Origin: Roseomonas aerilata DSM 19363
GTDB taxonomy: Bacteria > Pseudomonadota > Alphaproteobacteria > Acetobacterales > Acetobacteraceae
Assembly: GCF_000711725.1 (NCBI RefSeq)
Contig: NZ_JONP01000006.1
Span: 62,001 to 126,000 of the forward strand
DNA length: 64,000 bases
Direction of reading: 5' to 3'
Shown: in pieces, positions 1-64,000 of the stretch
How positions within the stretch are numbered: the first letter of the stretch is position 1
Layout: each line of letters opens with the position of its first letter
Notes under the pieces: model-generated
Told to the model about the DNA's origin: nothing
What the model saw: only the letters and a program-made list of their open reading frames with translations
Database searches by the model: none
Translations under genes and position numbers: made by a program

Positions 1-1
1 C

Positions 2-703
2 CTCGCGGCCTGCGGTTTCCACTGGGCGATGCTCGACTTCGAGCACAGTCCGGCCTCGCCACATATCGCGCACGACGTCGCGCTCTCGGCCATCCGCGCC
101 GGCATCCTGCCCCTCGCGCGCCCTTCCAGCCACGACCCGCACGAGATCGCGGGGCTTCTCACCAACGGCGCGCTCGGCCTCGTCGTGCCGCATGTGGACA
201 CACCGGAGCAGGCGGCGGCCGTTGCGCGGGCGGCGCGCTTCGCGCCGCGCGGCAATCTCTCCGTCCCTGGAACCCTCGCGCATTTCGGCTATGACAAGGG
301 CCTCGCAGAGGCCTGCGCGATCTTCAATGAGGAGGTCGTGGTTGCGGTGATGATCGAGAGCCGCACGGCAGTCGAGAATGTCGAGGCGATCGCGGCGGTG
401 CCGGGCGTGGACGGGCTGTTCATCGGCGGCTCGGACCTGCTCTGGGATCTCGGCTTGCCCGGCCGCTACGACGCGCCCGAACTGCTCGACGCCGTGGAGC
501 GGACCTGCGCCGCGGCCGCGCGCAACGGGCTCTTCGCCGGCATGGGTGGGCCACGCGACGAGGGCCCCTGGCACGGTTTCCTCCGCGCCGGGATGCGCAT
601 GATCCTGACCGAGAATGATCTCTCGCTGATGATGCGCGGCGCGCGCGACCGACGCGCCTTCTTCGAGGGTGTGCTCTCCGGCAGTGCGGCGGTGGGGGCC
701 TGA
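2..703 (+). CDS. HpcH/HpaI-type aldolase/citrate lyase family protein, 5'-truncated by the window edge
   Basis: The reading frame is open from the first bases of the window, so the true start lies upstream. The visible part begins inside the family's conserved GF-W-DxEHxP block (nt 14-52), where the His acts as base. The substrate-binding Arg segment follows (LARPSS, near nt 115), then the metal-ligand strand MIESRTAVEN (nt 350-380) and the GGSDL-DLG segment (nt 427-456). These Mg-dependent TIM-barrel enzymes cleave or form 2-keto-3-deoxy or 4-hydroxy-2-oxo acids, typically at the end of aromatic meta-cleavage routes, releasing pyruvate. About 234 codons are present of a usual 250-265, so little is missing. 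It converges on the CMD-like gene and is next to organic-acid receptors. The exact substrate cannot be read from sequence. Confidence 0.85.
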   Translation, partial: LAACGFHWAMLDFEHSPASPHIAHDVALSAIRAGILPLARPSSHDPHEIAGLLTNGALGLVVPHVDTPEQAAAVARAARFAPRGNLSVPGTLAHFGYDKGLAEACAIFNEEVVVAVMIESRTAVENVEAIAAVPGVDGLFIGGSDLLWDLGLPGRYDAPELLDAVERTCAAAARNGLFAGMGGPRDEGPWHGFLRAGMRMILTENDLSLMMRGARDRRAFFEGVLSGSAAVGA

Positions 704-717
704 TGGAAGCGCCGGCC

Positions 718-1446
718 TCAACGTTGTGGGGCCGGCATCCCCTCCAGGACGAGCGGCCCCTGGTCGTCCACCGCGGCCCAGGCGGCGAAGGCGGGAGAGG
801 GCGAGACGCGTCCGCTCCGCAGAAGGCGGAGCCAGGTCTCTGCCGCGCGCACGAAGGGGTTCACCCCGCGTGGCCAGATGATGAGGCTGATCGCCTCGGC
901 CATTCGCCGCTCGTCGATGTCCGCGCCGTAGGCCGCTTCAAGCTCGACCTCCAGCGCCCAGAGCCTTCCGCGCGCAGCATGCACCGCAAGGCGCGCCAGC
1001 CGCACCGTCTCGTCCGGCAGGTCGCCCGCGGCATTCAGGGCGGAGGCGGCTTCGAGATAGGCGGCCGCAGGATCGTACCCCGGGAAGTGCGGCGCCCATT
1101 CCCCGCGCAGGAAGCCGAGCGCATCCGCGCCCAGGGCCCAGGCCGTCTGCCGGAAAAGTGCCGCTGCCTCGCGATCGGTGCCGCCGCAACGTCGGAAGGC
1201 GGCGACGTGGTGCGTGCCCACCGGCTCGTTGCAGGCAACGAGGATCGCGAGCCACACGCATTCCCGTGCGAGCGGCGTCATGTGGCGCTCATCCACCGTC
1301 AGCGCGCGGTACATCGCGCCGTAGGCCTGGTGCAACTCAGGCAGCGCGGCAGCGAGAAGCCCGCGATGCGGCAGCACGTAGCCGCGCTCCGCCTGGAGCG
1401 ATGCCAGCGTATCGTGGATACCGGCCGCGGCCTCGTTCTTGCTCAT
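718..1446 (-). CDS. Carboxymuconolactone decarboxylase/AhpD-like protein
   Basis: A 242-residue, mostly helical protein with a CMD-like core: a helix containing TPLARECVWLAILVAC, then NEPVGTHHVAAF, then a small-residue turn and a second helix. Family members either decarboxylate 4-carboxymuconolactone or act as AhpD-type hydroperoxidases through a CxxC pair followed by His. Here the CxxC is absent (NEPVGTHH at that place), so AhpD thiol chemistry is unlikely. The ATG at 1446 has a GGAGG upstream at a rather long spacing of 12. It is divergent from the TctC gene at 1539 and convergent with the aldolase. Function is inferred from fold only. An aromatic-catabolism role fits the neighbours. Confidence 0.6.
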   Translation of the reverse strand: MSKNEAAAGIHDTLASLQAERGYVLPHRGLLAAALPELHQAYGAMYRALTVDERHMTPLARECVWLAILVACNEPVGTHHVAAFRRCGGTDREAAALFRQTAWALGADALGFLRGEWAPHFPGYDPAAAYLEAASALNAAGDLPDETVRLARLAVHAARGRLWALEVELEAAYGADIDERRMAEAISLIIWPRGVNPFVRAAETWLRLLRSGRVSPSPAFAAWAAVDDQGPLVLEGMPAPQR

Positions 1447-1538
1447 TCGATCAGGGCCCTCCGTGCCGCAAACTCCCGCGCACTGTCGCGCCGGTCAATG
1501 GATGGCTGGGCGCCCGAGCAACATCTGTGAGGAACACC

Positions 1539-2516
1539 ATGCGTCGCCGCACCGCGCTCAGCCTGCTGTCCACCCCGTTACTGCCCCTGCCGCACATCGC
1601 ACGGGCGCAGGCGGCGTGGCGCCCGAGCCGCCCTGTGACGCTGCTCGTGCCCTTCCCGCCCGGCGGCGCCACGGATCTCTGCGCGCGCGCCCTTCAGCCC
1701 GGGCTTCAGGCGGCGCTTGGACAGAACGTGGTCATCGACAACCGGCCGGGCGCGACGGGGGTGATCGGCACGCGCGTGGTAGCCGCCATGCCTGGCGACG
1801 GACACGTCCTTCTCGTCAACGCCAGCGGCACGATGACGATCCAGCCCGTGGTCATGCAGTCCCCCGGCTTCGATCCTGAGAAGGATTTCAAGCCGATCAT
1901 CCTGGCGATGAGCGCGCCGAACGTCATCGTCGTCCATCCCTCCGTGCCCGCGACGAATGTCGCGGAGCTGCGGAACTGGATGCTGCAGAAGGGCGACGCG
2001 CTCTCCTTCTCCTCCTCCGGCATCGGGTCATCCGAGCAGCTCGGGCTGGAGCTCTTCCTCCTCCGCACCGGGACGCGCGCCGTGCACGTGCCCTTCGCCG
2101 GTGGCGCGGCGGCGATCACGGCGGTCATCCAGAACACGGTACCGCTCTCGATGGTGAATTCGGGCACGGCCGCGCCACAGATCACCTCGGGTCAGGTCCG
2201 CATGATCGCCGTGGCCGGCCCCCGCCGGCTCACATGGGCGCCCGACGTGCCGACCATGGCGGAACAGGGACTGGAAGACCTCACCTCCCAATCTTGGACC
2301 GGTCTCTTCGTGCCCGCCGCCACGCCCGAACCGATTGCCGAAGCACTGCACGAGGCGCTTGCCGCCACGCTGCGCCAACCGGAGGTCGTGGAGCGGTTGG
2401 AGAGGATCCGCTTCGTCGTCGGGGGCGGAAGCCGCGTGGACCTCGGAAAGCTTGTCTCCGACGACCTCGTCCGCTGGCGCGGCGTGGTGCGGGACGCCCG
2501 CATTGCCGTGAACTGA
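1539..2516 (+). CDS. TctC/Bug-family tripartite tricarboxylate transporter substrate-binding protein
   Basis: A 325-residue secreted receptor. It has an N-terminal Tat-like signal (MRRRTALSLLSTPLLP, cleavage near AQA) followed by the family hallmark RPVTLLVPFPPGGATD, the beta-strand/loop that cradles a carboxylate ligand. Later blocks include VVIDNRPGATG and FVPAATPEPI. The ATG at 1539 was chosen over upstream codons because GAGGA lies 5 nt before it and the signal peptide starts there. A second paralogue follows after 26 nt, probably on one transcript. No TctA or TctB membrane genes are in the window, so this is a solitary receptor. Such proteins may share a distant TctAB or act in sensing. 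The ligand is probably an organic acid. Confidence 0.9.
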   Translation: MRRRTALSLLSTPLLPLPHIARAQAAWRPSRPVTLLVPFPPGGATDLCARALQPGLQAALGQNVVIDNRPGATGVIGTRVVAAMPGDGHVLLVNASGTMTIQPVVMQSPGFDPEKDFKPIILAMSAPNVIVVHPSVPATNVAELRNWMLQKGDALSFSSSGIGSSEQLGLELFLLRTGTRAVHVPFAGGAAAITAVIQNTVPLSMVNSGTAAPQITSGQVRMIAVAGPRRLTWAPDVPTMAEQGLEDLTSQSWTGLFVPAATPEPIAEALHEALAATLRQPEVVERLERIRFVVGGGSRVDLGKLVSDDLVRWRGVVRDARIAVN

Positions 2517-2542
2517 CGACCTTCCTGACGGAGCCACGCCCC

Positions 2543-3517
2543 ATGACCGCTTCCCGCCGCTCGATCCTGACCGCGCTGTCGGCCGGGGCCGGCGCGTTCC
2601 TCTTGCCGCGTCGCCCTGCCGCGCAACCTGGCTGGATGCCCGCGCGCCCCGTGCGGCTCGTCGTGCCCTTCACGCCCGGCGGCACCACGGACCTTCTGGG
2701 ACGCCTCGCCGCGCGGGGGATGGAACCCTCGCTCGGCACCTCCGTGGTCATCGACAACCGGGGCGGCGCCGGCGGCGTGATCGGCAGCGACCTTGTGGCG
2801 AAGGCCTCGCCGGACGGGTACACCATCCTTCTCTCGAACATCGCCTCCCAGGCGATCGGGCCTGCGGTGTCGAAGCACGTGCCCTACGATCCCGTGCGCG
2901 ACTTCACGCCCATTGGCCTCATCGCGGCGGTGCCGAGCGCGATCGTCGTCGCGATGGACAGCCCGATCCGCAGCCTGCCCGAGCTGGTGGCGCGCGCCCG
3001 CACCGGCAACGTGAAGTTCGGCTCCACCGGCATCGGCACCTCCAGCCACGTGAAGCTCGAACTGCTCAACCGCGCGGCCGGTGTGACGATCCTGCACGCG
3101 CCTTATCGCGGCTCCGCACCGGCTGTCGCGGACGTGCTGGGCGGGCAGATCGACGGCCTGATCGCGGCGGTTCCCGATGTCGGGCGCAACGACCGGCTGC
3201 GCATGCTGGCCGTGACCACGCCGGAACGTGCCGCGCGCTGGCCCGAGGTGCCGAGCGTGCGTGAGTTCGGCTTCGAGACGCTTGTCGCCACCAACTGGTT
3301 CGGGCTCTCCGGCCCCGCGGGGATGCCGGATGCCGCCGCCGACGTGTTGCACGACGCCCTCGCGAAGGGCCTCTCCGCCCCGGAGGTGCAGGAACGGCTT
3401 CTCGACTTCGGGGCGGGACCCAACAGGCTCTCGCGTCGCGACTATGCGGCCCTGGTCGCCTCCGATGTGGCACGATGGGCCAGGATCGCGAAGGAAGCGG
3501 GAATCCAGGCGGAGTGA
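2543..3517 (+). CDS. TctC/Bug-family substrate-binding protein (second of tandem pair)
   Basis: A 324-residue periplasmic receptor with a short signal sequence (MTASRRSILTALSAGAG, cleavage near AAQPG). The ligand-loop motif RPVRLVVPFTPGGTTD starts about residue 36, followed by VVIDNRGGAGGVIGSD and the LSNIASQAIGP segment. The last resembles the oppositely oriented paralogue just downstream more than the one just upstream. It is co-directional with the gene ending at 2516 (gap 26 nt) and convergent with the next TctC gene (gap 16 nt). Three adjacent members of one family suggest local duplication and divergence for different carboxylates. The substrate is unknown. Confidence 0.9.
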   Translation: MTASRRSILTALSAGAGAFLLPRRPAAQPGWMPARPVRLVVPFTPGGTTDLLGRLAARGMEPSLGTSVVIDNRGGAGGVIGSDLVAKASPDGYTILLSNIASQAIGPAVSKHVPYDPVRDFTPIGLIAAVPSAIVVAMDSPIRSLPELVARARTGNVKFGSTGIGTSSHVKLELLNRAAGVTILHAPYRGSAPAVADVLGGQIDGLIAAVPDVGRNDRLRMLAVTTPERAARWPEVPSVREFGFETLVATNWFGLSGPAGMPDAAADVLHDALAKGLSAPEVQERLLDFGAGPNRLSRRDYAALVASDVARWARIAKEAGIQAE

Positions 3518-3533
3518 GCCGCCCCGCCCCTGC

Positions 3534-4505
3534 TCAGTCCGCCCGCACGCCGGCCTCGCGCACCGCCTTGCCCCAGCGCGCCAGCTCGTCCGCGACGTAG
3601 CCCGCGTACCAGGCGCGATCATGGGCCGGCGGCACGGCGCCGAAATCGGCCAGCCGTGCGCGCACCGTTTCCGTCGAAAGGGCCTCCAGCGCTGCCGCGC
3701 TCATCCGATCCGCGATTGCGTCCGGCAGGCCGGGCGGGCCAGAGAGGCCGAACCAGGTGGGCGCCGTCATTTGCGGCAGCCCCAGCTCGGTGAAGGTGGG
3801 CACGGCATCCCAGCCCGGCGTCCGGCGCCCCGAGGTGATCGCGAGGATGCGCACGCGGTCGTTGCGCCCGGCTTCGGCAAGGGTCGTGATCATCGCCTCT
3901 ACCGTTCCGCCCATGACATCCGAGATGCCGGGCGCGGAGCCGCGATAGGGCACGTGGACGAGCTGGGTGCCCGTGAGCCGCGCGAGGGTGGTGGTGAGGA
4001 CGTGCGAGGTGGTCCCGTTCCCCGGAGAGGCCACGGTCACCGGCCGCGTGCGCGCCGCGAACAAGAAGCCGGCCAGATCGCGGGCCGGAGAGGCTTCGCC
4101 GACGACCAGGACGGAGGGCACGTCCGCGAGAAGCGCGATATGGGTGAAGTCCCGAACGCTGTCATAGGGCACACGGGGGTAGACGTTCGGCCCTACCGCG
4201 TGGGAAGCAATGTTGGACATGACGAAGGCGTAGCCGTCCGGCGTCGCCTTCGCGACGGCGTCGCTGCCCACCGTGCCGCCCGCACCCGCACGGTTCTCCA
4301 CCACCATGGGCTGGCCGAGCCTCTGTGCCATCCGCTGCGCATAGACGCGCGCCACGATGTCCGTGGTGCCGCCGGGCGGGAAGGGAACGACGAAACGGAT
4401 GGGGCGGGATGGCCAGGCGCCCGCTTCCTGCGCGTGGAGGGTGCGGGTTGCGGTCAGCGCTGCGGCCGCCGCGAGCAGGATGCGTCGTTCCGTCATTCCC
4501 CTCAC
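3534..4505 (-). CDS. TctC/Bug-family substrate-binding protein (third of the group)
   Basis: About 320 residues with a signal peptide (TERRILLAAAAALTATRTLHAQ) and the family motif RPIRFVVPFPPGGTTD, then VVENRAGAGGTVGSD and MSNIASHAVGPN. Two starts are possible. A GTG at 4505 overlaps the stop of the upstream hydroxylase gene (GTGA), and an ATG at 4496 is preceded by GAGGGGA at a spacing that looks too short. Either way translation is probably coupled to the FAD hydroxylase, so the receptor may deliver the substrate of that enzyme or a close relative. It shares the LSN/MSN-IAS-GP block with the protein encoded at 2543-3517, which indicates a recent common origin. Confidence 0.9.
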   Translation of the reverse strand: MRGMTERRILLAAAAALTATRTLHAQEAGAWPSRPIRFVVPFPPGGTTDIVARVYAQRMAQRLGQPMVVENRAGAGGTVGSDAVAKATPDGYAFVMSNIASHAVGPNVYPRVPYDSVRDFTHIALLADVPSVLVVGEASPARDLAGFLFAARTRPVTVASPGNGTTSHVLTTTLARLTGTQLVHVPYRGSAPGISDVMGGTVEAMITTLAEAGRNDRVRILAITSGRRTPGWDAVPTFTELGLPQMTAPTWFGLSGPPGLPDAIADRMSAAALEALSTETVRARLADFGAVPPAHDRAWYAGYVADELARWGKAVREAGVRAD

Positions 4506-5734
4506 TCCACCCGCGCGGCTTCGCGCAGTCCGGTGATCATGGATGTTCGCAGCAGGTGTTCGCGCAGTCGGGCCGGGTCGGCGCAGAGCGCCTGCATGTC
4601 GGTGAGCATCGCGCGCCGGCGAGCCGGATCGGTCTCGCGCATGCGGGCGCGGTTGCGGTCGGCCTGGGCGATGATCTCGCGCTCCGCCACTGGTCGGCGG
4701 CGACGGGTGTAACGGTTGAGCAGCCCCTCCCCCGCCTCGCCGCGGAGTACGGGCAGGAGGGTCGCGGCCAGCTCGAAGGCGTCGTGGATGCCGCCGTTCA
4801 TCCCCATGCCACCCGAGGGTGAGTTCAGATGCGCGGCATCCCCCGCGAGCAAAAGGCGGCCCTTGCGGTAATCCGCCACGATCCTCTGGTGGATGCGGTA
4901 TGGGCGGAGGTCCGGTACGTCATAGGGCGTCGGCTTCGGGTGGATGGCCTGCAGCTTGCGCTCGACCGCCGCAGGCTCCAGCGCCTCCTCCACGCTCTCC
5001 CCCGGCGCGGGATAGAGGCTGGCGCGCCAGCGGCCGGGCACGCGTAGCAGCGAGAAGGTGCCGGAGAAGGCGGGATGGCTCGTCCAGACATAGTTTACGT
5101 TGGACAGGTGCGGAAGATGCTCGTGAAGGGGAAAGGTCGTCGTCGCGAGGATGGTGGTCTCGGGATAGGTGTCGCCCGGAAAATCGAGACCCATGGCGTG
5201 GCGGACCTGGCTGCGCGCGCCGTCGCAGCCGATGACGTAGTCCGCAGATACCGTCTCGCCACCTTCCAGCGTGAGGACCACCCCGTCTGCGTCCTGCATT
5301 AACGCCGTGACGGATGCATCGAAGCGCACCGTTCCCGCAGGCAGCAGCGAAAGCAGAAGATGTGACAGCCGCTGCTGCTCGCACTGCAAGCGATGCGGAA
5401 AGGCCGTGTCCTCGCGGAGCACGGAGAGGTCGAAGACCGCGCGTTCACCGGTTTCGTGCAGGCGGATCTGCCATTCCGGTGTCACCAGCCCCTGCGCGAT
5501 CAGCGGCCGGGCGACGCCGATCGTGTCCAACATGTCGAGCGTCGGCGGATGGAAGGTGGAGGCGCGCAGCTCCTCCGCGATCGCCGGTCCCGCCTCCAAC
5601 ACCAGGGGCGTGGCCCCAGCACGATGCAGCAGAACGGCGAGCGTAAGGCCAACCGGCCCGGCGCCGACGATCGCGGTGCGGGAGGAACGATGCAGGGCGA
5701 GGACTCCGCTGGTTCGGCTTGCGCAGTCGGCCAT
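4502..5734 (-). CDS. FAD-dependent aromatic hydroxylase (PHBH-fold monooxygenase)
   Basis: About 410 residues with the three flavoprotein-hydroxylase fingerprints in order. The dinucleotide fold is TAIVGAGPVGLTLAVLLHRAG (about residue 21). The DG motif is YVIGCDGARSQVRHAMG (about residue 165). The GD motif is LLLAGDAAHLNSPSGGMGMN (about residue 285). Such enzymes insert one oxygen ortho to an activating group on an aromatic or N-heteroaromatic ring using NAD(P)H. The open frame extends upstream, but the ATG at 5734 is chosen because the FAD-binding strand follows at a normal distance and GGACAGG precedes it. The gene overlaps the downstream TctC gene and is divergent from the isomerase-like gene at 5830. 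The substrate is not identifiable. Confidence 0.88.
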   Translation of the reverse strand: MADCASRTSGVLALHRSSRTAIVGAGPVGLTLAVLLHRAGATPLVLEAGPAIAEELRASTFHPPTLDMLDTIGVARPLIAQGLVTPEWQIRLHETGERAVFDLSVLREDTAFPHRLQCEQQRLSHLLLSLLPAGTVRFDASVTALMQDADGVVLTLEGGETVSADYVIGCDGARSQVRHAMGLDFPGDTYPETTILATTTFPLHEHLPHLSNVNYVWTSHPAFSGTFSLLRVPGRWRASLYPAPGESVEEALEPAAVERKLQAIHPKPTPYDVPDLRPYRIHQRIVADYRKGRLLLAGDAAHLNSPSGGMGMNGGIHDAFELAATLLPVLRGEAGEGLLNRYTRRRRPVAEREIIAQADRNRARMRETDPARRRAMLTDMQALCADPARLREHLLRTSMITGLREAARVE

Positions 5735-5829
5735 GACCTGTCCAACTTGTCCATCACGCAACCTGAGCGGCGGGGCCATGCCGGAGTGCGAGCCGGAAGC
5801 GGTTTCCCAGCCTGAACGAGGCTGACCCG

Positions 5830-6615
5830 GTGGCCCTGGAATACGCACCCCGCGGACTGATCGGCGTGCTGACGCCGCAGGCGAACACGACGGTCGAGCC
5901 GGAGCTGGCGATCCTCCTGCCACCCGGGGTCGCGATGATCAACACCCGCCTCACCAGCCCGAAGCCGACGATCGTCGCGCGGCTGCTGGACTACCTGCGC
6001 GACCTGGAAGGGGCCGTCGCACAGTTCGCCAATGCGCCGCTGGCTGCGCTGGCCTTCGCCTGCACTGGCGCCTCCTACTACGCCGGCCCGGAGGAGGAAG
6101 CGGCGATCGTCGTCCGCATGGAAGCCGCGCGCGGCGTGCCCGTGGTGACGGCGGGACAGGCCGTACGCGACGCGCTCCGGGCCCTGTCGGCGCGTCGCAT
6201 CGGCCTTGTCTCCCCCTATCCCGACGACCTGACGCGCGCGGCCATCGCCTACTGGAAGGCGCAGGGCTTTGAGGTCGTCCGCATCTCCGGCTCGGCGCTG
6301 CAGGACGGTGTCTTCCACCCGATCTACGCGATGGACGGCGCGGGCGCTCAGGCGGCGCTGGAGGCGCTGGACCCCGCGGGGCTGGATGCGATCGTCATGC
6401 TCGGCACCGGCATGCCGACGCTGCGGCCCATCCTCGCGCATGGATACCGCGGCGGCGTACCCGTGCTCTCATGCATGCTCTGCCTCGCCTGGCGCAGCGT
6501 GGAGGCGGCCGCCGGCGGCCCGGCCAATGCCGCAAGCCTGCAGGGATGGCTGGGTGGGCGAGATTGGCAGGCGCGGTGGCGGATGCGCCAGCACGGCGGA
6601 TCACCCGACGCCTGA
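5830..6615 (+). CDS. Asp/Glu racemase-superfamily protein, maleate isomerase/arylmalonate decarboxylase-like
   Basis: A 261-residue protein starting at GTG 5830 with GAGG 9 nt upstream. The N-terminal half begins GLIGVLTPQANTTVEPEL and carries a Cys in FACTGASYY (about residue 78). The C-terminal half carries LGTGMPTL and SCMLCLAW (Cys about residues 215-218). Two opposed cysteines at the ends of equivalent strands are the signature of this superfamily, which includes maleate cis-trans isomerase, arylmalonate decarboxylase and hydantoin racemase. Maleate isomerase acts in the lower nicotinate pathway (NicE), and a nic-like operon lies 14 kb away. That link is inference only. Divergent from the FAD hydroxylase and convergent with the MarR gene. 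Confidence 0.75.
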   Translation: MALEYAPRGLIGVLTPQANTTVEPELAILLPPGVAMINTRLTSPKPTIVARLLDYLRDLEGAVAQFANAPLAALAFACTGASYYAGPEEEAAIVVRMEAARGVPVVTAGQAVRDALRALSARRIGLVSPYPDDLTRAAIAYWKAQGFEVVRISGSALQDGVFHPIYAMDGAGAQAALEALDPAGLDAIVMLGTGMPTLRPILAHGYRGGVPVLSCMLCLAWRSVEAAAGGPANAASLQGWLGGRDWQARWRMRQHGGSPDA

Positions 6616-6755
6616 TCGGGCCCGCTGCTGTTCCGCAACGCGGCAGGACTTACGGGCGCTCTGGACCCAAGCAGGAAGAGGCAGATGCCCAGCCCGCGCC
6701 AGACTGGTTTAAGGGATTTGAAGGCGCGTCCGGACGAGCGCACCTACCTCGAGCT

Positions 6756-7376
6756 TCAGGAAGCCCGCGACTGCCGTGGCTTGCGAGCGGCGGGCGGCAG
6801 CGCCTTCGCTGCCTGTGCCGCCGGCGTCTCACGGGGGGCCGCGCCCTCCAGGCCGAGCCTCACCTTCGCCAGCATGCGCAGCAGGGTCTCCACCTCCTCC
6901 GTGGTGAGGTGTTGCAGCGCGGCGGCGTTGCGCTCCGCGGCTATGTCGACGATCTGTTGGCGCAGCGCCCAGCCCTTCGGCGTCAGGTGGATGTTCACCG
7001 TGCGCCGGTCTTCCGCATTTCGCCGCCGCTGCGCCAGGCCAAGTCGCTCCATCTGGTTCACGGCCGAGACGACCGACGGGCCCATGAGGCGGACGCGCCG
7101 CGCCAGCTCGTTCTGGATCAGCCCATCCTCCTCGTAGAGGGCCCAAAGATAGGACCACAGGCTGACGGGAATGCCGAGCGGCTGCATGTGCGCCTGCACG
7201 CTTGCACGGAACATGCGGTGAAGATCACGGACCTGGTAACCGAAGTTCCAGCGGTCCGCGTAGAATTCCTCACGCTTGCTGACAGGCCAGCGCGCGCGCT
7301 CGCGGGCACCGGCCGGGGCGACAGGCTGCTGCCGGGGCTGGCGCGCACTCCCCGAGGCCGTGTCGCGCTTGGGCAT
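6756..7376 (-). CDS. MarR-family transcriptional regulator
   Basis: A 206-residue winged-helix regulator. After a basic Ala/Pro-rich N-terminal tail (about 40 residues) comes a dimerization helix (YQVRDLHRMFRASV). The DNA-binding core follows: QNELARRVRLMGPSVVSAVNQMERLGLAQRR as the recognition helix, with NAEDRRTVNIHLTPKG as the wing. The C-terminal tail is again basic and Ala-rich, longer than usual for MarR. MarR proteins usually repress aromatic-degradation or efflux genes and are released by phenolic ligands. The ATG at 7376 is preferred over an in-frame start at 7466 because the longer version adds no conserved sequence. A perfect 14-bp palindrome lies just upstream (7397-7410). Confidence 0.85.
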   Translation of the reverse strand: MPKRDTASGSARQPRQQPVAPAGARERARWPVSKREEFYADRWNFGYQVRDLHRMFRASVQAHMQPLGIPVSLWSYLWALYEEDGLIQNELARRVRLMGPSVVSAVNQMERLGLAQRRRNAEDRRTVNIHLTPKGWALRQQIVDIAAERNAAALQHLTTEEVETLLRMLAKVRLGLEGAAPRETPAAQAAKALPPAARKPRQSRAS

Positions 7377-7396
7377 ATGGACGCTGGATCCTTGAA

Positions 7397-7410
7397 TCTG
7401 GCCGGCCAGA
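7397..7410. promoter_or_regulatory. Perfect 14-bp palindrome, candidate MarR operator
   Basis: TCTGGCCGGCCAGA reads identically on both strands and ends 20 nt before the ATG of the MarR gene. MarR dimers bind short palindromes near their own promoters, so autoregulation is a reasonable inference. The palindrome is GC-rich in a GC-rich genome, so chance occurrence cannot be excluded. Confidence 0.4.
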
Positions 7411-7767
7411 AGAGGCCCGCGACGGGGCCGGCCCTCGGCCGCCTGCCCAAGGGGCTTGATAAGCACATCGCCGCAGCGAGGACCAGAAGCCCGGCGGCAG
7501 TATCAAGGGCGGGCACCAGCTCGGCCTATGCCGGCCGCTGCTCGCCGTAGAATCCACCCCTCCCCAGCGGAAGCCCAGGCGGGGCGAGTTCGGGGCAATC
7601 CTGCGCATGCGCGCTTGAACAGCCGTATTCTGTGTCCGGGCGACGCAGCCAGCCAGCATGGTCCCTCGTGCGCTTACCTGCGGCGCTTCAAACCCGAGTT
7701 GCCGCGGATGCCGCGGATGCCGCGGAGGCGATGCTTGCGGGGGGCCTTCGTGAAGGCCGCGTGAGCT
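7411..7767. other. Intergenic region upstream of the MarR gene and downstream of the SDR gene
   Basis: No protein-like reading frame was recognised here. Short open frames exist, but they are Pro/Arg-rich and resemble nothing known to me. The only internal structure is a short tandem repeat, about three copies of the 9-mer CCGCGGATG at 7702-7728 (last copy ending AGG). The region presumably holds the MarR promoter and the end of the SDR transcript. Confidence 0.4.
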
Positions 7768-8526
7768 TCAATGCATAACGGAGCCGCCGTCAACCACGAC
7801 CGTCTGTCCCGTCATGAAGTCGCTTTCCGAGGAGAGGAGAAAGGCCAGCGCGCCGGTCAGGTCCTCGGGCGTCTGATCGCGCATCAGGCAGCGCGTTTCG
7901 AGGACGGATCTCGTCATCTCCTCAGGGTAGTCCTCGTTTCCGACCAGTCCATCGCTGAGCGTCAGGCCAGGCGCCAGGCAATTCACCCGAATGCCGCAGC
8001 CCCCGAGTTCGCGCGCCGCGGCCCGCGTCATCGCGATGATCGCGCCCTTGGAGGAGACATAGGGCATCATCATGGGCGTGCCCTTGAACACTGTCCCCGA
8101 GGCGATGTTGACGATCTTGCCATAACCCTTGGCCCGCATAACCGGAAGGACGGCCTTGATGCACTCGAAGGTGCCGCGCACATTCACCCGCAACACCCGG
8201 TCGAACTCCTCCGAACCGATCTCGCTGAACGGACGCGGGCGCAGTGTCGCGAAGAGCGCCGCGTTGTTCACCAGCCCGCTGACTCCCCCGAACTGCGCGA
8301 CGCTGTGCTCGACGAGACGGGCCACGGCCTCGGAGTCGGTGATATCGCAGACCTGACCGGTGGCGTTCCCGCCCAGTTCACGGATCGCGGCCACGGTCGC
8401 ATCGGGCGACAGGATGTCGCAGACAGTCACGCGCGCGCCCTCTGCGGCGAGCGCACGGGCATAGGCCGCGCCGATCCCCTGCGCGCCTCCCGTCACGATG
8501 ACGCTGCGATCCAAGAGCCTGCGCAT
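7768..8526 (-). CDS. Short-chain dehydrogenase/reductase (SDR), classical type
   Basis: A 252-residue Rossmann-fold oxidoreductase. The cofactor motif TGGAQGIG is at about residues 12-19. An acidic residue follows the second strand (VCDIL), favouring NAD(H) over NADP(H). NNA is at about residue 87, the catalytic Ser is in IVNIASGT (about 140) and the Tyr/Lys pair is in YVSSK (about 155). The C terminus (MTGQTVVVDGGSVMH) is the usual SDR ending. The gene is last in a probable operon FAD hydroxylase, TctC, SDR (gap 69 nt from the TctC gene). A dehydrogenase step on a hydroxylated or dihydrodiol intermediate is plausible but unproven. Confidence 0.9.
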   Translation of the reverse strand: MRRLLDRSVIVTGGAQGIGAAYARALAAEGARVTVCDILSPDATVAAIRELGGNATGQVCDITDSEAVARLVEHSVAQFGGVSGLVNNAALFATLRPRPFSEIGSEEFDRVLRVNVRGTFECIKAVLPVMRAKGYGKIVNIASGTVFKGTPMMMPYVSSKGAIIAMTRAAARELGGCGIRVNCLAPGLTLSDGLVGNEDYPEEMTRSVLETRCLMRDQTPEDLTGALAFLLSSESDFMTGQTVVVDGGSVMH

Positions 8527-8595
8527 GGCCGATTTTCCCTGAAACGGAGAAGGGGCTTCGAGATGCCGGACGAAGGTTTGCGGGCTGTCCGCAGT

Positions 8596-9576
8596 TCACT
8601 CAATGCTCGCACCGACCTGAGCGATCAGTTCGCGGTACACCCGCCTGTCCTGGGCCAGCGAGGTTCGGAACTCGGCGGGCGTCCCGGCAACCACCTCGCC
8701 CCCAAAGTCCTGGAGCAACCTGGCGCGAAGCTCCGGCGCGGCGAGCACCGAGCGCGCGGCCTCCGCAATGTGCTGCACCGTCGCCTCCGCCATCCCAGCC
8801 GGCCCGAGCAGGCCGAACCATCCCTTGGAGGAGAAGCCGGAAATGCTTTCGGCTGCTGTCGGCACCTCCTCGATACCCGGGAAGCGCGCGGGCGAGGTCA
8901 CGGCGAGGGCCTTCAGGAATCCACCCTTCACCTGCGGCGTGATGACCGGGGTGCCGTCGATCAGCAAATCCACACGACCCGCGATCGTGTCCTGCACGGC
9001 GCCTGACATGGCGGAATAGGGCACGTTCACCATCTCGATCCCAAGCGATGTCCGCAGCCGCTCGCCGACGAAGCGCGGCAGGCCGGTGGCGCTGATCGTG
9101 GCGAAGGTGACCGGCCCCGGCCGGCTGCGTGCGTAGGCGCCGAGTTCCGCCAGGGTGCTCGCCGGCATCCCGGGCCGCGCGGCCACCATGAAGGGCGTCG
9201 ACATGAGGAGCGAGACGGGCGTGAAGTCGCGTTCCCCATTGAAGGGCACGTTCCGCATCAGCCCCTCGTTCAGCAGCAGCATGGAGGCATGCGCGAAGAG
9301 CAGCGTATGCCCGTCCGTCTCTCCCCTCGCGACGGCCTGCGCGGCCAGGTTGCCGCTGGCGGCCGGCCGATTGTCCACGATCACGGGCTGGCCCCAATGC
9401 GCCGAAAGGCGGTCCGCCAGGATGCGCGCGATCACGTCGGGCGCACCTCCTGCCGGTATGCCGACGAGGAACCTGACCGGACGGGAGGGATAACCGCCCT
9501 CCGCCGCTCGCGCCCGTCGCACGCACCAACCCAGGCCTGCCGCAGCCACGATCAACCCCCGGCGTGACGTCGTCAT
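8596..9576 (-). CDS. TctC/Bug-family substrate-binding protein
   Basis: A 326-residue secreted receptor. The ATG at 9576 follows a strong GGAGGAGG ribosome site 6 nt away and begins a twin-Arg signal (MTTSRRGLIVAAAGLG). The ligand-loop motif is RPVRFLVGIPAGGAPD, with Gly-Ile in place of the usual Pro-Phe, so the binding pocket may differ from the three paralogues at 1.5-4.5 kb. It sits between an aromatic hydroxylase gene and an SDR gene on the same strand, with short gaps of 44 and 69 nt. This suggests that it captures the carboxylated compound that these enzymes attack. No TctAB partner is nearby. Confidence 0.9.
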   Translation of the reverse strand: MTTSRRGLIVAAAGLGWCVRRARAAEGGYPSRPVRFLVGIPAGGAPDVIARILADRLSAHWGQPVIVDNRPAASGNLAAQAVARGETDGHTLLFAHASMLLLNEGLMRNVPFNGERDFTPVSLLMSTPFMVAARPGMPASTLAELGAYARSRPGPVTFATISATGLPRFVGERLRTSLGIEMVNVPYSAMSGAVQDTIAGRVDLLIDGTPVITPQVKGGFLKALAVTSPARFPGIEEVPTAAESISGFSSKGWFGLLGPAGMAEATVQHIAEAARSVLAAPELRARLLQDFGGEVVAGTPAEFRTSLAQDRRVYRELIAQVGASIE

Positions 9577-9620
9577 TCGCGTCCTCCTCCCTCTCTGGCG
9601 CCCCTCTTCGGGGGCGTTCC

Positions 9621-11279
9621 TCATGCCGCTGCTGTGGCGCGCTCCGCAGGGCGGCTTCGGCCCGCTTCGCTGGCGCCGCGCACCACGTCCAGCAGGACCG
9701 GTGCGTCCATGGGCAGCTCGCTTCCCCGCCAGGCCACGTGCTGGTCCGGCCTGATCAGGGCGAGCGGTGCCTCGTAGCGGGCAGCCAGGCGCGGGTCGCC
9801 GGGGCGCACCACCCGCAGGGGCAGGCCGATGCCCTGCGCGGCCGCCTGCAGCGCTGTCACCACCGCCTCGTGGCCAGCATCCAGCACCAACAGGCTGAAC
9901 CCGTCGGAGAGGTGGTCGTAGAGCGAGGATCCGTCCGCGAGCCAGAGATGCGGCGCCACGCAGCCGGGATGGGCCGATGGCTCATAGACCATGCTGTGGC
10001 GCGGAGGCGGCTCCGTGTCGTCGGGCACGATGATCGGCGAACCGGCATAGCAGTAGCCCTTCACCACGCCGAGCGAGCGCATCTCACGGATCTTCTGGAC
10101 GAGGATCGTCTCGCCCACCTCCCGCCGTGTCGCCTCGCCGAGAAAGCCCTCCGCCTCGATCCCCGGCCTGGCGAGCTGGTTGCCCACCGTCGCGTAGTTC
10201 GCCACCGCCTCCGCGATGGCCCATTCGTGCACGGGCCGCCGCTCCGTCTCGTAGGCGTCGAGAAGCCCCGCCCCTCCCCATCCCTCGATCATGGCGGCCA
10301 GCTTCCAGCCGAGGTCCACCGCGTCGCCCACGCCCATGTTCATGCCGAAGCCGCCGAAGGGCGGGTGGAGGTGGCAGGCGTCGCCGGCAAGAAAGACATC
10401 TCCGCGGCGGTATCCATCCGCGATCAACCGGCGCGCAACCCAGGGATCGGCCCCGACCACCTCCACGTCGATATCGAGCCCTGTCGAGCGTCGGATCAGG
10501 GCAGGAATGTCGATGGCGACTGGATCGACATCCGCGCCGATCTTCGTGGCAATGAAGTACCAGAGCCCGTCATCGCTCATCGGGCCGAGCAGCGCGGGCA
10601 CGTCCTCGTTGATCATCCAGTACATGAGCGCCGGCCCGTGTGCGTTCAGCGCCGCAAGGCGCGAGGAGCGGAAGACGATGTTGAGGTTTGCGGCATATCC
10701 CCCATCGCCCTGCATGCGCGCGCCGATCAGCTTGCGCACGCTGCTGCGGGCGCCGTCCGCGCCCACGAGGTAGCGCGCGCGGATGCTTCGCCGCCTCGCC
10801 CCGGAAGGGTGCGCGACGGTAGCGAGGATGCCGGCCTCGTCCTCCACAAAACCTTCCAGAGCCGTGTCGAACTCGACCCGCACGGAGGGGAGCGAGACCG
10901 CATGCGCGCGCAGCACCTCTTCCAGCGTGTATTGCGGCACCCATTGCGCGCCTTCCGCATAGAGGTCGTTCGGGGCCTGCCCGCAACTGAAGACGCCCTC
11001 GAAGCGGGCGAGCAGCGGCCCGCCCATGCGGGTGGCGAAGACAACGTCCGCCGGGTAGTCGTCGCGGATCGGCGAGGCCCGGCGCAGCGTCTCGGCGATG
11101 CCCCAGCGGCGAAGGTGCTCGCGCGTGCGCACATTGGTCATCTTGGCGCGGGGGCTGTAGCCGACGCGGTCGTTCCTCTCGACGACCCCGCACGCGATGC
11201 CGCGACGTCCGAGTTCGATCGCGAGCGAGAGGCCCACGGGCCCCGCGCCGACAACGAGAACCTCCACGACGTCGCTCAT
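9621..11279 (-). CDS. FAD-dependent monooxygenase, phenol/hydroxyphenylpropionate hydroxylase (MhpA/TfdB/PheA) type
   Basis: A 552-residue class A flavoprotein hydroxylase. The FAD fold is VEVLVVGAGPVGLSLAIELG (residues 6-25). The DG motif is VGADGARSSVRKLIG (about 175). The GD motif is VFLAGDACHLHPPFGGFGMN (about 300), followed by VDLGWKLAA. The extra C-terminal domain of about 150 residues, thioredoxin-like in this family, matches MhpA/TfdB-sized proteins rather than the 390-residue PHBH group. The reaction is expected to be NAD(P)H-dependent ring hydroxylation of a phenolic or phenyl-carboxylate substrate. It leads an operon with TctC and SDR genes, and a LysR regulator is transcribed divergently, the classic arrangement for inducible aromatic catabolism. 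Confidence 0.9.
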   Translation of the reverse strand: MSDVVEVLVVGAGPVGLSLAIELGRRGIACGVVERNDRVGYSPRAKMTNVRTREHLRRWGIAETLRRASPIRDDYPADVVFATRMGGPLLARFEGVFSCGQAPNDLYAEGAQWVPQYTLEEVLRAHAVSLPSVRVEFDTALEGFVEDEAGILATVAHPSGARRRSIRARYLVGADGARSSVRKLIGARMQGDGGYAANLNIVFRSSRLAALNAHGPALMYWMINEDVPALLGPMSDDGLWYFIATKIGADVDPVAIDIPALIRRSTGLDIDVEVVGADPWVARRLIADGYRRGDVFLAGDACHLHPPFGGFGMNMGVGDAVDLGWKLAAMIEGWGGAGLLDAYETERRPVHEWAIAEAVANYATVGNQLARPGIEAEGFLGEATRREVGETILVQKIREMRSLGVVKGYCYAGSPIIVPDDTEPPPRHSMVYEPSAHPGCVAPHLWLADGSSLYDHLSDGFSLLVLDAGHEAVVTALQAAAQGIGLPLRVVRPGDPRLAARYEAPLALIRPDQHVAWRGSELPMDAPVLLDVVRGASEAGRSRPAERATAAA

Positions 11280-11311
11280 CTGCCCGGTGCTTCCTTCCCT
11301 GATGCTGCCGA

Positions 11312-11332
11312 GGATCAGCGGTTGAGCGATCC
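11312..11332. promoter_or_regulatory. Candidate LysR-type operator in the divergent promoter region
   Basis: GGATC (11312-11316) and GATCC (11328-11332) form an inverted repeat separated by 11 nt. It lies between the divergent FAD hydroxylase and LysR genes, 33 nt upstream of the hydroxylase start. LysR regulators bind interrupted dyads of the T-N11-A kind in exactly this position. The assignment rests on position and symmetry only. Confidence 0.35.
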
Positions 11333-11390
11333 GGAAGAAGATGGAGAATCGGGGTCAGCGATGCCGATTCGTTATCCGTGGCAGGTCAGG

Positions 11391-12305
11391 ATGAAGCTTC
11401 AGCACTTCCGTGAAGTGGTCGCGATCGCCGAGCAGGGCAGCATTCGCGCGGCCGCGCGCCTGCTGGGCGTGGCGCAGCCCGCCCTCACCCGCAGTCTAGC
11501 GGATCTGGAACACGAGCTTGGCGCCCCGCTTTTCGAACGGCGCGTGCGCGGCGTGATCCCGACCCCGCTCGGCCAGGCCTTCGTCCGCCGCGCCGCTTCC
11601 ATCTCCCAGGAGATCCGGCGGACGGAGGAGGAGATGGCGCAGCTTCGCGGCGCCACCACGGGCACGGTAACGGCGGGCCTATCCATCGCCGCGCACCTCG
11701 CCTTCCTTCCCTCGGCGCTTGCGCCCTTCCTGAAACGCTACCCGGACACGAGGCTGCACGTGATCGAGGGCTTCTATCCTACGCTCGAGGGCGGGCTGCG
11801 CGAGGGGCGGATCGACTTCTACTTCGGCGTCGATCCCGGCCCCCCCATCGCGCGCGAACTCTCGCGCGAGGTCTTCCGACCCAACCGCCGGACGGTCCTG
11901 TGCCGCGCCGGGCACCCGCTCGCCGCCTCCACCTCGCTGTCCCAACTCAGCAGTGCCGGATGGACCACCACCTCAATCACCGTCAGCGCGGAGGATGAGG
12001 TCAGCGCCATCTTCGAGCGCCACGGTCTGCCCGCGCCGAAACTCGCCCTGCGCTGCCAGTCCGCGCTCACGGTAATGACCTGCATCGCCTACAGCGACCT
12101 GCTGGCCATGGTGCCGCTGCAGTGGAGCAAATTCGCGCTGACCCGCGGCGCTCTGACAACGATCGAGGTGAAGGAAGAACTCGCCGCGCCACCCCTGGTG
12201 ATCATCAAACGCGCCGACCTTCCGCTCACCCCCGCGGCGACGCATCTCCTCACCCTGCTCAAGCGGGCGCCAGCAGCGAGCGGGCACGCGACGAGGAGCC
12301 TTTGA
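11391..12305 (+). CDS. LysR-family transcriptional regulator
   Basis: A 304-residue LysR regulator. The N-terminal winged helix-turn-helix is textbook: MKLQHFREVVAIAEQGS, then RAAARLLGVAQPALTRSLADLE, then LGAPLFERRVRG-PTPLG. A two-lobed effector-binding domain follows from about residue 90. The start at 11391 gives the usual family length. An in-frame ATG at 11361 would add ten residues not typical of the family. It is divergent from the MhpA-like hydroxylase operon and probably activates it in response to an aromatic inducer. It converges on the transketolase-like gene. Confidence 0.92.
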   Translation: MKLQHFREVVAIAEQGSIRAAARLLGVAQPALTRSLADLEHELGAPLFERRVRGVIPTPLGQAFVRRAASISQEIRRTEEEMAQLRGATTGTVTAGLSIAAHLAFLPSALAPFLKRYPDTRLHVIEGFYPTLEGGLREGRIDFYFGVDPGPPIARELSREVFRPNRRTVLCRAGHPLAASTSLSQLSSAGWTTTSITVSAEDEVSAIFERHGLPAPKLALRCQSALTVMTCIAYSDLLAMVPLQWSKFALTRGALTTIEVKEELAAPPLVIIKRADLPLTPAATHLLTLLKRAPAASGHATRSL

Positions 12306-12402
12306 GGCGGTCGTTCACCCCATCCCTAACGCCAGAGAGGACCCTTCCCTCTCCAGACCTTCGGCAAGCGCGCGGCATTCGTCCCACGCCATCCAGGGGC
12401 CT

Positions 12403-12442
12403 GGCTGGACGCACAGGTCCAACCCTGGACCTGCGTCTGGCC
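12403..12442. terminator. Long imperfect hairpin between convergent genes
   Basis: Left arm 12403-12420 pairs with right arm 12427-12442. CAGGTCC pairs with GGACCTG around a six-base loop, then GACG with CGTC after a two-base bulge, then five more pairs including two wobbles. It lies between the convergent LysR and transketolase-like genes, about 100 nt from each stop. There is no T-run, so it would be a non-canonical or bidirectional end signal. Confidence 0.4.
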
Positions 12443-12545
12443 GCCGGCGAGGCGATGATTGAGGGCTTGTTCCCCCCTGGTGCCTTTCCTGCGCGTGCAG
12501 TCGCCTCCGGTCCATGACCCGAGGCGCACCGGCCGCAAACCGCCA

Positions 12546-14918
12546 TCAAACCGCCCGGAGGTGCCGGATAGGCCGCCCCGGTGCGATCTCCTCCACCGCG
12601 GCCGCGATGGATTGCGCGTCGATCCCCGCCAGCTGGTAGAGATCTTGCAACGACCCCGTCTGGCCGAAGCGCGTGACGCCGAGCGCGCGGGCACGGTGGC
12701 CGCGTACGGAGCCGAGCCAGCCGAGCGTTGCCGGATGCCCATCCAGCACGGTGACCAGCGCGCAGTCGCGCGGCACCTTCGCGAGCAGCCGCTCGATATG
12801 GCATGCGGCCCCTCCTTTGCGCTCGGCCATCCAGCCCTGGTGCAGCCGGTCGGCGGAGGTCACGGCCAGCAGCCCGATATCGCGCCGGTCCTCGGCGACA
12901 AGGCTGACCGCCTCCAGCGCCTCGGGCGCCACGGCGCCGGTATAGGCGATGACGGCTTCCGCATTCGGCCCTGGGGGGCGCAGCCAGTAGGCCCCGGCGA
13001 TCATGTCCGCTGCCTCCGCCAGCCCGATCTCGCGCGAAGGTTGCGGGATCGTCCGGGTCGAGAGGCGGAAATAGACGGATCCGCCGGCCTCGTCCCCCAC
13101 TCCGCCGGCACGCTGCACGTGCTCGAAGGCCCAGCGCAGCAGCACCGCCAGCTCGTCCACGTAGGCGGGTTCGAAGCTCGCCAGTCCGTCCTGCGCCATG
13201 CCGATCAGCGGCGTCGCGATCGACTGGTGCGCCCCTCCTTCCCCGGCCAGCGAGATGCCGGACGGCGTGGCGACGAGGATAAAGCGAGCGTCCTGGTAGC
13301 AGGCGTAGTTCAGCGCATCGAGGCCGCGCTCGATGAAGGGATCGTAGAGCGTGCCCACGGGGATCAGCCGCTCGCCGTTAATGGCGTGGGACAGTCCGAG
13401 CGCGGAGAGCAGCGTGAAAAGGTTCATCTCGGCGATGCCGAGTTCCAGGTGCTGTCCCTTGGGGGAGAAGCGCCAGTGGAAGGTGGAGGGGATGCGCTCC
13501 GTCCGGAAAACATCCGCCACCTCCTCCCGCGCAAAGAGGCCGCGCCGGTTCACCCAGCCGCCGAGATTGGTCGAGACGGTCACGTCGGGCGAGGTGGTGA
13601 CGATGCGCCGGGCGAGCGGCGTGTCCCCTTTCGCGAGCTCGTTCATCAACTGCCCGAAGCCATGCTGGGTCGAGAGTTCCCGCCCCGCCGGCACCGGCAG
13701 CGCCTCCGGCACGGGAATGGCCGGGGCTTCCAGGCGACGTGGGCCATTCGCGTTGAAGGGAACCGCGGCCAGGAAGGCGTCGAGCCTGGCAGCGGGCAGG
13801 CGCATCCCCTCGTGGCGATTCCATTCCTGCCCCGGCCGAATGCCCATCGCGGCGCGCAGCGTCTCCACCTGCGCCGGCGTCAGCAGCCCCGCGTGGTTGT
13901 CCTTGTGGCCGGCCAGCGGCAGGCCCGATCCCTTGATGGTGTAGCAGATGAAGCAGACCGGCCGGTCATGCGCCTTCGCGGTCTCGAAGGCCTCGATGAG
14001 GAGGGCGAGGTCGTGGCCGCCGAGGTTGCCCATCAGCGCCGCCAGTTCCTCGTCCGAGCGGCGTTCGAGCAGGGCCGTCAGTGGCCCTTGGTCGCCCAGT
14101 TCCTCCGTCAGCCGCGCGCGCCAGGCCGCGCCACCGCCGAAGGTCAGCGCGGAGTAGAGCGGGTTGGGGCAGGCCTCGATCCATTCCCGCAGCCTCTCCC
14201 CGCCGGGCTCGGCGAAGGCGGCTCTCTGCAGCCGGCCGTGGCGCAGCACCACGACATCCCAGCCGAAGTTGCGGAACATCGTCTCGAACTTCGACCACAG
14301 CCCCTCGCGGATTACAGCGTCCAGGCTCTGGCGGTTGTAGTCCACCACCCACCAGGTGTTGCGCAGGCCGTGCTTCCAGCCCTCCAGCAGGGCCTCGAAG
14401 ATGTTGCCCTCGTCCATCTCCGCGTCGCCGACGAGCGCGACCATCCGTCCGACCGCTCGCTCCGTTCCCCAGCCCTGCGCCCGCACATAGTCCTGCACGA
14501 GGGAGGAGAAGAGTGTCTGCGCCACGCCGAGGCCGACGGAGCCCGTGGAGAAATCCACGTCGTCATGGTCCTTGGTGCGGGACGGGTAGGACTGCGCCCC
14601 GCCGAGCCCGCGGAAGTTCTTCAGCCGCTCCAGCGTCTGGTTCCCCAGCAGGTACTGGATGGCGTGGAACACCGGGCTGGCATGCGGCTTCACCGCGACC
14701 CGGTCCTCCGGCCGCAGCACGGCCAGATAGAGCGCCGTCATGATGGTGGCGATGGAGGCGCTGGAAGCCTGGTGCCCGCCCACCTTCAGCCCGTCCCTGT
14801 TCGGGCGAAGGTGGTTGGCGTTGTGGATCATCCATGTGGCCAGCCAGAGGATCTTGCGCTCCAGCTCCGCCAGCGCCTCAAGATCCGGCGCAGCCGCCCC
14901 CGCATCACCTTCGCGCAT
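12546..14918 (-). CDS. Transketolase-like thiamine-diphosphate enzyme (TK / homodimeric E1 type)
   Basis: A 790-residue protein with the three transketolase domains. The N-terminal ThDP-binding domain has KVGGHQASSASIATIMTALY, STGSVGLGVAQTLFSS and the ThDP motif GDAEMDEGN with the metal-ligand Asn in VVDYNRQSLD (about residue 235). The central pyrimidine-binding domain is at about 440-640, with EMNLFTLLSALGLSH carrying the activating Glu. A C-terminal domain follows. It is longer than housekeeping transketolase (about 660) and shares features with AceE-type pyruvate dehydrogenase E1, so the exact donor substrate is open. GGGAGG lies 6 nt upstream of the ATG. Neighbours are catabolic genes rather than Calvin or pentose-phosphate genes. 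Confidence 0.85.
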   Translation of the reverse strand: MREGDAGAAAPDLEALAELERKILWLATWMIHNANHLRPNRDGLKVGGHQASSASIATIMTALYLAVLRPEDRVAVKPHASPVFHAIQYLLGNQTLERLKNFRGLGGAQSYPSRTKDHDDVDFSTGSVGLGVAQTLFSSLVQDYVRAQGWGTERAVGRMVALVGDAEMDEGNIFEALLEGWKHGLRNTWWVVDYNRQSLDAVIREGLWSKFETMFRNFGWDVVVLRHGRLQRAAFAEPGGERLREWIEACPNPLYSALTFGGGAAWRARLTEELGDQGPLTALLERRSDEELAALMGNLGGHDLALLIEAFETAKAHDRPVCFICYTIKGSGLPLAGHKDNHAGLLTPAQVETLRAAMGIRPGQEWNRHEGMRLPAARLDAFLAAVPFNANGPRRLEAPAIPVPEALPVPAGRELSTQHGFGQLMNELAKGDTPLARRIVTTSPDVTVSTNLGGWVNRRGLFAREEVADVFRTERIPSTFHWRFSPKGQHLELGIAEMNLFTLLSALGLSHAINGERLIPVGTLYDPFIERGLDALNYACYQDARFILVATPSGISLAGEGGAHQSIATPLIGMAQDGLASFEPAYVDELAVLLRWAFEHVQRAGGVGDEAGGSVYFRLSTRTIPQPSREIGLAEAADMIAGAYWLRPPGPNAEAVIAYTGAVAPEALEAVSLVAEDRRDIGLLAVTSADRLHQGWMAERKGGAACHIERLLAKVPRDCALVTVLDGHPATLGWLGSVRGHRARALGVTRFGQTGSLQDLYQLAGIDAQSIAAAVEEIAPGRPIRHLRAV

Positions 14919-14974
14919 GATCGCCTCCCAAGATCCGGCCCTTTGCGGACCTGCGGCGCCGGCGCGCCCTGTTG

Positions 14975-15421
14975 TCAGGCCGCGCCGAACAGCACGCTCA
15001 GGCGCCGCTCCGCGAAGCGCCAGGCACCGTCCCCGCCCTCGGCGTAGGTATCCTCGTACTCCGCGATGAGAAGGGGGAAGGCCGGTCCCATGCCGGGCCC
15101 ATCATGGCGATAGAGGGTGAGGAGAAGTGTGCCGTGCACCAGCCCGCCCTCCCCCGGCGAGAGGCGGAGGTTGCTCTGCGCGTGGCGGGAAAGGCGAGCG
15201 GTCATCGCCGCGCGCTCCTGCGCCCAGGCCGCGATGGTGGCGCGGCCGATCTTGTCCGCGCCGATCCCGATAACCCGCCCGTCCTCGGTGTAGAGGTTCG
15301 GCAACTCGTCGGCGCGCCCATGGTCGATCAGCCAGGCGTGCTCCTGCACGAGCCATTCGATGGCCGCCCTCGTCACGGGGTCGATCGCGATGGCCAGGCT
15401 GGCGGGCGCCGTCCGCACCAC
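14975..15421 (-). CDS. SnoaL/NTF2-like small protein
   Basis: About 148 residues with the cone-shaped NTF2 pattern. An N-terminal helix (TRAAIEWLVQEHAWLIDHGRADELPNLYTEDGRV) leads into beta strands, ending WRFAERRLSVLFG. Relatives are ring-hydroxylating dioxygenase small subunits, SnoaL cyclases and unassigned proteins. The GTG at 15421 is chosen because it follows the stop of the upstream VOC gene by 4 nt and gives the family length. A longer version would start inside that gene. It is almost certainly co-translated with the VOC dioxygenase. No catalytic residues can be assigned. Confidence 0.7.
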   Translation of the reverse strand: MVRTAPASLAIAIDPVTRAAIEWLVQEHAWLIDHGRADELPNLYTEDGRVIGIGADKIGRATIAAWAQERAAMTARLSRHAQSNLRLSPGEGGLVHGTLLLTLYRHDGPGMGPAFPLLIAEYEDTYAEGGDGAWRFAERRLSVLFGAA

Positions 15422-15425
15422 CGGC

Positions 15426-16004
15426 TCAGACCGGCAGGCCGATGGGCGGGATCGAGGCCGGCAGGAATTCGCCGGCACGGATCGCGGGCTGGAGCGACGC
15501 GAAGTCGCGGCCCGCGCTGTGAGCCTGGAAGACCTTCTCGGGGTCGAAGAAGGTGCCGATCGGGTTGGCCGCGAAATCCGGGGAGGAGCGCATGAACTCG
15601 CCCGAAAGCGCCCAGTCGCCGAAGTTGTCGCTCTGCAGCTCCACGTAGTTGCCCTCGGGATCTCGGTAGTAGAGCGAGATCGTCAGCCCGTGGTCCAGCG
15701 CGAAGGCCGGCAGGATGCCCTCGTCGCGCATCCGCGCGTAGGACGACATGAGGTCCGCGAAGCTGGCGTACTCGAAGGCGCTGTGATGCATGCCGTTGTG
15801 CCGCACCTTCTCAGGATCGTCGGAAAGGCCCGGAACCGACAGGAAGGCGATGCGGTGGTTCGCCTCGTCGTTCGTCGTCCAGGCGTTGTTGGCGTCCATG
15901 AAGTTGACGCGCACGCCGACCACCTTGCCGTACCAGTCCACCATCTCGGGCAGGCGGCTCGTCTTGAGCGTGACATGGTGAAAGACAGGACGGATGACGT
16001 TCAT
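15426..16004 (-). CDS. VOC-superfamily ring-cleavage-type dioxygenase (glyoxalase/catechol 2,3-dioxygenase fold)
   Basis: A 192-residue protein with the vicinal oxygen chelate metal triad visible: His in VFHHVTLK (about residue 10), His in GMHHSAFEY (about 74) and Glu in GNYVELQSD (about 122). DPEGNYVEL is a typical extradiol-dioxygenase/glyoxalase ending of the domain. It has one VOC module plus a C-terminal tail, shorter than two-domain catechol 2,3-dioxygenases (about 300). The ATG at 16004 follows GGAGGAAAC, a strong ribosome site. A longer frame starting at 16025 lacks one. It is first gene of a two-gene unit with the NTF2-like gene, and probably opens a dihydroxylated ring or a related diketone. 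Confidence 0.8.
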   Translation of the reverse strand: MNVIRPVFHHVTLKTSRLPEMVDWYGKVVGVRVNFMDANNAWTTNDEANHRIAFLSVPGLSDDPEKVRHNGMHHSAFEYASFADLMSSYARMRDEGILPAFALDHGLTISLYYRDPEGNYVELQSDNFGDWALSGEFMRSSPDFAANPIGTFFDPEKVFQAHSAGRDFASLQPAIRAGEFLPASIPPIGLPV

Positions 16005-16104
16005 GTTTCCTCCGGGCTTCTTCATATCCTGGCGCGGGACGAGCGCGGCGGGCTGCTTTCTAAAGCCTCGACCGATGTGTCAGCAGATGGGAAGAGGCGA
16101 TCTT

Positions 16105-16123
16105 TGATGCCTGGGAGGCATCA
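16105..16123. promoter_or_regulatory. 7-bp inverted repeat upstream of the VOC gene
   Basis: TGATGCC, a five-base spacer and GGCATCA form a perfect dyad about 100 nt upstream of the VOC dioxygenase start and 157 nt beyond the HWE kinase stop. There is no U-tract on either strand, so an operator is more likely than a terminator. The binding protein is unknown. Confidence 0.3.
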
Positions 16124-16279
16124 CCCAAGGAACGGTTGCCGCTTCCGGCAGGTCGGTGGGTGCGCGAAGCCGGCGCCGCTTGCGCCCTGCCCGCGGACAC
16201 CCACCCGTTGCGCCGAAACAGGAACGCTCATGCCCCCGCCGGGCCCGAGGATGCCAGAACGAAGGAGGTCCCGCGGCCG

Positions 16280-17740
16280 TCAGACCGCCATAAGACGGTC
16301 CCGATCGCCGCTCGCCGACAGAACCTCCGCCGGCACGGATTCAAGCGGCATCTGGATCTCGCAGACGAGTCCCTGCGGCTCCCAGAAAAGCGCGACTTCG
16401 CCGCTCAGCTGCACGCGCACCGCGCTTTCAAGCATCCGTCCGCCGAAGCCGCGACGCTTCGGGACATCGTTCAGCGGGGGCCCACCAGATTCCGCCCAGC
16501 GCAGCTTCAAGCGCGCCAGGTTGTCGCCGCCGCGCTCCACCTGCCAGGAAACGGATACGCGACCCTCCGCGGCCGAGAGGGCGCCGTACTTCACGGCGTT
16601 GGTGGCCAGCTCATGCGCGATCATGGCGAGCGGCTGCACCGTCGAGACGGGAAGCGAGACACGCGGCCCCTTCAGCACCGCGCGCCCGGGGTCGGTTCCC
16701 AGGAAGGGCAGGAGTTCCCCTTCCAGCAGGGCGCGAAGGTCGGCCCCGGCCCAGCGATCCTCGACAAGCAGCGCCTGCGCCCGGACCAGCGCCGCGACCC
16801 GGCCCTCGACCGCGCGGATATAGCCCGGCACGTCCGCCACCTTCGTCAGCCGCAGCGTGGCCTGCACGACCGCCAGCGCGTTCTTCGCGCGGTGATCCAC
16901 CTCGCGGGAGAGCAAGGTCTGCCGCTCCTCCGCCAGTTTGCGCTCGGTGATGTCGAGCGAGACGCCTGCCAGGCCGAGCGCGGTCCCATCGGGCGCATGG
17001 ACCGGTCGCCCGCGCACCTGCAGCCAGCGCACCGTGCCGTCGGATTGGACCGCACGGTACTCGACGTCGTAGTCCGCGTGCTCCGACACCGAGCGCGCCA
17101 GGGCCGACTGCACGCGCTCGCGGTCCTTGGCGTGGATGGCGGCGAGAAGATCCGTATAGGTGAAGGGGCCCTCATCCTCCTGGCCGAAGGCCGCGCGGAA
17201 ATGCGACGAGGCGGTAAGAGCCCCGCTGCGGAGATCCAGTTCCCAGGTGCCGAGCCGCCCGGCCTCCAGAGCCAGGCGCAGCCGCGCCTCGCTCTCGCGC
17301 AGCGCCGCCAGTGTTTCCCGCTGGCCTGCACGAGCCCGGGCATCGTCCTGCGCGCGCCTGACGGCGATCGGCAGCCGGGCGAGGCGCTGCTTCACCACGT
17401 AGTCCGTGGCGCCCTGCCTCACCGCCTCGACGGCGGCTTCCTCGCCCATCGTGCCCGAGACAAAGATGAAGGGCGTATCGGGCGCGATCTCGCGCGCGAC
17501 GGAAAGGGCCGTGAGGCCGTCGAAATCCGGAAGGACGAAGTCGGCCAGGATGAGGTCGATCTCGCCCCGGAGCAGGGCCGCGGTGAAGTCCGCGCGGCCG
17601 CCGACGAGCTGGATGGTGCTGGCAAGGCCCCAATGCGCCAGGTATTCCGCGATCAGCTCGGCATCGATCGCGCTGTCTTCCAGGTGCAGGATGCGGCAGT
17701 CGGCGCTTTCCGGCGCCAGGGCCGGTCGGGCTGACGTCAC
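16280..17740 (-). CDS. Hybrid sensor: receiver-PAS-HWE histidine kinase
   Basis: A 486-residue cytosolic protein. Residues 15-130 form a receiver domain (acidic pair EDS at 21-23, phospho-acceptor Asp67 in LILADFVLPDFDG, Lys117 in DYVVKQ). A PAS domain spans about 150-270 (GTWELDLRSGALTASSHF to GVSLDITERKLAEE). The kinase part carries the HWE box SREVDHRAKNALAVVQA (His about 282), the N box HELATNAVKYGAL and the WAESGG segment that names the HWE family. There is no membrane segment. The GTG start overlaps the stop of the preceding receiver gene by 4 bp (GTGA), so it is translationally coupled to it. It probably receives phosphate at its own N-terminal receiver and responds to red/far-red light through the neighbouring phytochrome. 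Confidence 0.92.
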   Translation of the reverse strand: MTSARPALAPESADCRILHLEDSAIDAELIAEYLAHWGLASTIQLVGGRADFTAALLRGEIDLILADFVLPDFDGLTALSVAREIAPDTPFIFVSGTMGEEAAVEAVRQGATDYVVKQRLARLPIAVRRAQDDARARAGQRETLAALRESEARLRLALEAGRLGTWELDLRSGALTASSHFRAAFGQEDEGPFTYTDLLAAIHAKDRERVQSALARSVSEHADYDVEYRAVQSDGTVRWLQVRGRPVHAPDGTALGLAGVSLDITERKLAEERQTLLSREVDHRAKNALAVVQATLRLTKVADVPGYIRAVEGRVAALVRAQALLVEDRWAGADLRALLEGELLPFLGTDPGRAVLKGPRVSLPVSTVQPLAMIAHELATNAVKYGALSAAEGRVSVSWQVERGGDNLARLKLRWAESGGPPLNDVPKRRGFGGRMLESAVRVQLSGEVALFWEPQGLVCEIQMPLESVPAEVLSASGDRDRLMAV

Positions 17741-18207
17741 GTCCCCTCGCCCGGATTCCCGGAACCGGCATGGTCCGGCGGCGGCTCGTTCAGCACGGCC
17801 CAGAAGGCACCGATGTCGCGGATCGCCTCGAAGAACTCTCGGTGCCCGACCGGCTTGACCACGAAGGCGTTGACGCCGAGGCCGTAGCTCTTGATCAGGT
17901 CCTGCTCCTCGCGCGAGGAGGTCAGCATCACCACCGGCACGTTGCGCGTGCGCGCCTCGCGCCGCATCTCCTCCAGCACTTCGAGCCCGTCCATCCGCGG
18001 CAGCTTGATGTCGAGCAGCACCACGGCCGGCAGCTGTGGCGCTTCGTCCGGCGAATTGCCGCGGCGGAACAGCATGTCCAGCGCCTCGACGCCGTCCCGT
18101 GCCACCACGACCGGGTTGGCCAGGCGGCTTTTCTCCAGGGCGGCCAGGGTCAGCTCGATATCGTTCGGGCTGTCCTCCACGAGCAGAACGGGCCTGAGCT
18201 GCGACAT
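17737..18207 (-). CDS. CheY-like response regulator of the phytochrome (Rcp1) type
   Basis: A 156-residue single-domain receiver with no output domain. The acidic pair is E11-D12, the phospho-acceptor is Asp66 in VVLLDIKLPRMDG, the switch residue is Thr96 in MLTSS, and Lys118 is in VVKPVG. The long acceptor loop and the C-terminal extension (FFEAIRDIGAFWAVLNEPP) match Rcp1-like regulators that pair with bacterial phytochromes. Its ATG is 1 nt after the stop of the phytochrome gene and its stop overlaps the HWE kinase start. It therefore sits physically and probably functionally between the two kinases as a phosphate shuttle. Confidence 0.93.
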   Translation of the reverse strand: MSQLRPVLLVEDSPNDIELTLAALEKSRLANPVVVARDGVEALDMLFRRGNSPDEAPQLPAVVLLDIKLPRMDGLEVLEEMRREARTRNVPVVMLTSSREEQDLIKSYGLGVNAFVVKPVGHREFFEAIRDIGAFWAVLNEPPPDHAGSGNPGEGT

Positions 18208-18208
18208 C

Positions 18209-20473
18209 TCAGATCGACTCCCCGGTCACCGCGTCAGGGCGGGGCAGCGAGAAGCTGAACACCGCCCCCTTGCCCGGGCTGCCCTCGGCCCAGATCCGGC
18301 CGCCATGCCGCTCGATGATGCGCTGGGCATTCGCGAGGCCGATGCCGACCCCCTCGAATTCCTCGGCCCGGTGCAGCCGTTGGAACACGCCGAAAAGCTT
18401 GTGCGCGTAGGCCATCTCGAAACCGACCCCGTTGTCCTTCACGTGGAAGACGAACTCTTTCTCCGCCGTTTCGCAACCGATCTCGACGACTGCCGGATCC
18501 CGGCCGCGCGTGTACTTGACGGCATTCGAGAGAAGATTCTGGAAGACCTGCCTCAGCATGGCGGGATCCGCGTGGATCAGCGGCATCGGCGAGACCCGCC
18601 ACTCGATGGGCCGCCCGCCCTGCTCCGGCTCCAATGCGCGGCGAACCTCCGCCAGGAGCGCCGCCGGGTCGAACCCCACGGGAACAAGGGAAGTCCGGCC
18701 CATCTGCGAGAAGTTCAGCAGCGCGTCCACCAGCCGGCCCGCATTCTCCGCGGCCTCGATGACGGTGGTGAGATACCGGCGCCCCCTGTCGGTCAGCCTC
18801 TCGCCCTCGCGCTCGCGCAGCATTTCCGAGAAGCCGACGATGTGGCGGAACGGCGCACGCAGGTCGTGCGAGACGGAGTACGAGAAGGCCGCCAGTTCCT
18901 TGTTCACGCGCTCCAGCCGCCCGGTCAGCTCCGCCCGCTCCTCTGCCGCCCGCAGCACGCCGCCGACGATGGCGGTGCGCAGGTCGCGCGCGGCCTCCAC
19001 TTCCGCCGCGCTCCAGGGCGCCGAGCGCTGGCGGACCGTTTCCGCCCAGGCGGCGAAGGAACGCCGCGGATGCAGGCGGCTCGGCGTCGGATCCGCTGGC
19101 TTCCGGGGATCGCCACCCCATTTCACCGTCCGGACCAATTCGGGCCGGAACCACAGGACGAAGCTCGGGTGGAGCTTGGAGATCGAGACGGCGAGGAGGC
19201 CGCTGGCGGTGTCGGCGATGGCCTCGGCCGAGGGCAGCAGCTCGGAGAGGGCGCCGCTCTCCAGCACCTCCTCCATCCCGCGCTCGGCCAGCCAGGCCGC
19301 GATGCGCCGCACCTCCGCCTCCGGCGGCGTTCGGCCGGTGAGGACGCAGGCCCCCTCCGTCAGCACCGCCGCCCCCTCCGCCCCGGTCAGTTCGAGCAGG
19401 TCCCTGGGCACCGCCATCAAGCCATCGACGAAGTGCTTCGCCTCCGCCATGCGCGCCAGCAGGCGTCCTTCAAGGCCCTTCAGACGGGCGCGCGCCTCGG
19501 CATGCGCCATCTCCTCGCGGGCGGCGATGCGGACGGCGAACATCTGCGCCACCAGGTCGCAGGCATTCCGCGCGGCGAACGACACGCGGCGCGGCGTGGC
19601 GTGGTGGCAGGAGACAAGGCCCCAGAGCCGCCCGTCGCCGCGAATGACGGAGACGGACATGGAGGCCGGCGTCCCCATGTTGCGCATGTATTCAAGGTGC
19701 ACCGGCGACACGCTGCGAAGGCTCGAGAAGGTGAGGTCGAGCGGCGGACCGTCCTCCGCCTGCAGGATGGTGACCGGGCTGTAGCCGGCGTCGGCGATCA
19801 GCCGCTGCGGGTTCAGCTCATAGAGCCGTCGGGCCTGCGCGGGGATGTCAGAGGCCGGGAAACGCAGGCCGAGATAGGAGGGCAGGCGCTCGTTCCGGTC
19901 CTCGGCGATGACCGTCCCGTCCCAGTTATCCTCGAAACGATAGACGAGCACGCGGTCGAAGCCGGTGATGCGCCGCACGGCCGCCGCGGTGGTGGCCGCC
20001 AGCAGCTCCGGCGTCGCCACGCGCCCGAGGCGGGCATAGGCGTCGCGCACGCCGGGATAGAGTGCCTCGAGGGTGCTCCGCGCCTCAGGCCCCTCGTCGT
20101 CGCCTTCCACTTCCAGCTCGAGCACGACCTGCCCATCGGGGGAGCGATGCCCCACCGCCTGGAAGGCCGCGCCGGATGTCGCCCGGAAGCGGCCGAGCTG
20201 CATCGGGCCGACGCTCGGCAGGCCGCGCAGCTTCGGGCGCAGCACCTTCACCCAGTCATTCGGGAGGACACGCTCGATCGGCTCACCGAACGCTACGGCA
20301 AGGTCCGTCGCGAGCACCGCCTCCGAGGCGGCGCTCGCGTGGAGAAGTTGCAGATCCTCTGCCCCAAAGGCCAGCAGGTGGCCGTGCGGCTGGATGCTAC
20401 CGGGGATATGGATCGGCTCGCGCTCGCATCCCACCGTTGGATCGGCGGGCCGGTCAGCATGGTCGAGCGGCAT
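18209..20473 (-). CDS. bphP: Bacteriophytochrome histidine kinase (PAS-GAF-PHY-HisKA-HATPase)
   Basis: A 754-residue red/far-red photoreceptor. Cys16 in VGCEREPIHIPGSIQPHG is the biliverdin-attachment site of the BphP class, next to the start of the PAS domain. The GAF domain carries the chromophore-pocket signature FPASDIPAQARRLY (about 215). The PHY domain has the WGLVSCHHATPRRV region (about 290). The kinase module has the H box YSVSHDLRAPFRHI (His about 535), N box QNLLSNAVKYTRG, VKDNGVGFEM and GVGIGLANAQRII. The ATG at 20473 places Cys16 at the expected N-terminal distance. A longer open frame upstream has no phytochrome similarity. It heads a three-gene operon. A heme oxygenase gene for biliverdin is not in the window. 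Confidence 0.95.
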   Translation of the reverse strand: MPLDHADRPADPTVGCEREPIHIPGSIQPHGHLLAFGAEDLQLLHASAASEAVLATDLAVAFGEPIERVLPNDWVKVLRPKLRGLPSVGPMQLGRFRATSGAAFQAVGHRSPDGQVVLELEVEGDDEGPEARSTLEALYPGVRDAYARLGRVATPELLAATTAAAVRRITGFDRVLVYRFEDNWDGTVIAEDRNERLPSYLGLRFPASDIPAQARRLYELNPQRLIADAGYSPVTILQAEDGPPLDLTFSSLRSVSPVHLEYMRNMGTPASMSVSVIRGDGRLWGLVSCHHATPRRVSFAARNACDLVAQMFAVRIAAREEMAHAEARARLKGLEGRLLARMAEAKHFVDGLMAVPRDLLELTGAEGAAVLTEGACVLTGRTPPEAEVRRIAAWLAERGMEEVLESGALSELLPSAEAIADTASGLLAVSISKLHPSFVLWFRPELVRTVKWGGDPRKPADPTPSRLHPRRSFAAWAETVRQRSAPWSAAEVEAARDLRTAIVGGVLRAAEERAELTGRLERVNKELAAFSYSVSHDLRAPFRHIVGFSEMLREREGERLTDRGRRYLTTVIEAAENAGRLVDALLNFSQMGRTSLVPVGFDPAALLAEVRRALEPEQGGRPIEWRVSPMPLIHADPAMLRQVFQNLLSNAVKYTRGRDPAVVEIGCETAEKEFVFHVKDNGVGFEMAYAHKLFGVFQRLHRAEEFEGVGIGLANAQRIIERHGGRIWAEGSPGKGAVFSFSLPRPDAVTGESI

Positions 20474-20985
20474 CAGAGCGGCCTCTCTACCCTGGACTCG
20501 TGCGCCGCGCGTCCTCGCTGCAACCCTGCGCCGCCGACGCTGCCGAGCCCTGCGCGCCTCCCCCGCGTGACCATCGTGCGAAGCCGCAACTCCCCCCTTT
20601 CGGAAGTGGCTTCCGGAGCGGGGTCTCGGCGAGGTTCCGGACAGGAAAGCAAGTACACATCCGCAGAATGATCGGTCGATGCTTACGAAAGCGTTTCGCG
20701 CTTGTCTACGGAGCGGTTGCAGGTCAACTCCGGCCACGCCGAATAGTAGCAAGATGTGGCCTTGGCGACTTCCTCACGCATGATGAAGCTTTTACAACGC
20801 CCTGCACCGCTGGGCCGCCTGATGAAACGGCCAGGCGCGTGCCCGGCTCCTGGCGCCCGCGTCGCCCATCTCGGCACCATGTTTCCATGAGGCACCACGC
20901 GGCTGGCTGCGTCGGCTGAGAGGAGCGCGGGCGAGACCACGACAGCACGCTCGTGCCTCGCCCGCCCGGGATCATCCGGCGCCGG
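20474..20985. other. 512-bp intergenic region between the nicB-like gene and bphP
   Basis: No protein-like frame recognised. Near the nicB-like end there is a strong hairpin (20927-20965, listed separately). A small dyad CGGAAG-TGG-CTTCCG lies at 20601-20615, 128 nt upstream of bphP. The 13-mer ATGATCGGTCGAT at 20668-20680 also occurs upstream of the MarR gene at 63 kb. The bphP promoter must lie here, but I cannot place its -35/-10 boxes with confidence. Confidence 0.45.
20927..20965 (-). terminator. Hairpin downstream of the nic-like operon
   Basis: GCGGGCGAG (20927-20935) pairs with CTCGCCCGC (20957-20965), and CACGA (20938-20942) pairs with TCGTG (20951-20955) around an eight-base loop. 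That is 14 pairs with one small asymmetric bulge. It begins 20 nt beyond the stop of the nicB-like gene on its strand. No U-tract follows, so termination may need Rho or the hairpin may protect the 3' end. Confidence 0.5.
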
Positions 20986-23900
20986 TCACCGGTCCCGAAG
21001 CCGCGCCAGCGTGCCCCGCACCTCCGACCAGGCCGGTCTCCCCGGGGCGAAGCGCGCGCGCAGGTAATGCGTGAGGTCGATAAGCTGCGCGTCCGTCAGG
21101 CTGCCCGCGAAAGCGGGCATGGCCCCGAGTTCCGGCACGGCCGGCCTCGGGATGCCCTCCAGCATCACGCGCAGCAGGTTGTCCGGCCGGTCGCTGTAAA
21201 GATTGGTGTTGAAGGCAAGATTGGGACGTGCGCCGAAGCCGGTCGCCGTCCGGGGATCATGGCAGACCGCACAGGCGCCGTCGAAGATACGCTGCCCGAT
21301 GCTGCCGGTCAGGGGCCCGGCCGCCGCGTCGGAGGCCGCCTGCACACTCGCCGCAATGGCGGAGGGCACCTTCGGCGGCGGCTGCATGAAGGAGGCAAGA
21401 TAGGTCGCCATGGCGCGGATATCGGCGTCGGGCAGCGCGCGGAGGCCTTCGACGACGGGGGCCATGTTGCCAGCCGCCACGCCGTGGAATTGTGCCTGCC
21501 CCGTGCGGAGATAGGCGAAGAGCTCCGCCTCGTCCCAGGGCACGGGCGCGCGGGAGAGGCCGGTCAGCGCGGGCGCCTCCCAGCCCTCTACCATGGCGCC
21601 CGTCAGATGGGCGCCCCCACCCTCCATCGCGCCCAGCGCGTTGCGCGGCGTGTGGCAGGCGCCGCAATGGCCCAGCCCCTCCACGAGATAGGCTCCGCGG
21701 TTCCAGTCGGCCGAACGGGCAGGATCGGCCTCCACCGTGCCCGGCCGGTGAAAGAGCGCGTTCCAGCCCGCCAGCAGCGGGCGCAGGTTGTAGGGAAAGG
21801 CGAGCCCGGTCCTCGGCAGCTCGTTCCGAACGGGCCGCTGGGCCATGAGGTAGGCATAGATAGCCTGCAGGTCGGCATCCGTGGTGCGCGTGAAGTTCGT
21901 GTAGGGAAAGGCCGGGTAGAGATGCCGCCCGTCGCGGCCGATGCCGTCCCGCATCGCGCGCTCGAAGGCGGTGTAGGACCAACCGCCGATGCCCGTCTCG
22001 GGGTCGGGCGTCAGGTTAGGGGTGACGATCTCGCCGAAGGGCGTTTCCAGCGCCCGGCCGCCGGCCATCGGAATGCCGTTCTCCGCCGTGTGGCAGACGG
22101 CGCAATCGCCCAGCGCCACAAGCAGCCGCCCCCGCTCGATGGTCGCCGGCGCATAGGCGGCCGGATCCGGCGGGGCGATCGGCGCGATGGCTGGCCGCCA
22201 GGGCAGGGCCGCGAGCGCGAGCCCGCCGGCGCCCACCAGGCCGGAGAGTGCCCCGGTCCAGAAGCGGCGCTTGCGGGCCGGCGGCGCGGGCGGGCCGGGC
22301 AGCGCCTGGGGAAAGGCGGGCTCCTCCGGGCGCAGACCGGCGCGGATCCGGTCCGGCGTGAAAGGCGGTTCGCGGAAGCGCACGCCGGTCGCGTCGAAGA
22401 TGGCGTTGGCGATGGCGGCGGCGCTGGGGACGGAGGCGGATTCACCCGCGCCCAACGCCGGCTGGTCGTGCCGCTGCAGCAGCAACGCGTCGATCCTCGG
22501 CACCTCGGGGAAGGTGATGATGGGATAGGCGCCCCATTCATTGCTCGTAGTCACGCCGTGCTCGAAGGTCACGCGCTCCTTCAGCACGCGGCTGGTGGCC
22601 TGGATGACGTTGCCGTGGAGCTGATGGCGGACGCCGGCGGGGTTGATCATCAGCCCCGTGTCCTGCCCCGCCGTCACACGGGTGACGGAAACCTCGCCAC
22701 TGCCCGGATCCACGGCGACATCCACCACCCAGGCAGACCAGGCGGCCGCGGTCCCGGGGAACTTGCCGTGGACATAGACGGCATAGGCGAAGCCGCGGCC
22801 GTGCAGCAGCCCGTCTTCCGCCACCGCGGGCGGGCTTGGTTCCGGCCGCGGTTGCCAGCCCGCGCGCTCCGCCGTGGCCCTGACCAGCGCGACGGCACGC
22901 GGATCGTGCAGGTAGCGCAACCGGAACTCGACAGGATCGATCCGCGCCTCCGCCGCCATCTCGTCCATGTAGGATTCATGCGCGAAGGTATTCGGCAGCG
23001 CGGCGACGCCGCGGAGCCAGGAGGCGCGCACGATCGGCGGCGTGTCCTGAACGGTGATCCGCATGTTCTCGATGTCGTAGGGCGGGATCGCCGTGCGATC
23101 CCCAATATCGCCGACGGATGGGATATTGGAGACGACGCCGGTGAGGATGAGCGCGAGAGTTGGCGCGCGGTTGCCCGGAAAGCGCGTCTCGAACTCGTAG
23201 GCGACCAGCTCGCCGCGCTCGTCCAGCGCGCCGTTCACGTCCATGAGCTGTCCGGGGCCCTTAGGCTCCCAGGCGTGTTCCTGCTCGCGCGAGAGCTGCA
23301 CGCGAACGGGGCGGCCGACCGCGCGCGCGAGGAGCGCGGCATCGGCCGCCACGTCATCCGCGCAGTTGCGGCCATAGCAGCCCGCCGCCTCCATCCGCAC
23401 CACCTCCACCGCCCCGACGGGCAAGCCGAGGAGGAGCGCGAGGTCGTCGCGCAGCCAGTGCGGGTTCTGCGTGCCGGCCCAGACGGTGATCCCGTCCTCC
23501 CGCATCCTCGCGACGGCGCAGGAGGGGCCGATGCTGGCGTGCATGTGGTAAGGCCAGACATAGGTGCGGCGCATGGCGGTCGCGGCACTTGCGATCGACG
23601 CATCCACGTCGCCCGTCTCCTTCAAGCGGCGCGGCACGGCGGGGTTCGCGCGCAGCGCCGCCTCAAGCTCCGCAAGATCCGGCAGCGCGGGCGGCTCCCG
23701 CCAGGCCACCTTCAGCCGCTGCGCCGCAAGGATGGCGTGCTCCTCCCGCTCGCAGACCACGCCGACGAAATCGGCTCTTGTGACCACGGCGACGAGGCCG
23801 GGGATGTCGGCCACGGAACTCTTGTCCACGCCGATGAGGCTGTTGCCGACGAAATCGCCCGAATCGATCCCGGCGTAGGGCGGGCGCACCACGCGGCCGT

Positions 23901-24543
23901 GCAGCATGCCCGGCACGCGCAAGTCGTGAACGTAGGAGAAGGTGCCCGCCGCCTTGGCCGGGATATCTGTGCGCGGCACGGGCTGGCCGACGACGCGGTA
24001 GCTCTCCACCGGCTTGACCGGCGTCGCGGGATCGAGCTGCAGATGGATACGGCGGCCGCGTAGCAGCTCGGCATAGGCGAGAAAACGGTTCCCATCCTCG
24101 GCGCCGACCACGCCATCCACCACGCGCAGCGCGTCGACGGGCACGCCCAGTTCATCAGCGGCGAGTGCCAGCAGCGCGGCGCGCGCCTGGGCGGCGGCGG
24201 CGCGCAGCGGATGGGCAGTGACCTGGATCGTCTCGCTCGCGATCGTGCCGCCCTGGTCCGGCCCCGCGCCCGTGTTGCCCAGCAGCATGGAAACCCGCTC
24301 CAGCGGCAGGTCCAGTTCCTCCGCCACGATCTGCGCGAGCGCCGTGCGGATGCCGGTGCCGAGATCGACATGGCCGTTCAGCGCATTCGTCGCGCCGTGC
24401 TCGTCCATGACGAGGAAAAGCTCCGTCGCCGGATCCTCCGGCCGCCTGCCCTGCCCCGCCGGATCGCGCGAGACGGCGAGATGGCCGCCGCGGCTGAGCA
24501 GCGCCTCTCGGCTCGCCTCGCTCGTGTCGCGCCGCGCCGTCAC
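20986..24543 (-). CDS. nicB: Nicotinate dehydrogenase large subunit-like: molybdopterin oxidase fused to three cytochrome c domains
   Basis: About 1185 residues. The N-terminal 730 or so form a molybdenum-hydroxylase large subunit of the aldehyde oxidase/isoquinoline-oxidoreductase group (NGHVDLGTGIRTALAQI, WREPPALP, GAGESASVPSAAAIANAI). A short hydrophobic segment near residue 760 precedes three c-type heme sites: DCAVCH (about 812), HCGACH (about 957) and ACAVCH (about 1089). This architecture and length match Pseudomonas NicB as I recall it. That enzyme hydroxylates nicotinate at C6 and passes electrons through its hemes toward the respiratory chain instead of to NAD. The GTG at 24543 overlaps the stop of the iron-sulfur subunit gene (GTGA), giving tight coupling. 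The preference for nicotinate over another N-heterocycle is inferred from the adjacent NicC homologue. Confidence 0.88.
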   Translation of the reverse strand: MTARRDTSEASREALLSRGGHLAVSRDPAGQGRRPEDPATELFLVMDEHGATNALNGHVDLGTGIRTALAQIVAEELDLPLERVSMLLGNTGAGPDQGGTIASETIQVTAHPLRAAAAQARAALLALAADELGVPVDALRVVDGVVGAEDGNRFLAYAELLRGRRIHLQLDPATPVKPVESYRVVGQPVPRTDIPAKAAGTFSYVHDLRVPGMLHGRVVRPPYAGIDSGDFVGNSLIGVDKSSVADIPGLVAVVTRADFVGVVCEREEHAILAAQRLKVAWREPPALPDLAELEAALRANPAVPRRLKETGDVDASIASAATAMRRTYVWPYHMHASIGPSCAVARMREDGITVWAGTQNPHWLRDDLALLLGLPVGAVEVVRMEAAGCYGRNCADDVAADAALLARAVGRPVRVQLSREQEHAWEPKGPGQLMDVNGALDERGELVAYEFETRFPGNRAPTLALILTGVVSNIPSVGDIGDRTAIPPYDIENMRITVQDTPPIVRASWLRGVAALPNTFAHESYMDEMAAEARIDPVEFRLRYLHDPRAVALVRATAERAGWQPRPEPSPPAVAEDGLLHGRGFAYAVYVHGKFPGTAAAWSAWVVDVAVDPGSGEVSVTRVTAGQDTGLMINPAGVRHQLHGNVIQATSRVLKERVTFEHGVTTSNEWGAYPIITFPEVPRIDALLLQRHDQPALGAGESASVPSAAAIANAIFDATGVRFREPPFTPDRIRAGLRPEEPAFPQALPGPPAPPARKRRFWTGALSGLVGAGGLALAALPWRPAIAPIAPPDPAAYAPATIERGRLLVALGDCAVCHTAENGIPMAGGRALETPFGEIVTPNLTPDPETGIGGWSYTAFERAMRDGIGRDGRHLYPAFPYTNFTRTTDADLQAIYAYLMAQRPVRNELPRTGLAFPYNLRPLLAGWNALFHRPGTVEADPARSADWNRGAYLVEGLGHCGACHTPRNALGAMEGGGAHLTGAMVEGWEAPALTGLSRAPVPWDEAELFAYLRTGQAQFHGVAAGNMAPVVEGLRALPDADIRAMATYLASFMQPPPKVPSAIAASVQAASDAAAGPLTGSIGQRIFDGACAVCHDPRTATGFGARPNLAFNTNLYSDRPDNLLRVMLEGIPRPAVPELGAMPAFAGSLTDAQLIDLTHYLRARFAPGRPAWSEVRGTLARLRDR

Positions 24544-25028
24544 TCCTGCACCTCCGGCTCCGGAATGCCCGCGGCGCGGCGCACCGCGCGCAGGATCTCG
24601 ATATGCGCGCCGCAGCGGCAGAGATTGTAGCGCAGCGACTGCCGGATCTGGGCGTCCGTAGGATGCGGGTTGCGCTCCAGCAGGGCCACCGCCGTCATGA
24701 TCATGCCGTTGAGGCAGTAGCCGCACTGGGCGGCCTGCTCCTCCACGAAGGCCCTCTGCACGGGGTGCAGGCCGTGCTCATCCGCCAACCCCTCCAGCGT
24801 CACCACCTCGCGCCCCTCCACCAGGCCCAGCGGCAGGATGCAGGAGCGCGCGGCGACGCCATCCATCAAAACGGTGCAGGCGCCGCATTCGCCCAGGCCG
24901 CAACCGAATTTCGGCCCGTTCAGCGAGAGGTCGTTCCTCAGGACATAGAGAAGGCGCGTGTCCGCGGGAAGGCGCAGCGCGTGCGCCTCGCCATTCACCT
25001 GCAGATGGATGACCGGGTGCTGCATCAT
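24540..25028 (-). CDS. nicA: Nicotinate dehydrogenase small subunit-like: 2x[2Fe-2S] protein
   Basis: A 162-residue electron-transfer subunit of a molybdenum hydroxylase. The plant-ferredoxin-type cluster is bound by Cys43, Cys48, Cys51 and Cys63 (GCGLGECGAC). The second cluster, in the helical domain, is bound by Cys102, Cys105, Cys137 and Cys139 (QCGYC and LCRCG). All eight ligands are present. The length agrees with NicA. It partners the molybdopterin-cytochrome subunit whose gene overlaps its stop codon by 4 bp, and no separate FAD subunit is encoded, as expected for the NicAB type. It lies 105 nt downstream of the NicC-like gene on the same strand. Confidence 0.9.
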   Translation of the reverse strand: MMQHPVIHLQVNGEAHALRLPADTRLLYVLRNDLSLNGPKFGCGLGECGACTVLMDGVAARSCILPLGLVEGREVVTLEGLADEHGLHPVQRAFVEEQAAQCGYCLNGMIMTAVALLERNPHPTDAQIRQSLRYNLCRCGAHIEILRAVRRAAGIPEPEVQE

Positions 25029-25133
25029 CGCGCAGGCAGGCCGCCGGACCCGTCGGCCGGGGGCACGAGGGCCCGGAGCTCCGCGCTGGGCACGTGGTTC
25101 ACCTCGACCTCACCCCTTCTCCATGAGGAGAGT

Positions 25134-27420
<2,287 letters not shown>

Positions 27421-27652
27421 GCGAGCGATCCCAGCCTTTCAGAGGGTGCGATCCGGCGCCGCGAGGCTCCGTGACGGCGGGGAGGTTAGCCGGGCCACTT
27501 CTCGGAAGTAAACACTTACATACAAAAGCCGACGGTGGTGCCCCGACGTCCGAAATGGCGTCACGCCGCAGCCCCAGGGCGCCAGCGCCTCCCCTGCTTG
27601 CCGCTCTGGTATCGGGGTTCTATGGCTGCTGCCCCGAGAGGAACGGCCCGGC
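27421..27652. promoter_or_regulatory. Divergent promoter region between the Rieske/nic operon and the TetR gene
   Basis: This 232-bp gap contains an AT-rich island at about 27505-27527 in otherwise GC-rich DNA. Within it lie overlapping dyads AAGT-AAAC-ACTT (27506-27517) and GTAA-ACAC-TTAC (27508-27519). TetR repressors bind short dyads in such shared promoters, so this is the best candidate operator. Assignment is by position and composition only. Confidence 0.4.
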
Positions 27653-28357
27653 ATGGCGAAGGCCGCAGCGAAGCGGAAAGAGGAACGGCCCACGGAGGGT
27701 GCGAAGGAGCCGCCCCGGCGGACGACGCGTGACGCCGCCGCCACGCGCGGTGCCATCCTTTCCGCCGCCATTGCCGAGTTCGCGCGAGACGGTTTTGGCG
27801 GTGCGCGAGTGGACAAGATCTGCCGCCGCGCCGCGGTGAACGAGCGCATGCTCTACCATTATTTCGGCAGCAAGGAGCTGCTCTTCAGAAGCTGCATCGA
27901 GAAGGTCTACGAAGATCTCGTAACGGCCGAAGCGTCGCTCGAGCTGGACGGTGCGGGCCCGCGCGAGGCCATGCGGAGCGTCATCGCCTTCACCTGGAAC
28001 TACTACCGCACGCATCCGGAGCTGATCAGCCTCCTCAACACCGAGAACCTGCATGGCGGCGTCCATGTCCGTTCGTCGGAGCGGATCGAGGGCTTCGCCT
28101 CGCCGCAGATCCGCATCACCGAGGACGTGCTCCGCCGCGGCGTGGCGGCCGGACTGTTCCGGCAGGACGTGACGGCGGTCGAGCTGCTCGTGACGATCAT
28201 GTCGATCTGTTACTTCCCGCTCTCCAACCGCTGGACGCTCGCCAAGTACCTGCGGCGGGACATCGGGGAGGACGCGGCCGGCGAGGCCTGGCTGGATCAT
28301 GCGACCCGGCTGGTCCTCGATTTTCTCGGATCCCGGGCCACACCGGGCAGTGAATAA
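27653..28357 (+). CDS. TetR-family transcriptional regulator
   Basis: A 234-residue regulator. A charged N-terminal tail of about 27 residues leads into the TetR DNA-binding domain: RGAILSAAIAEFARDGFGGARVDKICRRAAVNERMLYHYFGSKELLF (shown here only as the overall span, residues 32-78; key residues are the YHYFGSKE recognition-helix end). The ligand-binding domain follows. It is divergent from the Rieske-nicC-nicA-nicB-like operon, which it probably represses until a pyridine substrate binds. In Pseudomonas the nicAB operon is controlled by a TetR-type protein, NicS, so the analogy is good, but orthology is not shown here. Confidence 0.9.
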   Translation: MAKAAAKRKEERPTEGAKEPPRRTTRDAAATRGAILSAAIAEFARDGFGGARVDKICRRAAVNERMLYHYFGSKELLFRSCIEKVYEDLVTAEASLELDGAGPREAMRSVIAFTWNYYRTHPELISLLNTENLHGGVHVRSSERIEGFASPQIRITEDVLRRGVAAGLFRQDVTAVELLVTIMSICYFPLSNRWTLAKYLRRDIGEDAAGEAWLDHATRLVLDFLGSRATPGSE

Positions 28358-28449
28358 GCCGTGAGTGCATCGGCTGGCCGCCGCCCCGGCCTTCACCATC
28401 GTGCCTTTCTATAGGATGGACCGTTCCGGAAACTTTACGGGGCCGCTCC

Positions 28450-30204
28450 ATGGTCGCTTGGCGACACGAGACCGAACGGGGGCAGGCTGCCCCCGAGGGC
28501 GCGGACCCCTTCGTGGGAAGGGTCGGCAGGTTAGCTGAAGACCCGGCCTCCACCGCGCAAGGCCGGCCGGACCGGCTCGCCCGCCTCCTCTCCTGGTTCG
28601 CGGCGCCGCCATCGCTGGGCGCGCTCGTGATCGCCCTATTCCTTTGCCTTCCAATCCCGCTGCTCTCCGCCCTCGCACCCAGGGCTGCGGTGAATTACAC
28701 GCTGCACGACGTTTTCATCCCGATCGACGCCGCGTGGCGCAGCCTGCAGGGGCAGCGCCCGCACTTCGATTTCTACACGCCGATCGGCGCCGTCTACTTC
28801 TGGCTGCACGGCGCCGCCGCCTGGCTCTGGGGCATGGACGCGCGGGTTGTCATCTGGGCGAGCCTCCTTGCCCTGCCCCTCATCCTCATCCTCGGCGCGG
28901 TGCTCGCCTGGCGGCGCCTCGGCACCCTCTCCGCCGTGCTGCTGATGTTGATGCTCACGGCGCTCGTCGCGGCGCCCACCTTCATCGACGGGCCACCCTT
29001 CCTGGTTGCCCATCTCGCCAACTACAACCGTCTGGGCTGGGCCCTGGCCTCGCTCGTCTGCCTCTGGGCACTGTGCGCCGCACGACGAGAATCGCGCGGC
29101 TGGAACGTGGCCGAGACACTGGCGATCGGGGGCGTCCTCTTCCTCCTGTTCTATCTCAAGCTCACCTACTTCCTCTATTCCGTCGGCGTGCTGGCGATCG
29201 GCTGCGTCGTCACGCGCGGCCTCTGGCGCCGTGCGGTGCTCGCGCTCGTGGCCTGCGCCGCCGGCGGGATCGTGCTGGAACTCCTCCAACCCGGCCTCTT
29301 CGGCGCTTACCGCGCGGATGTGGCGCGAGCCGCCGCGGCCAACACCGTCCTGATGCGCGGCTACGCGGTGGAGCGCGCGATCGAGTACAACGCGACGCTC
29401 GGCTTGCTGGCCTGCCTCCTCGTCGGGCTCGCCTTGTGGCTCCTCCCGGCGCGGCGCCTCGCCATCCTCGGCGTCGCGGCCGCCGCCGCGGGCAGCGTGC
29501 TCCTCGCCACGCAGAACTGGGGCGGCTTCGCACCGCCCCTCGTCGTCCTGCTGATGATCCTGGCCGAATGGCTTCCCCAGGGCGCGGGTCCGAGCCGCGC
29601 GGACACCCGGGCGGCCCTGCTGACCCTCGGGGTTGGCACGGCGGTCCTCGCGACGCTGCCCTTCGTGCTCACCCAGGCCAACGGCACCCTGAACCATGTC
29701 GTGCTGGCGCGCGGCGGCGCGGGCGGTGGCCACCGCGTGGATGACGGCAGCACCGAGACCTTCCGCAACATGCGCTGGTACACGAACAGCTTCGAACGCT
29801 ACGAGTTCCCCAAGGACTTCGACGCGGAGGAGGCGCGCCGCTGGGGGCTGAAGCCGCAATCGGACGCGATGCAGGCGGTCCTCGCGGACGGCTACGGCCT
29901 CATCGCCCGGCTCGGGGTGCAGCGGGCGCGGATCGAGAACATCGCCTTCTCCAACCCCTTCCCCGCCGGCCTGCGCTGGCCCTCCCCGCGCGGCGTCGCG
30001 CTGTGGTGGGACGTGGACCGCACCTTCGTGCCGGGGAAGCTCGCGCCCGAGCAGGTCTTGGGCGATGCCGACGTCGTCATGGTCCCGAAGGTCTGGCAAG
30101 ACATCGCCAACAGCACCGCCCTGGAAGCGGTCGTCCATCCGGCGCTCGAAGCGGGATTCGCCCCGTATGAGAGCCGCTACTGGACAGCCTGGGTCCGGCG
30201 ATAG
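28450..30204 (+). CDS. Polytopic membrane protein, possible GT-C-type glycosyltransferase
   Basis: A 584-residue protein. After a hydrophilic N terminus there are about ten hydrophobic segments between residues 55 and 420 (for example LGALVIALFLCLPIPLLSAL and VLLMLMLTALVAAPTFI), then a soluble C-terminal domain of about 160 residues. The first extracytoplasmic loop contains NYTLHDVFIPIDAAWRSLQGQRPHFDFYTPIG. An acidic loop after TM1 plus many TMs is the layout of dolichol-phosphate-mannose-type glycosyltransferases, but the catalytic motif is not clear. No sugar or envelope genes adjoin it. The start at 28450 has only a weak ribosome site. Treat as an unknown membrane protein. Confidence 0.7.
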   Translation: MVAWRHETERGQAAPEGADPFVGRVGRLAEDPASTAQGRPDRLARLLSWFAAPPSLGALVIALFLCLPIPLLSALAPRAAVNYTLHDVFIPIDAAWRSLQGQRPHFDFYTPIGAVYFWLHGAAAWLWGMDARVVIWASLLALPLILILGAVLAWRRLGTLSAVLLMLMLTALVAAPTFIDGPPFLVAHLANYNRLGWALASLVCLWALCAARRESRGWNVAETLAIGGVLFLLFYLKLTYFLYSVGVLAIGCVVTRGLWRRAVLALVACAAGGIVLELLQPGLFGAYRADVARAAAANTVLMRGYAVERAIEYNATLGLLACLLVGLALWLLPARRLAILGVAAAAAGSVLLATQNWGGFAPPLVVLLMILAEWLPQGAGPSRADTRAALLTLGVGTAVLATLPFVLTQANGTLNHVVLARGGAGGGHRVDDGSTETFRNMRWYTNSFERYEFPKDFDAEEARRWGLKPQSDAMQAVLADGYGLIARLGVQRARIENIAFSNPFPAGLRWPSPRGVALWWDVDRTFVPGKLAPEQVLGDADVVMVPKVWQDIANSTALEAVVHPALEAGFAPYESRYWTAWVRR

Positions 30205-30221
30205 GCCGGAAGGCACCGGCC
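30204..30221 (+). terminator. Small hairpin after the membrane-protein gene
   Basis: GGCCGG (30204-30209) and CCGGCC (30216-30221) pair around a six-base loop, starting at the last base of the stop codon. No T-run follows. A weak end signal at best. Confidence 0.3.
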
Positions 30222-30332
30222 CTGTCCGGGGCACCCGGCGGGGGAGGCCATTGCGCGGCCAGCCGCGCCGGAACTTCCTCGCCGGCCCGCTGTTTCTCCG
30301 CTGGCCCTTCCCGCCAGCACATCGAGGCACCC

Positions 30333-31112
30333 ATGCAGCACCCGCCGAGCGCCGCACTCGTCAGCGGAGCCACCAGCGGCATCGGCGAGGCCTTCGCGCA
30401 CGCCCTGCCCCCGACGACCAACCTTCTGCTGACGGGCCGGAACGAGGAAGGGCTGGCCCGCGTGGCCGCCGCTCTCCAGGAGGCCGGGCCGGGGCGACGC
30501 GTGGAGACGATCGCTGCCGACCTCTCGACCGACGAGGGCCTGGACGATGTCTGCGCCGCCGGCGAGGCCTTCGGCATCGATCTTCTCATCTGCGACGCAG
30601 GCGTCGGCCCCTTCGGCGACTTCCTCTCCGCCGCCGAGCCCGATCTGCGGCAGACGGTGCAGGTCAACGCCATGGCGCCGCTCGTGATGATGCGCCGCCT
30701 GCTGCCGGGCATGCTCATGCGGGCAGAGGCGGAGGCGCGCCGGGCCGGGCTGATCGTCGTCTCGAGCGGCCTCGGCTTCCTGCCGGTGCCGCGGCTGGCC
30801 ACCTACGCCGCGACCAAGGCCTTCGACCTCTCGCTGACCGAGGCCCTGGCCGCGGAGCTTTCCTCCCGCCCCGTGGACATCCTCGCCCTCTGTCCCACCG
30901 CCACCCGCAGCCGCTTCGCCGAACGCTCCGGCTTCGGGCATAACCTGCCGGGCGCACAACGGCCCGCCTACGTCGCCCGCCGCGCCCTGGCAGCCCTCGG
31001 ACGGCAGCGGACCCTCGTCCTCGGCCCGCTTTCCGGCTCCATCCTCACCGTCCCGGCCCTGGTCCGCGCCGCGGCGGCTCAGGCAATTCAGGCCGTGATG
31101 CCGCGGGGCTGA
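30333..31112 (+). CDS. Short-chain dehydrogenase/reductase
   Basis: A 259-residue SDR with the cofactor motif SGATSGIGEAF (residues 11-21). LLLTGRNEEGL has Arg after the second strand, favouring NADP(H). CDAGVG stands in the NNAG position (about 88). The catalytic Ser is in IVVSSGLGF (about 148) and the Tyr/Lys pair is in YAATKAF (about 160). The DltE/YqjQ-like subgroup, with LCPTATRSRFAERSG after the active site, fits best. It is on the same strand as the nitronate monooxygenase gene 88 nt downstream. The substrate is unknown. Confidence 0.88.
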   Translation: MQHPPSAALVSGATSGIGEAFAHALPPTTNLLLTGRNEEGLARVAAALQEAGPGRRVETIAADLSTDEGLDDVCAAGEAFGIDLLICDAGVGPFGDFLSAAEPDLRQTVQVNAMAPLVMMRRLLPGMLMRAEAEARRAGLIVVSSGLGFLPVPRLATYAATKAFDLSLTEALAAELSSRPVDILALCPTATRSRFAERSGFGHNLPGAQRPAYVARRALAALGRQRTLVLGPLSGSILTVPALVRAAAAQAIQAVMPRG

Positions 31113-31200
31113 TCCTCCCGCCGCGCGGCCGCCCCCTGGCCCTTCCACCCGGACGGAGGACGCGGGCATCATCGGCCGGCATGACGGGGGAGGAAGCGGG

Positions 31201-32283
31201 ATGGTCGCGATGACCACGCGGGCGGAGGAATTCTGCCGCCGCTACGGGATGAGGATGCCGATCCTGCTCGCGCCGATGGCCGGTGTGCCCGCGCCCGCGC
31301 TTTCAGTGGCGGTGGCGAATGCCGGCGGGATGGGCTCCTGCGGCGTGCTGCTCATGACGCCCGACGCCATCCTCGGCTGGGCGCGGGGGGTGCGCGCCGG
31401 CACGAACGGCCCCTTCAACCTCAACATCTGGATCCCCGACCCGCCGCCGGAGCGCGACCGGGAGGGTGAGGACGCAGTGCGCGGCTTTCTCTCGGCCTGG
31501 GGTCCCCCGGTGCCGGAGCGTGCGGGCGACGCGACGCCGCCGGACTTCGCCGCCCAGTGCGCGGCGATGCTGGAGGCCGGCCCGGCCGTCATCTCCTCCG
31601 TCATGGGGATCTTCGCCCCGGATTTTGTCGCCCGGCTGAAGGCGCGCGGCATCGCCTGGTTCGCCAATGTCTCAACCGTCGCCGAAGCCCGCGCGGCCGA
31701 GGCCGCCGGCGCCGATGCCGTGGTCGCCCAGGGGATGGAAGCGGGCGGCCACCGGGGTTGCTTCGATGCGGCGGCGGCCGAGGCCGGGATGGTCGGCCTC
31801 TTCTCCCTCCTGCCGGCGGTGGTGGATGCTGTTCGCATCCCCGTGGTCGCGACCGGCGGCATCGCGGACGGGCGCGGCGTGGCGGCGGCCCTGACCCTCG
31901 GCGCCTCGGCGGCGCAGATCGGAACCGGCTTCCTCCGCTCCCCGGAGGCGGGCATCCCAGGCGCCTGGGCCGATGGCCTGGCCACCACGCCGCCCGAGGC
32001 CACGGTCGTCAGCCGCGTCTTCAGCGGGCGAACCGGGCGGAGCCTCCCCACCGCCTATGTGCGGGCCGCGACGGCGCCGGGTGCGCCGCGGCCCGCGCCC
32101 TATCCGGTGCAGCGGGGCCTGACAGCCGCCATGCGGGAGCAGGGCGTGAGGACGAACGACCTCGACCGCCTGCAGGCATGGGCCGGGCAGTCCGCCAGCC
32201 TTGCCCGCGCCGAGCCGGCCGGCGAACTCGCGGGTGCCATCTGGGCCGACGCGCGCCGCCTATTGCCGGCCGGTGCGGCCTGA
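31201..32283 (+). CDS. Nitronate monooxygenase (2-nitropropane dioxygenase family)
   Basis: A 360-residue FMN TIM-barrel enzyme. Family marks are PILLAPMAGVPAPALSVAVANAGGMG near the N terminus, GADAVVAQGMEAGGHRG with the catalytic-base His (about 184), and the phosphate-binding end VVATGGIADGRGVAAALTLGASAAQIGTGFL (split blocks; Gly-rich). It oxidises alkyl nitronates such as propionate 3-nitronate to the carbonyl compound and nitrite, a detoxification role. GGAGGAAGCGGG precedes the ATG at 31201. An acetyltransferase gene follows after 28 nt, probably on the same transcript. Confidence 0.9.
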   Translation: MVAMTTRAEEFCRRYGMRMPILLAPMAGVPAPALSVAVANAGGMGSCGVLLMTPDAILGWARGVRAGTNGPFNLNIWIPDPPPERDREGEDAVRGFLSAWGPPVPERAGDATPPDFAAQCAAMLEAGPAVISSVMGIFAPDFVARLKARGIAWFANVSTVAEARAAEAAGADAVVAQGMEAGGHRGCFDAAAAEAGMVGLFSLLPAVVDAVRIPVVATGGIADGRGVAAALTLGASAAQIGTGFLRSPEAGIPGAWADGLATTPPEATVVSRVFSGRTGRSLPTAYVRAATAPGAPRPAPYPVQRGLTAAMREQGVRTNDLDRLQAWAGQSASLARAEPAGELAGAIWADARRLLPAGAA

Positions 32284-32311
32284 TGTGGGCAAGCCTGGCG
32301 CAGGGAGCAGG

Positions 32312-32842
32312 ATGACCGGCCGGGAGGAAGATCGACAGCCCCAGGCGGAGGCGCCGCCATGGCGCGAGGCCGTGCCGTCCGATCTCCGCGCGATCGACCT
32401 CGTCGCGCGCGCCGTCCACCCCCTTCTCCCGGAACGCCCGGAGGTCTTCGCCGAGAAGCTCCGGCTCTTCCCCCCCGGCTGCCTCGTCGCCGAGCGCGGG
32501 GAGGAGGTGGTTGGGTACGTCCTGTCCCATCCCTGGCCATGCGGCGCGGTGCCGCCCCTCGACCACTTCCTCGGCACCCTGCCGCAAGGGGCGGCCTGCC
32601 TGTTCATCCACGACGTGGCGCTCATGCCGGGCGCGCGCGGCCTCGGCGTGGGACGATCCCTGCTGCCGCGGCTCGACCTCGTCGCGCGCCGCCACGGCCT
32701 GGGCGCGATGGCGCTGGTCTCCGTCTATGGGACGGAGCGGTTCTGGCATGGGCTGGGCTTCGCCACGGAACCGGACGGGCTCGCCGAGGGCTATGGCCCC
32801 TCGGCCCGCTACATGACCCGTGCGCTGCCGCCGGCCCCCTGA
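32312..32842 (+). CDS. GNAT-family N-acetyltransferase
   Basis: A 176-residue protein with the GNAT fold. Strand/loop CLVAERGEEVVGYVLSHPW is followed by LFIHDVALMPGARGLGVGRSLLPRL, which contains the acetyl-CoA pyrophosphate loop (R/Q-x-x-G-x-G/A type: RGLGVG, about 112). VYGTERFWHGLGFA near the C terminus is the typical closing strand. The ATG at 32312 follows GGAG by 5 nt. An earlier in-frame ATG would lie inside the nitronate monooxygenase gene. The acceptor substrate is unknown. Confidence 0.85.
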   Translation: MTGREEDRQPQAEAPPWREAVPSDLRAIDLVARAVHPLLPERPEVFAEKLRLFPPGCLVAERGEEVVGYVLSHPWPCGAVPPLDHFLGTLPQGAACLFIHDVALMPGARGLGVGRSLLPRLDLVARRHGLGAMALVSVYGTERFWHGLGFATEPDGLAEGYGPSARYMTRALPPAP

Positions 32843-32855
32843 AGGCGTGGAGCCC

Positions 32856-33131
32856 TCAGGAGTTTTCCGGCTTCTTCGGCGTGAAGGCGGCCCCGAAGAG
32901 GCTCGACATCGCATCCTGCATCGCCCCGGGCGTCCAACTCGCGCCGGAGGTCCAGGGCGCCATGGGCAGCCAGGTCCGGAGCACTGCCTCCGGCGTCATC
33001 TGAGAGACCACATCGGCCATTTGCTGGCTGATCTTCGCCATGGCCGCCTCCTGCATGGGCTTCACGTCGGGGAGGCCGAAGAAGCTGCGCGCCTCCTCGG
33101 GCGTGCAGTCGACTTCAATGGTGAACTTCAT
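32856..33131 (-). CDS. DUF6489-type small protein
   Basis: A 91-residue acidic, helical protein beginning MKFTIEVDCTPEEARSFFGLPDV, which I recognise as the start of a conserved alphaproteobacterial family of unknown function (DUF6489). The middle helix has KPMQEAAMAKISQQMADVVSQM. The C terminus is Gly/Ser/Ala-rich (SSLFGAAF). The ATG at 33131 is chosen because conservation starts there. It is 22 nt downstream of the LLM flavoprotein gene on the same strand, and convergent with the GNAT gene. Function unknown. It may associate with membranes or granules, but that is a guess. Confidence 0.75.
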   Translation of the reverse strand: MKFTIEVDCTPEEARSFFGLPDVKPMQEAAMAKISQQMADVVSQMTPEAVLRTWLPMAPWTSGASWTPGAMQDAMSSLFGAAFTPKKPENS

Positions 33132-33153
33132 CCTGCCTCCCCTCGCCCCGGTG

Positions 33154-34164
<1,011 letters not shown>

Positions 34165-34195
34165 ATGGGGCGCGCGTCCTCGACTTCGACAGGGT

Positions 34196-34213
34196 TGCCC
34201 CGCTGAAGGGGCA
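34196..34213 (-). terminator. Small hairpin between the two LLM genes
   Basis: TGCCCC (34196-34201) and GGGGCA (34208-34213) pair around a six-base loop, starting 17 nt beyond the stop of the upstream LLM gene on its strand. No U-tract is present, so read-through into the next gene is likely. Confidence 0.3.
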
Positions 34214-34230
34214 GGAAGGCGCCGCGCGGG

Positions 34231-35562
34231 CTAACCCGGGAAGAACCGGTTGCCCGGCCGCGGCAGCCCGAGGTTCTCCCGCAGCGTCCGCCCCTCGTAC
34301 TCCGTGCGGTGAATACCGCGGCGCTGAAGCTCCGGAACCACCCGATCCACGAAGTCGTCCAGCCCGCCCGGCAGGTAGGGGAACATGATGTTGAAGCCAT
34401 CGCAGGCGCCCGTCTCCAGCCATTCCTGCATCTCGTCCGCAATGCTCGAAGGCGTGCCGACCATGGCCGCGCCGGAATAACCGCCGAGGCGCTGGGCGAG
34501 CTGGCGGACGGTCAGTCCTTCCCGCCGGGCGAGGCCGATGGCGCGCTCCCGGCCGGACTTGCTGGCGTTGGTTTCGGGAATGCTCTCGGGCAGCGGGCCG
34601 TCCGGATCGAAAACCGAGGCGTCGGTGCCGAGGGCCACGGAGAGGGAGGCGATCGCGCTGTCGTAATGGACGCCGGAATCGAGGAGGGCCCGCTTCTCGC
34701 GCGCCTCCTCCTTGCTGTCACCGACGATGACGAAGGCGCCGGGGAGGACCAGCAGGTGGCCGGGATCCCTCCCCGCCCTCTCCGTGCGCGCCTTCACGTC
34801 GGCGTAGAAGTCGCGCGCGAGCTCGATCGTGCCGCCGGCCGCGAAAATCACCTCCGCCGTCTCGGCCGCGAGCTGCCGCCCGTCATCCGAGGCGCCGGCC
34901 TGGACGATCACCGGGTGGCCCTGGACCGGCCTCGCGACGTTGAGCGGGCCGCGGACGGAGAAGTGCTCCCCCTTGTGACCGAGGACGTGCATTTTATCCG
35001 GATCGAAGTACGTGCCGCTCTCGACGTCGCGAATGAAGGCGTCGTCGGCCCAGGAGTCCCAGAGGCCCTTCACCACGTCGATAAACTCATGCGCCCGGCG
35101 GTAGCGGGCGGCATGCTGCCAGTGCTCCTCGCGACCAAAATTCATCGCCTCGTTCGGATTGCCCGAGGTCACGACATTCCAGCCGGCGCGCCCGTGGCTG
35201 ATATGGTCGAGCGAGGCGAACTTGCGGGCAACGTGCCAGGGCTCGTTATAGGTGGTGGAGGCCGTGGCGATGAGCCCGAGCCGCTCCGTCACCATCGACA
35301 GTGCCGGCAGGAGCGTCAGCGGGTCGAAGCTGGTAGTGGTCGCGCTGCGCTTCAGGGCCTGGAGCGGCATGTTCAGCACGGCCTGGTGATCGGCCATGAA
35401 GAAGGCGTCGAAGCGCGCCTCCTCCAGCCGCCGAGCGAAGCGGACAAGGTGGTCGAGGTTGAAGTTGGCGTCCGGATAGGCCCCTGGATAGCGCCAGGCG
35501 GCCGTGTGGATGCTGACCGGGCGCATGAAGGCGCCCAGGCGCAGGCGACGGGAGGAGGGCAT
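34231..35562 (-). CDS. FMNH2-dependent monooxygenase, NtaA/SnaA/DszA (SoxA) family
   Basis: A 443-residue LLM enzyme of the nitrilotriacetate-monooxygenase group. Conserved pieces are LRLGAFMRPVSIHTAAWRYPGA at the N terminus, FDAFFMADH, FDPLTLLPALSMVTERLGLIATASTTYNEPWHVARKFASLDHISHGRAGWNVVTS (as successive blocks), and PVIVQAGASDDGRQLAAETAEVIF. The long insertions typical of NtaA/DszA are present. Relatives cleave C-N or C-S bonds in nitrilotriacetate, EDTA, sulfones or alkylsulfonates. No sulfonate ABC transporter or flavin reductase gene is adjacent. An unusual AT-rich island lies directly upstream. The substrate is unknown. Confidence 0.9.
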   Translation of the reverse strand: MPSSRRLRLGAFMRPVSIHTAAWRYPGAYPDANFNLDHLVRFARRLEEARFDAFFMADHQAVLNMPLQALKRSATTTSFDPLTLLPALSMVTERLGLIATASTTYNEPWHVARKFASLDHISHGRAGWNVVTSGNPNEAMNFGREEHWQHAARYRRAHEFIDVVKGLWDSWADDAFIRDVESGTYFDPDKMHVLGHKGEHFSVRGPLNVARPVQGHPVIVQAGASDDGRQLAAETAEVIFAAGGTIELARDFYADVKARTERAGRDPGHLLVLPGAFVIVGDSKEEAREKRALLDSGVHYDSAIASLSVALGTDASVFDPDGPLPESIPETNASKSGRERAIGLARREGLTVRQLAQRLGGYSGAAMVGTPSSIADEMQEWLETGACDGFNIMFPYLPGGLDDFVDRVVPELQRRGIHRTEYEGRTLRENLGLPRPGNRFFPG

Positions 35563-35575
35563 CAGCGCTCAATTC

Positions 35576-35605
35576 ACGAATTTATTTCGTTTATTTATAT
35601 GATCC
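35576..35605 (-). promoter_or_regulatory. AT-rich promoter island with inverted repeat upstream of the NtaA-like gene
   Basis: A run of almost pure A/T at about 35578-35601 is very unlike its surroundings. ACGAA-TTTAT-TTCGT (35576-35590) is a perfect 5-bp dyad and TTTATTT occurs twice. On the minus strand CATATAAAT could serve as a -10 region. Its distance to the ATG at 35562 is short, so the 5' leader would be short. Confidence 0.4.
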
Positions 35606-35815
35606 TCCCCCTGCGACGGTGCAAGGCACCCCGTGAGCGAGCGGCACCGAGGGCCGTTCCGCAGCTTTTGGAACGACACGCCGGCACGCCCACAGGCTCA
35701 TTCCTGCAGGTGGAACAAAGGAATCGATGCGATCAAACAATGTTTCGACACCGTCGCCTCTCTTCCGTGCTAGAGGTCGCCGCGATGTCGCGACGTCGCG
35801 GGAAAAAGGCAGGAG

Positions 35816-36061
35816 ATGGCCGACGAGACGCTGCGGAAAGCCATGGCCGCCGCTGTCCGAGCGGTCCTGAAGGAGGGACTGCGAAAGGCGGAGGACCCCG
35901 TGAGCTATCTCCGCTCCGCCGCTTCCGAGGTTCGCCAGCTCGTCACGCTCTTCGAGCAGGATGTGGCGGATGCCGATGAATCGAACGCCGCCGTCCGCGC
36001 CATCCTGGCCGAAGAAGTGGAAGCCGCCGCCGAGGAGCTGATTCGCCGGCTGCGACACTAG
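35816..36061 (+). CDS. Small helical protein of unknown function
   Basis: An 81-residue acidic protein, predicted all-helical. It has an amphipathic N-terminal helix (ADETLRKAMAAAVRAVLKEGL), a short break near EDPVSYL, then a long helix rich in Glu and Ala ending IRRLRH. AGGAG lies just upstream of the ATG, which supports real translation. It stands alone between divergent (NtaA-like) and convergent (glgP) genes. I do not recognise a family. A coiled-coil or regulatory role is possible but unsupported. Confidence 0.6.
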   Translation: MADETLRKAMAAAVRAVLKEGLRKAEDPVSYLRSAASEVRQLVTLFEQDVADADESNAAVRAILAEEVEAAAEELIRRLRH

Positions 36062-36077
36062 CCCACAAACGCGTCCC

Positions 36078-38558
<2,481 letters not shown>

Positions 38559-38654
38559 GGATCTCTTGATAAGGGATTTCCGGGCACGGGAGGACGGATG
38601 TTTGAAAGATTTCCCAGCCAGTGCACACGAAAAGTTTACCCTGTGGCAGGCGCG

Positions 38655-40106
38655 TCAGCGACCCGCGGCCACCTCCCGGTAGAGCGCAGCGTATCGTTCC
38701 GCGGAGCGGACCCAGCCGACCGGCGCACGAAGGGCGTTGGCCTGGGTTCGCGCCCAGGCGCCGCGATCCGCCCATAGCGCGGCGAGGCGGTCGAGCGCGG
38801 CCTCGAGGGCGGGCACGGTGGTCGGCGCGAATTGCAGACCGGTCGCAACCCCGGTGGCCAGGGCGGCCTCGTTCGCATCGATCACGGTATCGGCCAGACC
38901 GCCCACCCGCGCGACCACCGGCAGCGCGCCGTAGCGCAGGGCACAGAGCTGGGTCAGGCCGCAGGGTTCGAAGCGGGAGGGCACGAGCAGGGCGTCCGAC
39001 CCACCCTGGATCAGGTGGGCAAGGGATTCGTCGTAGCCGATATGCGCCGCGATACGGCCGGGATGGGCCTCGGCGGCCGCGCGGAAACCCGCCTCCAGCC
39101 CCCCCTCGCCAGCGCCCAGGACCGCGAGGTCCATTCCCAGTCCCAGCAGCCGCGGTAGCGCCTGAAGAAGAAGGTCCATCCCCTTCTGCCCCGTCAGGCG
39201 GGTGATGACGCCGAGCAAAAGCCGCTCCGGCCGCGCCTCCAGCCCCATGCGGACGCGGAGGGCGGCGCGGTTCGCCTCCCGCGCGGCGGGATGCCCGGCG
39301 TCGAAGGGGGCAGCGAGGTGCGGGTCGGCGCCCGGGTTCCAGGCCGTCTCGTCGATGCCGTTGAGGATGCCGGTAAGCGCCCCCGCACGCGTGCGCAACA
39401 GGCCGTCCAGCCCCTGCCCTTCCTCGGGGGTCGCGATCTCCCGCGCATAGGTGGGGGAAACGGTCGTGATGCGGTCCGCCAGCCGCAGCCCGGCCTTCAG
39501 CGCACCGATGCCGCCGAAGAACTCCACCCCCTCGATGTCGAAGGCATGCGGCGGCAGGCGGAGTTCCGACAGCAGGGCGGCCGGTGCCCATCCATGGAAG
39601 GCGAGGTTATGGACGGTGAAGACCGTGCCCGGCCGCGGCCCCTCGCCATAATGCAGGTAGGCCGGCAGCAACCCGGCCTGCCAGTCATGCGCGTGCACGG
39701 CGTCGGGGCGCCAGTCCGGCAGGGCGCCGCGGCCGATCTCCGCCGCCGCCCAGCAGAGGGCCGCGAAGCGCTGCGGGTTGTCCGGCCAATCGCGCGACCA
39801 GGGATCGGCATAGGGGCCACCCGGCCGGGCATAGAGATGCGGCGCATCCAGCAGGAGGAGGTCCAGCCCCGCCTCCCGGATCGCGAGAACACGGGCTGGC
39901 CCGCCGAAGAGATCCTCGAAGCCGTGCACCGCCTCCGCCCCTGCGGCACGCGCCAGAACGGCGGGATAGGCCGGGATCAGGGTGCGGACCTCGACATCGC
40001 ACGCCGCCAGGGCGGCAGGCAGCGCGCCGACCACGTCCGCCAGGCCGCCCGTCTTGACCAACGGGAAGCACTCCGAGGCGACGGAGAGGACGCGCAGCGC
40101 GCTCAT
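38655..40106 (-). CDS. glgA: Glycogen synthase (ADP-glucose type)
   Basis: A 483-residue GT5 glucosyltransferase. The N-terminal ADP-glucose motif KTGGL (Lys18) lies in [18 protein letters not shown]. The acceptor region has [12 protein letters not shown], and the C-terminal nucleotide-binding part has [18 protein letters not shown] with the catalytic Glu. It adds glucose from ADP-glucose to the growing alpha-1,4 chain. Its ATG overlaps the glgC stop by 4 bp (ATGA), so the synthase and its substrate-making enzyme are translated together. Confidence 0.97.
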
Positions 40107-41371
40107 GCGCGGAGAGCGTCGATCATCGGCTGGGTGATAAGGCAGACGCCGCCGGGGGAGCGGCGGAACCGCCGGGCGTCCTCCTCCGGGTCCTCGCCTA
40201 CCACCAGCCCCTCCGGCAGCACCACGCCGCTGTCCACCACCACCTTCTCCAGGCGCGAGTGGCGCCCGACGATCACGCCAGGCAACAGCACCGCGCCTTC
40301 CACCGTGCCGTAGGAACGCACGCGCACATGGGAGAAGAGCAGCGAGCGCCGCACATGCGAGCCCGAGACGATGCAGCCGCCGGAGACGAGTGAATCGACC
40401 GCCATGCCGCGCCGACCGTCGTCGTCGAGGACGAACTTGGCGGGGGGCGTAATCTCTCCGTTCGTCCAGATCGGCCAGTCGCGGTCATAGATGTCGAGGG
40501 AGGGAACGACGTCGGTAAGGTCGATATTCGCCTGCCAGAACGCGTCGATGGTGCCCACGTCACGCCAGTAGGCCTCCGCCTCATCGCCGGAACGAACGCA
40601 GGACTCCTCGAAGCGGTGCGCGACCGCCGCGCCGCGCGCGACGAGGGCCGGGATAATGTCCTTGCCGAAGTCGCGGCTGGAGGCCGGGTTCTGAGCATCG
40701 CGTCGCAGTTCCTCCGCCAGGAGGCGCGTCTCAAAGACGTAGATCCCCATCGAGGCGAGGGCCACGTCCGGGCGGCCGGGGATGGAGGGCGGATCGGCGG
40801 GCTTCTCGAGGAAGGAGATGATGCGGTCCGAGGTGTCCACATGCATGACGCCGAAGGCACTCGCCTCCTGCCGCGGCACCTCGATGCAGGCGACGGTCAC
40901 CTCGGCGCCGGAGGAGACGTGCCGCTGCAGCATCACCTCGTAATCCATCTTGTAAACGTGGTCGCCGGCGAGCAGGACGATGTAGCGCGGGCCGTAGCTC
41001 TCAATGATGTCGAGGTTCTGGAAGACCGCGTCGGCCGTGCCCGCGTACCACTCCGTCTCCGACACGCGCTGGCTGGCGGGGAGGATGTCGAAGCTCTCGT
41101 TCCGCTCGGGCCGCAGGAAGTTCCAGCCGCGCTGCATGTGGCGGATGAGGCTGTGCGCCTTGTACTGAGTCGCAACGCCGATCCGCCGGATGCCCGAATT
41201 GATGGCGTTAGAGAGAGCGAAGTCGATGATGCGTGACTTCGCCCCGAAGAACACGGCAGGCTTCGCGCGGCGATCGGTCAGCTCCATCAGGCGGGAACCG
41301 CGGCCGCCAGCCAGCACATAGGCCATGGCGTAGCGCGCCAGGGGCGCGGCGTGCACCGGGCTCTTTGCCAT
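40103..41371 (-). CDS. glgC: Glucose-1-phosphate adenylyltransferase
   Basis: A 422-residue ADP-glucose pyrophosphorylase, the regulated step of glycogen synthesis. The nucleotidyl-transfer loop [24 protein letters not shown] is at about residues 17-40. [29 protein letters not shown] carries the activator/Asp region, and [12 protein letters not shown] and FLEKP are also conserved. The C-terminal left-handed beta-helix for allostery is present ([28 protein letters not shown]). The start at 41371 (MAKSPVH) is preferred to one 16 codons upstream, which adds only unconserved sequence. First gene of the operon. A strong terminator for the preceding gene lies just upstream. Confidence 0.96.
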
Positions 41372-41472
41372 CGTTGTTGTAACTCCTCCCTCTCGCCGCG
41401 CGAGTATGCCAGCTTCCACGCGCTCGGGAATGGGGGGCTACCGGACACGCCCGCGCGATCCGCAACGAAAAC

Positions 41473-41501
41473 GGGCCGCCCCTCCGGCGAGGGGGCGGCC
41501 C
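41473..41501 (-). terminator. Rho-independent terminator of the receptor gene at 41530-43194
   Basis: GGGCCGCCCC (41473-41482) and GGGGCGGCCC (41492-41501) form a perfect 10-bp stem with a nine-base loop. On the minus strand it is followed by GTTTTCGTTG, a U-rich tail. It starts 28 nt past the receptor stop codon and isolates that gene from glgC. This is the clearest intrinsic terminator in the window. Confidence 0.8.
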
Positions 41502-41529
41502 ATTCGAGCCCGGCCAGGGAAAGGCGGGT

Positions 41530-43194
41530 TCAGTCCATCGACATGGTGGCGATGTCGATGAACCAGCTACGGGGCTGCACCACCCCCTTGATCCGCGTCG
41601 AGAGGGCACGCGGCCCGACATCGTGGGCCACCCAGAGGAAGGGCGCTTCCTCCACGATCCGGGCATGCAGCTTCGCCAGGGCGGCGTCGCGGCCGGCGGC
41701 GTCGAAGGTCGTGCGGGCGGTGGTGATGATCTCGTCGAACTCGGGGTTGGAGAAGTAGCCCCAGTTGTTCGAGACCGGCGGCTGCGCCGCGGTGGAAACG
41801 AAGCGGACCATGGCGAAGAAGGGGTCCATGGCGGCGAAGCTGACATTCGTGGCATTGGCGCCGCGGGCATTCGGGCTGCGCGCCCCTTCCCGCCAGTTGT
41901 TGAACACCGCGTTCCACTCGCCGACCTCGAGTTGCACGTCGAAGTAGCAGGCGCGCAGCGCCTCCTGCAGGAACTCGTTCATCGTCAGCGGCTGCATCTG
42001 GCCGGAGCCGGAGGCGGAGGTGAGCACCTTCACGGAAAGCCGCCGCTGGGGCCCGAAGCCGGCCTCGCGCATCAGCCGCTGCGCCTCCGCCAGGTCGTAG
42101 CGGATCCGGAAGCTCGGATTGCCCCACCAGGGATGCCCGGGCGCGACCGTGCCCTGCGGCACCTCCATCAGCCCCGAGAGAAGGGTCTTCAGCTCCGAGC
42201 GGTCCACGCAGAGGTTGGCGGCCTGGCGCACGCGGCGGTCCAGCCAGGGCGAGCCCTCGGCGAAGGAGAACTGCCAGGGCCAGACATGCGGCTGGGCGTT
42301 CTGGTACATGCGGAACCCGCGCGAGGTGATCTGCTGCACCGCATCCGGCGCCGGGGCCTCGATCCAGTCCACCTGGTTGCCCAGCAGCGCGGCGGTGCGG
42401 GTATTCGCCTCCGGGATGGGCAGGAGCACCACGCGGTCGATCTTCGGGCGGCGCGCGGCGTCCCAGTAGTCGCGGTTGGCGACCATCTCGAAGCGCTCCC
42501 GCGGGACGAGGCGGGTGCCGCGGAAGGGGCCAGTGCCCGAGGGCTCGGCCGCGAAAGCGGTCCAGGCCTGGGCCGCGCGCTGCTTCGGGTCGGTCACGGC
42601 CGCCGGCACGGCCGCGAGCTTGGCCGCCCAATGCGTGGGCGAGACGATGAAGAGGTTGGTGAGGTTGATCGGCAGGAAGCTGTCCGGCTCGCTCGTCACC
42701 AGCTCCACCTCGTTCTCCGAGATGGCGCGGGCGGAGCGCAGGGTGGGCATCCGGCTGGCCGTCACGCCCACCTGGGAGGCGTCGTAATGCGGCGCGTTGG
42801 GGTCGAGCACCTTCTGCACGTTCCAGACCACGGCGGCGGCATCGAAGGGGCTGCCGTCATGGAAGCGCACGCCCTGCCGGAGCTTGAAGCGCCACCGCGT
42901 CTTGTCGGCTTCGTCCACCGCCCATTCGGTCGAGAGGCCCGGTATGATGACGGAGGCGCGGTCCGCGCTGGAAAGGTCCCAGTTCACCAGGGCGTCGAAC
43001 ATCGGGATGCCGGTGAAGCGGTTGCCCTCGAAGCCCTGGTCGGGCTGGCCGAGGGTGCGGGGGATGTCGGCCGCGGTCATGCCGATCCGCAGCACCTTCT
43101 CCTGCGCGCGGGCAGGGCCTGCGGCCAGGGGCGAACCCAGCGCGGCGATCAGGGCGCCCGCCATCAGCCAGCGCCGTCCGGTAATCCTGCCCAT
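41530..43194 (-). CDS. Family 5 (peptide/nickel-type) ABC transporter substrate-binding protein
   Basis: A 554-residue secreted receptor. The signal peptide GRRWLMAGALIAALGSPLAAGPARA is cleaved before QEKVLRIG. Family 5 blocks include RWRFKLRQGVRFHDGSPFDAAAVVWNVQKV, split around FHDGSPF, and the lobe-two region EFNEI-like segment (NPEFDEIITTARTTFDAA). It closely resembles the receptor encoded at 47425-49035 on the other strand (shared ADIP-T-GQPD-G segment, KLRQGV-FHDGS-FDA, SEPSGTGPF). Both probably serve the permease and ATPase genes between them. It is transcribed away from them and ended by its own terminator. Confidence 0.92.
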   Translation of the reverse strand: MGRITGRRWLMAGALIAALGSPLAAGPARAQEKVLRIGMTAADIPRTLGQPDQGFEGNRFTGIPMFDALVNWDLSSADRASVIIPGLSTEWAVDEADKTRWRFKLRQGVRFHDGSPFDAAAVVWNVQKVLDPNAPHYDASQVGVTASRMPTLRSARAISENEVELVTSEPDSFLPINLTNLFIVSPTHWAAKLAAVPAAVTDPKQRAAQAWTAFAAEPSGTGPFRGTRLVPRERFEMVANRDYWDAARRPKIDRVVLLPIPEANTRTAALLGNQVDWIEAPAPDAVQQITSRGFRMYQNAQPHVWPWQFSFAEGSPWLDRRVRQAANLCVDRSELKTLLSGLMEVPQGTVAPGHPWWGNPSFRIRYDLAEAQRLMREAGFGPQRRLSVKVLTSASGSGQMQPLTMNEFLQEALRACYFDVQLEVGEWNAVFNNWREGARSPNARGANATNVSFAAMDPFFAMVRFVSTAAQPPVSNNWGYFSNPEFDEIITTARTTFDAAGRDAALAKLHARIVEEAPFLWVAHDVGPRALSTRIKGVVQPRSWFIDIATMSMD

Positions 43195-43331
43195 GCGTGC
43201 TCCCTCTCAGTGTTCAGTCCTCCCCCGATGATTGGCAAGTTCGATGCCAGGGACGAACCGGGCGATGGCATGGGGATTGCTCCTCCGACCGAAGCGACTT
43301 CCTCACGGGACGAGGCGCCGGAGAGACTTTC

Positions 43332-43460
43332 ATGACGACGAGCCGACCGGCCCTTCTGGGTGCCGGCCTTGCGGGCGCCGCCCTGCCCTGGGACATCGCG
43401 CTGGCGGGCAGCACGCGGCGGAGCCCATCCCCACACTTCCGCAGGGTCTCCACGGCATGA
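43332..43460 (+). CDS. Short 42-residue reading frame with a signal-sequence-like start, leader peptide or remnant
   Basis: A GGAGAG ribosome site lies 6 nt before an ATG at 43332. The frame reads [26 protein letters not shown], then a Ser/Arg-rich tail, and stops at a TGA overlapping the ATG of the next ATPase gene (ATGA). The first 25 residues resemble the signal peptide of the downstream receptor (MTLSRRALLGATGLVG). It may be the stump of a deleted receptor gene or a translated leader coupling into the ATPase gene. Either reading is inference. Confidence 0.4.
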
Positions 43461-44509
43461 CCGGTGCCACGCCCCTCCTCCTGCCGCTCCCGGATATCGG
43501 CGGCCCCGCGCAGCCGCTGCTGACCGTCCGCGGACTGACGAAGCACTTCCCGCTGAAAAGCGGCTTTCTCGGCCGCGGGGCGGGCGTGGTGCGGGCGGTG
43601 GACGAACTCGATTTCGAGGTGCTGAAAGGCGAGACCCTCGGCATTGTCGGGGAATCCGGCTGCGGCAAGTCCACCACCTCCCGCCTCATCATGGCGCTGA
43701 TGGCCCCGACCTCCGGCGAGGTGATCTTCGACGGACGCAAGGTCGGCAGCCGCGAGATGCCGCTGAAGGAGTACCGCCGCCAGGTGCAGATGGTGTTCCA
43801 GGACAGCTACGCCTCGCTCAACCCGCGCCTGACCATCGAGGAATCAATCGCCTTCGCGCCGCGCGTCCACGGGCTGTCGCGCGGGGATTCGCGGGTACGG
43901 GCGCGGGACCTGCTGGCGGCGGTCGGGCTGGCGCCGGACAGCTTCGCGCGGCGCTACCCGCACGAGCTCTCGGGTGGCCAGAGGCAGCGCGTGAACATCG
44001 CCCGCGCCCTCGCGCTGCGGCCGCGCATGGTGCTGCTGGACGAGCCCGTCTCGGCCCTCGACAAGTCGGTGGAGGCGCAGGTTCTGAACCTGCTGCAGGA
44101 CATCAAGGGCCAGTTCGGCCTCACCTACGTCTTCATCTCGCACGACCTGAACGTGGTACAGTACATGTCGGACCGCGTGTTAGTGATGTACCTCGGCCGC
44201 GTGGCGGAGGTCGGGCCGGCGGAGGCGATCTACGCCTCCGCCGCACACCCCTACACGGCGGCGCTGCTGGCCAGCCGGCCCTCCATGGACCCCGATCTTC
44301 GACGCACGGAGCCGCCCCTATCGGGCGATCCGCCGAACCCGATCAACCCGCCCGCCGGCTGTCGCTTCCACACGCGCTGCGGCTTCGCGGAACCCGTTTG
44401 CTCCGCCACCGTGCCGCCTCTGCACGCCGCACCGGGCGGGCAGCGCGCGGCCTGCCTGATGGTGGTGCCGGGCAGCGGCCACAGCCAGGCACCGGACCTC
44501 GCCGCATGA
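43457..44509 (+). CDS. Oligopeptide-type ABC transporter ATP-binding protein (OppF/DppF type)
   Basis: A 350-residue ATPase. Walker A is GESGCGKST (about residue 66). The Q loop is in [15 protein letters not shown], the signature is LSGGQRQRV, Walker B is [12 protein letters not shown], and the switch is FISHD. The C-terminal oligopeptide extension has [22 protein letters not shown], the Cys-rich region that in relatives can hold an iron-sulfur cluster. First of four tightly packed transporter genes. Its stop overlaps the start of the second ATPase gene (ATGA). It powers import of short peptides or related amino-acid conjugates. Confidence 0.93.
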
Positions 44510-45480
44510 GCGCGCCGCTGGTGCATGTGCGCGACCTCGAGGTGCGCTTCGTGACGCGCGACGCCACCGTGCACGCGGTGAACGGCGTCTCCTTCGACCT
44601 CGCGGAGCGGGAATCCCTCTGCATCCTCGGTGAGAGCGGGTCAGGCAAGTCGGTCACGCTGCGGGCGCTGATGGGGCTCAACCCGCCGCGGCGCACGAAG
44701 CTCTCGGGCACGGTGCGGGTCGGCGGGCACGACATTCTCGCGGCCTCCGAGCGGCGGCTGGCCGATATCCGTGGCGGCACCGTCTCCATGATCTTCCAGG
44801 AGCCGATGACGGCGCTGGACCCGGTCTTCACCATCGGCCGCCAGATCGCCGAGACAGTGATGCGCCACGAGGGGCTGAGCCGCGCGAGCGCCGACGCGCG
44901 GGCGCTGGAGCTGCTGGAGCTGGTGCAGATCCCCTCCGCCAAGCGGCGCCTCGCGGCCTATCCGCACGAGCTGTCGGGCGGGCTGCGGCAGCGGGCGATG
45001 ATCGCCATCGCCCTCTCCTGCCGCCCGAAGCTGCTTCTGGCGGACGAGCCGACCACGGCGCTGGACGCCACCGTGCAGATCCAGATCCTGCTCCTCCTGC
45101 GGCGTCTCCAGCAGGAAATGGGCATGGGCGTGATCTTCGTCACCCACGACCTCGGCGTCGCTGGCGAGATCGCGGACCGCGTGGCCGTCATGTATGCCGG
45201 CAAGTTCATCGAGGAGGGACCGGTGCGCAGCCTCATGCGCGCGCCGCTGCATCCCTATGCCCAGGGCCTGCTCGGCGCCACCGTGCATTCCGGCATGCGT
45301 GGGGAACGGCTGACGACCATCCCCGGCGCGCCACCTAACCTCGAGCGCGTGCCGAAGGGCTGCGCCTTCGCCCCCCGCTGCGCCCTTGTGGAGGAGGCCT
45401 GCCTGCCCGCGGTGCCGACCTTCCGCAGCCCCTTCCCCGGCCATGCCGCGCGCTGCGTGCGCGTGCGCGACGCCGCCTGA
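44506..45480 (+). CDS. Oligopeptide-type ABC transporter ATP-binding protein (OppD/DppD type)
   Basis: A 324-residue ATPase with Walker A GESGSGKSV, signature LSGGLRQRAMIA, Walker B LLLADEPTTALD and switch His in FVTHDLG. The C-terminal extension GCAFAPRCALVEEAC again holds clustered cysteines. The D-type features are the variant signature and the position second to the F-type gene. It overlaps the upstream ATPase gene by 4 bp and is 13 nt before the first permease gene. It works as a heterodimer with the preceding protein. Confidence 0.93.
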   Translation: MSAPLVHVRDLEVRFVTRDATVHAVNGVSFDLAERESLCILGESGSGKSVTLRALMGLNPPRRTKLSGTVRVGGHDILAASERRLADIRGGTVSMIFQEPMTALDPVFTIGRQIAETVMRHEGLSRASADARALELLELVQIPSAKRRLAAYPHELSGGLRQRAMIAIALSCRPKLLLADEPTTALDATVQIQILLLLRRLQQEMGMGVIFVTHDLGVAGEIADRVAVMYAGKFIEEGPVRSLMRAPLHPYAQGLLGATVHSGMRGERLTTIPGAPPNLERVPKGCAFAPRCALVEEACLPAVPTFRSPFPGHAARCVRVRDAA

Positions 45481-45493
45481 GCCGGAGGGAACC

Positions 45494-46447
45494 ATGCTTC
45501 TCTACCTCATCCGCCGCGTGCTCTACGCCGTGCCGATCGCGCTGGCCGTCGGGCTCGTCTGCTTCATGCTGGTGCAGATCGCACCCGGCGATCCCATCAA
45601 CGCCATCGTGCCCGCCGACGCGCCGCAGGAGGTGGTGGAGCAGGTGCGGCGCGACTACGGGCTGGACAAGCCGCTTCCCGTGCAGTTCGGCCTCTGGCTC
45701 GGGCGCGTGGTCCAGGGCGACCTCGGCCGCTCGCTCGCCACGGGAAGACCAGTGACGGCGGACCTCGTGCCCGCGGTCGCCAACACCCTCACTCTCGCAT
45801 TGGTGGCGGCCGGCATCGGCTTCGTCCTCGGCACCTTGCTGGGAACCGTCGCCGCGGTGTTCCGCGGCAGCCTTCTGGACAAGGCGGCCGTGGGGCTGGC
45901 CGCCGCGGGCGTCTCGGTGCCGCATTACTGGCTCGGCATGGTGATGGTGGTGCTGTTCAGCGTCACGCTGAACTGGCTGCCCGCCATGGGCGCGGGGCCG
46001 GGCGGCTCCGGCGCCTGGGCCTGGGACTGGGCGCACGCGCAGTTCCTCGTGCTGCCCGCCGTCACGCTCTCGGTCATCCCCATGGGCATCGTCACGCGCA
46101 CCGTGCGCGGCGTGGTGATGGAGCTGCTGAACCAGGACTTCGTGACGACGCTCCGCGGCAAGGGCCTGCGGCGTGGCGGCATCGCCCTGCACGTCGTGAA
46201 GAACGCGGCGCCCTCGGTGCTGGCGGTCATGGGGCTGCAGCTCGGCTACCTCATGGGCGGCTCCATCCTCGTGGAGACGGTCTTTTCCTGGCCGGGCACG
46301 GGCTTCCTGCTCAACAGCGCCATCTTCCAGCGCGACCTGCCGGTGCTGCAGGGCACCATCCTCGTGCTCGCCATCTTCTTCGTGGCGCTGAACCTGGTCG
46401 TGGACCTCGTGCAGACCGCGCTCGACCCCCGGATCCGCCGCGCATGA
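45494..46447 (+). CDS. Oligopeptide-type ABC transporter permease (OppB/DppB type)
   Basis: A 317-residue inner-membrane permease with six hydrophobic segments. The start YLIRRVLYAVPIALAVGLVCFMLVQIAPGDPIN is diagnostic of the B subunit. The cytoplasmic EAA-type loop that docks the ATPase is MELLNQDFVTTLRGKGL (about residues 215-231). The ending NLVVDLVQTALDPRIRRA is typical. GGAGGGAACC precedes the ATG at 45494. Its stop overlaps the next permease gene (ATGA). Confidence 0.93.
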   Translation: MLLYLIRRVLYAVPIALAVGLVCFMLVQIAPGDPINAIVPADAPQEVVEQVRRDYGLDKPLPVQFGLWLGRVVQGDLGRSLATGRPVTADLVPAVANTLTLALVAAGIGFVLGTLLGTVAAVFRGSLLDKAAVGLAAAGVSVPHYWLGMVMVVLFSVTLNWLPAMGAGPGGSGAWAWDWAHAQFLVLPAVTLSVIPMGIVTRTVRGVVMELLNQDFVTTLRGKGLRRGGIALHVVKNAAPSVLAVMGLQLGYLMGGSILVETVFSWPGTGFLLNSAIFQRDLPVLQGTILVLAIFFVALNLVVDLVQTALDPRIRRA

Positions 46448-47349
46448 GCACCACCACCGCGACGCCTGGCACCCTCGTGGTGCCCGCACCCGCCCCCGCG
46501 AAGGGGCGCGGCTACTGGCAAGGGGTGGCGCGGCGCCTGTCGCGCGATCCGGTCACGCTGTTCTTCGGCGGCGTGCTGCTGCTGATGGCACTCGCCATCC
46601 TCTTCGCACCCTGGATCGCCCCGCACGATCCCTACCAGACGGGCATGATCCGCCGCCTCCGCCCCATCGGCTTCCAGGACTGGCGCTACCCGCTGGGCAC
46701 GGACGAGCTGGGGCGGGACATGCTGACGCGCCTGCTCTACGGCGGGCGGCTGTCCTGGTTCCTCGGAATTACGCCGGTGCTGATCGCCTTCGCCATCGGC
46801 GGCACGCTTGGCGTGGTCGCGGGCTTCGCGGGCGGCTGGGTGAACATGCTGATCATGCGGACCACGGACGTGTTCTACGCCTTCCCCTCGGTGCTGCTGG
46901 CGGTCGCTATCTCCGGCGCCCTTGGGCCGGGGATCTCCAACGCCATGCTCTCGCTCACGCTCGTCTTCATCCCGCAGATCATCCGCGTGGCCGAGAGCAC
47001 GACGACCTCCGTGCGCAACCTCGACTACGTGGAATCGGCGCGGGCGAGCGGGGCCGGCGCCTTCACCATCGTGCGGGCCCATGTGCTGCCCAACGTGCTC
47101 GGCCCGATCTTCGTCTATGCGACGAGCCTCATCAGCGTCTCGATGATCCTCGCCTCGGGCCTCTCCTTTCTCGGCCTCGGCACGAAGCCGCCCGAGCCCG
47201 AATGGGGATTGATGCTGAACACGCTGCGCACCGCGATCTACAGCCAGCCACTGATCGCCATGCTGCCCGGCCTCTGCATCTTCCTGACGAGCATGTGCTT
47301 CAACATGGTCAGCGACGGCCTGCGCTCGGCCATGGACGTGCGCGGATAG
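46444..47349 (+). CDS. Oligopeptide-type ABC transporter permease (OppC/DppC type)
   Basis: A 301-residue permease. After an N-terminal Pro/Ala-rich tail and TM1, the loop APWIAPHDPYQTG and the segment YPLGTDELGRDMLTRLLYGGRLSW are hallmarks of the C subunit. The ATPase-docking loop is LDYVESARASGAGAFTIVRAHVLPN. The C-terminal CFNMVSDGLRSAMDVRG is the standard ending. It overlaps the OppB-type gene by 4 bp and is followed 75 nt later by the receptor gene. Confidence 0.94.
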   Translation: MSTTTATPGTLVVPAPAPAKGRGYWQGVARRLSRDPVTLFFGGVLLLMALAILFAPWIAPHDPYQTGMIRRLRPIGFQDWRYPLGTDELGRDMLTRLLYGGRLSWFLGITPVLIAFAIGGTLGVVAGFAGGWVNMLIMRTTDVFYAFPSVLLAVAISGALGPGISNAMLSLTLVFIPQIIRVAESTTTSVRNLDYVESARASGAGAFTIVRAHVLPNVLGPIFVYATSLISVSMILASGLSFLGLGTKPPEPEWGLMLNTLRTAIYSQPLIAMLPGLCIFLTSMCFNMVSDGLRSAMDVRG

Positions 47350-47424
47350 GAAGGCCGTCCCGGCACAGGCATTGCTTTCCCCGGTTACCGAAGCCGTGAC
47401 CGCACCCGTTCTGGAGCCACCTGC

Positions 47425-49035
47425 ATGACCTTGTCGCGCCGCGCCCTGCTGGGCGCCACGGGCCTCGTCGGCCTTCCCTCCGGCCTCCTCCTGCCCGAGG
47501 CCAGCGCCCAGTCCGAGCGGGTGCTGCGCTACGGCATTTCCATGGCCGACATCCCACTCACCGCCGGCCAGCCCGACCGCGGCGCCGGCGCCTACCAGTT
47601 CACGGGCCACACGATCTACGACCCGCTCGTCGCCTGGGAGATGGACGTGGCCGACCGCCCGGGCAAGCTGGTGCCAGGGCTCGCCACCTCCTGGGAGGCC
47701 GATCCCGCCGACCGCAAGCGCTGGACGCTCAAGCTGCGCCAGGGCGTCACCTTCCACGACGGCTCCGCCTTCGACGCCGATGCGGTGATCTGGAACCTCG
47801 AGAAGGTGATGAACCCCCAGGCGCCGCATTTCGACCAGCGCCAGGCGGCGCAGGTCCGGCCGCGCCTGCCCTCGCTCGCCGCCTGGAAGAAGCTCGACGC
47901 AGGCACGGTGGAGCTGACCACGAAGACGGTGGACAGCCTCTTCCCCTACCAACTTCTCTGGTTCCTCGTCTCCTCCCCCGCGCAGTACGAGAAGCTCGGC
48001 CGCTCCTGGGATCGCTTCGCGAGCGAGCCCTCGGGCACCGGCCCCTTCAAGCTCGCCCGCCTCGTCCCGCGAGAGCGCGCGGAGCTGGTAAAGAACACCG
48101 CCTACTGGAATCCGGCGCGGATGCCGAAGGTGGACCGCGTCGTGCTCGTCTGTGCGCCCGACGCTGTCACGCGCAGCAACGCGCTTCTCTCCGGCCAGGT
48201 AGACCTGATCGAGACGCCGGCGCTCGACATGGTGCCGCAGCTGAAGTCGGCCGGGAACCGCGTGGTGGAGAACGTCACCCCGCATGTGTGGAACTACCAC
48301 CTCTCAATGCTCGAAGGGTCGCCCTGGCGCGACCTGCGGCTGCGGCAGGCGGCGAACCTCGCGATCAACCGCGACGACATCGTCTCGCTCCTCGGCGGCC
48401 TCGCAAAGCCGGCGACGGGCGTGGTCGATCCCGCTTCCCCCTGGTACGGCAATCCCTCTTTCAAGGTGCGCTACGACCCCACAGAGGCGCGGCGGCTCGT
48501 TCAGGCCGCAGGCTTCTCCCCGCGCAACCCGCTGAAGACAAGGTTCATCATCGCGACCGGCGGCTCGGGGCAGATGCTCTCGATGCCCATGAACGAGTTC
48601 ATCCAGCAGTCCTGGAAGGAGGTCGGCATCGAGGTCGAGTTCCAGCCGGTGGAGCTGGAGGTGCTCTACACGGCCTGGCGGAACGGCGCGGCCCATGAAT
48701 CGATGCGCGGCATCACCGCCAACAACGTGGCCTATGTCACGTCCGATCCCCTCTACGCCCTCGTCCGCTTCTTCCACTCGAAGCAGGTGGCGCCGGTCGG
48801 CGTGAACTGGTCCCACTACAGCGACGCGGAGACGGACGGCTTCATCGACCAGGCGATGCAGTCCTTCGACCCGGCGGAGCAGGACCGGCTGATGGCGCGG
48901 GTGCACGAGCGGGTTGTGGATCAGGCGCTGCTCGTCTTCGTGGCCCACGACACCAACCCGCATGTGCTGGGCCGCAACGTCCGGAACTACGTGCAGGCGC
49001 AGCACTGGTTCCAGGATCTCACGACTCTCGCCTGA
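47425..49035 (+). CDS. Family 5 ABC transporter substrate-binding protein, paralogue of the one at 41530
   Basis: A 536-residue receptor with a Tat-like signal (TLSRRALLGATGLVGLPSGLL, cleavage near ASA) and family 5 blocks KLRQGVTFHDGSAFDADAVIWNLEKV, around FHDGSAF. It has the SEPSGTGPF and lobe-closure segments shared with the minus-strand paralogue. It ends the transporter operon ATPase-ATPase-permease-permease-receptor. Because it is co-transcribed with the permeases it is the main receptor. The other may extend the substrate range. Confidence 0.93.
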   Translation: MTLSRRALLGATGLVGLPSGLLLPEASAQSERVLRYGISMADIPLTAGQPDRGAGAYQFTGHTIYDPLVAWEMDVADRPGKLVPGLATSWEADPADRKRWTLKLRQGVTFHDGSAFDADAVIWNLEKVMNPQAPHFDQRQAAQVRPRLPSLAAWKKLDAGTVELTTKTVDSLFPYQLLWFLVSSPAQYEKLGRSWDRFASEPSGTGPFKLARLVPRERAELVKNTAYWNPARMPKVDRVVLVCAPDAVTRSNALLSGQVDLIETPALDMVPQLKSAGNRVVENVTPHVWNYHLSMLEGSPWRDLRLRQAANLAINRDDIVSLLGGLAKPATGVVDPASPWYGNPSFKVRYDPTEARRLVQAAGFSPRNPLKTRFIIATGGSGQMLSMPMNEFIQQSWKEVGIEVEFQPVELEVLYTAWRNGAAHESMRGITANNVAYVTSDPLYALVRFFHSKQVAPVGVNWSHYSDAETDGFIDQAMQSFDPAEQDRLMARVHERVVDQALLVFVAHDTNPHVLGRNVRNYVQAQHWFQDLTTLA

Positions 49036-49040
49036 GCCGA

Positions 49041-49070
49041 GGGCGCACGGGTTCCGGCCCGCGCGCGCCC
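49041..49070. terminator. Imperfect GC-rich hairpin between convergent genes
   Basis: GGGCGCACGGG (49041-49051) pairs, with one mismatch and a small bulge, with CCCGCGCGCGCCC (49058-49070) around TTCCGG. It lies between the receptor stop (49035) and the amidohydrolase stop (49076), close enough to serve both strands. The U-tracts are poor. Confidence 0.35.
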
Positions 49071-49075
49071 TTCGG

Positions 49076-50674
49076 TCAGATCGGCTCGCCGGCGCCCGTG
49101 CCGTGGCGCGGCGTGGGGAAGGTCCATTCCTCGCCGCGCGGCGTTGTGACGTATTCGGGCCAGCGCAGGTCCACGGGCGGCTCAAAATCCGGCGGCAGCA
49201 GCGGCCCGACCCATTCCGTGCCGCCGACGCCGCCGCCTGTGCGCTCGCGGAACTCCGCCTGCGTCGCCTCCAGCGCGCCGGGCTTCGTGGCCAGGTCCAC
49301 CATCGTCAGCGCCATGGTCTTCGCGGCCACGAACATCCCGGGATCGACGGCGGCGGGCAGCCCGCCGAGCGCGTTATAGGCCCAGTTCGGATAGGCATAG
49401 CCGGCCGAGGGCGCCCGCAGCCTCGGGCGCGCCGCCAGCAGCCGCACCGTCGGGCAGTGCCAGGAATACTCCACGTAGTCGTCGGCGCTGAGATGCGTCT
49501 GCCAGCCCGCGAGGCTGCGGCGCAGCCCGGCGTCGTTCTCGGCCGGCGTCGTCAGCGTGCTCACACCCGGGATGAAGGGATCCTCCATCGGCTCCAGGCC
49601 GAGGTTCCGCTGAATATCGCGCGCGAAGCTGAGCGCGTCTTCGCCATAAACAGGAGCGCCGACCGCCTGGAGGTTCTCCCAGGTCAGCGCCGTCAGCGCC
49701 GCATTCGGCAGCCCCACGCGCGTCTTCGTCACCCAGCGCACATGCGCGCGGCAGCCCGTCGCCATCGCCGCCGACTTCGCGTTGTTCGCCAGCACGCGCC
49801 AGATCTGCTCCTGGATCGCCAGCGAGGAGGAGCGCCAGGAGTACTGAATCTGGCTGAAGCGCGGCGCGAGGTTGTCCGAGGTGGCGCCGGCATCGCCGAG
49901 CACGTACTCGTTCAGCGTCCAGGAACCGCTGTGCGGGAACATCGCCTCCTTCGTGTACTTCGTCGTCGTGTACATGAGGCACATCGCATCCAGCGCGCCC
50001 GGGGAGCGCGCCACGGCGTGCGCCGCCTGCGTCGGCATCAGCGAGGGATCGACCCAACCCTCCGGGTTCTCCGCCTCGAAGGTGATCACGGCGCTCCAGT
50101 AGCTGCCGAAGTGGATCTCGCCCGTCACGGTGTTGCTCGGCCAGGGGTGCCAGACCACGGCCGCGTCCAGCCCGTCGTAATAGCCCTTCGCGGCATGGAT
50201 CGGCTTCGAGCCGCAGACCTTCTCCGCCGGTTCGCCGAAGAGCTTCAGCGTGGCGGGAACGCCGTGCTGCTCGAAGGCCGCCTTCGTCCCGAGCATGGCC
50301 GCCAACGCCGCGGTGCCGAGGACGGAGTGCGGATCGGTATGCCCGGCGGCGTAAGGATGCAGCCCCGCGCGCGGCGCCGGATAGGGCACCACCCTCTGCG
50401 AATTGCCGGGAACCGCGTCGTATTCCGAGAAGCCGGCCAGCACCGGCCCGCCCTCCCCCCAGCGAGCCGCGAAGGCGGTCGGCATCTCGCCCGAGCCCTC
50501 CTCCACCGCGAAGCCCTCCGCGCGCAGGATCTCGGCATAGGCCTGGAGGGAACGGTACTCGCGCCAGGCGGGCTCCGCGAATTCCCAGATGCGGGCGCAG
50601 AAGGCGGAAAGCCGCGCCTCGTTGCGCCCGATCCAATCGAGGGCGGATTGGCGGACGGCGTTCGGTTCGGTCAT
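49076..50674 (-). CDS. M20-family amidohydrolase, p-aminobenzoyl-glutamate hydrolase AbgB-like
   Basis: A 532-residue metallo-peptidase-like protein. The helix DWIGRNEARLSAFCARIWEFAEPAWREYRS starts it. The metal-site region has GFSEYDAVPG and AAGHTDPHSVLG (about 130), then GEPAEKVCGSKP with the catalytic Glu, and AVVWHPWPSNTV. These agree with the AbgB/HmrA subgroup that cleaves amide-linked aminobenzoyl-glutamate or similar acyl amino acids. The ATG at 50674 is chosen because conservation starts there. The much longer open frame upstream is antisense noise. It is convergent with the peptide transporter, which could import its substrate. Confidence 0.85.
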   Translation of the reverse strand: MTEPNAVRQSALDWIGRNEARLSAFCARIWEFAEPAWREYRSLQAYAEILRAEGFAVEEGSGEMPTAFAARWGEGGPVLAGFSEYDAVPGNSQRVVPYPAPRAGLHPYAAGHTDPHSVLGTAALAAMLGTKAAFEQHGVPATLKLFGEPAEKVCGSKPIHAAKGYYDGLDAAVVWHPWPSNTVTGEIHFGSYWSAVITFEAENPEGWVDPSLMPTQAAHAVARSPGALDAMCLMYTTTKYTKEAMFPHSGSWTLNEYVLGDAGATSDNLAPRFSQIQYSWRSSSLAIQEQIWRVLANNAKSAAMATGCRAHVRWVTKTRVGLPNAALTALTWENLQAVGAPVYGEDALSFARDIQRNLGLEPMEDPFIPGVSTLTTPAENDAGLRRSLAGWQTHLSADDYVEYSWHCPTVRLLAARPRLRAPSAGYAYPNWAYNALGGLPAAVDPGMFVAAKTMALTMVDLATKPGALEATQAEFRERTGGGVGGTEWVGPLLPPDFEPPVDLRWPEYVTTPRGEEWTFPTPRHGTGAGEPI

Positions 50675-50745
50675 CGCGGGGCGCGGCTCCTGCTGGCGGG
50701 CACCACCGCAGGCTAGGGCCGTCGGGCGTCGCGGTGAATCCCCGC

Positions 50746-51609
50746 TCAGCCCGCGCAGCGCGTCTCCGTGATGCGGCAGGAGGCACCGGGGCCGATCCGC
50801 ACGCAACTCTGCGTCGCCTGGCGCTCCGCCTCCTCGCGCGTCGGGCCGGTGCCGATGGCCGCGCCGGCGACGATGAAGGTGCTGGGATGTTCGGTCATCA
50901 CCAAGGCGCCCCGGTTGCGCAGGGCATGGGCGACGGAAGCGCAGCGGTCGGTGAAGTCGGCGGCCGTGCGGCAGGCGACGCCGACCGCGCCGAGGCAGGC
51001 CGCCTCCGCCCCGCGATGGGCCACGAGGCGATCGGCCGCGCCCACGACCAACCCGTAGTTGCGCGAGGGCGCCGGGGCCAGGTGGATGGCACCGAAGCCC
51101 GCCGGCCCGCCTTGGGGCCCAGCCGTTGGGGTGGCAGCAGCTGGGATCGCCGCCTGCGCCCCCATGATCGAGGCAAGCAGCGAGGAGGCCGGCTGCGCCT
51201 GCGCGGGGCGCGGCGTGCCCCCTGCCGCGGCCGTCGCCGCCTCTCCCCGCGCGCCGGCGCTCCGGGCGCGCGCCGCTTCCTGCCTCCCCCGCGCCCGCTG
51301 CGCCGCCGTGCGCGGCCCAGGCTGGGGAGCCGGGGCGGAGGCCGGGCGGCCCGCGCCGGGCCCGAGGGTCCAGGGCGTCTGCGGCATGGGCATGATGGTG
51401 GCCGCGGTGACATTGGCGCTGCCCAGCGCCGCAGCGCGAGCGGCACAGCGGACAAGACAGGTCTGGACGCTGATCGGATTCTGGGCGGGCTCGACGAACT
51501 GGGCGCCGCACTCCATCCGGCACATTGCCGGGTCCGGGGCCGCCGCGGCCGGGGCCAGAAGAAGGCCAGGGAGAAACGAGAGTCCAAAGGCGAGCCGCAG
51601 GGCCGCCAT
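50746..51609 (-). CDS. Secreted protein with C-terminal DUF4189-like domain
   Basis: About 287 residues. A signal peptide (AALRLAFGLSFLPGLLLAPAAAA) is followed by a Cys-containing segment (MCRMECGAQF, CLVRCAARAA), then a long Ala/Pro/Arg-rich low-complexity linker (about 70-160). The C-terminal domain has YGLVVGAADRLVAHRGAEAACL, CASVAHALRN and SQSCVRIGPG-type cysteines, which resembles DUF4189. Paired cysteines suggest disulfides in the periplasm. The function of the domain is unknown. It is divergent from the PBP gene. Start chosen at the signal peptide Met; an in-frame Met 20 codons earlier is possible. Confidence 0.65.
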   Translation of the reverse strand: MAALRLAFGLSFLPGLLLAPAAAAPDPAMCRMECGAQFVEPAQNPISVQTCLVRCAARAAALGSANVTAATIMPMPQTPWTLGPGAGRPASAPAPQPGPRTAAQRARGRQEAARARSAGARGEAATAAAGGTPRPAQAQPASSLLASIMGAQAAIPAAATPTAGPQGGPAGFGAIHLAPAPSRNYGLVVGAADRLVAHRGAEAACLGAVGVACRTAADFTDRCASVAHALRNRGALVMTEHPSTFIVAGAAIGTGPTREEAERQATQSCVRIGPGASCRITETRCAG

Positions 51610-51729
51610 GATCGGCCCCCTGGCAGGACCCTCCCCACTCATTCGGCGCATCCTGCACCTCTTCCTCATGCGGTGCGGTCGCCCGTCGCGTATGCGGGGT
51701 TCACAGCGCCATGCTAGGATCGGTGTGCC

Positions 51730-53598
51730 ATGCCACGGGCCACGATCGCAACTATTCCGCGTCCGGTTGGATCGCGACGCGCGCGCCCAGCGGCCCCCAG
51801 CCCTGGTCCGCAGCCTCCCCCGGCGCCCCTGCCCCCGGCGGTGCGGGCGCGGCGGCGCGTCGCGCGCCGGATCGCTGCCTGGGCGCTGATGCTCACCATC
51901 TGGGGCGGGCTCGCGCTCGGCCTCCTCCTACTCGTCTTCGCCTGGGACCTGCCGCGGCCGGAGGCGGCGCTGGAGACCACGCGCCGCCCCTCCGTAACGC
52001 TGGAAGCAGCCGATGGGCGGCTCCTCTCAACGAGCGGGGACCTCTACGGGGAGACGGTGCGCCTGCGGGACCTGCCGCTGCACCTGCCGGCCGCGCTGTT
52101 CGCGATCGAGGACCGGCGCTTCCGCTCCCATTTCGGCCTCGATCCCCTCGGCCTGCTGCGGGCGGCCTGGGTGAACATCACCTCCGGCCGCGTGGCGCAG
52201 GGCGGATCAACCCTTACGCAGCAATTGGCGAAGAACCTCTTCCTCACGCCGGAGCGTTCCCTCCGCCGCAAGGTGCAGGAGGCGCTGATGGCCCTCTGGC
52301 TCGAGAGCCGGTTCACCAAGGACCAGCTTCTCGAGATCTATCTCAACCGCGTCTATCTCGGCGGCGGCGCCTACGGGGTGGACGCGGCGGCGCGGCTTTA
52401 TTTCGGGGTGCCGGCCCGGCGGCTGACGGTCTGGCAGTCGGCCGTCCTCGCGGGCCTGCCGCGCGCCCCCTCCCGCCTGAACCCGCGGTCCAACCCGCGC
52501 GCGGCGGCGGAGCGGGGGGCGGAGGTGCTGCGCGCCATGGCCGCGACCGGCGCGCTGACCTTGGCACAGGCAACGGCGGAGGCCGAGCGCATCGCCTTCC
52601 CCGCGCGCCCCTCCCGCGACTCCGGCTGGTTCGCGGACTGGGTGAACGAGGACCTGGCCACCCGCTTCCCGGGCTCCGCCGACCTCACGCTCCGCACCAC
52701 GCTCGACCTGCGCACCCAGGCCCTGGTGGAGGCCCGGCTGGAGGCGATGCTGGCCGGCCCTGGGGCGGCGGCCGATGCCGGCCAGGGCGCCGTGGTGGTG
52801 CTCGACGCATCCACGGGCGCGGTGCGCGCCATGGCGGGCGGGCGGGACTACCGGCGCGGGCCCTTCAACCGGGCGGTCTCGGCGCGTCGACAGCCCGGCT
52901 CGGTGTTCAAGCCCTTCGTCTATCTCGCGGCGCTGGAGCACGGCCTCGCCCCCAATTCGACTGTCTCCGACCTGCCGCTGACCCTCGGCCGCTGGTCCCC
53001 GGGCAATGGTGGCTGGCGGTCCCGTGGCGACCTGCCGCTGGAGGAGGCGCTGGCCCACAGCGTGAACACCGCGGCCGTGCGCGTCCTCGCCCGCGCGGGC
53101 GGCGCGCGGGAGGCGGCCGGCGTCGCCCGCCGGCTGGGCCTCACCGGCCCCTTCCCGAACGACGCGACCATCGCTCTCGGCACCGGGGAGGCGAGCCTGC
53201 TGGAGCTGACATCCGCCTTCGCCGCCTTCGCCAATGGTGGGATGCGCGTGGTTCCGCACGGCATCGCCTCCGCCCGCGCGGACGGGCGCCCGGTGTCGGC
53301 GGGGCTGATCCCCCCCGCCCGCGCCATCGGGTCGGACGATGTGGCCGCCATCCGCCGGATGCTGGAGGCCGTGGTCTCCCGCGGCTCCGGCCGCGCCGCC
53401 GCCGTGCCGGGCCGCGCGGTCGCGGGAAAGACCGGCACGACGCAGGATTTCCGGGACGCTTGGTTCATCGGTTTTTCAGGCAACAGCGTTATTGGTGTTT
53501 GGGTCGGCAACGACGACGCCACCCCGATGGACGACGTGCGCGGCGGAACGCTGCCCGCGCGCCTGTTCCACGACATAATGGAGGGACTTCCAAGATGA
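51730..53598 (+). CDS. Class A penicillin-binding protein (bifunctional transglycosylase/transpeptidase, PBP1 type)
   Basis: A 622-residue bitopic enzyme. A Pro/Arg-rich cytoplasmic tail leads to one TM (AAWALMLTIWGGLALGLLLLVF). The GT51 glycosyltransferase domain has EDRRFRSHFG (catalytic Glu about 125), GGSTLTQQLAKNLFL and YLNRVYLGGGAYGVDAAARLYF, shown in parts. The transpeptidase domain has the acyl-Ser motif QPGSVFKPF (about 390), SVN (about 444) and KTGTT (about 567). It polymerises and crosslinks peptidoglycan. It is shorter than E. coli PBP1a (850) because the OB/ODD inserts are absent. The small DHp-like gene follows 37 nt later. Confidence 0.95.
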   Translation: MPRATIATIPRPVGSRRARPAAPSPGPQPPPAPLPPAVRARRRVARRIAAWALMLTIWGGLALGLLLLVFAWDLPRPEAALETTRRPSVTLEAADGRLLSTSGDLYGETVRLRDLPLHLPAALFAIEDRRFRSHFGLDPLGLLRAAWVNITSGRVAQGGSTLTQQLAKNLFLTPERSLRRKVQEALMALWLESRFTKDQLLEIYLNRVYLGGGAYGVDAAARLYFGVPARRLTVWQSAVLAGLPRAPSRLNPRSNPRAAAERGAEVLRAMAATGALTLAQATAEAERIAFPARPSRDSGWFADWVNEDLATRFPGSADLTLRTTLDLRTQALVEARLEAMLAGPGAAADAGQGAVVVLDASTGAVRAMAGGRDYRRGPFNRAVSARRQPGSVFKPFVYLAALEHGLAPNSTVSDLPLTLGRWSPGNGGWRSRGDLPLEEALAHSVNTAAVRVLARAGGAREAAGVARRLGLTGPFPNDATIALGTGEASLLELTSAFAAFANGGMRVVPHGIASARADGRPVSAGLIPPARAIGSDDVAAIRRMLEAVVSRGSGRAAAVPGRAVAGKTGTTQDFRDAWFIGFSGNSVIGVWVGNDDATPMDDVRGGTLPARLFHDIMEGLPR

Positions 53599-53635
53599 TC
53601 ACCCCCCCGGGCCGCCCCGCGCGGGGGCATCCCTG

Positions 53636-54205
53636 ATGCCCATCGACGACGCCGCGCACGACGAGCTTCCGGCGGGCGAGCAGGCCATGGCGATGCTGCT
53701 GCGCCCGGTGCGCCATGCCGTGAACAACCTGTCGATGGTGATGAACGCCAATCTCGACGCGGCCGTGCCCCAGCTCGTCGAGGGGGAGCGGCTGACGCGC
53801 CAGGTCCTGCGGGCGCGGGAGGCGGCGGTGGCCTATGACAGCCTCGTCCGCGGCTTTCTCTCGCTCGGCCGGGAGGAGGGAATGAAAGGCGCGGTGGCCG
53901 GGCGCTTCCTGCAGGACCTCATGCCCCTTCTCTCCCTTGCCGCCGGCGGCCCGCTGGAGCTTGAAGGCAAGGAGTCCGCCACCATCCTCCGGCGGCGCAC
54001 GCCGACCCTGGAAGGCGCGCTCATCCTTGCCGCCTCGGGCGCCCGGTCTCTGGCCACCGGGCCGCTGCCGCCGCTGCGGCTCGAGGGAGCCCGGCTCGGC
54101 ATGGGCTGGCCGCTGCCACCGGAGGCCCAGGCCGCGCTGGAGGGCCTGGGCGCGACGATCGAGCCCGCCGGCGAGGGCGTGGTGATCGCCCTTCCGACGG
54201 GATAA
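53636..54205 (+). CDS. Small protein with a histidine-kinase DHp-like helix
   Basis: A 189-residue soluble protein. Residues 22-42 (LLRPVRHAVNNLSMVMNANLD) look like the phospho-acceptor helix of NNL-type histidine kinases, with His then two Asn and a hydrophobic face. A second helix follows (RLTRQVLRAREAAVAYDSLVRGFLSL). The C-terminal part (about 95-189) is strand-rich (PLELEGKES, ATIEPAGEGVVIALP) but lacks clear ATP-binding N and G boxes. That is the layout of histidine phosphotransfer proteins such as ChpT, so a phosphotransferase is possible. The sequence does not allow certainty. Probably co-transcribed with the PBP gene. Confidence 0.5.
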   Translation: MPIDDAAHDELPAGEQAMAMLLRPVRHAVNNLSMVMNANLDAAVPQLVEGERLTRQVLRAREAAVAYDSLVRGFLSLGREEGMKGAVAGRFLQDLMPLLSLAAGGPLELEGKESATILRRRTPTLEGALILAASGARSLATGPLPPLRLEGARLGMGWPLPPEAQAALEGLGATIEPAGEGVVIALPTG

Positions 54206-54209
54206 GGCC

Positions 54210-55175
54210 CTATTCCCGCGCCGCCCCCTCCACCGCGCCCTCATAGGCGAGGATGGCGGCCGCCAGGTCCTCGCCTGCCCAGCCGACGGACTTGAAGACG
54301 GTGACCTCCCCCGGGTTCCGCCGGCCCGGATGCTCCCCGCGGACGAGTTCCGCGAGGTCGGCCGCGATATGGGCGGCGTCGAAGGCCCCCTCCGCGATCG
54401 CCTGCACGACGTCCCCGGCCTCGGCCAGCGCGCCCGCGCGGGTGTCCACGGCGAGGGTGGCGCGGGCAAGGAGGGCCGCATCCGATTCGCGCATCTCCGG
54501 CCGGAAGGCGCCGACGAGGTCCACATGCGTGCCCGGCCGCACCACCTCCCCTTTCACCAGCGGCGCGCGGGAGAGGGTAGCGGCGGAGATGATGTCCGCC
54601 TCGCCGGGATTCGGGTCCGCCACCGCCCGCCCCGGATGGCCCTCGGCGCGAAGGCGCGCGGCCAGCCGCTCCGCCCGCCCGGCATCGCGCGACCAGACGG
54701 CGATATCCTCGATTGGGAAGGCGGCGGGATAGGCCGAGCCGAGGGCATGGGCCACCTTGCCGCTGCCGAGCAGCAGCAGGCGCCGGCTGTCCGGCCGCGC
54801 CAGGTGCCGCGCCGCCAGCACGCTCGCGGCCGCGGTGCGGCGGTCGGTCAGCGCCCCGCCGTCGAGCAGCGCAAGCGGCGCGCCGCTTCCCGCGTCCGAA
54901 AGAAGATAGGCGGCGTTCACGGCGGGCGTGTGGCCGGGCGCCACGTGCACGATCTTCACCCCGGTGTAGCGGCCCGCCTGCCAGGCGGGCATCAGCAGCA
55001 GGCTGTTCCGCTCCGCTCCTTCCGCCCAAGCATGGGCATGGCGCAGCGGCGCCTCGCAGCCGGTGCGAAACATCGCGCCGATTGCCTCCAGCAGCGCGGA
55101 CCAGGGGAGAAGGGCCTCCACGCGGGCATGGTCGAGATGAAGCAGCCTGGCCTCCTTCGTCATCGGCCACGGCAC
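54210..55175 (-). CDS. Ornithine cyclodeaminase/mu-crystallin family protein
   Basis: About 320 residues. The N-terminal dimerization part begins LLHLDHARVEALLPWSALLEAI. The NAD-binding fold has LLLLGSGKVAHALGSAYPAAF (about 125), then VDLVGAFRPEMRESD (about 230), both typical. Members deaminate and cyclise ornithine to proline, or reduce imino acids, or make ketimines. The nearest ATG (55163) has no ribosome site. GTG 55175 has GAGG 8 nt upstream and is preferred. Both starts lie inside a perfect 15-bp inverted repeat. It is divergent from the amino-acid transporter genes, which fits amino-acid catabolism. Confidence 0.85.
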   Translation of the reverse strand: MPWPMTKEARLLHLDHARVEALLPWSALLEAIGAMFRTGCEAPLRHAHAWAEGAERNSLLLMPAWQAGRYTGVKIVHVAPGHTPAVNAAYLLSDAGSGAPLALLDGGALTDRRTAAASVLAARHLARPDSRRLLLLGSGKVAHALGSAYPAAFPIEDIAVWSRDAGRAERLAARLRAEGHPGRAVADPNPGEADIISAATLSRAPLVKGEVVRPGTHVDLVGAFRPEMRESDAALLARATLAVDTRAGALAEAGDVVQAIAEGAFDAAHIAADLAELVRGEHPGRRNPGEVTVFKSVGWAGEDLAAAILAYEGAVEGAARE

Positions 55176-55206
55176 GGCACTTGCCTCAGCGCGTGCCGTG
55201 GCCGAT
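55162..55206 (-). promoter_or_regulatory. Perfect 15-bp inverted repeat spanning the cyclodeaminase start codon
   Basis: ATCGGCCACGGCACG (55162-55176) and CGTGCCGTGGCCGAT (55192-55206) are exact complements separated by 15 nt. On the cyclodeaminase strand the ribosome site GAGG (55187-55184) lies in the loop, while the candidate start codons lie in the stem. The element could be an mRNA structure controlling initiation, or a dyad bound by a regulator. Confidence 0.6.
55171..55184 (+). promoter_or_regulatory. Sigma-54-type (-24/-12) promoter match pointing to aapJ
   Basis: GGCACG-GCAC-TTGC matches the sigma-54 consensus core GGCACG-N4-TTGC exactly, with GG and GC 12 nt apart. The flanking T before and A/T after are both C here. 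It is oriented toward aapJ, 212 nt upstream of its ATG, so transcription would start near 55196. Nitrogen (NtrC-type) control of a general amino-acid transporter is known in Rhizobium. No clear NtrC site was found upstream. Confidence 0.5.
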
Positions 55207-55395
55207 CCGAACAACAACCGCTTCAGCCTGCCTCCCCCTGCCCCTCGCCGGAAGTCCGGCGGGGCGGATTTGCCGCGGGCACGCCGGGACGCTAAGGGGC
55301 TGCCCCGCGATCCGCGCAATCCCGCGTTGATCGAGGCACATCCCTGGCGCAGCATGCGCCGAGGGGCGACCCTTACGCGTTTCACGGAGATACGG

Positions 55396-56451
55396 ATGAA
55401 TTTGCAGCCCTTGCGGCTCGCCACGTTCGGCTTTTTCGGCGCCGTCGCCCTGACGGCGCTGGGTGCCCTCCCGGCCCAGGCCCAAGCCCCGGCCGCGCCC
55501 GGCGCGTCCACCCTCGACGCGATCAAGGCGCGCGGCACCCTCGTCTGCGGCACCAACACCGGCCTGGCGGGCTTCGCCCAGCCGGACAGCCAGGGCGTGT
55601 GGCGCGGCTTCGACGTGGAGTACTGCCGCGCCCTCGCCGCGGCCATCTTCAACGACCCGAACAAGGTCCGCTACGTCCCGACCACCGCGCAGAGCCGCTT
55701 CACCGCGCTGCAGTCGGGCGAGGTGGATGTCCTGGCGCGCAACACGACCTGGACCCTCTCGCGCGACACGAGCCTCGGCCTCGATTTCGCGGCGGTGAAC
55801 TTCTTTGACGGCCAGGGCTTCATGGTGAAGACCTCGACCGGCGTGAAGACCGCCAAGGAGCTGGGCGGCGCCACCATCTGCGTCCAGCCCGGCACCACCA
55901 CCGAGCAGAACCTGACGGACTGGGCCCGCGCGAACAACGTGCAGTTCACCCCCGTGGTGATCGAGCGCCTGGAGGAGCTGGTCAGCGCCTATGCCGCCGG
56001 CCGCTGCGACGCCTTCACGACGGACGTGTCCGGCCTCGCCGCCACCCGCTCCAGCCAGCCCAACCCCGCCGAGCACACGATCCTGCCGGACGTGATCTCG
56101 AAGGAGCCGCTCGGCCCGCTGATCCGCCACGGCGACCAGCGCTTCACCGACCTCGTCCGCTGGACGCACTTCGCCCTCGTCGCTTCCGAGGAACTGGGCG
56201 TCACCCAGGCGAACGTCGCGCAGATGGCCGCCAACGACACCCGTCCCGAGGTGCAGCGCATGCTCGGCAAGAACGGCGGGCTCGGGCAGATGCTCGGCGT
56301 GCCGAATGATTGGGTGGTGAACGTCATCCGGGCGACCGGCAACTACGGCGAAATGTTCGCGCGCCACCTCGCGCCCATCGGGATCCAGCGCGGGCCGAAC
56401 GCGCTCTGGAACACGCCGGGCGGCCAGCAATACGCGATGCCCTTCCGCTGA
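55396..56451 (+). CDS. aapJ: General L-amino acid ABC transporter, periplasmic binding protein
   Basis: A 351-residue receptor. The signal peptide LRLATFGFFGAVALTALGALPAQA precedes the mature start. Conserved AapJ blocks are TLDAIKARGTLVCGTNTGLAGFAQPD, shown from its middle: CGTNTGLAGFAQPD, then WRGFDVEYCRALAAAIF, LQSGEVDVLARNTTWTLSRDT, and CDAFTTDVSGLAATR. AapJ binds many L-amino acids. It is first of the aapJQMP operon, divergent from the cyclodeaminase gene. A 12-bp hairpin separates it from aapQ, a usual device for making more receptor than permease. Confidence 0.95.
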   Translation: MNLQPLRLATFGFFGAVALTALGALPAQAQAPAAPGASTLDAIKARGTLVCGTNTGLAGFAQPDSQGVWRGFDVEYCRALAAAIFNDPNKVRYVPTTAQSRFTALQSGEVDVLARNTTWTLSRDTSLGLDFAAVNFFDGQGFMVKTSTGVKTAKELGGATICVQPGTTTEQNLTDWARANNVQFTPVVIERLEELVSAYAAGRCDAFTTDVSGLAATRSSQPNPAEHTILPDVISKEPLGPLIRHGDQRFTDLVRWTHFALVASEELGVTQANVAQMAANDTRPEVQRMLGKNGGLGQMLGVPNDWVVNVIRATGNYGEMFARHLAPIGIQRGPNALWNTPGGQQYAMPFR

Positions 56452-56459
56452 ACCGACCC

Positions 56460-56488
56460 CCGGGAGGGCCCCAGGCGGGCCCTCCCGG
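56460..56488 (+). terminator. Perfect 12-bp hairpin between aapJ and aapQ (attenuator/stabiliser)
   Basis: CCGGGAGGGCCC (56460-56471) and GGGCCCTCCCGG (56477-56488) pair fully around a five-base loop. It starts 9 nt after the aapJ stop. No U-tract follows, so it is more likely a 3' mRNA stabiliser or partial terminator that raises receptor expression over the permeases than a full stop. Confidence 0.6.
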
Positions 56489-56528
56489 ACACGACCCGGC
56501 CGTAGATTAGAGAAGACGAGGCCCCTGG

Positions 56529-57731
56529 ATGTCGCAGAGCGCCACCGACCCGCGGCAGTTCCGCGCCCCGCCGAAGAAACCGCTGCGCCTTTCCTGGGCG
56601 GATGAGCGGGTGCGCGCCATCTTCTGGCAGGTGCTAATCGTCGGCATCGTCGTCGCCGTCGTCTGGTGGCTGGTGCGGAACACCCAGCACAACCTCGAGG
56701 TCCGGCGCATCGCGACCGGCTTCGGCTTCCTCCAGCGGGAAGCGGGGCTGCCGATCGGCGAATCGCTGATCCAGTATACCCCGGCCAGCACCTATCTTCG
56801 CGCTCTGACCGTCGGCGTGCTGAACACGCTGAAGGTGGCGGTGGTCGGCATCATCCTCGCTACCATCCTCGGCACGCTGATCGGCATCGCGCGGCTCTCG
56901 AAGAACTGGCTGCTGTCGAAGGTCGCGGCGACCTATGTCGAGGTGATCCGCGACATCCCGCTGCTGCTGCAGCTGCTGTTCTGGTACACGATGCTCCAGG
57001 GCCTGCCCGGTCCGCGGCAGGCCCTGAACCCGGTCACGGGCATCTTTCTCTCCAACCGCGGGCTGCGCCTGCCCTTCCTCGACTGGGAGGCCGGGCATAG
57101 CTGGGGCCTGGTCGCCTTCGTTGTGGGCTGCTGCGGGCTCTATATCTATGGCAAGGCGATGCGCCGCCGGCAGATGCAGGACGGCCAACCGCGCCCTGTC
57201 TGGCCGGCCGCCCTCGGCTTCCTGATTGTGCTGCCGCTGGTGGCCTGGTGGCTCGGCGGCGCCCCCTCAGGCATCGAGTGGCCGGCTCTGCGCGGGTTCA
57301 ACTTCCAGGGCGGCATGTCCGTCAGCCCCGAGTACTTCGCCCTTCTCGTCGGCCTGACCACCTACACCGCGGGCTTCATCGCCGAGATCGTCCGCGCCGG
57401 CATCCAGGCGGTGGCCAAGGGCCAGTGGGAGGCGGCGCAGGCGCTGGGCCTCAAGCCCGGCGTGGTGCTGCGCCAGATCGTCCTGCCCCAGGCGCTGCGG
57501 GTCATTATCCCGCCGATGACGAGCCAGTTCCTGAACCTGACGAAGAACTCCTCCCTCGCGGTCGCCATCGGCTACCAGGACATCGTTTCCATCGCGAACA
57601 CGACGCTGAACCAGACAGGCCAGGCGATCGAGGGCATCGCCATTATCATGCTCGTCTACCTCACCATCTCCCTTTCCATCAGCCTGTTCATGAACTGGTA
57701 CAACTCGCGCATCGCCCTGGTCGAGCGCTGA
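56529..57731 (+). CDS. aapQ: General L-amino acid ABC transporter permease
   Basis: A 400-residue HAAT-type permease. TM1 is IFWQVLIVGIVVAVVWWLV. The segment YLRALTVGVLNTLKVAVVGIILATILGTLIGIARLS starts the transport domain, seen in pieces. The ATPase-docking loop is VAKGQWEAAQALGLKPGVVLRQIVLPQALRVI (about 296-327). The insertion after TM with NPVTGIFLSNRGLRLPF is characteristic of AapQ rather than ordinary polar amino-acid permeases. It pairs with AapM, 13 nt downstream. Confidence 0.94.
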   Translation: MSQSATDPRQFRAPPKKPLRLSWADERVRAIFWQVLIVGIVVAVVWWLVRNTQHNLEVRRIATGFGFLQREAGLPIGESLIQYTPASTYLRALTVGVLNTLKVAVVGIILATILGTLIGIARLSKNWLLSKVAATYVEVIRDIPLLLQLLFWYTMLQGLPGPRQALNPVTGIFLSNRGLRLPFLDWEAGHSWGLVAFVVGCCGLYIYGKAMRRRQMQDGQPRPVWPAALGFLIVLPLVAWWLGGAPSGIEWPALRGFNFQGGMSVSPEYFALLVGLTTYTAGFIAEIVRAGIQAVAKGQWEAAQALGLKPGVVLRQIVLPQALRVIIPPMTSQFLNLTKNSSLAVAIGYQDIVSIANTTLNQTGQAIEGIAIIMLVYLTISLSISLFMNWYNSRIALVER

Positions 57732-57744
57732 GGAGGGCTCCCGG

Positions 57745-58887
57745 ATGAGCGACATTTCCCTCGGAAGCTCGGTGGCCGGCGTGCCGGAGGCGGTGCCGCG
57801 TCAGCCGCCGGCGCTGACCACCGGCCCCGTCGCCTGGCTGCGCGCCAATCTCTTCTCCTCCTGGCTGAACACCGCGCTCACGCTGGTGCTCGCCTATTTC
57901 ATCGTGCGATGGGCGATCGGCTTCATCGACTGGGCCTTCATCAACGCCATTTGGTCGGTGCCGAACAGCCAGACCCAGGCCTGCCGTGCCCTCAAGGGAT
58001 CGGACCATCCCGGCGCCTGCTGGGCCGTGATCACGGAGAAGCACCGCTTCATCCTCTTCGGCACCTATCCTTACGAGCAGCACTGGCGCCCGGCGGTGGT
58101 CTGCGTGCTCTTCACCGCGCTCTTCGTCGTCTCAGCGATGCGACGCTTCTGGCGCTGGGAGTTGGCGATCGTCTGGGCCGTCACGCTCATCACCATCGGG
58201 GTGCTGATGTGGGGCGGCGTACTCGGCCTCGAATACGTGCCGCAGGAGCGCTGGGGCGGCCTGCCCATCACGCTCATCCTTTCGACCTTCGGCCTCGCAT
58301 TCGCCTTCCCGCTAGCCATCCTGGTCGCGCTCGGGCGGCGCTCCTCCATGCCGGCCATCCGCGTGCTCTGCATCGCCTATGTCGAGCTCATCCGCGGCGT
58401 GCCGCTGATCAGCCTTCTGTTCATGGCCAGCGTCATGTTCCCCCTCTTCCTTCCAGAGGGGATCAACATCGACAAGCTGCTGCGCGCCCAGGTGGCGGTG
58501 ATCCTCTTCGCCGGCGCCTACCTTGCCGAGGTGGTCCGCGGCGGGCTCCAGGCCCTGCCGAAGGGCCAGTACGAGGCGGCCGACGCGCTCGGCCTCAGCT
58601 ACTGGCACAAGACCGGCTTCATCATCCTGCCCCAGGCGCTGCGGCTGGTGATTCCGCCGCTGGTGAACACCTTCATCGGCTTCTTCAAGGACACGTCGCT
58701 GGTGCTGATCATCGGCATCTTCGATCTGCTGACGGCCGGCAAGACCTCCATCGTGGAGCCGGCCTGGCAGGGCTTCGGCGTAGAGGTCTACATCGCCATC
58801 TCGCTCATCTACTTCGTCTACTGCTTCGCCATGTCCCGCTACAGCCAGAACCTGGAGGCGGAGCTGAACCGCCACCGCGTCCGCTGA
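57745..58887 (+). CDS. aapM: General L-amino acid ABC transporter permease
   Basis: A 380-residue permease. The N-terminal region [24 protein letters not shown] and the extracytoplasmic loop with [23 protein letters not shown] are AapM marks. RIRF-type variant is [15 protein letters not shown]. The docking loop is [38 protein letters not shown], in parts (about 270-307). It forms the membrane heterodimer with AapQ. Spacing in the operon: 13 nt from aapQ and 35 nt to aapP. Confidence 0.94.
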
Positions 58888-58922
58888 ACCCCCCTCCCCC
58901 GCCCGGATCCCAGGAACAGCCC

Positions 58923-59714
<792 letters not shown>

Positions 59715-59718
59715 CCCC

Positions 59719-59774
59719 GCCAGGCGGCGCCTGGCCGGCCCCCTGCAACCCTGTGGCGGGGCCGGGGGTTGCAG
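59719..59774 (+). terminator. Two consecutive inverted repeats between aapP and kup
   Basis: GCCAGGC-GGC-GCCTGGC (59719-59735) starts 5 nt after the aapP stop. CTGCAACCC (59743-59751) and GGGTTGCAG (59766-59774) then pair over a 14-base loop. Neither has a T-run. The first probably ends or protects the aap transcript. The second lies in the kup 5' region, 54 nt before its start. Confidence 0.4.
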
Positions 59775-59828
59775 CGTCCTGGGTGGCGGCCCTATGCCGC
59801 CGGTGACAAAGCATTGCAGGCGAGCAAC

Positions 59829-61709
59829 GTGACATCAGAGGCCACCCATGGCCAGCGGCAGCCGATCACCGCGGCGGCCCTGCTGGGCGTACTCGGCATC
59901 GTGTACGGCGATATTGGCACCAGCCCGCTCTACGCCATGCGCGCGGCCCTGTTGCACTTCTCCTCGGATGGGCTGGAGCGCTGGGAGATCCTCGGCGTCC
60001 TCAGCCTGATCATCTGGTCACTGATCATCGTCGTGACCGTGAAATACGTCTGGCTCGTGACCCGCGCGGACAACAAGGGGGAAGGCGGCATCCTCGCGCT
60101 GATGGCCCTGGCCCAGCGCGCGGCCCGGAGCGAGCGGGGGCGATGGTTCATCATCCTCGTCGGCATCGCCGGCGCCGCCCTCTTCTTCGGTGACGGAACC
60201 ATCACCCCTGCCATCTCCGTCCTCTCGGCCATGGAAGGGCTGAAGGTTATCTCGCCTGCATTCGAGGGCGCGGTGATCCCCCTGTCCCTCGCGGTGCTGC
60301 TGGCGCTCTTCCTCTTCCAGTATCGCGGCACCGGCAGCATGGGCGCGGTCTTCGGGCCAGTGACGGTGGTCTGGTTCGGCGCCATCGGCCTGCTCGGGTT
60401 GATCGAGGTGGTGCGGGAACCGGAGGTGTTGCTCGCCCTGTCGCCCCACTACGCCGTGCAGTTCTGCGTCGCCTACCACCTCGCCGCCTTCATCGCGCTC
60501 GGCTCCGTCGTGCTGGCGGTGACGGGGGCGGAGGCGCTCTACGCGGATATGGGCCATTTCGGGCGACGGCCGATCCAGCTCGCCTGGCTGGCCTTCGTGC
60601 TGCCCGCCCTCGCGCTGAACTATCTCGGCCAGGGCGCACTCCTCCTCGGCGACCGCTCGGCGCTGGAGAACCCCTTCTATCTCCTCGCGCCGGAATGGCT
60701 CCGGCTGCCGCTGGTCATCATCGCGACGGCCGCGACCATCATCGCCAGCCAGGCGATGATCTCGGGCGCTTACTCCATCGCCCGGCAATGCGTGCAGCTC
60801 GGCTTCCTGCCACGGCTGGTGGTGCGGCACACCAGCGAGACCGAGGAAGGGCAGATCTACATGCCCCAGGTGAACTTCGCCCTTCTCATGGGCGTCCTTA
60901 TCCTCGTGGTGTCCTTCCATAACTCGGACAGCCTCGCCGCGGCCTATGGGCTTGCCGTCACAGGCACCTTCGTCGCGACCTCCATCCTGGCGGGCCTCGT
61001 CTTCCGCCGCATTTTCAACTGGGCCCTGCCGCTGGTCATCGCGGTCTTCACCCCTCTATTCCTTCTCGACCTCTCCTTCTTCCTGTCGAACGTTCTGAAG
61101 ATCCCGGATGGCGGCTGGGTGCCGCTCGTGCTGGGCGGCGCGATCTTCACCATGATGCTCACCTGGCACCGCGGCCGGAACCTGCTGTTCAGCCGCTTTC
61201 GCCAGGACAGCCTGCCGCTGAAATCCTTCCTTGCCCGGCTGCCGCAGTCCCGCACCACCCGGGTGCCCGGCATCGCCGTCTTCATGACCAGCCAGGCCGA
61301 CTACGTGCCGAATGCGCTGCTGCACAACCTCAAGCACAACAAGGTCCTGCACGAGCGGGTGCTGTTCGTGACGGTCTCGGTGGAGGACGTGCCGCAGGTG
61401 CGCAACCGCCGCCATGTGGAGGAGCTGGCGCCCGGCATCCACCGCATCTCGCTCTGCTACGGCTTCCAGGAGAGCCCGAACATTCCGAAGGAGCTGGAGG
61501 ATCTGCGGGAAGTGGGCGTGAACTATGACCCGATGCAGGCTTCCTACTTCCTCGGGCGGGAGACGGTGGTGGCCTCCGCGATGCCGAAGATGGCGCGCTG
61601 GCAACAGTGGCTTTTCGGCATCATGTCGCGCAACTCGGTTCCCGCAACCGAGTTTTTCCGTATTCCCAGTGACCGCGTGGTCGAGCTGGGAGTTCGAGTC
61701 GCGATCTAA
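59829..61709 (+). CDS. kup: Kup-family potassium uptake protein
   Basis: A 626-residue H+/K+ symporter with about 12 membrane segments and a soluble C-terminal domain. The first TM carries [22 protein letters not shown], the family signature. [34 protein letters not shown] and [16 protein letters not shown] follow, all conserved. The GTG at 59829 is chosen because it gives the usual short N-terminal tail. An upstream TTG would add 20 unconserved residues. It takes up K+ at low pH or osmotic stress. No kdp or trk genes are nearby. Confidence 0.95.
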
Positions 61710-61736
61710 ACGGCCGAGAGGCCACGGAGGTGCCAG

Positions 61737-62102
61737 ATGCCGCTCGTCGTCCTTTCGCCGAGCGGCGGGACCGGCCTGCCAGAGGGCAGCCCGCAGTACC
61801 GCTACGAGGTTCGCCTGTCGCTTGACCCTCAGGGTTATCCTGACCCGAAGGCCTGGTACGCCGACCCTGCCCCCTGGCCCGCGCGCCGCTTCTGGCCGGA
61901 TCAGGGGCTCATGGACGGAGACGTCATCTACGACGAGGATAGTGGCTGGGCGCTGCGCTTCTTCCGCCGCGACGATAGCCCGGTGGATGCGCCGATCCAG
62001 GCGGTCATCCGCGGCAGCGCCCCCTGCCGCCCGGGCGAGAACCTCACGATCACGGAGCCCGATGGGCGGGACTATGCCTGGAGGATCGTCGGCGTCAGCT
62101 GA
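61737..62102 (+). CDS. Small hypothetical protein
   Basis: A 121-residue protein, rich in Pro, Asp and aromatic residues. It looks strand-rich (YRYEVRLSLDPQGYPD, WALRFFRRDD, ITEPDGRDYAWRIVGVS) and has a single Cys. No signal peptide or membrane segment. GGAGG lies 7-8 nt upstream of the ATG, supporting translation. It follows kup by 27 nt on the same strand and may share its transcript. I do not recognise a family. Confidence 0.6.
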   Translation: MPLVVLSPSGGTGLPEGSPQYRYEVRLSLDPQGYPDPKAWYADPAPWPARRFWPDQGLMDGDVIYDEDSGWALRFFRRDDSPVDAPIQAVIRGSAPCRPGENLTITEPDGRDYAWRIVGVS

Positions 62103-62110
62103 GCGGCTCC

Positions 62111-62135
62111 GTGGTGCCGGGCGGCCCGGCGCCAC
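62111..62135 (+). terminator. 11-bp hairpin after the small hypothetical gene
   Basis: GTGGTGCCGGG (62111-62121) and CCCGGCGCCAC (62125-62135) pair over a three-base loop, with one G-U. It starts 9 nt after the stop. Only CTTGC follows, so the U-tract is poor, but the stem is strong. Confidence 0.5.
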
Positions 62136-62262
62136 CTTGCAGCAGCCACCCCGAACCGGGCCGAACCCTATTCGGGCGGGGCTTGACCGCACGACTTCGT
62201 GAGGCGACAAATAACGTCGGGCCAGAACCCGGCCACTCGGCCGGAGCCCGGGAACATCACCG

Positions 62263-62628
62263 ATGTCCGCGACTATCCTGCCCTTCGCGCGCGTAGCGGC
62301 CACGCACCGGAGCGTGACCCAGGCAGAGCGTGCCCAGGCGGCCGGCTGGGCAGCCCATCAGGCCGCCCGGCTGGGCGGCTCCTGGTGGGTCGAGGCACAT
62401 GTTGGCGAGGACGACGAGGTATGGCTCGGCGTCGTGACGCCGTCGAGCCTGGGACGCCTGCCCGAGGATCGCACGCTGACCTGGATGATCGCGCACCGTG
62501 CGGAGGGCTTCGCCCTCATCGCCATGCCGTCCGGCCGGACCGTGGGGGTTTTCCACAGCCTGGGCCGGCTCCTCACCACGATCGAGAGGCGTGAAGAGAC
62601 CCCGCGCGGGGTCGCCTACGCTCCCTGA
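62263..62628 (+). CDS. Small hypothetical protein
   Basis: A 121-residue soluble protein with no recognised family. The N terminus SATILPFARVAATHR resembles short leader motifs (MSATVLPF-type) seen on many small alphaproteobacterial proteins. The rest alternates strands and helices (SWWVEAHVGEDDEVWLGVV, ALIAMPSGRTVGVFHSLGRLLTTIE). Its 3' end overlaps the convergent MarR gene by 13 bp and contains a 16-bp palindrome that may terminate the MarR transcript. The predicted start is the first Met; there is no strong ribosome site. Confidence 0.55.
   Translation: MSATILPFARVAATHRSVTQAERAQAAGWAAHQAARLGGSWWVEAHVGEDDEVWLGVVTPSSLGRLPEDRTLTWMIAHRAEGFALIAMPSGRTVGVFHSLGRLLTTIERREETPRGVAYAP
62598..62613 (-). 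terminator. 16-bp perfect palindrome just beyond the MarR stop
   Basis: GACCCCGCGCGGGGTC folds as a six-bp stem with a GCGC loop, 2 nt past the MarR stop on the minus strand, followed by TCTTC. It lies within the last codons of the convergent small gene. A plausible weak terminator. Confidence 0.45.
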
Positions 62629-63026
62629 TGTGAGACGCGGCGCGTCTCCTGCCGCTCCTGCAGGGGCGGCTGCTCCGAGGCTGTCGCGGTCATCGCGGCC
62701 TCACCCATGATCGTATGCATCTCGCGAAGCAGCGCCGCACCCTTAACGGTGCGCTGCACCAGCACGGAGCGCCGATCCTTCGGATCCGTCTTGCGCCGCG
62801 CGAGGTCGAGCTCGCCCAGCCGGTCGAGAGCCCGTGTGATTGCGGGCTTCGAAACATTCAGGTCCTTGGCGAGGCCACGAACCGTGTGCGGCCCCTCCCC
62901 GAGATAGACGGTCAGGAACACGCCGAGCTGCCGGGCCGAAAGATCGGGCCCATCTCGGCGGACAAGGGCCACGATCGTGTCCCGCAGCATGACGACGAAC
63001 TCGTCCGGTATGCCTTGCACTGGCAT
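62616..63026 (-). CDS. MarR-family transcriptional regulator
   Basis: A 136-residue winged-helix regulator. The helix VMLRDTIVALVRRDGPDLSARQLGVFLTVY leads to the recognition part TVRGLAKDLNVSKPAITRALDRLGELDLARRKTDPKDRRSVLVQRTVKG, in successive pieces, with the wing KTDPKDRRS. The ATG at 63026 follows GGAAGGA. An earlier in-frame Met lacks a ribosome site. Dyads upstream (63074-63083 and 63131-63151) are candidate operators. Target genes cannot be told from position, as both neighbours are orphans or regulators. Confidence 0.85.
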   Translation of the reverse strand: MPVQGIPDEFVVMLRDTIVALVRRDGPDLSARQLGVFLTVYLGEGPHTVRGLAKDLNVSKPAITRALDRLGELDLARRKTDPKDRRSVLVQRTVKGAALLREMHTIMGEAAMTATASEQPPLQERQETRRVSHQGA

Positions 63027-63073
63027 GGGGGTTCCTTCCCGCGGCTGTTTGCGTCGCCCCCGCACCATAAATG

Positions 63074-63083
63074 ATCGGTCGAT
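63074..63083. promoter_or_regulatory. Short dyad upstream of the MarR gene
   Basis: ATCG-GT-CGAT within ATGATCGGTCGAT (63071-63083) lies 48 nt upstream of the MarR start, in a locally AT-richer stretch likely to hold its promoter. The same 13-mer occurs upstream of bphP (20668-20680). Confidence 0.3.
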
Positions 63084-63130
63084 TACATCAACAAGTCACA
63101 AGGCCCGGTTCAGGGCATAGAACGGCCATT

Positions 63131-63151
63131 TTTTTGCCCGACGGGCAAAAA
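63131..63151. promoter_or_regulatory. 10-bp inverted repeat with A/T flanks between MarR and IclR genes
   Basis: TTTTTGCCCG (63131-63140), one central base and CGGGCAAAAA (63142-63151) are exact complements. On both strands the T-run comes before the GC stem and the A-run after it, the reverse of an intrinsic terminator. A protein-binding site is therefore more likely. Confidence 0.4.
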
Positions 63152-63199
63152 CGCACGAAAAAGCGTTCATGCCGGCCGACGTGGTCCATTCCCGGCCGA

Positions 63200-64000
63200 T
63201 CAGCCTGCGGCGGCGAGTGCCAGGCCGAGTTCCCGTGCGCGGCCCAGCAGAGGCTGCCGCACGGCCGCTACGAAGTCCTCGACGGTCGCGCGCATAGCCG
63301 GTGCGGCAACGCTCAGGGCTGCCACCGGGAAGCCTCTGCGGTCCAGCACTGGGGCCGCGAGCACGCGCAGGCCGTTGACCGCGGCCCAGTCGCTCAGCGC
63401 CACCCCCTCCTTCCGGACGGCAGCGAGGCGTTCCCGCAACTCCGCCTCTGAGGCAGGAACATTGGGGCCCGCTCCCTCGAAGCCGCTTGCCCGGATCACG
63501 GGCAGGAGTTGCACCTCCGGCAGGAAAGCGAGCAGCGCGTGGCCAATAGCGCTGGAAGAGGCGGCGATGCGTGAGCCGACGCGGATATCCACGCCCATCC
63601 GCACAAGTCCCGCCTGCACGCGCTCGACATAGACGATGTCCGCCCCATCGAGCACGCCGAGGCTCGCCGCCTCGTTCACCTCGCCGACAAGGCTTCGGAG
63701 CAGGGGCCCGGCCAGGTCGCGCAGTCCTGTGCGCGCGATGGCGTTGAAGCCGAGCTCCAGGGGTTTGAGCGTGAGGCAGTAGCGGCGTGTCCCCGGCACC
63801 TTCGCGACATAGCCGAGCGAGACGAGGGTGTTGATCATGCGGAAGGCCGTGCCCTGGTCCAGCCCCGCTCGCCGGGCGACCTCGCTCTGCAGCAGTTCGG
63901 GCTCCGCCGCGGTGAAGGCCTCGAGCACCCGGAAGCCTTTGGCGAGCGAGTGGACGAGGTTCTTCGCGTTTGGCGCTTCGGCCTCCGCAGCGTCGCTGGG
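63200..64000 (-). CDS. IclR-family transcriptional regulator, truncated at its N terminus by the window edge
   Basis: The frame is open to the last base of the window, so the start lies beyond 64000. A partial helix reads NAKNLVHSLAKGFRVLEAFTA. The HTH follows: LLQSEVARRAGLDQGTAFRMINTLVSLGYV. The IclR ligand-binding domain spans GFNAIARTGLRDLAGPLLRSL to AALSVAAPAMRATVEDF, with IVYVERVQ and AIGHALLAFLP inside. IclR proteins control carboxylate or aromatic-acid catabolism. The regulated genes probably lie outside the window to the right. Confidence 0.9.
   Translation of the reverse strand, partial: PSDAAEAEAPNAKNLVHSLAKGFRVLEAFTAAEPELLQSEVARRAGLDQGTAFRMINTLVSLGYVAKVPGTRRYCLTLKPLELGFNAIARTGLRDLAGPLLRSLVGEVNEAASLGVLDGADIVYVERVQAGLVRMGVDIRVGSRIAASSSAIGHALLAFLPEVQLLPVIRASGFEGAGPNVPASEAELRERLAAVRKEGVALSDWAAVNGLRVLAAPVLDRRGFPVAALSVAAPAMRATVEDFVAAVRQPLLGRARELGLALAAAG

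Follow-up and report, generated by a model that had tools for sequence, protein, structure and literature searches.

A Rieske oxygenase gene at the head of a nicotinate operon in Roseomonas aerilata: a candidate N-demethylating feeder enzyme

Introduction

What does a Rieske oxygenase do as the first gene of an operon for the upper steps of nicotinate degradation? The question is raised by a 64,000-nucleotide stretch of the genome of Roseomonas aerilata DSM 19363 (contig NZ_JONP01000006.1, positions 62,001 to 126,000; hereafter the window). An initial annotation offered two answers: the enzyme feeds a methylated or methoxylated pyridine-carboxylate into the pathway, or it opens a variant route after hydroxylation. 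Here we examine the operon, its origin, the relatives of the Rieske gene and the company that they keep.

Results

Organization of the operon

The initial annotation described a Rieske oxygenase and NicC-, NicA- and NicB-like proteins encoded in that order on one strand, with a divergent TetR gene. All five genes were located, together with a palindrome:

20986-24543, minus strand: NicB, molybdopterin subunit with cytochrome c domains, 1185 aa (Pfam, codon-based caller)
24540-25028, minus strand: NicA, 2[2Fe-2S] subunit of nicotinate hydroxylase, 162 aa (Pfam)
25134-26285, minus strand: NicC, 6-hydroxynicotinate 3-monooxygenase, 383 aa (match to PDB 5eow)
26374-27420, minus strand: Rieske non-haem iron oxygenase of the VanA_C/DdmC type, 348 aa, first gene of the operon (Pfam, PDB matches, AF2 model)
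27506-27517, strand not given: palindrome AAGT-N4-ACTT, proposed TetR operator (between TetR and Rieske)
27653-28357, plus strand: TetR regulator (TetR_C_29), divergent (Pfam)

Transcription on the minus strand runs from the Rieske gene through nicC and nicA to nicB, with gaps of 88 bp (Rieske/nicC) and 105 bp (nicC/nicA) and an overlap of 4 bases between nicA and nicB. The NicB start at 24543 is that of a codon-based caller; the mechanical open reading frame reaches 24726, and this longer frame was used in the Pfam search. A tRNA-Gly call at 22054-22128 was rejected: it overlies a haem-binding (CxxCH) stretch of nicB.

None of the six proteins searched reached an NCBIfam cut-off among the matches listed, and the naming of NicC therefore rests on its PDB match. 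Against 5eow, the 6-hydroxynicotinate 3-monooxygenase of Pseudomonas putida, NicC aligns over residues 3-373 (538.7 bits, E 7e-161), so that the resemblance does extend along the whole protein, as first described; 231 of 371 positions (62%, counted by eye on the alignment) are identical. The same alignment, read by eye, retains counterparts of H47, C202, H211, Y215 and H302 of the P. putida enzyme, which, in that numbering, we take to be active-site residues. The cofactor motifs first reported for NicA and NicB are likewise present: Pfam finds Fer2, Fer2_2, MoCoBD_1, MoCoBD_2, Cytochrom_C and Cytochrome_CBB3, and NicB has three CxxCH motifs (by eye). By domain make-up NicAB would be a nicotinate hydroxylase; nicotinate as its substrate is predicted from linkage, to NicC in the window and to Hnr in locus L214. 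The Rieske protein matches the Pfam families Rieske (1.3e-21) and VanA_C (3.4e-49); in addition to the VanA_C domain, it has the CxH...CxxH cluster ligands, bridging Asp and His/His/Asp iron triad by which the VanA/DdmC type is recognized (C48, H50, C67, H70, D156, H159, H164 and D296).

A mosaic operon, and the rest of the pathway

In a survey of 299 genomes of the order, with at most six candidates scored per genome, 54 contained a NicC match at 1e-60. The nearest, 85-88% identical, come from seven genomes besides its own (six of the genus, one of the family). All seven share the arrangement livJ-livHM-livG-livF-nicA-nicB-nicC-tetR and have nicX upstream of livJ; L034, one of the seven, had no nicA call. 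No Rieske match was found in the 20 kb examined at any of these seven nicABC loci, nor genome-wide in the same genomes at 1e-50, with at most seven candidates scored in each. Loci L042-L044 have the classical order nicC-A-B-permease-X-F-E-D.

The window NicA is 58-67% identical to the nine relatives compared (64-67% to six relatives of the nearest-NicC set). NicB is 60-63% identical to the ten compared (61-63% to the seven nearest-NicC relatives), and the NicB proteins of those seven are 77-91% identical to one another. Within its own genome there were 97 NicB candidates, two of which were scored: the full-length window gene and a shorter copy (43%) on contig C36. A further contig, C19, keeps the livJ-livHM-livG-livF genes of the genus, 83-88% identical to the four relatives compared; here livF directly abuts the downstream hydrolase gene, nicA-nicB-nicC-tetR being missing, as is nicX upstream. 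GC content (66.5-71.7% among the genes) does not clearly set any of them apart.

Judged by these identities the operon is a mosaic, in which NicC is the genus's own gene and NicA and NicB are divergent. The simplest reading is that nicC left an operon of which contig C19 still holds the remnant; the resident nicC and nicX would have been relocated and nicAB replaced, in a direction and at a time that we infer. The operon groups a resident nicC with divergent nicA, nicB and Rieske genes, and the ancestral locus, now emptied, can still be seen elsewhere in the genome.

The lower-pathway genes, first noted as absent from the operon, are indeed not there, and two have counterparts on other contigs. 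NicX, on contig C25, is 89-92% identical to the proteins of the seven relatives; the own NicX scored 69%, and identities were 64-70% to three classical clusters and 41% to a fourth (L038). A flavin monooxygenase gene, 39% like NicC, adjoins it. A NicF homologue (59%) is found on contig C8. NicE gave no match in the genome at 1e-10, and NicD none in nine genomes at 1e-20, in a search without a positive control; of the four genes proposed as worth seeking elsewhere, the search thus returned NicX and NicF.

The Rieske clade

Scanning genome contigs, we obtained 62 Rieske loci. A tree of 80 rows places the window gene in a clade of 52 (51 rows and the window; support 100/97), apart from 20 paralogues of its own order. 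The fork that joins it to 36 clade rows is supported at 97/87; it nevertheless forms a long branch (0.76) and its exact place within the clade is unsure. Its best relatives are 56-58% identical. Three loci at 46-48% (L098, L102 and L112) had no gene call, were left out of the tree and the locus count, and show no nic or Hnr marker. In the survey of the order, 19 of the 299 genomes had a Rieske match at 1e-50, none of them, besides its own, above 39%. Because the clade is too rare for the co-occurrence of Rieske and nic genes among genomes to be counted (6 of 349 genomes of one family at 1e-90), neighbourhoods were counted instead.

Four residues (Y218, D229, F230 and H254, window numbering) are identical in 52 of 52 clade rows. 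Of the 28 rows outside the clade, 4 share Y218, 14 share D229 and 5 share H254; at position 230, Phe is not one of the most frequent residues. D229 aligns with N230 of DdmC and H254 with H251; W285 of DdmC is not kept. In DdmC, N230 and H251 contact the substrate. An AF2 model of the protein (pLDDT 92.9, 27 rows) is closest, among solved folds, to dicamba O-demethylase (TM 0.92) and guaiacol O-demethylase (TM 0.88), followed by the hydroxylases SxtT/GxtA (TM about 0.74-0.80) and the N-demethylase NdmA (about 0.75).

Two nicotinate routes in the neighbourhood

Fifty clade loci (51 rows) were counted, on top of which come the window and L187. Within 12 kb of the Rieske gene, nic genes lie in 2 loci (3 rows) and genes of the reductive 6-hydroxynicotinate route in 15, 13 of them with Hnr itself; 33 have no nicotinate marker over that distance. 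These 33 belong mostly to one subclade of Comamonadaceae. Some are cut by contig ends (e.g., L073, L076, L116) and many are intact; since many are full 20-kb stretches with no marker within 12 kb, the substrate of this subclade may differ. Outside the clade no nicotinate marker was seen in any of 28 rows, 20 of which come from 4-kb loci. A search for NicX at 1e-60, which covered 43 of the 62 loci, gave a match in 16 of the 43 clade genomes, and a molybdenum hydroxylase of the reductive cluster occurs in 9 of the 62 collection loci.

Individual loci are instructive. In Acidovorax (L077) nicC lies near the Rieske gene, and the same genome (G303) holds a further nicC-nicA-nicB with nicEDXF (L188). 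In Variovorax paradoxus (L080) we find nicC, nicE-nicD-nicX-nicF, marR, tetR, Rieske, TIM, ferredoxin reductase, ferredoxin, MFS, frmA and frmB, with no NicA or NicB match within the stretch examined; a second clade Rieske is present in this genome. Locus L187 consists of a substrate-binding protein, Rieske, TIM, frmA, frmB and a reductase (FdR), with enamidase and Hnr genes within 9 kb. Formaldehyde-detoxification genes therefore stand beside the Rieske gene in 1 of the 50 collection loci (L080) and in L187. FrmA of L080 passes TIGR02818, and its esterase, which has a Pfam esterase match, we take to be FrmB; the L187 counterparts are 59% (FrmA) and 53% (FrmB) identical. Near the window Rieske there are no formaldehyde genes and no adjoining reductase gene. 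No Pfam or NCBIfam family matches the TIM-barrel partner gene of L077 and other loci; its model (pLDDT 82, 6 rows) loosely resembles sugar-isomerase-like barrels (TM about 0.5).

On the Sulfitobacter plasmid NZ_CP084962.1 the PLSDB annotation lists 6-hydroxynicotinate reductase, UPF0280, two amino acid synthesis proteins, MarR, Rieske and an ABC transporter. The 11 records listed with a Rieske protein of at least 48% include none of four Hnr-bearing Sulfitobacter plasmids (H9-H12), and Neorhizobium NCHU2750 has Hnr and no annotated Rieske in 25 kb. Between the genus nic operon and four Rieske clusters, the substrate-binding proteins share 52-57% identity.

The clade thus recurs beside two unrelated nicotinate routes in several families. 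The pairing of Rieske and nicC, whose lack of conservation in relatives the initial annotation named as refuting its proposal, is absent from the close ones (0 of 7) and returns in the distant Comamonadaceae L077 and L080.

A likely operator

A TetR homologue accompanies 31 of the 62 Rieske loci. Between the divergent genes lies AAGTAAACACTT (27506-27517), the sole such palindrome in the window, where 0.02 are expected. The looser pattern RAGTNNNNACTY is not rare by chance (0.77 expected in the window), yet 18 of 51 clade rows and none of 28 outside rows have it in the 200 bp before the Rieske gene, and it occurs 20 times in 10,001 bp of upstream sequence versus 5 times in 874,492 bp of the same loci. 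The pattern was first read off some of the upstream regions later counted, and several of the rows counted are closely related: six come from Pseudacidovorax, and L096 and L097 do not differ. Genome-wide, AAGT-N4-ACTT shows no excess (4, versus 18 per strand for a reversed-pattern control). Its three other genomic sites (contigs C17, C36 and C51) have no Rieske or nic operon beside them; a NicA/NicB-like pair (57% and 40%) lies about 3.4 kb away from the one on C36. Loci L076 and L187 are without this palindrome and carry another. From its position and distribution, the palindrome at 27506-27517 is a likely, if putative, TetR operator.

Discussion

A probable feeder enzyme for nicotinate degradation

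The oxidative and the reductive route have only nicotinate and 6-hydroxynicotinate in common, and a clade that adjoins both is therefore best understood as supplying one of these: a feeder enzyme. It also behaves as an optional one, being absent from all seven nearest nicABC operons, with Sulfitobacter H9-H12 outside the Rieske list. Given a clade that stands beside two routes, is optional in both and twice adjoins formaldehyde genes, a demethylation yielding nicotinate or 6-hydroxynicotinate fits best. We are fairly confident that the enzyme is a demethylase, whichever of the substrates discussed here it uses.

In the scheme that we favor, the Rieske enzyme, supplied with electrons by a reductase encoded elsewhere, would oxidatively remove the N-methyl group of an N-methylated nicotinate and so release nicotinate and formaldehyde; trigonelline (N-methylnicotinate) is the most likely substrate. 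NicAB would convert nicotinate to 6-hydroxynicotinate and NicC would convert this to 2,5-dihydroxypyridine, whose ring NicX (contig C25) would open; NicF (contig C8) would act further down. The divergent TetR, acting at the palindrome (27506-27517), would keep the operon repressed as long as no pathway compound is present. That the operon is such a unit, a trigonelline-demethylating feeder joined to the upper pathway, is a proposition on which we are evenly divided; its reaction, substrate and regulation are what we infer from the clade, its conserved positions, the two-route neighbourhoods, the formaldehyde genes, the O-demethylase folds, the optional occurrence, the likeness of the substrate-binding proteins and the palindrome. 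Trigonelline as the substrate may fall slightly short of that mark. Against the scheme stand the 33 of 50 marker-free loci, the NicX count (16 of 43), the scarcity of adjoining formaldehyde genes (1 of 50 collection loci and L187, and none near the window gene), the lack of an adjoining reductase, the close relatives without Rieske-nicC linkage, the nearness in fold of SxtT/GxtA and the fact that TgnAB opens the ring. We rate at slightly below even the extension to the whole clade, as N-methylpyridinium demethylases that feed two unrelated nicotinate pathways in Proteobacteria and form a second bacterial trigonelline route beside TgnAB.

The methylated half of the first initial proposal gains from the two-route context, the formaldehyde genes in two loci and the O-demethylase folds. 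Its methoxylated half fares less well: we would prefer an N-methyl substrate because trigonelline is natural and accumulates in higher plants, whereas we know of no methoxynicotinate that is a common natural substrate. An O-demethylase of a methoxy-pyridine-carboxylate is improbable, even though the nearest solved folds, DdmC and the guaiacol enzyme, are O-demethylases and the formaldehyde genes would fit equally well. Every one of the 52 clade rows has Asp at the position of DdmC N230, as might befit a cationic ring; the point is weak, since Asp also occurs there in 14 of 28 outside rows. It is also unlikely that the enzyme demethylates N-methyl-6-oxo-nicotinate (N-methyl-2-pyridone-5-carboxylate) straight to 6-hydroxynicotinate, the other compound common to both routes, so bypassing NicAB. 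L080, with Rieske and nicC, E, D, X and F and no NicA/NicB match in the stretch examined, would suit such a bypass; the window operon, however, has NicAB, 9 of 62 loci have the molybdenum hydroxylase of the reductive cluster, and this pyridone is less common in nature.

The other initial proposal, in which the enzyme would hydroxylate the ring and so begin a variant route following NicAB or NicC, draws on the place of the Rieske gene at the head of a co-directional row with nicC, nicA and nicB, and on the nearness in fold of SxtT/GxtA-type hydroxylases. We consider it doubtful: the enzyme is optional, as the seven nearest nicABC operons and the absence of H9-H12 from the Rieske records listed indicate, and it is found with the reductive route, where 6-hydroxynicotinate is reduced. 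Nor is it likely that the substrate is unrelated and the neighbourhood coincidental or due to a shared regulator. The 33 of 50 clade loci without nicotinate genes nearby speak for this, but the clade recurs beside both routes in several families, and Y218, F230 and H254 are identical in all 52 rows. Homarine (N-methylpicolinate), prompted by marine Rieske loci, was set aside as a substrate because the neighbours are nicotinate genes.

Relation to known systems

With the aerobic nic pathway of P. putida (NicAB-NicC-NicX-NicD-NicF-NicE) the window shares NicA, NicB and NicC, with NicX and a NicF homologue elsewhere in the genome; it differs in the Rieske gene at its head, in genes spread over at least three contigs and in having no NicE match at 1e-10 and no NicD match at 1e-20. 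Clusters of the reductive route (Azorhizobium and others; described in PMC3511419) contain the same Rieske clade and related substrate-binding proteins, but use Hnr, whereas the window has the oxidative NicC. The word Rieske does not occur in the text of PMC3511419 on reductive clusters.

The described bacterial trigonelline route begins with ring opening by TgnAB, according to PMC8269262, which also reports that higher plants accumulate trigonelline and that marine samples contained it. The proposed starting compound is thus the same, but the window Rieske would demethylate it. PMC10963276 states that no trigonelline demethylase is known. Among titles in the open-licence literature we found no bacterial Rieske trigonelline demethylase, and no paper joining nicC, nicX and Rieske. 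Trigonelline demethylation in bacteria may already be in print, since literature coverage is partial and a 1991 title on trigonelline catabolism genes of Rhizobium meliloti exists (cited in PMC12093977); a 2026 paper on the homarine pathway is cited in PMC13390433. The neighbourhood of the candidate is defined, positions are conserved and an operator is likely, which makes the trigonelline question directly testable.

With DdmC (3gb4) and guaiacol O-demethylase (7qwt) the window Rieske has the VanA_C-type Rieske monooxygenase fold and the conserved ligands in common, at 32% and 27% identity, respectively. Sister Rieske genes at about 40%, which carry no weight in the argument on the substrate, are found on plasmids; in one of four such regions (Shinella) formaldehyde genes lie 7-8 kb downstream.

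Other nicotinate genes in the genome

The ancestral nicotinate operon of R. aerilata lies, now emptied, on contig C19. Its liv transporter is of the genus type (83–88% identity to the copies in relatives), nicX and the block nicA-nicB-nicC-tetR are missing, and livF directly adjoins the next gene. Related loci on three contigs are:

C19, L224:10647-16124, operon remnant with liv transporter
C25, L150:10039-12336, nicX and a flavin monooxygenase gene
C8, L216:5974-13918, NicF homologue and neighbours

The simplest reading is that nicX, now on C25, has moved from its original place. The adjoining flavin monooxygenase is just 39% like NicC, and a TetR gene and a second liv transporter lie nearby; the locus perhaps serves a different path to 2,5-dihydroxypyridine, for which a hydroxypicolinate is one example of a starting compound. 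The C8 group, a possible branch from maleamate to malate, comprises the NicF homologue (59%) and, close to it, genes named from sequence reading alone: a putative LeuC/LeuD-type hydratase pair, a putative lyase and a protein 25% like NicE.

A partner of the Rieske genes

Within the Rieske clade a gene for a TIM-barrel protein is frequently found a short way 3′ of the Rieske gene, and homologues occur at 21 of the 62 Rieske loci. Pfam and NCBIfam searches of the protein gave no match.

L077:11041-12069, TIM-barrel protein gene (Acidovorax locus)

Other features of the window

The tRNA-Gly called by ARAGORN at 22054-22128 is judged to be a false positive, overlying a haem-binding motif within the nicB coding region. 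Two further gene groups are present:

16280-20473, minus strand (as nicB, downstream of it), bacteriophytochrome kinase, response regulator and HWE-kinase hybrid (Pfam)
4502-14918, catabolic-looking gene group

The former is predicted to sense red light. In the latter, Pfam identifies two FAD aromatic hydroxylases, a member of the Amdase family and a protein resembling transketolase/PDH-E1; tripartite-transporter-like binding proteins were recognized there by eye from sequence alone.
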